DNA from: a virus
Virus record (IMG/VR): IMGVR_UViG_3300028573_000240
Coordinates: 1 to 22,901 of that record
Strand: one strand, 5' to 3'
DNA: 22,901 nucleotides
Shown: positions 1 to 22,901 of the stretch, piece by piece
How the letters are laid out: every line of letters starts with the position of its first letter
Numbering within the stretch: position 1 is the stretch's first letter
The notes under the pieces: model-generated
The model's database searches: none
What the model was told of the DNA's origin: nothing
What the model saw: only the letters and a program-made list of their open reading frames with translations
Program-made: the position numbers and the translations under genes

Positions 1-248
1 GCCGCGGCGGCGTTTTTTGCGGCTTCGACAAGAGACCGACCTTCGATTGCAAACTGATTAGTTTGAATGGTTGTATTGTCTGATGCGATCGCCTTGCGGT
101 TATCGAGAACTTGCTGGTCGATCCAGTGTTCTCGCTTGTCAAAGCGCTCTTCGTGTCGTTCGCTACGATGCTCATCACGCCGACGGCCATTTTCGTCGTC
201 CGTTGAAACAACTGATTGTCCGGGCATGGGTGTTAGTACTGTTGCCAT
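1..248 (-). CDS. Charged hypothetical protein, N-terminal part only (runs off left edge)
   Basis: An open frame on the minus strand starts at the ATG at 248-246 and stays open to the window edge, giving 82 codons with no stop. The start is supported by a purine-rich AAGAAAGAAAGAAAAAAG tract just upstream that can act as a ribosome-binding site. The protein begins MATVLTPMPGQSVVSTDDEN and then has a highly charged, helical-looking stretch (RRRDEHRSERHEERFDKREH), a good coiled-coil candidate, followed by an Asn/Gln/Ala-rich part. The opposite strand is also open but encodes an implausible Arg/Ser-rich product. I do not recognise a family; a structural or scaffold-like phage protein is possible, but nothing seen here proves it. 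It is divergent from the RHH gene to its right. Confidence 0.6.
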   Translation of the reverse strand, partial: MATVLTPMPGQSVVSTDDENGRRRDEHRSERHEERFDKREHWIDQQVLDNRKAIASDNTTIQTNQFAIEGRSLVEAAKNAAA

Positions 249-270
249 ATTATCTTTTTTCTTTCTTTCT

Positions 271-284
271 TGCCATTTCTGGCA
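271..284. other. Hairpin in leader of the left-edge gene
   Basis: TGCCA-TTTC-TGGCA is a perfect 5-bp inverted repeat. On the plus strand it is followed by TCTTTTTATA, as in an intrinsic terminator. On the minus strand it lies in the 5' leader of the left-edge gene, just before its purine-rich ribosome-binding region. It could block plus-strand transcription into the divergent gene or act as a leader hairpin. The rest of 249-419 is AT-rich, and no clear promoter could be assigned in it. Confidence 0.3.
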
Positions 285-356
285 TCTTTTTATAAGTATG
301 AGGGACAAAATTCGAAAGTTCCGTATATTTAGTATCTTTTATTTTTTTTGTAAACA

Positions 357-390
357 GTGAATAGTTTCGTTGAAGATTGTTATTATTCAC
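357..390. promoter_or_regulatory. Inverted repeat upstream of the RHH gene, candidate operator
   Basis: GTGAATA (357-363) and TATTCAC (384-390) form a perfect 7-bp inverted repeat separated by 20 nt, ending 29 nt before the RHH start codon. Ribbon-helix-helix proteins usually bind short paired repeats near their own promoter, so this is a plausible autoregulatory operator. The link is inferred from position only. Confidence 0.3.
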
Positions 391-419
391 ATGTTCCAGA
401 GGGAAAGAAGGATGCTACT

Positions 420-602
420 ATGAACTATGAAAGTTCAGCTACATTACGTTTATCAGATGAACACTACGAGCAACTCGCTATGATTGCAAAGAAAAAAGAC
501 ACGTCAATAAGCAAGTTGTTGAGAAAAATCACCATCGACTTTCTGTCACAAAGCTGTGATCATGATGGGTTGATAGCTGTGTGTGAAAACTGTGGACTGT
601 GA
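420..602 (+). CDS. Ribbon-helix-helix (CopG/Arc-like) DNA-binding protein
   Basis: Sixty residues. Residues 5-43 fit the ribbon-helix-helix pattern: a short strand SATLRLSD, then helix A HYEQLAMIAKKK, a turn with DTSIS, and helix B KLLRKITIDFLSQ. Such proteins are dimeric transcriptional repressors or nicking accessory proteins that bind DNA through the N-terminal strand. The C-terminus carries a Cys/His cluster (CDHD, then CENC) that could bind metal. I chose the ATG at 420 because AAGGA lies 9 nt upstream; an upstream GTG at 357 would add 21 residues unlike the family. The inverted repeat at 357-390 may be its operator. The target genes are unknown. Confidence 0.65.
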   Translation: MNYESSATLRLSDEHYEQLAMIAKKKDTSISKLLRKITIDFLSQSCDHDGLIAVCENCGL

Positions 603-642
603 TGATTTATGTTGTGCCGTTAATTTTTAGCGTGATTTACGA

Positions 643-672
643 GTTTATTGTCTCTGCAAAACGTGATAAATT
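643..672 (+). promoter_or_regulatory. Weak copy of the GTGTAA/TANANT promoter-like element
   Basis: GTTTAT (643-648), an 18-nt spacer, then TAAATT (667-672) preceded by TGA, as in an extended -10. The ATG of the next gene is 6 nt further on and no Shine-Dalgarno is visible. The second box and its distance to the ATG match the strong copies in this window; the first box is degenerate. Confidence 0.35.
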
Positions 673-678
673 AAAAGT

Positions 679-1185
679 ATGAACATATTTGCGACGTCAC
701 AAGATCCTTATGAAGCCGCACAAATGCTGTGCAATCGCCACGTTGTGAAAATGACGTGTGAAAGTGCACAGATTTTGTCAACTGCAATTTTTCTTCGAGA
801 TCCAACGTTATACGGTGAATATGCGTGTTGCCTGTACAAGCCGACACACAAGCAACACCCATGCGTCAGGTGGACAATGGCAACGTCAGACAACTTCGAC
901 TGGCTTGTGAAGCACTCGCTTGAAATGTGTGATGAGTACACACGACGTTACAATCGTGTTCATGCGTCCCGACGTGTGATAGAAAACGCGTCTGAGTTCG
1001 CGGGTGGACAATTTTATAGTTGTGGAAATTTCAAAAATCACTCGTCATTCGTCCAGGCGATGCCAGAAAAATATCGATGCACCGATGCAGTGCAAGCATA
1101 TAGAAACTACTATGTGGGTGAAAAGGCAAAATTTGCTGCATGGGAGCCGAGAGCAAAAGTTCCGGAGTGGTGGCCAATTAAGTGA
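679..1185 (+). CDS. Conserved phage protein of unknown function (MNIF...HVVKM family)
   Basis: A 168-residue protein of a type often met in tailed-phage genomes. The conserved landmarks are an MNIF start, CNRHVVKM..ESAQILSTA (residues 18-38), YKPTHKQHPCVRW, CDEYTRRYNRVH, and near the C-terminus a proline/aromatic segment with AYRNYYVGEKAKFA.W and PEWW. These motifs recur in phage homologues as I remember them, but I know of no established function. The many conserved His, Lys and Glu residues suggest an enzyme; that is inference. The start is fixed by a promoter-like TAAATT box 6 nt upstream and the absence of an earlier in-frame ATG. There are no transmembrane segments or signal peptide. Confidence 0.75.
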   Translation: MNIFATSQDPYEAAQMLCNRHVVKMTCESAQILSTAIFLRDPTLYGEYACCLYKPTHKQHPCVRWTMATSDNFDWLVKHSLEMCDEYTRRYNRVHASRRVIENASEFAGGQFYSCGNFKNHSSFVQAMPEKYRCTDAVQAYRNYYVGEKAKFAAWEPRAKVPEWWPIK

Positions 1186-1211
1186 ACACGTGCTCTTGTG
1201 TAGCATAAATT
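1182..1211 (+). promoter_or_regulatory. Weak copy of the GTGTAA/TANANT promoter-like element
   Basis: GTGAAC (1182-1187), 18 nt, TAAATT (1206-1211), then 7 nt to the ATG at 1219 of the sugar dehydrogenase. The first box matches GTGTAA at four of six positions. No ribosome-binding site is seen before 1219, consistent with a near-leaderless start. Confidence 0.35.
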
Positions 1212-1218
1212 TTACTAC

Positions 1219-2175
1219 ATGACAAAGACAAGTGTAGCGGTTGTCGGTTCAGGATTCGTTGGTGGCTCACTTTCGCAAGTTTTAGCTGAACGTGGGTTTG
1301 ATGTCATCAATTATGATAAAGCGGGTAAGTGTGCACCCGGTTGTATAAAACCAACCTATCAAACTAAAATCGGCGTACAACAACCTTCAACATGTATCGC
1401 ATCCGTAATTAGATTTTGTAATTTACAATCAAATTTTTCAAATATAGTGTTTGTATGTTTACCCACACCAATGGAAAGTGATGGAAAAGCAGATCTTTCA
1501 ATTGTTGAAGGTGTATTAAGTGAACTTGCAAAAACAAAATGCGATTTAATCGCAGTAGTAAAAAGTACTGTACCACCTGGTTCAATCGAACGTTGGAACA
1601 AACAATATGAAAATACGTCGTTGCGTATAACATTTAACCCCGAATTTCTTCGAGAAGCAACTGCGCTTGAAGACATGCGAAATCAAGATCGTATAATTTT
1701 GGGTGGGCCAAAAGATAGCGTGAATAAAGTAAAACAACTTTTTCAACAAGCTTTCCCAGACGTAAAGATCGTAAAAACAAGCAGTACAAACGCTGAACTT
1801 ACAAAGTACATGACAAATTGTTTTCTTGCTACGAAACTTTCACTTGCAAACGAATTTTATCAAATATGTGAAAAACTTGCCGAGAGCGGGTTGGACGTCG
1901 ATTATGATCGAACAGTAGAATGTGCAAAATTAGACAAGCGACTTGGCAACAGTCATCTATCTGTTCCATCATTTGAAAAAGACGAAAATGGTGTACAATT
2001 ACGCGGCTGGGGGCTCTCGTGTTTTGCGAAGGACATTAATGCACTTTCATACGTTGCAAGAGAACTTGGTATTGATCCAAAGGTGATGACAGCCGCTTTT
2101 TTGAAAAATGTCGAAGTTCGTCCAGGACGAGATTGGGAAAAACTTGTTGGAAGAGCCGTTAGTGAGAAAAAATGA
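1219..2175 (+). CDS. UDP-glucose/GDP-mannose dehydrogenase family protein, short form
   Basis: 318 residues. This family oxidises a nucleotide sugar (for example UDP-glucose to UDP-glucuronate) in two NAD-dependent steps. Visible motifs are the Rossmann loop GSGFVGG (10-16), KSTVPPG (115-121), FNPEFLREATALEDM (139-153), AELTKYMTNCFLATKLSLANE (192-212) with the usual Lys and Asn, and GWGLSCFAKD (263-272), where C268 aligns with the catalytic cysteine. Typical cellular enzymes have about 390-450 residues; here the protein ends some 45 residues after the catalytic Cys loop, so most of the C-terminal nucleotide-sugar-binding domain is absent. All catalytic motifs remain, so a natural short phage form is likely. 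The sugar is unknown. It overlaps the next gene by ATGA and would feed the glycosyltransferases in this window. Confidence 0.88.
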   Translation: MTKTSVAVVGSGFVGGSLSQVLAERGFDVINYDKAGKCAPGCIKPTYQTKIGVQQPSTCIASVIRFCNLQSNFSNIVFVCLPTPMESDGKADLSIVEGVLSELAKTKCDLIAVVKSTVPPGSIERWNKQYENTSLRITFNPEFLREATALEDMRNQDRIILGGPKDSVNKVKQLFQQAFPDVKIVKTSSTNAELTKYMTNCFLATKLSLANEFYQICEKLAESGLDVDYDRTVECAKLDKRLGNSHLSVPSFEKDENGVQLRGWGLSCFAKDINALSYVARELGIDPKVMTAAFLKNVEVRPGRDWEKLVGRAVSEKK

Positions 2176-2957
2176 CAACGTGTCTTGAATGTGAAAATCA
2201 AGTCCTTCCGGGACGCAAATGTTGTTCAACACGTTGTGCTCATTTATACGCTTCTCACAAAGCCGCCGAAATCGCACATCGAAAAAAACTTGAAAGAGAC
2301 GCATTTAACGCAGCTCAACCTGATGTTGTCAAAATATGTCATGGATGTGGAAATACATTTACGACAAAATTTACAGATTGGCATTGTACGTGTTCTGAAG
2401 AATGTTCACATTTAGCACAAGCAAAAGCAGTTCGTCAAAAAATGTTAAATGACAACCCAATGAAACGTCCCGAAATTCGTGCAAAAGTTTCAAAAACTCG
2501 AAAAGAAAAATTTGCAAATGATCCTGAATTCAAAGAAATGATTGCAGAATGCACACGTCAGGCATGGGCAGACGGCAAATACGATGATGTTCCAGTTGGC
2601 AAGTGCAAGTGGTACGATCATGTCAAACCATCCGGTGAAATTGTAAAACTACAAGGCACATGGGAAGTCGCAGTCGCTCGTTACTTTGACGCAAATGAAA
2701 TCGACTACGTTGCACATCGTGGAAGGTTTTCATATGTCACTCCCGATGGTGCAAAGCGTTCGTACTTACCCGATTTCTTTCTCCCGTTGACTAACGAGCA
2801 CGTCGACGTCAAGGGTGCGTTTTGGAGCTTTGAGCAACGCGATAAGCTCGATCACATCAGGAATTCAAATCCCTCGATGAAACTTGTGATCTACGACAAG
2901 AAAAAGCTTGAAGACTTGAACATTGATTACGTGAGCGTTCAAAAGGAGTTATTATGA
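2172..2957 (+). CDS. Zinc-ribbon / NUMOD3 / PD-(D/E)XK homing-endonuclease-like protein
   Basis: 261 residues in three parts. Residues 1-80 hold two zinc ribbons: C4-x2-C7 with C18-x3-C22, and C56-x2-C59 with C74-x3-C78. Residues 92-115 (NDNPMKRPEIRAKVSKTRK) resemble NUMOD3, a DNA-binding module of phage homing endonucleases. Residues 160-216 look like a PD-(D/E)XK nuclease core: an early Glu in GTWE (E165), then YLPDFFLP (D201) and VDVKG (D212, K214). This predicts a sequence-specific DNA nuclease, probably a free-standing homing endonuclease. The start ATG overlaps the stop of the dehydrogenase (ATGA), and its own stop overlaps the next ATG, so it sits in an ATGA chain. The second half is richer in G+C-ending codons than the first. 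The domain assignments come from motif recognition only. Confidence 0.7.
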   Translation: MTTCLECENQVLPGRKCCSTRCAHLYASHKAAEIAHRKKLERDAFNAAQPDVVKICHGCGNTFTTKFTDWHCTCSEECSHLAQAKAVRQKMLNDNPMKRPEIRAKVSKTRKEKFANDPEFKEMIAECTRQAWADGKYDDVPVGKCKWYDHVKPSGEIVKLQGTWEVAVARYFDANEIDYVAHRGRFSYVTPDGAKRSYLPDFFLPLTNEHVDVKGAFWSFEQRDKLDHIRNSNPSMKLVIYDKKKLEDLNIDYVSVQKELL

Positions 2958-3361
2958 GCAGCGCAAAAGCATCAAACTTTAGAATTTTTCTACAAAGGTT
3001 CATGCCATTCTTGTTCAAAGAAGGCCCACACTGTCACAATAAACACTGGACTTGGGATCGCCGCTGTTTTTGTTGCAGACATGAATATTTCTGTGATTGG
3101 TACGGAGGCGTGTACGATTTCAAGACGAAGCAAGAATATTCTGTAGACAAAGAATGGTATGTCGACGGTTATTCATACGTTAATTCAAAACGCAAAAATG
3201 CAGACAAACAATTTCCTGTGTATAGTATTGGTCCTGTCACGATAGACGAGGCGACAAAGTGTGTCTCACGTTTGAAAATAGGCGGTCATTGTGGAATTGA
3301 CGAAATAAGAATTACAAATAAGTTTGCACTTGCACTTTCTGCGCTTGAGGGATTATTATGA
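2954..3361 (+). CDS. Hypothetical Cys/His/aromatic-rich protein
   Basis: 135 residues, joined by ATGA overlaps to the genes on both sides. A region at about residues 27-50 is dense in Cys, His and Trp (CHNKH, RRCFCCRHEYFCDWYGG), suggesting a metal site. The C-terminal part, with GPVTIDEATKCVSRL, looks like an ordinary alpha/beta fold. The N-terminus is basic and hydrophobic (FRIFLQRFMPFLF) and could touch a membrane, but it is not a convincing signal peptide. I recognise no family. Codon use and packing support a real gene. Confidence 0.6.
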   Translation: MSSAKASNFRIFLQRFMPFLFKEGPHCHNKHWTWDRRCFCCRHEYFCDWYGGVYDFKTKQEYSVDKEWYVDGYSYVNSKRKNADKQFPVYSIGPVTIDEATKCVSRLKIGGHCGIDEIRITNKFALALSALEGLL

Positions 3362-3582
3362 AATTAACATATGAACAATTAAACGTATTGGGTTCTATTC
3401 TTTCAAACGTAGAACCTCGTGTTGGTAGCCTATCAGAAGCACAAGATGCATCTACACCTGAATTAAAACGCGTTCCCAATAAACAATACGTTATAGAGAT
3501 TTCACCACCAATGTATGATATCAATGACTTTCGATTTTTTAAAACAATCACCATCAATGATGAGAAAGTCGAAATGTCATGA
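3358..3582 (+). CDS. Small hypothetical protein
   Basis: 74 residues, beginning at the ATG that overlaps the previous stop (ATGA) and ending in the same kind of overlap with the next gene. Soluble and acidic to neutral, with a mixed helical N-terminus (YEQLNVLGSILSNVE) and a strand-rich C-terminus (QYVIEISPP, FFKTITIND). No recognised motif. The unbroken overlap chain from 2172 to 3701 argues for coordinated translation. Confidence 0.55.
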   Translation: MKLTYEQLNVLGSILSNVEPRVGSLSEAQDASTPELKRVPNKQYVIEISPPMYDINDFRFFKTITINDEKVEMS

Positions 3583-3701
3583 GTTTTTCATTTGAAACAC
3601 CGTCGTTGTCAGACATTTTTCGCAGGTGGCCAGTAATTGGCGTGCTCGTGGGAGGTTTTTTGGGTTTCTTGATGGGCGTTCTTTTTCACGCAATTCAGTA
3701 G
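3579..3701 (+). CDS. Small single-pass membrane protein (40 aa)
   Basis: A 40-codon ORF starts at the ATG overlapping the previous stop (ATGA) and ends at TAG 3699-3701. Residues 1-18 are hydrophilic (MSFSFETPSLSDIFRRWP); residues 19-38 form one Gly-rich hydrophobic segment (VIGVLVGGFLGFLMGVLF). The overlap continues the pattern of three earlier junctions, which is the best evidence that the gene is real. It could be an inner-membrane peptide acting on the host; no function can be assigned. Confidence 0.55.
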   Translation: MSFSFETPSLSDIFRRWPVIGVLVGGFLGFLMGVLFHAIQ

Positions 3702-3704
3702 ATT

Positions 3705-3733
3705 GTGTAATATTGTAACGAGTGTGTTATAGT
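3705..3733 (+). promoter_or_regulatory. Strong GTGTAA/TANANT promoter-like element
   Basis: GTGTAA (3705-3710), 17 nt, then TATAGT (3728-3733) preceded by TGT, as in an extended -10. Seven nucleotides separate the second box from the ATG at 3741, so transcription would begin at or next to the start codon. No Shine-Dalgarno is present. Confidence 0.6.
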
Positions 3734-3740
3734 GTTGTAC

Positions 3741-4268
3741 ATGAACAAATTCACAACGTTATTTTCAATACTCGCCCTAACGTCTGTCGCTAATGCAACT
3801 GAGAACACGTGGTTCGATGATGCACAGCAGCTAACGCCTCAAACTGTCGAAAAGACACCTGATCATGTTGCTGAACAAAAGCACGAAGTTGTTACGTCAT
3901 CTTCCAATCTCATTGACGCCTGCAAACATCACACAGTCACGCAGCGAATTCCAGACACAAATGACACGACAGCAGATGGATTTTCTGTAAATGTTTCGTA
4001 CAGTTGCTTTGACGGTAACTGTTACGTCAAGAAAACGCATCACGGAAATGACAACGTTGAAGTAAACTTTTTTCGAACTGACAAGACTTTTTATGGTGCC
4101 CAGGCATCACGTTGGTTTGAACTTTCACAAGACATTGTAGGAGTTCAAATGGTGTCAAATGAAAACATTGCTAATACGTATGCGCGCCAATGTTGTGCTC
4201 AGGTAGTTGCAAGCGTTACGTGCGGAAAAGCAGCAAATCAGTGCATTGTCACTGTTACGGTGAAGTAA
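3741..4268 (+). CDS. Exported (periplasmic) Cys-rich protein
   Basis: 175 residues. A clear Sec signal peptide covers residues 1-19 (MNKFTTLFSILALTSVANA), with likely cleavage after ANA. The mature protein has seven Cys residues, suggesting disulfides in the periplasm. Residues 87-108 contain SCFDGNC, HH and NVEV; the same arrangement (SCFxxxC, HH, NVxV) occurs in the lipoprotein at 21759-22010, so the two probably share a domain. I chose ATG 3741 rather than a GTG at 3732 because the signal peptide and the upstream promoter-like element both fit it. Function unknown; an action on the host envelope is inferred from export. Confidence 0.7.
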   Translation: MNKFTTLFSILALTSVANATENTWFDDAQQLTPQTVEKTPDHVAEQKHEVVTSSSNLIDACKHHTVTQRIPDTNDTTADGFSVNVSYSCFDGNCYVKKTHHGNDNVEVNFFRTDKTFYGAQASRWFELSQDIVGVQMVSNENIANTYARQCCAQVVASVTCGKAANQCIVTVTVK

Positions 4269-4269
4269 C

Positions 4270-4569
4270 ATGATCATTTGGAAATCAAAAGAAGTCCCTG
4301 AAACTCGCACAGGCATTCCTGATCCATGTCAGGCGTTTATGTGGACGTTTCAACTTGGTAAATTTTACGCAGGTCTCATTCATCAATACAAGTGGCACGA
4401 TGAATGGCACGACAGCGGTGTTCAACATTGGTTGATCAGCATCACGAAACATTTTCACTTGGGATCTTATCACCTGTACTACGATGGGTGTCACTGCACG
4501 TTTTCGTTGGGATTTATGCACTTCTTGTGGTCGAATGACAATTGTAAAAAGTGTAGGGAGTTAATTTAA
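4270..4569 (+). CDS. Hypothetical His/Trp-rich small protein
   Basis: 99 residues, starting 1 nt after the previous stop. Extremely rich in aromatic residues and His (for example HQYKWHDEWHD, HLGSYHLYYDGCHC), with a C-terminal CKKC. There is no signal peptide and no long hydrophobic segment. The Cys/His content suggests metal binding. No family recognised. It probably shares a transcript with the exported protein upstream. Confidence 0.55.
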   Translation: MIIWKSKEVPETRTGIPDPCQAFMWTFQLGKFYAGLIHQYKWHDEWHDSGVQHWLISITKHFHLGSYHLYYDGCHCTFSLGFMHFLWSNDNCKKCRELI

Positions 4570-4570
4570 T

Positions 4571-4675
4571 ATGTTCCTGTCGAAAAAAGATGATAAACAA
4601 TTTTTAATTGGTGCGATAGTGGTTTTGTGCATTTGGTGCGCAATGGGATTTATCATGTATACGGTAGCGTTTTGA
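4571..4675 (+). CDS. Small single-pass membrane protein (34 aa)
   Basis: The ATG at 4571 follows the previous gene by 1 nt and is preceded by GGGAG about 10 nt upstream. The product starts MFLSKKDDKQ, followed by one hydrophobic segment at about residues 11-34 (FLIGAIVVLCIWCAMGFIM...). A basic, hydrophilic N-terminus before one transmembrane helix is typical of phage small membrane proteins. Function unknown. This is the second such mini-gene within 1.1 kb. Confidence 0.5.
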   Translation: MFLSKKDDKQFLIGAIVVLCIWCAMGFIMYTVAF

Positions 4676-4684
4676 CACGTATTC

Positions 4685-4714
4685 TTGTACCCGTTGTCGT
4701 TGACAAGTTAATAT
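4685..4714 (+). promoter_or_regulatory. Weak copy of the GTGTAA/TANANT promoter-like element
   Basis: TTGTAC (4685-4690), 18 nt, TAATAT (4709-4714), then 6 nt to the ATG at 4721. The first box matches at four of six positions; the spacing to the ATG equals that of the strong copies. No ribosome-binding site is seen. Confidence 0.35.
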
Positions 4715-4720
4715 CATTGT

Positions 4721-5476
4721 ATGAAAATAGTTCATATTAAAGATAAACTTGCTGAACTCGGTGTGTCAATTGAAGACATTTGTCTTGGTGACTTCGATCA
4801 AATTGCAGAGCTTACTGCCAAGAGAACTCGCTCACCTAATGATCCTCTCTATAAAACTGTTGGGTGTTATTATAGGAGCAATTACGAACGTGGGTGTCTT
4901 GTGTATTACCTCGTGAAGCAGTACGGTTTCAAGTCATTTCTCGAAGTCGGCACCGGTCGCGGCTACGTCACGTTCTGCGTCGCAAAGGCGTTCTACGACA
5001 TGGGTGTCAAAGGAAAAATCTTGACAATGGACATTGCTGCAGACGAGAACTTTTTCAAGCAGCTTCAGAACGTGTTTCCTCGAGAGTGGTTTGATAACAT
5101 CACTTTTGTCAAGGGCCCGTCGCAAGCAGTCTTGGCACAGCTCAATGAGAAGGACGAGAAGTTCGACTTTGCGTACATCGACGCTGACCACTCGTTCGAG
5201 GGCACGAAGGCAGACTGGGAGGGAACGAAGGGGCTTGTTGACAAGTGTGTCTTGATGGATGATTTTCATCTCCCGTCGAAAGACGATCCAGGTATCAAGT
5301 GTGCTGATTTTATTAACACGATTAATGAAGATGTCGAAGGTTACAACGAGAAGGAACTAATAATTTTAGATCGTAGAATTTTTCAAGATTGCCGTGGAAT
5401 AAAGGACGAAGATATGAACTACGGGCAGATTTTGCTTACAAAAAAATCTCTCGTCAGAGACACTTGTGATTGGTGA
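4721..5476 (+). CDS. Class I SAM-dependent methyltransferase (Methyltransf_24-like)
   Basis: 251 residues. The SAM-binding glycine loop is LEVGTGRGY (74-82), followed by the acidic strand end LTMDIAA (about 101-107) and the AYIDADHSFEG segment (151-161) typical of the Methyltransf_24 group that includes sugar- and macrolide-modifying enzymes. DDFH (180-183) is a likely metal or substrate site in this group. The N-terminal 70 residues form a helical cap. The substrate is unknown; the surrounding glycosyltransferases and the family's known members suggest O-methylation of a sugar. Base composition shifts within the gene: the core (about 4930-5260) is much richer in G+C than the 3' end. Confidence 0.8.
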   Translation: MKIVHIKDKLAELGVSIEDICLGDFDQIAELTAKRTRSPNDPLYKTVGCYYRSNYERGCLVYYLVKQYGFKSFLEVGTGRGYVTFCVAKAFYDMGVKGKILTMDIAADENFFKQLQNVFPREWFDNITFVKGPSQAVLAQLNEKDEKFDFAYIDADHSFEGTKADWEGTKGLVDKCVLMDDFHLPSKDDPGIKCADFINTINEDVEGYNEKELIILDRRIFQDCRGIKDEDMNYGQILLTKKSLVRDTCDW

Positions 5477-5480
5477 AAAC

Positions 5481-5753
5481 ATGCACCCTCCAGAAAAAAT
5501 TCTATCTGCGTCAGAAGTTTGTGACAATGACTTTAACGAATTCGTTCGCGGTCCTTTTCACGAAAATCGCAAGTACAGACGTGCTCACGGGAGCAAAAAG
5601 AAATGTGTAAAGCAATGTCAACCACTTGAAATTTCAAACAACATTGACGCTTTGAATTCAATCGTAATGACGTCAGAAATTACTTCTGAAATTGATAAAC
5701 AAATTTTGTGTGATTGGCTTGAAACTGTCAAAGAAAGACTGTCACATGCTTGA
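5481..5753 (+). CDS. Small hypothetical protein
   Basis: 90 residues from the ATG at 5481, 4 nt after the methyltransferase stop; a GTG at 5466 in the same frame is an alternative start that would overlap it. The middle is basic (ENRKYRRAHGSKKKCVKQC) and the C-terminal half helical and acidic (EITSEIDKQILCDWLETVKERL). No recognised motif. The end overlaps the next ORF by 8 nt. Confidence 0.5.
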   Translation: MHPPEKILSASEVCDNDFNEFVRGPFHENRKYRRAHGSKKKCVKQCQPLEISNNIDALNSIVMTSEITSEIDKQILCDWLETVKERLSHA

Positions 5754-6042
5754 CATCAAATGGTATAAACAGTATCACGCAAATTTGGTGAACGATTTAC
5801 TGCAGTTCTTCACGTTGAAGTGCACAAGTGAAAAGTGTTCGTCAAAGTTGTATCAATCTCACGCATATTATGTTTTACGTGGACGTGGCCATCAACGTCC
5901 AAATGAATACTTGTGTAAAGAGTGTGCCACGCAACGACGTATTGAAGAAATCGGTATAGTTTACGATTTAGAATTACTACCACAAGTGAAGATTATTGAT
6001 GTGTGCGAAGAGTACACGCACAGCCAAGAAATGTTGACATGA
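5746..6042 (+). CDS. Small zinc-finger-like hypothetical protein
   Basis: 98 residues from the ATG at 5746, which overlaps the previous gene by 8 nt; an upstream in-frame ATG at 5692 would overlap far more. Cysteines are arranged as C-x4-C (KCTSEKC) and, about 30 residues later, C-x2-C (CKEC), enough for one treble-clef or ribbon-type zinc site, with HAYYVLRGRGHQRP between them. The stop overlaps the next ATG (ATGA). No known family recognised. Confidence 0.55.
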   Translation: MLDIKWYKQYHANLVNDLLQFFTLKCTSEKCSSKLYQSHAYYVLRGRGHQRPNEYLCKECATQRRIEEIGIVYDLELLPQVKIIDVCEEYTHSQEMLT

Positions 6043-6818
6043 ATAATTTTACGTTTATCTGTCCAATTTTCAATGCTTCAAAGACGCTCGCTCGTTGTCT
6101 TCACTCGATAGCGTGTCAGTCGTACACGAACTGGAAAGTCGTGTTAATAGACGACTGTTCGAGCAAAGAAGAGGTAGGTAGAGAAGACGACATCATTAAG
6201 GCGTTTTCATGGTTATTGTACCAACAAGGTTTCGATGAAGACAAGATAATCACCGTCTGGAATGACGACATTGATCGTGGCAAGTGCTACGAGACTTCAA
6301 ACGTGTTATATGGTATAAAGAATTTTTGTTCCGACGAAGATATTGTCGCAAGAATTGACGGTGACGATGCACTTTGTGATAGTGATGCGTTACATGTGCT
6401 AAACGTAACGTATGATTTATATAAACATGACGCTATTTGGACTGCGCATCGTTGGACAGGTTCTGGTAGAAACATTAGTGGCCCAATGAATGGAAATCCT
6501 TATGACGTTCCGTGGACTATGAGTCATCTTAAAACGTTTCGCAAAAAGCTCATCAACGATGTGCCTTATGAAAACTTCACGAACATGAACGGTGAACTTG
6601 TCAAGCGGTCAGGCGATCGTGCGATTTATCTACCAGTCTTACACAAAGCAAAGCGTTCGGGGTACTTGCCGATGGTGACGTATTCATACACAATAGACGA
6701 ACAGGGTGGCGAAGTTTATCGCACAGAAGACGCACGTTTTCAGAAGGAAGAAGCCGATTTTATCTCCCGACGTGGTTTCGTGAGTGAGGGTGTGCGTTGG
6801 GAAAACATGATAAAGTAA
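6039..6818 (+). CDS. Family 2-like (GT-A) glycosyltransferase
   Basis: 259 residues. The N-terminus is a textbook GT2 start: FTFICPIFNASKTLARCLHS, then IACQSYTNWKVVLIDDCSS. The metal-binding DxD is in RIDGDDAL (D107, D109). Such enzymes transfer a sugar from a nucleotide-sugar donor by inversion. There is no transmembrane segment, so it should be cytoplasmic. The start at 6039 overlaps the previous stop (ATGA); an upstream frame beginning at 6003 would add 12 residues before the conserved start and was rejected. It ends at the convergent junction with the minus-strand ligase-like gene. Confidence 0.88.
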   Translation: MNNFTFICPIFNASKTLARCLHSIACQSYTNWKVVLIDDCSSKEEVGREDDIIKAFSWLLYQQGFDEDKIITVWNDDIDRGKCYETSNVLYGIKNFCSDEDIVARIDGDDALCDSDALHVLNVTYDLYKHDAIWTAHRWTGSGRNISGPMNGNPYDVPWTMSHLKTFRKKLINDVPYENFTNMNGELVKRSGDRAIYLPVLHKAKRSGYLPMVTYSYTIDEQGGEVYRTEDARFQKEEADFISRRGFVSEGVRWENMIK

Positions 6819-6838
6819 AACGTTGTTTACACAAAGTG

Positions 6839-6854
6839 AAGATTTGTAAATCTT
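6839..6854. terminator. Hairpin at convergent junction, likely bidirectional terminator
   Basis: AAGATT-TGTA-AATCTT is a perfect 6-bp stem with a 4-nt loop between the ends of the GT2 gene (+, stop at 6818) and the ligase-like gene (-, stop at 6863). AAAGT before it and ACTTT after it can extend the stem imperfectly. The T-tracts are short, so efficiency is uncertain. Confidence 0.5.
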
Positions 6855-6862
6855 GATTTACT

Positions 6863-7471
6863 TTAAAACGAATAATTGCGTGTGCTCTTGCGCGTCTTGC
6901 ACTGCCATCCACAGTTTGACGATGAATTGAAGCAAGGTTCAAGTCGTCCTGTCGATTTCTTCAAGACAATTCCTTCGTCTTCGTCGCTCAACGAATTCCA
7001 CACATCAGCAAATCTTTTGTTAAAGTTGTTTGCAACTGACACAAATTCGTTCACCCGTGTTTGATCACCCTCGTCTTTTCCACTAAACATCGAATGTAGC
7101 ATCGCCTGTCGCTCTGCAAACGTAGTCCCAACGAGTTGTGTACCATCTAATACGATGGCATCAAAAATATAAATTTGATTTTTGGTGTTTTTTGTCTTGT
7201 TGTGCACAAGTTCTGCAGCAAATACGTTATACTTCAAATTTGAAGATTGAAATGGTCTCAAGTGATTTGACTGCGGTGTCCACTGCTTGTGATAATCATT
7301 GTGCCTTGTCATGAAAGTGACGTCAAGGCCACGCGCGAATATTACGGTGCAAGTACCATTCTTCTTCACCTGCGCGAGATAGCCTTGTTTTTCATAGAAG
7401 CCCAACAAGTTTTTAGGAACTTGTGCAGTTGGGCGGGGAGGATAAACATAAGTGAATTTATCATAAATCAT
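6863..7471 (-). CDS. Minimal ligase/capping-type nucleotidyltransferase (DNA or RNA ligase-like)
   Basis: 202 residues with all core motifs of the covalent nucleotidyltransferase superfamily in order: motif I KKNG with K36 as the likely adenylated lysine, an Arg in FMTRHND (R56), motif III VFAAEL (E87), motif IIIa IYIFDAIVLDG (D104), motif IV DEGIVLKK (E166, K171), and motif V WQCKTRK (K192/K195). It ends right after motif V, so the OB-fold or other C-terminal domain found in many ligases is missing. It should join or repair nicked DNA or RNA using ATP; which one cannot be told from sequence. Its ATG shares one base with the stop of the upstream gene (TAATG), so the two form an operon. Confidence 0.8.
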   Translation of the reverse strand: MIYDKFTYVYPPRPTAQVPKNLLGFYEKQGYLAQVKKNGTCTVIFARGLDVTFMTRHNDYHKQWTPQSNHLRPFQSSNLKYNVFAAELVHNKTKNTKNQIYIFDAIVLDGTQLVGTTFAERQAMLHSMFSGKDEGDQTRVNEFVSVANNFNKRFADVWNSLSDEDEGIVLKKSTGRLEPCFNSSSNCGWQCKTRKSTRNYSF

Positions 7472-8160
7472 TACGCAACCTTCACAGTCTCTTCTGTTTC
7501 AGAATTTTCTTCAACACTCTCACAAGATGCCAACACTGATTTTAGTGTAGTGACTATGTCAAAACTGTCACACTTGGGTTTCACAGCCATGACTGTTATC
7601 ATCCGAATTACTTGTTCATCAATTTCACCCGCAAACGCCTTTGCGATCGTCTCGTCACTAACAACTGTTTTGCTTCGCTCGTCTTGAACTACGAAGAATT
7701 CTGAAGTGTCAACGATGTCTTTGAGTGCTTTTTCCATCGCTGCTTCAACCTTTTCCATCAAAACTTCATCGCTCGCATATTTTGGGTTAATTGCAAATAA
7801 TTTTTGGGTTTCAACAAGAGTTTCAACGGGAACGTTTTTTGAAGTGAGATAAGCAACTTCTTCTGCACTCAACTTTGAGGCAGTGCTTCGCTTTCGCATT
7901 TCCATCGAGGCGCTCGTGTCACCATCGATACCACGAAAGCTGTCAACCTTTTTGTGAGTCACTTTTGCATCGTCAATGAACTTTGTGAACGCCGCTTCTT
8001 TTACGCTCATCTCGACGTTTGCTTTCATCGCGGTCAAAGTCTTGATGAGCGCGTCGAGCTTTGCAAGCTCGCTCAGCTGCGCAATCTCAACTTCTTCTTT
8101 CTTAGAAGCTTTCTTTGAGGGTTTTTCTTCGAGAGACTTTGCATTTTTGATCATTGCCAT
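7471..8160 (-). CDS. Helical, Lys/Glu-rich hypothetical phage protein
   Basis: 229 residues, mostly predicted helix by composition. The N-terminus is charged (MAMIKNAKSLEEKPSKKASK, then KEEVEIAQLSELAKLDALIK), and a region near the middle (DSFRGIDGDTSASMEMRKRS) looks like a conserved loop. I recognise no family. The start at 8160 is preferred to an in-frame ATG eight codons earlier because a promoter-like element (GTGTAA-17-TATATT) ends 6 nt before it and covers the longer start. It is the first gene of a two-gene operon with the ligase-like enzyme, so a role as nucleic-acid-binding partner is possible, by context only. Confidence 0.65.
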   Translation of the reverse strand: MAMIKNAKSLEEKPSKKASKKEEVEIAQLSELAKLDALIKTLTAMKANVEMSVKEAAFTKFIDDAKVTHKKVDSFRGIDGDTSASMEMRKRSTASKLSAEEVAYLTSKNVPVETLVETQKLFAINPKYASDEVLMEKVEAAMEKALKDIVDTSEFFVVQDERSKTVVSDETIAKAFAGEIDEQVIRMITVMAVKPKCDSFDIVTTLKSVLASCESVEENSETEETVKVA

Positions 8161-8166
8161 AACATC

Positions 8167-8195
8167 AATATACAACAATTTCACGTTATTTACAC
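8167..8195 (-). promoter_or_regulatory. Strong GTGTAA/TANANT promoter-like element, minus strand
   Basis: On the minus strand GTGTAA (8195-8190), 17 nt, TATATT (8172-8167), then 6 nt to the ATG at 8160. It is an independent copy in the opposite orientation, back-to-back with the plus-strand copy at 8218-8246. A leaderless transcript is predicted. Confidence 0.6.
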
Positions 8196-8217
8196 TTTTT
8201 CAAAAAATTTATTAAAT

Positions 8218-8246
8218 GTGTAAGTTTTCACAATTTGTGGTAAATT
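8218..8246 (+). promoter_or_regulatory. Strong GTGTAA/TANANT promoter-like element
   Basis: GTGTAA (8218-8223), 17 nt, TAAATT (8241-8246) preceded by TGG, then 6 nt to the ATG at 8253 of a 45-codon gene. Together with the minus-strand copy it forms a divergent promoter pair in a 92-nt intergenic space. Confidence 0.6.
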
Positions 8247-8252
8247 TAAACT

Positions 8253-8390
8253 ATGGAAAGTGAACAAATTCCGAGTTGGCTCGATGACATGTTCTTTGAT
8301 GCAAAATATGAGCATCCCGTCGAAGAGCATGAACAATTCACAGCGCACAATGTAACGCATTACGCCGATAGATTTATCTATCGAATATGA
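8253..8390 (+). CDS. Small acidic hypothetical protein (45 aa)
   Basis: A 45-codon ORF, starting MESEQIPSWLDDMFFDAKYE and ending with YADRFIYRI. Its ATG lies 6 nt after a strong promoter-like element, and its stop overlaps the next ATG (ATGA), so it is well framed at both ends. It is rich in acidic and aromatic residues, with no transmembrane segment and no recognised motif. It probably leads the transcript of the methyltransferase and glycosyltransferase that follow. Confidence 0.55.
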   Translation: MESEQIPSWLDDMFFDAKYEHPVEEHEQFTAHNVTHYADRFIYRI

Positions 8391-9310
8391 ACTTATCAGA
8401 CAAGCACAACAGTACTGAAATATTTCTGGAATACGCTCCCGTTTTTGCAGAAGTCTTAGAGAAGCCACTGTCGTGGGTCTACGAGTGGACGTCGTTCGAC
8501 GGGAATAAAATAACGAACGATTGGAAGTGTGGAAATTTTCTCCTTGAACGTTGGAATTCATCGTCAAAGGACGAAAAAGCAGAAGCAGAGCTATATTCTG
8601 ATCCACTGTTCACGCTCGGTTGTTTCAACACTTATATTTACTGGTCGCGTGCATACGTGCAACGCTTCGAGAATTTGTTCGAGACTGCACAAAAACTGTC
8701 TAACAACGTGTTCAATGACGTCGAGACAGTCGTCGATTTCGGTGCTGGCATCGGCTTGTCGACTTTGCACATCGCTCACTTGTTCAAGAAGCTTGGGCTA
8801 AAAGCAAAGGTAGTCTACCAAAACTGTGTGTCTGCCACCCTACAAGCGAAGCTTGCTTCTCATTTCTTTGAAAGTGAAGACATTGAAGTGTGCTCACGTG
8901 ACGAAATTCCTCCTGCTGACGTGTACTTCATCAGCGAGGTCATGGAGCACATGCGAAAGCCAGTACAGTTCGTCCAGGAACTACTGTCGAAGAACGATCC
9001 CAAGGTCGTCATGCACGCGTCTTCGTTCACGCAACCCAACTTTTGCGGACACTTTACAGAGTACAACGTGGCTCGACTTGGTGAGCAGGATAATATCGTC
9101 AAGGGCACGCAAGTTCAGCGGCGCGTCAATAGGTGCTTCTACGAAAACAAAAACTACATCAACGTTGAGCACAAGGCATTGTGGAACCACAGGCCACTGA
9201 CGTTGTTTAAGCGTGACTTGTTAGAGGTGCCTCAGGAACACAGACTGAACACTGTGAGCTGGGATGCTCGTTGGTGTCCTGAGTGGGTGAAAGAAAAACT
9301 CTTTGCATGA
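8387..9310 (+). CDS. Class I SAM-dependent methyltransferase
   Basis: 307 residues. The SAM-binding loop is VDFGAGIGLST (116-126), in a Rossmann-type context (VETVVDFGAGIGLSTLHIAH); the later ISEVMEHMRKPVQFVQELL segment matches the post-IV region of methyltransferases (E-V-hydrophobic-E-H). About 110 residues precede the catalytic domain and about 80 follow, including RPLTLFKRDLL. The substrate is unknown; it precedes a GT-B glycosyltransferase by 18 nt, so a glycan substrate is the best guess. Its ATG overlaps the stop of the 45-aa gene. Confidence 0.75.
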   Translation: MNLSDKHNSTEIFLEYAPVFAEVLEKPLSWVYEWTSFDGNKITNDWKCGNFLLERWNSSSKDEKAEAELYSDPLFTLGCFNTYIYWSRAYVQRFENLFETAQKLSNNVFNDVETVVDFGAGIGLSTLHIAHLFKKLGLKAKVVYQNCVSATLQAKLASHFFESEDIEVCSRDEIPPADVYFISEVMEHMRKPVQFVQELLSKNDPKVVMHASSFTQPNFCGHFTEYNVARLGEQDNIVKGTQVQRRVNRCFYENKNYINVEHKALWNHRPLTLFKRDLLEVPQEHRLNTVSWDARWCPEWVKEKLFA

Positions 9311-9316
9311 GTGTAT

Positions 9317-9322
9317 TATATT
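9317..9322 (+). promoter_or_regulatory. TATATT box 6 nt before a start codon
   Basis: GTGTATTATATT precedes the ATG at 9329 with 6 nt between the TATATT and the ATG. It strongly resembles the 13481-13498 region (GTGTATTATGAT, then an ATGAAATTATA start). A GTGTAA box at the expected distance is not visible, so only half of the element is supported. Confidence 0.3.
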
Positions 9323-9328
9323 AGTCTC

Positions 9329-10240
9329 ATGAAATTATATGTAAATCGTCGGCCCTATCATGGACCCTACGGTGGTGGCGCGAAGTATGTAAATGCGCTT
9401 TACGAACGTCTTGGTGATAAGATCGTTGATTGCATTGACGACGCAGACACCGTGCTGATCGCAGGCATGGGTAGTGACAGCGGCTTGCCATCAGCAACAC
9501 AAATTATAAACTACGCGAACTCGCCTCATGGTCGTCTCAAGAAGTTAAAAATAATCACCCGTGTCAATGACTGTGACGCGCGTAAGAACACGAACAACGT
9601 CGACGGTGAGATAGCTTTTGTTGTGCAGAACAGTGCCCACGTCGTGTACGTCTCTGAATGGATGTGCAGCTACTTTGCCAATCACAAGTTTGTTCACCTG
9701 AGACACCCGAGTACACACGTGATAATCAATGGGTGTGACAAAGGGATTTTCAAGGATCACAACAACAAATTGTCTCGAGTGTCAGACAAGACTTATATCG
9801 TCGCGCACTCGTGGTCAGACAACCCGTTGAAAGGCGAGGACGTGTTTGTGTGGCTCGACGAGTTTGTCGGGAAGCATGATGACTTTGAGTTCACGTTCGT
9901 CGGTAGGACAAAAGCAGAGTTAAAAAATAGCGTTCACGTCGAGCCTTTGTGTGGTGAGCCGCTTGGACGTGAATTATCAAAACACGATGTCTATGTTTTT
10001 GCAAGCCGTCGAGACCCGGGACCTAACACACTTCTGGAAAGCATCAGTTGTGGGTTACCATCGTACACATTGTCAGACGGTGGTGGTGCAGTTGAGTTCG
10101 CGGGAGACGAAAAACACCTGTACGACAATGTGAAGCAGCTCGAGAAAATTTTGTTGAGAAAAAAGTACGCGCAGAACGATTATCAAATACAAGATTGGGA
10201 CGAATGTATAAATTCTTATATAGAAGTGCTAACATTATGA
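9329..10240 (+). CDS. GT-B fold glycosyltransferase (GT4-like)
   Basis: 303 residues. The N-terminus MKLYVNRRPYHGPYGGGAKY carries the Gly-rich acceptor-side loop of GT4-type enzymes. NGCD (134-137) is the usual end of the first domain; AHSWSDNPLKGEDVFVWL starts the second, with FTFVGR following. The donor-site signature is DPGPNTLLESISCGLP, with E237 in the E-x7-E-like position and G242-L-P. It is expected to be a retaining, cytoplasmic enzyme using a nucleotide sugar. I chose ATG 9329 rather than a GTG at 9311 because MKLYV is a typical start and a TATATT box lies 6 nt before it. The stop overlaps the next ATG (ATGA). Confidence 0.85.
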   Translation: MKLYVNRRPYHGPYGGGAKYVNALYERLGDKIVDCIDDADTVLIAGMGSDSGLPSATQIINYANSPHGRLKKLKIITRVNDCDARKNTNNVDGEIAFVVQNSAHVVYVSEWMCSYFANHKFVHLRHPSTHVIINGCDKGIFKDHNNKLSRVSDKTYIVAHSWSDNPLKGEDVFVWLDEFVGKHDDFEFTFVGRTKAELKNSVHVEPLCGEPLGRELSKHDVYVFASRRDPGPNTLLESISCGLPSYTLSDGGGAVEFAGDEKHLYDNVKQLEKILLRKKYAQNDYQIQDWDECINSYIEVLTL

Positions 10241-10605
10241 CTTTTGTAAAAATATTTGAAAACGTTCTCTCGGTGAAATTGTCGGAGCTTTATAACAAAA
10301 ATGTCGACGTTGAGTACCTGCACGAAGTTAGAGACGTAATAGCAAACGTGTTTATGGAGTGTTTGCGTGACAGCGTGTACGCAACATCGATTTCTGTAGC
10401 AGGCGCGCAGTGGGTCGTGAACGAGGTATTCAAGAACGTTCAGCTGACGCCGGACACCAAGATCGTTGACTTGATCGTGACAAACGACGTTGAGCTCGAT
10501 CAGATTAGCGTAAGCGACGTGGTGTCATTGTCCGAAATGTTTGATGGAACGCCTCTTTGCGAGAAGTTATTGGCTGAACATCAGCGAAGACTATTGGAGA
10601 ATTAA
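10237..10605 (+). CDS. Hypothetical helical protein, possible paralog of 11152-11523
   Basis: 122 residues from the ATG overlapping the glycosyltransferase stop (ATGA); an upstream frame from 10195 was not used because it would lie inside that gene. It is almost entirely helical by composition. The N-terminus (MTFVKIFENVLSVKLSELYN) and C-terminus (SLSEMFDGTPLCEKLL) resemble those of the protein at 11152-11523 in pattern and position, suggesting an old duplication. No known domain. Confidence 0.6.
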   Translation: MTFVKIFENVLSVKLSELYNKNVDVEYLHEVRDVIANVFMECLRDSVYATSISVAGAQWVVNEVFKNVQLTPDTKIVDLIVTNDVELDQISVSDVVSLSEMFDGTPLCEKLLAEHQRRLLEN

Positions 10606-10607
10606 CA

Positions 10608-11165
10608 ATGCCTCTTCACACGACAGGCACAGAAAATCAGCTTGAAAATCTGTATAAGGACTACGTCTACTTTCGTGATATCGATCTTCCGCAGAATGCA
10701 GAACACTCACGTGCGCTCGCACTACAGCTTTGTGAGAAAAATAAAACGACAATTCCTCAATGGGCATTACCGCTTGCAAAGAAAATATCTCTCCTGGCGA
10801 CAATGTTGATGATGGGCTGCGTCAGTCACTTTGACGTGTCACCCACCGCAAACCCACAAGCTGCAAATGCTGTTGTGACGCAGGAACATTGCAACACTCT
10901 CGACACTTTGCACATTGTTGGAACAGCCGCAGGCCTTGCCGCGGCGGGAGTTGGTACGGGTCTATCGGGCTTAGCTGTTGCCGAAACTAACGTGAACAAA
11001 AATATCATGATCAGTGCGTTGATAACGACGGGCGTTGGCACGGGCCTGACTGCGCTAGGAATTAGTGCGGGTAATTCATGGGTTTCTGAGTGCCAAAAAC
11101 AAGCCGTGCAAAATGCTGCGGTAAAGCTCACATTGAAAAGGAAACAGGAAAATGACGCAAAGTAA
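10608..11165 (+). CDS. Membrane protein with an internal lipobox-like site and Gly-rich hydrophobic hairpin
   Basis: 185 residues, preceded by GGAG. Residues 1-57 are hydrophilic. At 58-71, KKISLLATMLMMGC resembles a lipoprotein signal with Cys71, but it lies far inside the protein and no alternative start codon fits just upstream. Two Gly/Ala-rich hydrophobic stretches follow (about 103-126, TAAGLAAAGVGTGL; about 134-158, ITTGVGTGLTALG) with NVNKN between them, a membrane hairpin. The C-terminus is basic. Close to the endolysin, it could be holin- or spanin-like, but the evidence is positional only. It overlaps the next gene by 14 nt. Confidence 0.55.
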   Translation: MPLHTTGTENQLENLYKDYVYFRDIDLPQNAEHSRALALQLCEKNKTTIPQWALPLAKKISLLATMLMMGCVSHFDVSPTANPQAANAVVTQEHCNTLDTLHIVGTAAGLAAAGVGTGLSGLAVAETNVNKNIMISALITTGVGTGLTALGISAGNSWVSECQKQAVQNAAVKLTLKRKQENDAK

Positions 11166-11523
11166 AAAGAAGACGTTCAACGATGTGTTTAGCGTTTTGT
11201 TGGCAGAACGTTTGTCAATGTTTTTGGACGGCAGAAGCCTAAACAAAGCAACATGTAACGAAATTTATGTTGTGATTTTTAATTGTCTCACTGACATATT
11301 ACAACAGTCAAACGTGAAGCTTGATAATGAAAGCGCTAATTACGTCGCTCAGTGTTATTATGGGTCGTTGAAAATTAACGGTAAAGAAGAACTCGATCCA
11401 AACATCTTTGAAAAGAAAGCAAAACTTGAAAACATTCCGTCTAAGGAACTTGCGCTCATGGCGATGTTGTTGAGTGGAACCAACTTTGGTGACGACATAA
11501 TCAGGTTTGTGAAGAGGCGATAA
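11152..11523 (+). CDS. Hypothetical helical protein, possible paralog of 10237-10605
   Basis: 123 residues. The ATG lies 14 nt inside the end of the previous gene and has a good upstream AGGAAACAGGAAA ribosome-binding tract. The protein is helical, with KTFNDVFSVLLAERLSMFL near the start and ELALMAMLLSGTNFGDDII near the end, which mirror the two ends of the 10237-10605 product (KIFENVLSVKLSELY; SLSEMFDGTPLCEKLL). No known domain and no signal peptide. Its stop shares a base with the endolysin start (TAATG). Confidence 0.6.
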   Translation: MTQSKKKTFNDVFSVLLAERLSMFLDGRSLNKATCNEIYVVIFNCLTDILQQSNVKLDNESANYVAQCYYGSLKINGKEELDPNIFEKKAKLENIPSKELALMAMLLSGTNFGDDIIRFVKRR

Positions 11524-12128
11524 TGTACAAATCTGTCATAGACATTTTTCCTTCATTTTCGACAAAATTAGAGGGAAGAATTTATGTGATGTATGCTGAC
11601 GTGAAACAGCTTATAACGACAAGCGTGGGTGTACTCATCGATCCCGTAGAACGCGCATTGAAGTTACCGTGGATACATCGAGACACGAAGTTACCTGCGA
11701 CAAAAGACGAAATTGTAATTGAATGGAATAAAATAAAAGCAGACAAAAGTCTTGCTCATCTCGGACACAAAGCCGCAGAAAAAGTTGCATCGTTGATGTT
11801 AACTGACGTGAGCCTCGACAACGTTGTGATGCAGAGGTTACAGGCGAATGAAAAATACATCTCAAACGCGTTCGTGAATTGGAACAAATTTCCTGCAAAC
11901 GTGCAGCTGATGATACACTCGATGGCATGGGCGCTCGGTGCAGGATTTGAGCACACGTGGAAAGATTTCACTCACTGTTGCGAGAGCTTCAACTGGGTGG
12001 GTGCGTCTGAACAGTGCCACATCAACGAGACGAACAACGCAGGCGTGATACCTCGTAATGTTGCGAACAAAAAGTTGTTGCTCGCGATCAAGCCAGGTGA
12101 TGATCCTTCACAAATTCATGGAATTTAA
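11523..12128 (+). CDS. Endolysin, T4-lysozyme-like muramidase
   Basis: 201 residues. The N-terminal catalytic pattern matches T4 lysozyme spacing exactly: E17 in KLEGRIYVMYAD, D26 nine residues later, T32 six further on in QLITTSVG (in T4: Glu11, Asp20, Thr26). The region LIDPVERALKLPW, the later MIHSMAWALGAGFEH segment, and RNVANKKLL near the C-terminus are typical of the phage muramidase group I associate with such starts. It would cut peptidoglycan between MurNAc and GlcNAc at lysis. There is no signal peptide, so a holin or similar must release it; the membrane protein at 10608 is the only nearby candidate. It starts by TAATG overlap with the previous gene. Confidence 0.75.
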   Translation: MYKSVIDIFPSFSTKLEGRIYVMYADVKQLITTSVGVLIDPVERALKLPWIHRDTKLPATKDEIVIEWNKIKADKSLAHLGHKAAEKVASLMLTDVSLDNVVMQRLQANEKYISNAFVNWNKFPANVQLMIHSMAWALGAGFEHTWKDFTHCCESFNWVGASEQCHINETNNAGVIPRNVANKKLLLAIKPGDDPSQIHGI

Positions 12129-13085
12129 ATGCGAATTCAGCTGAATAATCTTGATCTAAGTAGCTCGAGCGGCCCAAATTGCTTCGGAACTTGTCTTGCA
12201 AGAGCTTTTTTTGAGATGGGACACGAAGTCGTCTTTGATAACAACGCAGACGTGAGCTTGGTGTTCATTGAACAAACGGGTGAAAAGCTGTGTGATAAAG
12301 TTGTGCATCGTCTTGATGGCATATGGTCGTCGCAAAAAGACTTTGAACAAAAAAACAGGAGCATAAAACAAACATACGCTCTCGCAGACGCAGTCGTCTT
12401 TCAGAGCGAGTTCGACAAGAGAATAGTCACGAAGCTGTTCGGTGAGCCAAAGCAAGGTGTTGTCATTCACAATGGCACAGACGCAACGCCAATACGTGAG
12501 CACAAGTTCACAGGATTGGAAAAGCTTAGACAAGAGTTTGACGTAGTGTACTCTTGTTCAGCAATGTGGCATCCACAAAAGCGATTACGAGAGAACGTTG
12601 AGCTGTTCAAACACTTGCGAAGCTTATCACCTGACAAAAAGAGTTGTTTGATAGTGCTTGGTATTGTTGACAATCAACAGAACTATGACTTGTTACGCGC
12701 TGACACAGGAATATTTTATGCAGGTTATCAATCACTTGACGTGTGTCTTGAAGTATATGCAATGTCACATTGGTTTATTGCGTTAAATTTCGCTGATCAT
12801 TGTCCAAACACTGTAATTCATGCTTTATCACAAGAGACGCCCTGCATTATCGCTAGTAGCGGTGGCACGAAAGAGATTGTAAGAGACTTTGGAATAGTTT
12901 TACAAGAAGAAAATGAGTTTGAGCCTGGATATTTCGACTGGGATTCACCACCCACGTTAAACGTGAAGCAAATAAAACAATTACCTAACGTCAAATCTTT
13001 GGGTTCACATGTCGATGTGTCGATAAAGAACGTTGCAAAAAAATACGTTGAATTGTTTGAGAGTGTAATTCGTTCGTCAATGTGA
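12129..13085 (+). CDS. GT-B fold glycosyltransferase (GT4-like), atypical donor site
   Basis: 318 residues, starting directly after the endolysin stop. Features: the N-terminal loop SSSSGPNCFG, VVHRLDGIW (58-66), ADAVVFQSEFDKR (86-98) and VVIHNGTD (111-118), all standard in GT4-type first domains. The second domain has SAMWHPQKR and DHCPNTVIHALSQETPCI. Where most relatives have a Glu two residues before the leucine of the E-A-L-x-x-G-x-P motif, this one has His231 (IHAL), and the usual Gly is Glu, so the donor site is atypical. It could use a different sugar or be impaired. A promoter-like element for the next gene lies in its last codons. Confidence 0.8.
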   Translation: MRIQLNNLDLSSSSGPNCFGTCLARAFFEMGHEVVFDNNADVSLVFIEQTGEKLCDKVVHRLDGIWSSQKDFEQKNRSIKQTYALADAVVFQSEFDKRIVTKLFGEPKQGVVIHNGTDATPIREHKFTGLEKLRQEFDVVYSCSAMWHPQKRLRENVELFKHLRSLSPDKKSCLIVLGIVDNQQNYDLLRADTGIFYAGYQSLDVCLEVYAMSHWFIALNFADHCPNTVIHALSQETPCIIASSGGTKEIVRDFGIVLQEENEFEPGYFDWDSPPTLNVKQIKQLPNVKSLGSHVDVSIKNVAKKYVELFESVIRSSM

Positions 13086-13091
13086 TAATTT
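13063..13091 (+). promoter_or_regulatory. GTGTAA/TANANT promoter-like element inside the end of a glycosyltransferase gene
   Basis: GTGTAA (13063-13068), 17 nt, TAATTT (13086-13091) preceded by TGA. The ATG at 13107 follows 15 nt later, giving a short leader of about 8-9 nt. The first box lies within the coding end of the glycosyltransferase gene. Confidence 0.45.
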
Positions 13092-13106
13092 GTTTATTGA
13101 CAACAC

Positions 13107-13283
13107 ATGGATCTCACTACAATTGACGACGTCCTGAAGCAGAAAAAACAGGAGCTCAAAAACGTAAAGCGACTTATTTTGAACAGTCACAATTACGTTG
13201 CGAAACTGCTTCACAAGAAGTTCGTTGAAAACAACGGGTGTAAAGTTTGTCATGGGGCAGGAAGATTGTATCAAGTCCAATAG
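13107..13283 (+). CDS. Small protein with a CxxCxGxG zinc-type motif
   Basis: 58 residues: a Lys-rich helical N-terminus (DVLKQKKQELKNVKRLIL) and a C-terminal CKVCHGAGRLYQ. CxxCxGxG is half of a DnaJ-type zinc module, which normally needs a second Cys pair; none is present in this frame. The gene overlaps the next ORF by 37 nt in the -1 frame, so a frameshift or sequencing error joining the two is possible. It has a plausible promoter-like element upstream. Function unknown. Confidence 0.5.
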   Translation: MDLTTIDDVLKQKKQELKNVKRLILNSHNYVAKLLHKKFVENNGCKVCHGAGRLYQVQ

Positions 13284-13471
13284 ACATTTGTGCATACTTC
13301 GTGTACCCGAAAAGGTTAGAAGATAGCAAAGGCACGTTTGACATGGTGACGAGGTGCAAAAATGCAGGCGACATAGAAATTGTAGACATGTTTTGTAGTA
13401 CGTTACCGAGCAAACTTCGTGAGATTATTCGAAAAATTAATGATAAGACAAATGTGGTGTGTAATGATTGA
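13247..13471 (+). CDS. Small hypothetical protein, possibly the continuation of 13107-13283
   Basis: The frame opens at a TTG (13247) and gives up to 74 residues; an internal ATG at 13343 would leave 42. No ribosome-binding site is seen at the TTG. It reads PIDICAYFVYPKRLED, then MVTRCKNAGDIEIVDMFC and a helical end SKLREIIRKIND. The weak start and the overlap with the upstream small gene suggest it is the C-terminal part of a longer protein in the -1 frame. The next promoter-like element lies over its 3' end. Confidence 0.35.
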   Translation: MSWGRKIVSSPIDICAYFVYPKRLEDSKGTFDMVTRCKNAGDIEIVDMFCSTLPSKLREIIRKINDKTNVVCND

Positions 13472-13488
13472 CGCATGTGTATTATGAT
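13459..13488 (+). promoter_or_regulatory. GTGTAA/TANANT promoter-like element, 18-nt spacer
   Basis: GTGTAA (13459-13464), 18 nt, TATGAT (13483-13488), then 9 nt to the ATG at 13498. No Shine-Dalgarno is present. The GTGTATTATGAT stretch closely resembles the one before the 9329 start. Confidence 0.5.
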
Positions 13489-13497
13489 AAAAGTACT

Positions 13498-13710
13498 ATG
13501 AAATTATACGAAATTCCTCAGAATTCAATGATAAATTGTAAATCAAGCGATGGATCATCGTATGTATGGTTCAGACATTGTGATGGTTACTATTCGTTTT
13601 GTAAAACTGAGTTTGGCAACGTATGCCATCTTTGTGCAACTCAAGAATTGAAGTTCGTTGAAGAGTGTGAAAGTGCATTTGGTAAATATAACGTGTACGA
13701 TTTAGCATAG
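13498..13710 (+). CDS. Small hypothetical phage protein with Cys/aromatic core
   Basis: 70 residues starting MKLYEIPQNS, with FRHCDGYYSFCKTEFGNVCH in the middle: strand-rich, with aromatic and acidic residues, like small phage proteins with a F.H.DG.YSYC..E.GNV.H core. I know no function for that group. I use the ATG at 13498, preceded by a promoter-like element, rather than one at 13468, which lies inside that element. Cysteines at CDGYYSFC and CHLC could bind metal. Confidence 0.55.
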   Translation: MKLYEIPQNSMINCKSSDGSSYVWFRHCDGYYSFCKTEFGNVCHLCATQELKFVEECESAFGKYNVYDLA

Positions 13711-13719
13711 AAAGTAAAC

Positions 13720-14658
13720 ATGAAGAAAAAAATATACACACTTCCTGCGAACGAAGCGTGGATTTGCGACACACTTGCAAGGGAATTCTTTGAAGGAAAT
13801 CAAGATATTTGTGTTCCAACGCCTATGCTTGCAAATGTGATATGGGTATTAAGCGATTGGTGTTGGACAGGCTTGGCTCGAGCAGGACTTCTTGATAATA
13901 AACGCGTCTTGACAAGTGTACATCACATCGTGCCGACAAAGTTTCAAAAGTCCGAAGCATTAGATTTCATAGCACGTGATAAATTCACACATGCGTATCA
14001 TGTTTATAATAGACACACGCTTGAGCAGGTGAAAGAAATTCAGGAAAATCTCAAGCTATCTAAGAAAGACGTACATTTACTACCTTATTGGACAAATTCT
14101 AAAATTTGGTTTCCACTTGAAAATAAACAAGAATTACGTTCAAAGCACAATCTTCCACGAAATGCATTTATAATTTCGTCGTTTCAACGAGACACTGAAG
14201 GTTCTTCGATTGCTACAGGAGAGTTTTTACCGAAGCTTGAAAAAGGTCCTGATTTATTTTGTGACTTTGTGATTGCATATGCTTCAACGCATGAAAATGT
14301 GCACGTGCTATTGTCAGGATGGCGCCGACAATACGTGATGAAACGACTTGATTTTGCAAACATTTCTTACACGTACATTGAACTTCCTTTACAGGAGACA
14401 ATAAACGAATTATATAATTGTACAGATTTATATGTCGTGGCGTCACGTTATGAAGGCGCGCCTCAGGCGCTATTGGAAAGTTCACTGTGTCAAGTTCCCA
14501 CGATTTCTACACCCGTAGGTATAGCTGAAGACGTGTTGCCATCAAATGCGATATCAACAAACTTGTTACAGTGTATTCCCACAATTCCCGTAGTTCCAAA
14601 CAATTGGAAAATTCCAATCGGATTTGAAAAGTACCGCACGTTATTACAGTCAATTTAG
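13720..14658 (+). CDS. GT-B fold glycosyltransferase (GT4-like)
   Basis: 312 residues. The first domain contains VHHIVPTKF and ends with LLPYWTNSKIWFP (120-132), a variant of the usual linker. The second domain starts with IISSFQRDTEG (151-161) and has LLSGWRRQYV (197-206), then ELPLQETINELYNCTDLYVVAS and the donor-site motif RYEGAPQALLESSLCQVP (243-260) with E245 and E253 in the E-x7-E arrangement, followed by GIAE. It should be a retaining enzyme using a nucleotide sugar. It starts 9 nt after the previous gene with only a weak GAAAG as ribosome-binding site. Confidence 0.87.
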   Translation: MKKKIYTLPANEAWICDTLAREFFEGNQDICVPTPMLANVIWVLSDWCWTGLARAGLLDNKRVLTSVHHIVPTKFQKSEALDFIARDKFTHAYHVYNRHTLEQVKEIQENLKLSKKDVHLLPYWTNSKIWFPLENKQELRSKHNLPRNAFIISSFQRDTEGSSIATGEFLPKLEKGPDLFCDFVIAYASTHENVHVLLSGWRRQYVMKRLDFANISYTYIELPLQETINELYNCTDLYVVASRYEGAPQALLESSLCQVPTISTPVGIAEDVLPSNAISTNLLQCIPTIPVVPNNWKIPIGFEKYRTLLQSI

Positions 14659-14670
14659 AAAAAATATAAC

Positions 14671-15126
14671 ATGACACAATGTTTTTATGATTTTGGTGAT
14701 GGACATGGACTTGTTCCTGCGCATCGACACGTGAATAGGTCAAAAAATGTACTTGGCGGCTGGGTTGCAGACACTGCGCGCGTCGCGAAGACTGTGTTCG
14801 TTGGCAAAAATGCGTTGGTGTTTGACGAAGCAATCATTAATTATTATGTCATTGTCAATTGCGACGCAAAAGTATATGGTCAAGCGGTTCTTCAGGGACA
14901 CGTGTGGGTGTATAATTGCGGACAAGTTTTTGGATTTGCAAACTTAGACGACAACGTTAGAATAACGGGCAGCGCAGTTGTTAGCGGAGGCTTTCTTAGA
15001 AAGAACGCCGTTGTAGGAGGAAATGCCCAAATTGGTGGTGGTGCATTCATTGCAGAAAATGCAATCATACACGGTGTTGCAAACTTAACAGATGGACTTC
15101 ACATAAACGTTGAAATCACAAAATGA
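14671..15126 (+). CDS. Left-handed beta-helix (hexapeptide-repeat-like) protein
   Basis: 151 residues. From about residue 30 the protein is a run of short repeats in which small and beta-branched residues recur every six (VADTARVAKTVFVGKNALVF; later VRITGSAVVSGG, KNAVVGGNAQIGGGAFIAEN). This is the pattern of a left-handed parallel beta-helix, as in sugar O-acetyltransferases and related phage proteins. A catalytic His in the acetyltransferase position is not obvious, so it may be structural or regulatory. It is joined to the following glycosyltransferase-like gene by an ATGA overlap, so an O-acetyltransferase role in glycan synthesis is possible but unproven. Confidence 0.7.
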   Translation: MTQCFYDFGDGHGLVPAHRHVNRSKNVLGGWVADTARVAKTVFVGKNALVFDEAIINYYVIVNCDAKVYGQAVLQGHVWVYNCGQVFGFANLDDNVRITGSAVVSGGFLRKNAVVGGNAQIGGGAFIAENAIIHGVANLTDGLHINVEITK

Positions 15127-15926
15127 CAACTTGCCACGTCTCGTCACATCGTTTCAATTATCTCCTACCATCAATCCCACGAGATTGGTCAAGGCGACAA
15201 GAAATAGTTGCAAAGACGATGTTGTGGGACATGCCGACGTGTGAAGTTTGGTGGGAGTGTCATGACGGTGTAATGGACGATCAAGTCGAGAGCACTGAAA
15301 GGCTCGACTTGTGTTTGGCTGCACGAAACAGGAATAAAAAGTTCTTTTACGTGAAGCCAAATTTATCACCAACGTGTAGCAAACACTTTTATGAGAAAAT
15401 TGACGAAGTAAAAGGTGAATTATTGACGTGTTTTCCCTGGTCATACTATGATGCATATGCACACATCATAAACAATCGACATGTATTTCGAGAAAATCTA
15501 AACGGAAAACATCTTGTTGCATTTTTTGGTGGATACGCTTCGTGTTATGTTTACGATCGCAAAGCAGACGTGAACTCTGCGAAAATTACATATGGTGATA
15601 AGTTTGTTGAAATGAACGGATTGCGAACAAATAACTACGTTCAAGAATTAATGACGACATATTGCACGTTGCAACCACATGGTGTAGGGCTGCGTCACGG
15701 AACATATGAAGCGCTGTGTTTAGGAATTCCATCGCTCGTCCCACCGTCTTCGTACTGGAAGAAAGAAATACTTGATTGTTGCATTCAGTATTCACCCGGA
15801 AACGTACCAAATTATGTCGATTTAGTTTGCGATGATTACAAAATCAGAAGTGAATATTGTGTGTACACATGGGAAAAGTACATGACGTCAAGCGCAATTA
15901 TCAATTCGGTACTATCACATGTCTAA
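15123..15926 (+). CDS. Glycosyltransferase-like protein (GT-B, exostosin-like C-terminal half)
   Basis: 267 residues. The recognisable part is the C-terminal half: LVAFFGGYAS (131-140), then LQPHGVGLRHGTYEALCLGIPSL at 183-205, where G193, E196 and G201-x-P fit the donor-nucleotide site of GT-B/exostosin-like enzymes. The N-terminal half (EVWWECHDG, LAARNRNKKFFYVKPN) is less typical. It is shorter than most GT-B enzymes. It overlaps the beta-helix gene (ATGA) and the next gene by 8 nt. The assignment as a glycosyltransferase is tentative and leans on the neighbours. Confidence 0.5.
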   Translation: MTTCHVSSHRFNYLLPSIPRDWSRRQEIVAKTMLWDMPTCEVWWECHDGVMDDQVESTERLDLCLAARNRNKKFFYVKPNLSPTCSKHFYEKIDEVKGELLTCFPWSYYDAYAHIINNRHVFRENLNGKHLVAFFGGYASCYVYDRKADVNSAKITYGDKFVEMNGLRTNNYVQELMTTYCTLQPHGVGLRHGTYEALCLGIPSLVPPSSYWKKEILDCCIQYSPGNVPNYVDLVCDDYKIRSEYCVYTWEKYMTSSAIINSVLSHV

Positions 15927-16695
15927 AAATCTCGTCATATCGTGGTTGTCGTATCTAACGGAAGAAAATCGTGAGAGGCGACTTGATACTTGGGAAAAAT
16001 CATATCAATCGCTTAAAACGATAAATGATGCGCACATCATAGTCATTGATAATGCATTACCAACAAGATCATTAGTCAACACACAATATGAATATTTCAA
16101 TGCAAATAATAAGTGGTTCGATGTAGCTGCGCACTACGTTGCGTTACAACGTGCAAAATCGTTAGGTTGCAAATATTTTGCATACATGTACGATGATTTT
16201 GTCGTGTACGATGGAACGTTCGTTGCAGATGCAATATCGTACATGGATGAAAATTCGGACGTTAATTGTATTAGACTTCCCGAATATGATGTCAATAATG
16301 TTGAGCGTTACAACAGTTCAATAACGCAAAAATACATAAATCCCGAGTCTGTGTCACATGTCGGCGTAAGAAAACAAAATGTAGTTCACTACGACAAACA
16401 AATCATAGGAAACCACGTTTTTTATAAGTCAAACTTTCGTCCGATTTCGCGTCCAACAATGTGGCGAACGTCTGACTTTGAAAGATTGATTGGTTATCCA
16501 AATCCATGTCAAGTTATGCAACTTTTTGAAAAACACATGTACGATTGTGCAGACAAAGACATGACGTATGTTTCAGGATTTATTGACAAGGGAATTTGTC
16601 ACACGTTTCCACAAGAGACGAGCGCTCGAATAAAAGCAGGCAATAATTTTGGTACTGTTGATTTACATGCGCTACGCGATAAGTTAAATTTTTAA
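15919..16695 (+). CDS. GT-A-like glycosyltransferase
   Basis: 258 residues. The first strand LVISWLSYL and IIVIDNALPTRS resemble the nucleotide-binding start of GT-A enzymes, and YFAYMYDDFVVYDGT (86-100) carries the acidic pair D92-D93 at the place of the metal-binding DxD. Later segments (FRPISRPTMWRTSDFERLIG; GICHTFPQETSARI) match the acceptor-side half of such enzymes, with a late His. The family cannot be named with certainty. It starts by an 8-nt overlap and the next gene begins 1 nt after its stop. Confidence 0.6.
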   Translation: MSKNLVISWLSYLTEENRERRLDTWEKSYQSLKTINDAHIIVIDNALPTRSLVNTQYEYFNANNKWFDVAAHYVALQRAKSLGCKYFAYMYDDFVVYDGTFVADAISYMDENSDVNCIRLPEYDVNNVERYNSSITQKYINPESVSHVGVRKQNVVHYDKQIIGNHVFYKSNFRPISRPTMWRTSDFERLIGYPNPCQVMQLFEKHMYDCADKDMTYVSGFIDKGICHTFPQETSARIKAGNNFGTVDLHALRDKLNF

Positions 16696-16696
16696 C

Positions 16697-16960
16697 ATGC
16701 GCAAGAAATCATGCACATTGAAGAAAAAATCAGCAAAAAAAGAACACGTCAATCATCCTACGCACTATAATTCTCACCCGTCTGGCGTTGAGTGCATTGA
16801 CATAGTCGAACATATGAATTTCTGTTGCGGAAACGTATTTAAATATTTATGGAGAATGGGAATTAAGGACGAAACTCCTTCACTACGCGACGCAAAGAAG
16901 GCACAGTTTTACATGAACCGTGAAGTTGCACGGCTTGAAAAATTCGGGTATGAAGAGTGA
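16697..16960 (+). CDS. DUF3310 phage protein
   Basis: 87 residues. After a basic N-terminus (MRKKSCTLKKKSAKKEHV) comes the DUF3310 signature: HYNSHPSGVECIDIVEHM, then NVFKYLWRMGIKDETPSLRD and KKAQFYMNREVARLE. The family is very common in phage genomes, is helical and has a conserved YxxHP-ExID-KYxxR pattern; I know no settled biochemical role. It sits between a glycosyltransferase-like gene and the tail fibre, which tells little about its job. Confidence 0.8.
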   Translation: MRKKSCTLKKKSAKKEHVNHPTHYNSHPSGVECIDIVEHMNFCCGNVFKYLWRMGIKDETPSLRDAKKAQFYMNREVARLEKFGYEE

Positions 16961-16978
16961 CACGACGTTATTTATAAC

Positions 16979-18139
16979 ATGGGACGTACATTTTCACTTT
17001 CTGAACTCAATTACATAATTGACAACAGAATTAAAGGACTTGGTGCAACTGGGCTTCAAGCGTCTAATTCCACTGTTGTAAATGTATCAAATGCAGCGCC
17101 TCCTGAAATAGGACAAGTGTTGACTATTGTGTCACCTACAAAAGCAACGTGGCAAAATTCTTCTTCGGGCGCGCCGCTTGCTACAACTGTGCCAATAGAT
17201 GAGACGCCTGGCATTTCTGGTGCCGTTGGTAATGAAAATGCCGCGGCACATGCTGATCACGTTCACGCAATGCCACCATTTGGAACAGTGGCAGGTACAT
17301 TTTGTGAAGGAAATGACAATAGGCTTAATGCGTCAAGCGGTGGTATAATAATAATTGGACAAATTTCAAATATTCCATCAGCATCATCAGTTTCAGTTGG
17401 TACAGTGTACGTACCAACGGACTCTGGATACAAAATGATTTCTGACGGTTCTAATTGGTTGATTGACGTGCCATACGTTTCACAAGTTATAATAGGCACG
17501 GGAGATTTATCAGGTTGGACATACGAAAGCGGATTAATATCCTCTGTTCAAATCGTTTCACACACAACATATTCAACTTTTCATTGCGTGGCGTTAAATA
17601 CGTCTCCTGATTATGTCGATTTTTTGCCACCAATTTCATCATTTAATACGGGACCTGGTGGCGTGTGGACGATTACGGCATGTTTTCGTTATGTTGGCAA
17701 CGTAAACGGTTTTGCTGCGGCATATCAAGGAATTGCAATTGTATTACTTGATGATTTGGGGCATAGGTTTATGTGGGGACCGTTGTTAGAGGCTAACCCG
17801 TTGTATACATCAGCAAGTGCGTGTGGATTTACAAATCACACTAGAAATTATGTGACAATAGGTACGCTTGAATTATCAAACATCACACCTGCGCTTTTTA
17901 CCTGGTTTTTTAGAGTTCGATTTGATGGTACAAGTTATTATAAAGAATATTCATCTAACGGTGTTAATTGGGTGCTTTCATCGCATGGTGACGCGTCTAG
18001 TGGTCCACCCAACGTAGTATCGTATAATGGAATAAACACAATGACACCAACGCATTGGGGTGTTGGGTGTGAATTAATTCCAACTGTTCCTGCTGATTTT
18101 GATATTCTAATGCTACGACAAACTCCAACTAATGGATAA
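16979..18139 (+). CDS. Tail fibre / receptor-binding adhesin with lectin-like C-terminus
   Basis: 386 residues. The N-terminal ~60 residues (LSELNYIIDNRIKGLGATGL and a linker with PPEIGQVLTIVSPTKATWQ) are typical of fibre attachment and repeat regions. Residues 88-116 hold AAAHADHVHAMPPFGTVAGT and EGNDNRL, a signature shared by many phage fibre proteins. From about residue 170 the sequence is strand-rich and aromatic (DLSGWTYESGL, FRVRFDGTSYYKEYSSNG, WVLSSHGD), consistent with a concanavalin-like jelly-roll head that would bind a surface sugar. No chaperone or peptidase domain is seen. The stop overlaps the start of a GT-A enzyme (TAATG), a strong hint of a functional link. Confidence 0.75.
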   Translation: MGRTFSLSELNYIIDNRIKGLGATGLQASNSTVVNVSNAAPPEIGQVLTIVSPTKATWQNSSSGAPLATTVPIDETPGISGAVGNENAAAHADHVHAMPPFGTVAGTFCEGNDNRLNASSGGIIIIGQISNIPSASSVSVGTVYVPTDSGYKMISDGSNWLIDVPYVSQVIIGTGDLSGWTYESGLISSVQIVSHTTYSTFHCVALNTSPDYVDFLPPISSFNTGPGGVWTITACFRYVGNVNGFAAAYQGIAIVLLDDLGHRFMWGPLLEANPLYTSASACGFTNHTRNYVTIGTLELSNITPALFTWFFRVRFDGTSYYKEYSSNGVNWVLSSHGDASSGPPNVVSYNGINTMTPTHWGVGCELIPTVPADFDILMLRQTPTNG

Positions 18140-18882
18140 TGTTTATGTTTAAAGTTTTTGTCGGCACAATGTACTGTGGAGAAAATGAATTTGATTGTTC
18201 GCAACAATTCGTTGATGAGCAAAAGAATGTAATAATTTCAAAATACATTATAAAAAACAAACCAGAACATGAAGCGGCAAAAGAATTGTATTCAACGTGG
18301 AATATTGTCAAGTGTGAGTATGATTTTTTTGTGCAGGTCGACGCAGACACGATACTTGCGCACGATTATGTTTTTGATAATGCAACGCAACTGTTATATT
18401 CACATTTATCACCATTACGAGACAACACAAAGACGTTCACGTCACTACAAGCACCGTTATATGATTATTTGACGAATGATTACGTGATGGGACTAAATGT
18501 CTATTCAACGCAGGTTGAGTGGGACGTCAACGTTGACAAACTTTATACAGACAGGTGCACAAAAAATAATAAAACAATGCGTCCTGATAATTTCAAGGAA
18601 TTTCCAAAGTCTTTAGTCCCAGCAGGTTCTCATGCGACAAGGTTGTCAAACGTTCAGGCTTATCATTATGGCATACATCGTGGATTGAAACGACAATTTG
18701 ATAAAAGAGACAAAATTTTACGTGCGTTACAAAATTTACCTGTGTTCATATCGTCAATGCCACGCGTGTTTGCGTTACAAGGATTTGAAGATTGTGAAAA
18801 GTTTCGTGGAACGAATGAGTTTAATTACAATGACGATAAATTTTTGAGAGCGTTTGCAGAAGCAAAGGCAAAATTGATATGA
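18139..18882 (+). CDS. GT-A-like glycosyltransferase coupled to the tail fibre gene
   Basis: 247 residues. FKVFVGTMYCGENEF begins the fold; YDFFVQVDADTIL (61-73) contains the DxD motif D68-A-D70, the best single marker of a metal-dependent GT-A enzyme. The later SLVPAGSHATRLSNVQAYHY segment supplies the conserved His/Arg region near the acceptor site. It starts at the ATG sharing a base with the fibre stop, though an ATG six nt later is possible. Translational coupling suggests that the fibre, or another virion protein, could be its substrate. An 11-codon remnant-like ORF follows. Confidence 0.7.
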   Translation: MFMFKVFVGTMYCGENEFDCSQQFVDEQKNVIISKYIIKNKPEHEAAKELYSTWNIVKCEYDFFVQVDADTILAHDYVFDNATQLLYSHLSPLRDNTKTFTSLQAPLYDYLTNDYVMGLNVYSTQVEWDVNVDKLYTDRCTKNNKTMRPDNFKEFPKSLVPAGSHATRLSNVQAYHYGIHRGLKRQFDKRDKILRALQNLPVFISSMPRVFALQGFEDCEKFRGTNEFNYNDDKFLRAFAEAKAKLI

Positions 18883-18914
18883 AAATATTGGTGTTAGTAG
18901 ATGACTTGACTTAA
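18879..18914 (+). pseudogene. 11-codon ORF, possible remnant of a lost glycosyltransferase gene
   Basis: An ATG overlaps the previous stop (ATGA), as at the real gene junctions here, and encodes only MKILVLVDDLT before TAA. That sequence resembles the first strand of a glycosyltransferase or similar Rossmann protein. The simplest reading is a gene decayed or deleted after its first codons; a chance ORF is equally hard to exclude. Confidence 0.25.
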
Positions 18915-18928
18915 TTCTTCATATTGTT

Positions 18929-18957
18929 GTGTATTTTTTATGCGTTTGTGATAGACT
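18929..18957 (+). promoter_or_regulatory. Strong GTGTAA/TANANT promoter-like element (GTGTAT variant)
   Basis: GTGTAT (18929-18934), 17 nt, TAGACT (18952-18957) preceded by TGA. Unlike most copies, the start codon (GTG 18992) is 34 nt downstream and has an AGGAGA ribosome-binding site, so this transcript has a normal leader. Confidence 0.55.
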
Positions 18958-18991
18958 ATTCACGTAGTTCAAAACTTTTCAGGAGACAAAC

Positions 18992-19747
18992 GTGAAATTT
19001 ATCGCATTAACTGCTACAATATTGTTGTCATCTAATACGTTACTTGCACAAGAACAACCTGTTGACGCAAACGTTAAAGAAAATTCAGGAGTTCAGCTTG
19101 ACATTGAACAAACAACAGATGATGAAACATCAGACACGCAAGACGACGGTCAAGAAGATTTTACGTTTAACATTGTTGAACGTGAACAAGCTCCCGTAGC
19201 TCTACCCACACCCGTAGTCGTTCAACCCATTCAACCACAACGCTCGTCGAGGGTAACATTACTTGGTGGGTCAGTTAGTTTACCGCCTCATGAACGTAAC
19301 AAGTGGGTGGGCTGGACTTCGAGTGTTGGGTTACCGTCCGGTCCGCAGGTTGGAATTTCAATTCGTCCAGGATTTCAGTTTATACACATCGACGTGATGG
19401 CAAACTACGTCCTAAAATTAGGATATGCGGCATCTCTCACGTTCGATCCCATAGACTTTCCAGTTGCACCTACGTTGACAGGAGAATTTGGGCACATTAC
19501 ACAAGGAAACATCCCATCAGGCAAGGGTGCGACTGTTGGATGGGATTATAAGCAAATCCTTGGTGGATTGGAATTTGGCAATCGTAGGAGCTTTCGCTTC
19601 TTCTTACGAGCAGGCGTGAGTTGGATTGACGTAAAGACACACAACATAAACAATTTAGTGAACAATGACGACATTGTCATCGGCGATCCATCGTTACATG
19701 CTCGCGTCGGTGGAGCGTGTAAAATTGGTTTCAACTCATTCTTTTGA
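18992..19747 (+). CDS. Outer-membrane beta-barrel-like exported protein
   Basis: 251 residues, starting at a GTG with AGGAGA 5 nt upstream. The signal peptide covers about residues 1-20 (MKFIALTATILLSSNTLLAQ). An acidic, Pro-rich linker (about 21-85) follows, then a strand-rich region with alternating polar and hydrophobic residues (VTLLGGSVSL, QVGISIRPGFQFIHIDVMAN, RSFRFFLRAGVSWI), ending in FNSFF. A C-terminal Phe is the usual BAM recognition signal of outer-membrane beta barrels. Such a barrel could alter the infected cell's surface, for example to block superinfection; that is inference. Start of a three-gene set of envelope proteins. Confidence 0.6.
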   Translation: MKFIALTATILLSSNTLLAQEQPVDANVKENSGVQLDIEQTTDDETSDTQDDGQEDFTFNIVEREQAPVALPTPVVVQPIQPQRSSRVTLLGGSVSLPPHERNKWVGWTSSVGLPSGPQVGISIRPGFQFIHIDVMANYVLKLGYAASLTFDPIDFPVAPTLTGEFGHITQGNIPSGKGATVGWDYKQILGGLEFGNRRSFRFFLRAGVSWIDVKTHNINNLVNNDDIVIGDPSLHARVGGACKIGFNSFF

Positions 19748-19751
19748 GAAA

Positions 19752-19780
19752 GTGTAAAAATGATGTTTTTGTGATAGATT
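19752..19780 (+). promoter_or_regulatory. Strong GTGTAA/TANANT promoter-like element
   Basis: GTGTAA (19752-19757), 17 nt, TAGATT (19775-19780) preceded by TGA, then 9 nt to the ATG at 19790. GATAGA and TCTATC (19773-19789) make a 6-bp inverted repeat over the second box and the likely start point, a possible operator. Confidence 0.6.
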
Positions 19781-19789
19781 ACTTCTATC

Positions 19790-20044
19790 ATGAAGCTGTC
19801 AATTGTTGGAAAAGTATTTTTTCTTGTCACCGGTCTTGCAATCATAATGATGTTGTGTGGGTATAACATCTTCTCAAAAGAGATGATGTCAGATCTTGCA
19901 AGACGAATTGGTCGACAATTAATGGTGTACATCGTCGTTTTTGGATCGTTGACAATTTATTGGCGGTTTCACCCATTCATTGCATTGTTGTTGTTGCCAA
20001 TGGCTGCATTGTTTATAATAATTGGAATATTTCTTGTAAGTTAA
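19790..20044 (+). CDS. Small multi-pass membrane protein
   Basis: 84 residues with three hydrophobic segments: about 4-26 (VFFLVTGLAIIMMLCGY), 44-61 (LMVYIVVFGSLTIYW) and 63-83 (FIALLLLPMAALFIIIGIF). The loop between the first and second is charged (SKEMMSDLARRIGRQ). No ribosome-binding site is seen; a promoter-like element 9 nt upstream predicts a near-leaderless mRNA. No family recognised. A holin is conceivable by size and topology but it is far from the endolysin. Confidence 0.6.
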   Translation: MKLSIVGKVFFLVTGLAIIMMLCGYNIFSKEMMSDLARRIGRQLMVYIVVFGSLTIYWRFHPFIALLLLPMAALFIIIGIFLVS

Positions 20045-20060
20045 ATCGAAGGAGATAAAA

Positions 20061-20633
20061 ATGAAAAATACATTCGTAGTGCTTGCGTTCATTGTTTCAG
20101 GTTGTGTGTCTGCGACGCTTGATGACGACGTAATTGTCAAGAAGCACATTGACGTCGCATCAAATTTAACGTCGTTAGTTTCACCAATAAAACTAAAATA
20201 TGGTAGTTATATACCCGCGAATTTTAGTGAAAAGGTGTCTTTACCTGCGTCTACAGACGTCGACGTGAGCAAAGAGCTCAAAGACTTTGACGACGCAAAG
20301 TATGGTGCAAGTTATTCACTGTCAGACATCGTCGTGAAGCTCGATTGTGGAGCACCTGGATGTTGGAAGAACGTGAATGATTTTTCAGCAAATTTGGGAA
20401 ACATTGCTTTGGCAAATCACACGTTGACGAGCGCAGAAATGGTAGGAAGCTATGTTTCAGTTCCTGTCACTGCAAAGTTTGATGACATCAAGAAATTGCT
20501 CGAAAGTGGTAAGACGACGTTGAATGTCAACATAGACGCAACATTGACGAAAGATTTGGTCGTTTCAACGAGCTATGACGTTGAGATATCGTTTCACTTG
20601 ACTGTGAACGTCGACAAGTCAATTGTGAACTAA
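20061..20633 (+). CDS. Lipoprotein
   Basis: 190 residues, with a good AAGGAG ribosome-binding site 7 nt upstream. The N-terminus MKNTFVVLAFIVSGC is a lipoprotein signal with a standard lipobox (VSGC, C15). The mature part is strand-rich and has a C-x4-C pair (DCGAPGC). Regular polar strands (VVSTSYDVEISFHLTVNVD) suggest a beta-sandwich. It should be anchored in the inner or outer membrane. Function unknown; together with the two upstream envelope genes it may change surface properties during infection. Confidence 0.72.
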   Translation: MKNTFVVLAFIVSGCVSATLDDDVIVKKHIDVASNLTSLVSPIKLKYGSYIPANFSEKVSLPASTDVDVSKELKDFDDAKYGASYSLSDIVVKLDCGAPGCWKNVNDFSANLGNIALANHTLTSAEMVGSYVSVPVTAKFDDIKKLLESGKTTLNVNIDATLTKDLVVSTSYDVEISFHLTVNVDKSIVN

Positions 20634-20646
20634 CGAAACTGAATTT

Positions 20647-20667
20647 CTTATCTCACGATGTGATAAG
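20647..20667. terminator. Imperfect hairpin between converging lipoprotein and tnpB genes
   Basis: CTTAT-(CT)-CAC-GAT-GTGATAAG forms an 8-bp stem with a 2-nt bulge between the stop at 20633 (+) and the tnpB stop at 20670 (-). It has no long T-tract, so it may instead be the right-end palindrome of the IS200/IS605-type element or part of a TnpB-associated RNA. Confidence 0.35.
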
Positions 20668-20669
20668 GA

Positions 20670-21728
20670 TCAAGAGTTGTCTTTGCATCGACATTGCTCT
20701 TTGAGGACTTCAGATGGCCTCTTCGTCAAATCTCTTTTCTTTGACGAACTGATCACTTCAGGTGCCACAGCAATGTTAAACGCTGCGTTGACGTCTGCGT
20801 GATCAACGTGTTCACAGTGTGTGCACTTGAACACTTTTCCGGTGCGGTTTTCTTTGTCGACGTGGCCGCATCGTGAGCACTTCTGTGAAGTCCATTTAGG
20901 ATCAATCACTTGAAGCTCAACGCCCCACTTTTTGGCCTTGTATTCAAGCATGGTTTTGAACATGAAGAATGGCCAAGAGTTCAGGACGAAGTTGCTTTGT
21001 TTTTTAAATTTAACTGTGCATCGCTTTCGTATGCCTTTGAGATTTTCAATTTTTATTCCTGTGTTGTTTTCCTTTGCTTCTTTGACGATGCTTGTCGTGA
21101 GTTTGTGCAAGATGTCAACTGTTTTTTGATGCTCACGGTTTGCAACTTTCTTAAGTTCTTTGAACTTTCTTTGACGTTGAAGTCTTTTTCTAATTGCTCG
21201 ATATTTCTTTTTGACGTGAGGAACTTGTTTTCCGAGTTTCTTGACTTTTCCTGTTGATGGGTTTGCAACGACAACTGAGTGAGAAGTTGAGTTCAAGTCA
21301 ATGCCAACGAAATTTTGTGACTTCGTCACTTCAACGTCTGGAATTGTGACAGTCACGTAAGCCCAAGTCTTGTCGAGTTCAACTTGATTTATCTTTGTGA
21401 AATCATTGCGAAACCAGAAATTAAATACACTTTTAAGACAAGGGAGTCGAATCAATTTTTCGTCAATATTAAATTTAACGCTCTGTCCAGGAATAATTAA
21501 TTTTACTTTTTTGTGAATTTTTTTGATTGTTTTGCTTCGTCCATATTTTCTGATAATTTGACATGAAATACATGAATGAAGTCCAATGTGTTTAACATTT
21601 TTTGTTGAAACATATCCATGTTCAAAAGCAAACTGTGCAACTTTAACTGCCTTCTCAAAAAGAGAATGTTCAAGTTGCAACTTATGTTTGACTTTAAACG
21701 TTAGGATCACTTGTTTAAGATTAATCAA
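20670..21728 (-). CDS. tnpB: TnpB-type RNA-guided nuclease / OrfB of IS200/IS605 family
   Basis: 352 residues. Three RuvC-type acidic residues are present in order: D144 in VGIDLNS, E228 in IKIENLKG, D312 in DHADVNAAFN. A zinc ribbon (C284, C287, C302, C305; CSRCGHV and CTHCEHV) lies between the last two, as in intact TnpB. Members studied so far cut DNA guided by an RNA from the element's 3' end and help the transposon persist. No tnpA is in the window, so the element is solo or is mobilised in trans. The first codon is TTG (21728), sitting inside an AAGATT/AATCTT hairpin; a GTG at 21710 (MILTFKV...) is an equally good or better start. Length is a little short of typical (about 370-420). Confidence 0.88.
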   Translation of the reverse strand: MINLKQVILTFKVKHKLQLEHSLFEKAVKVAQFAFEHGYVSTKNVKHIGLHSCISCQIIRKYGRSKTIKKIHKKVKLIIPGQSVKFNIDEKLIRLPCLKSVFNFWFRNDFTKINQVELDKTWAYVTVTIPDVEVTKSQNFVGIDLNSTSHSVVVANPSTGKVKKLGKQVPHVKKKYRAIRKRLQRQRKFKELKKVANREHQKTVDILHKLTTSIVKEAKENNTGIKIENLKGIRKRCTVKFKKQSNFVLNSWPFFMFKTMLEYKAKKWGVELQVIDPKWTSQKCSRCGHVDKENRTGKVFKCTHCEHVDHADVNAAFNIAVAPEVISSSKKRDLTKRPSEVLKEQCRCKDNS

Positions 21729-21732
21729 TCTT
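21717..21732. other. Hairpin over the tnpB start codon
   Basis: AAGATT-AATC-AATCTT is a perfect 6-bp inverted repeat, with the TTG at 21728-21726 inside it, so the start would be folded in the mRNA. CTTGTTTAA is also repeated directly on both sides (21709-21717 and 21729-21737). These repeats may be the left end of the element or a translation control site. Confidence 0.35.
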
Positions 21733-21753
21733 GTTTAACTTGTATAACAAAAC

Positions 21754-21780
21754 TTTCGTTAACGAAAATACATTTTCGTC
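21754..21780. repeat. Overlapping inverted repeats at the end of the lipoprotein gene
   Basis: TTTCGTTAACGAAA (21754-21767) is a perfect palindrome over the lipoprotein stop. CGAAAAT-AC-ATTTTCG (21763-21778) is a second inverted repeat sharing the middle arm, so only one hairpin can form at a time. On the minus strand the first is followed by a short T-rich stretch, so it may terminate the lipoprotein transcript; alternatively it marks the boundary of the tnpB element. Confidence 0.4.
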
Positions 21781-22010
21781 GATACACTCAACTGATGAAA
21801 CCCATCCTTGTCGGGTAATTGTTCTGAACACACCATGACGTGGACATTTTTCACGTCTTTGTGGTGTTTGTATGGAAAGCAGCATTGTGAATTAAAACAA
21901 CTTAGTGATTTGCCATTAATTGTTGTTGCGATTGCCATTTGTTTGTCGTGCCAAGATATCGTTGGTGTGCACGACGAAAGCAGCAGTAACACAAATAGAA
22001 AATGTTTCAT
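21759..22010 (-). CDS. Small lipoprotein with SCFxxxC / HH / NVxV motif
   Basis: 83 residues from the ATG at 22010, with GAGG 5 nt upstream; an in-frame ATG at 22031 would overlap the preceding gene and spoil the signal. The N-terminus MKHFLFVLLLLSSC is a lipoprotein signal (lipobox LSSC, C14). The mature part contains SCFNSQC (C38, C43), HH (49-50) and NVHV (55-58), the same arrangement as the exported protein at 3741-4268. It should sit in the envelope, disulfide-bonded. It follows the small IIRE gene by 7 nt, so they are probably cotranscribed. Confidence 0.68.
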   Translation of the reverse strand: MKHFLFVLLLLSSCTPTISWHDKQMAIATTINGKSLSCFNSQCCFPYKHHKDVKNVHVMVCSEQLPDKDGFHQLSVSTKMYFR

Positions 22011-22017
22011 GACAACC

Positions 22018-22206
22018 TCAATGCGTTGCAAGTCCCATTGATTTGAAGTAACTTCTCATCTTTTTCTTTGTCTCATCATTGACGAGTAAGCTCTCACCAT
22101 CAAGAGATTTGTCATCTACGATTTCATTTGAATAGTCTTCTTCGGGTTGTGAACCTGCAAGTCCCTCACGAATTATTTGCCGAAGTCGTTTGATCGTTAT
22201 TTTCAT
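22018..22206 (-). CDS. Small phage protein with an RQIIRE-type N-terminus
   Basis: 62 residues. It begins MKITIKRLRQIIREGL, an N-terminal segment (basic, then LRxIIRE) that recurs at the head of many small proteins in marine tailed phages as I recall them. The rest is acidic in the middle (PEEDYSNEIVDDKSLDGE) and basic near the end (DETKKKMRSYFKSMG). No function is known to me. No clear ribosome-binding site was found. First gene of a minus-strand group with the lipoprotein, divergent from the zinc-finger gene to the right. Confidence 0.6.
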   Translation of the reverse strand: MKITIKRLRQIIREGLAGSQPEEDYSNEIVDDKSLDGESLLVNDETKKKMRSYFKSMGLATH

Positions 22207-22246
22207 CTAAACAATAGATATGAGGTGGGTTAAAATAATAATACTA

Positions 22247-22901
22247 ATGATTGTTCGATGTGAATATTGTGACATTGAAATTGAAGCAAAAACACGTAAA
22301 AAACGTTTTTGTTCAACTAAGTGTTATAAAGCATCAAGGTATATAAAACGTACGTTGATATGTCCTTTTTGTAAAATTGAGTTTATTCCAAGTGGTGGTC
22401 ATCAAACATATTGTTCAGGCGTGTGTCGTGAAAATGATCGTAAACAAAATTATATTCCACGAACAATTCCACAACGTAATTGTGAAATTTGTTCTGAATT
22501 ATATACACCAAAAGTGGGTAATCAGAAGTTTTGTTCACAAGAATGCTTTAATATACATCGAGAAAAATATTGTGAAGAATTAGACGAAAAAAGAAAAATA
22601 GTACGACAATGTCGATATTGTGGAAATGATTTTAGACGTATTGACGAAGGAAGTGGATTTTGTACGCGTTCATGCGCCGCAAAATGGAATATTGAACACG
22701 GATTATTTGAAGTTTGGCGAACACGAAAAAATGATTTAAAACCAAGAAGAATACAACCTTGTGATGAGTGTGGAACCGCACTTGAAAGTTTAGAAACGTA
22801 TAGACCTGGTAAGTTACGATTTTGTAATCGTATTTGTAAAGGAAAATATCATTCAAAACATTTTTCAGGTGAAAATTCACCTACATTTGGGCGAAAATTA
22901 C
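22247..22901 (+). CDS. Multi-zinc-finger protein with NUMOD3 motif, homing-endonuclease-like (runs off right edge)
   Basis: The ATG at 22247 opens a frame still open at the window end (218 codons). It contains five zinc-ribbon repeats. The first four have the same spacing, C-x2-C-x13-C-x3-C: C5/C8/C22/C26, C39/C42/C56/C60, C79/C82/C96/C100 and C122/C125/C139/C143. The fifth has x17: C172/C175/C193/C197. The last residues, GENSPTFGRKL, match the NUMOD3 core (GxN(N/S)P..GRK), a DNA-binding module of HNH and GIY-YIG homing endonucleases, so a nuclease domain probably follows beyond the edge. It resembles in plan the protein at 2172-2957. It is very AT-rich, and no standard ribosome-binding site was seen. 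Confidence 0.72.
   Translation, partial: MIVRCEYCDIEIEAKTRKKRFCSTKCYKASRYIKRTLICPFCKIEFIPSGGHQTYCSGVCRENDRKQNYIPRTIPQRNCEICSELYTPKVGNQKFCSQECFNIHREKYCEELDEKRKIVRQCRYCGNDFRRIDEGSGFCTRSCAAKWNIEHGLFEVWRTRKNDLKPRRIQPCDECGTALESLETYRPGKLRFCNRICKGKYHSKHFSGENSPTFGRKL

What the first reader, a model, noticed from the sequence alone, without database searches (positions are those of the whole stretch)
22247..22901. Evenly spaced zinc-finger array fused to NUMOD3, cut by the window edge
Four repeats have an identical C-x2-C-x13-C-x3-C pattern and a fifth follows. The repeat regularity suggests internal duplication and a modular DNA-recognition array ahead of a homing-endonuclease module. I do not know a described family with this exact plan.
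Basis: partly seen in the sequence, partly recalled or inferred. Interest (0 to 1): 0.6.

Follow-up and report, generated by a model that had tools for sequence, protein, structure and literature searches.

The report
Zinc-finger array of phage homing-type nuclease
The end of this phage contig carries the first part of a gene for a DNA-cutting enzyme that probably finds its target with five zinc fingers; the contig stops before the cutting domain, and many phages carry enzymes built the same way, so this is a new example of a known kind.

Summary
ORF 22247-22901(+), 218 codons and still open, has four exact C-x2-C-x13-C-x3-C units, a fifth with x17, then SGENSPTFGRKL, a NUMOD3-type start, at the last bases. 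The window is the whole virus record (22,901 b), so the rest cannot be read. The fingers are not evenly spaced (starts 34, 40, 43 and 50 residues apart) and show no recent duplication. AlphaFold models each as a hairpin plus helix (treble-clef-like). The plan is widespread in phages: a DNA pattern for three consecutive fingers found about 50 genuine phage arrays of mostly 3-6 fingers, many ending in HNH or PD-(D/E)XK/Vsr-type nucleases. Mycobacterium phage Gaia gp136 has five x13 fingers plus HNH. Three viral contigs have five fingers, G-K-N-[SH]-P, a sixth finger and a nuclease; the one modelled (L036) matches homing endonuclease I-Bth0305I (Z 14.6). The same contig holds a smaller complete sibling (2172-2957). 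Best reading: N-terminal DNA-recognition part of a free-standing phage homing-type endonuclease. It is a new member of a known kind; which nuclease follows is unknown.

The parts
22247..22901 (+). ORF, 218 codons, open at the record end: N-terminal finger array plus start of a NUMOD3-like motif
   Evidence: GC3 0.119 against mean 0.404, sd 0.076 for the other genes (z -3.7)
22259..22324 (+). finger 1, aa 5-26, C-x2-C-x13-C-x3-C (CEYCDIEIEAKTRKKRFCSTKC)
   Evidence: modelled helix 24-30, low pLDDT around 18-20
22361..22426 (+). finger 2, aa 39-60, C-x2-C-x13-C-x3-C
   Evidence: helix 58-67
22481..22546 (+). finger 3, aa 79-100, C-x2-C-x13-C-x3-C
   Evidence: helix 98-116, pLDDT about 90 or more
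22610..22675 (+). finger 4, aa 122-143, C-x2-C-x13-C-x3-C
   Evidence: helix 141-150
22760..22837 (+). finger 5, aa 172-197, C-x2-C-x17-C-x3-C
   Evidence: helix 195-205; 47% identity over 51 aa with the finger plus NUMOD3 of L032
22865..22900 (+). NUMOD3-like motif, first 12 residues SGENSPTFGRKL, cut by the record end
   Evidence: same spacing from the last Cys as in 20 viral contigs found by pattern; relatives pass PF07460
2172..2957 (+). sibling gene in the same contig: two finger-like Cys clusters, NPMKRPEIR (NUMOD-like), PD-(D/E)XK nuclease (GTWE, LPDFF, VDVKG)
   Evidence: Pfam DUF7487 E 2.3e-7; PHROG endonucleases; relatives in huge phages

Best explanation
The ORF is the N-terminal, DNA-recognising part of a free-standing phage homing-type endonuclease. 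Five treble-clef-like zinc fingers are strung on linkers and followed by a NUMOD3 linker/DNA-contact motif and, beyond the contig end, most likely a C-terminal nuclease of the PD-(D/E)XK/Vsr (EDxHD) or HNH type. The fingers would lie along a long target site and position the nuclease, which cuts a DNA copy lacking the gene so that repair copies the gene in. Shown: finger pattern, motif, open frame, low GC3, plan of the relatives. Inferred: zinc binding, DNA binding, the unseen nuclease, homing.
For: Finger pattern and motif. Treble-clef-like model, helix starting at Cys3/Cys4 of every finger, mean pLDDT 81. Best viral structure matches include many phage HNH nucleases, Gaia among them. PHROG 15471 'HNH endonuclease' E 2.6e-11. 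Relatives: five x13 fingers plus HNH in Gaia gp136 (Pfam HNH 5e-9); five fingers plus GKN[SH]P plus a sixth finger plus nuclease in L036/L077/L078, with the L036 nuclease matching I-Bth0305I 3r3p at Z 14.6, rmsd 3.0 over 97 residues, and Vsr 1cw0 at Z 13.8; four fingers plus NUMOD3 (9.9e-17) plus TnsA-like nuclease in L030. The finger-NUMOD3 pattern occurs in 20 viral contigs and 1 cellular contig. Of 14 families by my reading, 9 continue into an intact nuclease (6 PD-(D/E)XK or Vsr type, 3 HNH), 2 have GIY-YIG on the N side, 3 have none or a broken one. GC3 is far below the rest of the contig.
Against: The nuclease itself is not in the sequence. Only 12 residues of NUMOD3 are visible and Pfam cannot score them. 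No close full-length homologue was found (best about 25-34% identity; none by the search for related loci). Some phage finger arrays have no recognised nuclease (L057 family, L041, L046, L090). No empty-site comparison could be made, so mobility is not shown.
Confidence: 0.8

Rival explanations
1. A zinc-finger DNA-binding regulator or other protein without a nuclease; the SGENSPTFG stretch is a linker.
For: Some phage arrays carry no recognised nuclease (L057 family with four x13 fingers, L041, L046, L090); L023 has one finger plus NUMOD3 and then a stop.
Against: The nuclease-less arrays I read lack the GENxP motif; 9 of 14 finger-NUMOD3 families continue into a nuclease and 2 have one on the N side.
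Confidence: 0.1
2. A decayed homing endonuclease: the array remains but the nuclease is frameshifted or deleted beyond the edge.
For: L025 (shifted HNH-like reading downstream) and L021 (intein with a cut-off finger plus NUMOD3) show such decay.
Against: All 20 Cys of the five fingers are intact and the frame is open for 218 codons.
Confidence: 0.08
3. A GIY-YIG type enzyme whose nuclease lies on the N-terminal side, with the array as its C-terminal part.
For: L033 (Pfam GIY-YIG 9.7e-5) has GIY-YIG, NUMOD3, finger, NUMOD3 in this order; L017 (cut at its 5' end) has the same order of the later modules.
Against: Here the ORF begins with finger 1 at residue 5, and the 40 bases between it and the divergent gene at 22018-22206 hold no GIY-YIG.
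Confidence: 0.02

Closest known systems
Mycobacterium phage Gaia gp136 (HNH endonuclease)
   Same: five C-x2-C-x13-C-x3-C fingers in a row; aligns to residues 5-208 at 25% identity
   Different: no NUMOD3-like motif seen between array and HNH
Vsr-like (EDxHD) homing endonucleases, I-Bth0305I family, here as L036/L077/L078
   Same: five fingers, then G-K-N-[SH]-P, then (sixth finger and) nuclease; L036 nuclease model matches 3r3p at Z 14.6
   Different: the nuclease of the window ORF is not visible; array identity only about 26%
NUMOD3-containing PD-(D/E)XK protein of a 194-kb uncultured virus (L030)
   Same: four fingers then NUMOD3 GENAPFYGRTHTEEN; nuclease at the C-terminus
   Different: two more fingers and further NUMOD3 copies before a TnsA-like nuclease
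T5orf172 homing endonucleases of ICP1 and other phages with repeated CapR-type zinc fingers
   Same: 'beads on a string' repeats of zinc fingers as DNA-recognition part (PMC10448857)
   Different: finger type CxxC...CxC and a different nuclease
zf-FCS / MYM-type and YacG-like treble-clef zinc fingers
   Same: CxxC...FCSxxC signature; weak Pfam matches in relatives; YacG 4tma best solved match but only Z 4.0
   Different: no match above a curated cut-off for the window ORF

Membership tests
Phage homing-type endonuclease with modular zinc-finger/NUMOD DNA-binding part | repeated small DNA-binding modules on one side of the protein | tested here: met
   five fingers plus NUMOD3-like start
Phage homing-type endonuclease with modular zinc-finger/NUMOD DNA-binding part | nuclease domain (HNH, GIY-YIG, PD-(D/E)XK or EDxHD) | tested here: inconclusive
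   the record ends before it; present in most relatives with the same plan
Phage homing-type endonuclease with modular zinc-finger/NUMOD DNA-binding part | mobility: gene present or absent at the same site in related phages | not tested
   the right flank is missing; no overlapping contig found for the end
Phage homing-type endonuclease with modular zinc-finger/NUMOD DNA-binding part | site-specific DNA cleavage | not testable with these tools
   needs protein and DNA assay
NUMOD3 (PF07460) | match to the Pfam model | tested here: inconclusive
   no match in the window, but only about 12 of 37 positions are present; relatives with the same residues match at E down to 9.9e-17
EDxHD / I-Bth0305I family | Vsr-like catalytic domain | tested here: inconclusive
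   not visible in the window ORF; found in sibling L036
Treble-clef zinc finger (FCS type) | CxxC knuckle, beta hairpin, helix carrying CxxxC | tested here: met
   secondary structure and Cys positions in the model, though solved-structure matches are weak
Treble-clef zinc finger (FCS type) | zinc bound by four Cys | not testable with these tools
   inferred from the Cys pattern

The most novel reading that the evidence does not exclude
The array could lead into a nuclease or effector type not yet seen behind such fingers, or the fingers could read DNA by a modular one-finger-per-few-bases code like that of C2H2 arrays, giving a natural programmable phage nuclease scaffold.
Probability: 0.05. 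Interest if true: 0.6.

Novelty: new member of a known kind. Interest (0 to 1): 0.22.

Why it matters
The single gene adds little. The survey behind it suggests that arrays of mostly three to six small FCS-type zinc fingers are a common, swappable targeting module in phage endonucleases, put in front of HNH and Vsr/PD-(D/E)XK domains. Pfam mostly misses these fingers, and several such genes are annotated only as hypothetical. If the fingers read DNA one by one, the group would be a natural source of compact targeting modules.

Tried and rejected
The search for related loci with the ORF in viral and genome contigs found no relative, and an alignment of arrays was too diverse to search with; DNA patterns worked instead. 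A 28-mer near the window's end found no overlapping viral contig. Recent internal duplication was rejected: no long DNA repeats, 5-8 of 24 shared residues. Intron-borne gene: no Rfam match in the window, not testable at the edge. The weak Pfam hits LysW, RPAP2 and NinG lie below cut-off and reflect the shared Cys pattern. The long CTCF alignments in Foldseek have TM-scores near 0.1 and rmsd above 15, so they reflect only a string of fingers. About 12 of the 62 hits are low-complexity or chance frames and were discarded. Families absent are not excluded, since only chains ranked by Foldseek were compared.

Full report
What is there. The window is the complete virus record of 22,901 bases. At its right end an ORF on the + strand starts at ATG 22247 (an in-frame ATG at 22220 is also possible) and runs open to the last base: 218 codons. 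Four units fit C-x2-C-x13-C-x3-C exactly, at residues 5, 39, 79 and 122. A fifth, at residue 172, has x17. The last 12 residues are SGENSPTFGRKL (for positions). In 20,000 shuffles of the residues no more than two units appeared. The units are not evenly spaced (34, 40, 43, 50 residues apart), share only 5 to 8 of 24 residues including the four Cys, and show no repeated DNA beyond two 14-mers. Any duplication is therefore old.

Structure. AlphaFold with 38 relatives gives mean pLDDT 81 and, for every finger, a short hairpin followed by a helix that begins at the third or fourth Cys. That is the treble-clef arrangement. Matches to solved structures are weak (YacG Z 4.0), as expected for 25-residue domains. 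Among predicted viral proteins the best matches include many phage HNH nucleases, with phage Gaia gp136 at rank 5.

Relatives. PHROG 15471 (HNH endonuclease) matches at E 2.6e-11. tblastn in phage records at a loose limit led to complete proteins: Gaia gp136 with five x13 fingers plus HNH; LinStu gp100 with a finger array plus a PD-(D/E)XK-like motif; Halorubrum tailed virus 28 gp29 with three fingers, each followed by a GE-N/D/H-type motif, plus HNH; HATV-3 gp14 with two fingers, FSGQNSHFW and HNH; a 636-kb phage with two fingers plus HNH (L002). A DNA pattern for finger plus NUMOD3 at the spacing seen here found 20 viral contigs but only one cellular contig. By my reading (Pfam) these are 14 families: nine lead into an intact C-terminal nuclease (six PD-(D/E)XK or Vsr type, three HNH), two have GIY-YIG on the N side (L033 by Pfam; L017 by order of modules), and three have none or a broken one (L021, L023, L025).

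A second pattern for three consecutive fingers (its middle finger was required to be x13, so counts of x13 in that set are biased) found 62 stretches, about 50 of them genuine. Most hold 3-6 fingers and many end in HNH or PD-(D/E)XK/Vsr-type nucleases. Three of them (L036, L077, L078) have five fingers, G-K-N-[SH]-P, a sixth finger and a C-terminal domain. L036 was modelled (whole-model pLDDT only 68.5, nuclease part mostly 57-93 by ten-residue block), and its C-terminal domain matches the I-Bth0305I homing endonuclease at Z 14.6, rmsd 3.0 over 97 residues, 30% identity, and Vsr at Z 13.8. The same nuclease (32-35% identity in the alignment) stands behind one finger plus NUMOD3, preceded by other repeats (Myb-like by a weak Pfam match in L032), in L015, L019, L024, L029 and L032. 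This is direct evidence that the recognition modules differ while the nuclease is shared. Some arrays carry no recognised nuclease (L057 family, L041, L046, L090).

Context. The gene has GC 0.324 and GC3 0.119 against a GC3 mean of 0.404 (sd 0.076) for the other 33 genes, z -3.7, which suggests recent arrival. The same contig carries a second, complete gene of the general kind at 2172-2957: two Cys clusters, an NPMKRPEIR motif and a PD-(D/E)XK nuclease with GTWE, LPDFF and VDVKG, and a TnpB-type gene at 20670-21728. So the contig holds several mobile-type nuclease genes.

How it most likely works. Zinc-bound fingers and the NUMOD3 segment lie along a long DNA target and place a C-terminal nuclease on it; cutting of gene-free copies lets repair copy the gene in. 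The finger array, motif, open frame and composition are shown; zinc and DNA binding, the nuclease beyond the edge and homing are inferred. I put a nuclease downstream at about 0.8, with PD-(D/E)XK/Vsr somewhat more likely than HNH.

What is known. Phage homing endonucleases with loosely tethered DNA-binding modules (NUMODs, zinc fingers) and six catalytic families including EDxHD are reviewed in PMC3943268. Repeated zinc fingers as 'beads on a string', with recombination between them, are described for T5orf172 homing endonucleases in PMC10448857. I found no paper that describes the FCS-type finger arrays as a group, but the search was limited to open-licence full texts.

Verdict. A real feature, a new member of a known kind; interest low to moderate.

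Noticed in passing
window 20670-21728 (-): TnpB-type RNA-guided nuclease gene (NCBIfam guided_TnpB, E 5.9e-46) with RuvC-like motifs GIDLNS, IENLKG and ADVNAAFN and the CxxC...CxxC ribbon; no TnpA seen in the window.
   Followed up: partly
window 2172-2957 (+): Complete sibling nuclease: two Cys clusters, NUMOD-like NPMKRPEIR and PD-(D/E)XK; Pfam knows it only as DUF7487.
   Followed up: partly
window 6003-18882: Long run of what look like glycosyltransferase and sugar-handling genes (read from translations only), with UDP-glucose dehydrogenase at 1219-2175 (Pfam).
   Followed up: no
window 679-1185 (+): Pyrimidine dimer DNA glycosylase family gene (PF03013, E 5.3e-10).
   Followed up: no
L057, L060, L067, L072, L091, L094: A conserved protein of about 385 aa with four x13 fingers and a further one, and no recognised nuclease, in at least six viral contigs; function unknown.
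   Followed up: no
L021:5629-6504 (-): Intein in a clamp-loader-like ATPase that holds a finger plus NUMOD3 followed by a stop, with the C-terminal extein in another frame.
   Followed up: partly
L039:4988-5944 (+): Six-finger array at the C-terminal end of a 1,049-codon open frame, with no nuclease recognised.
   Followed up: no
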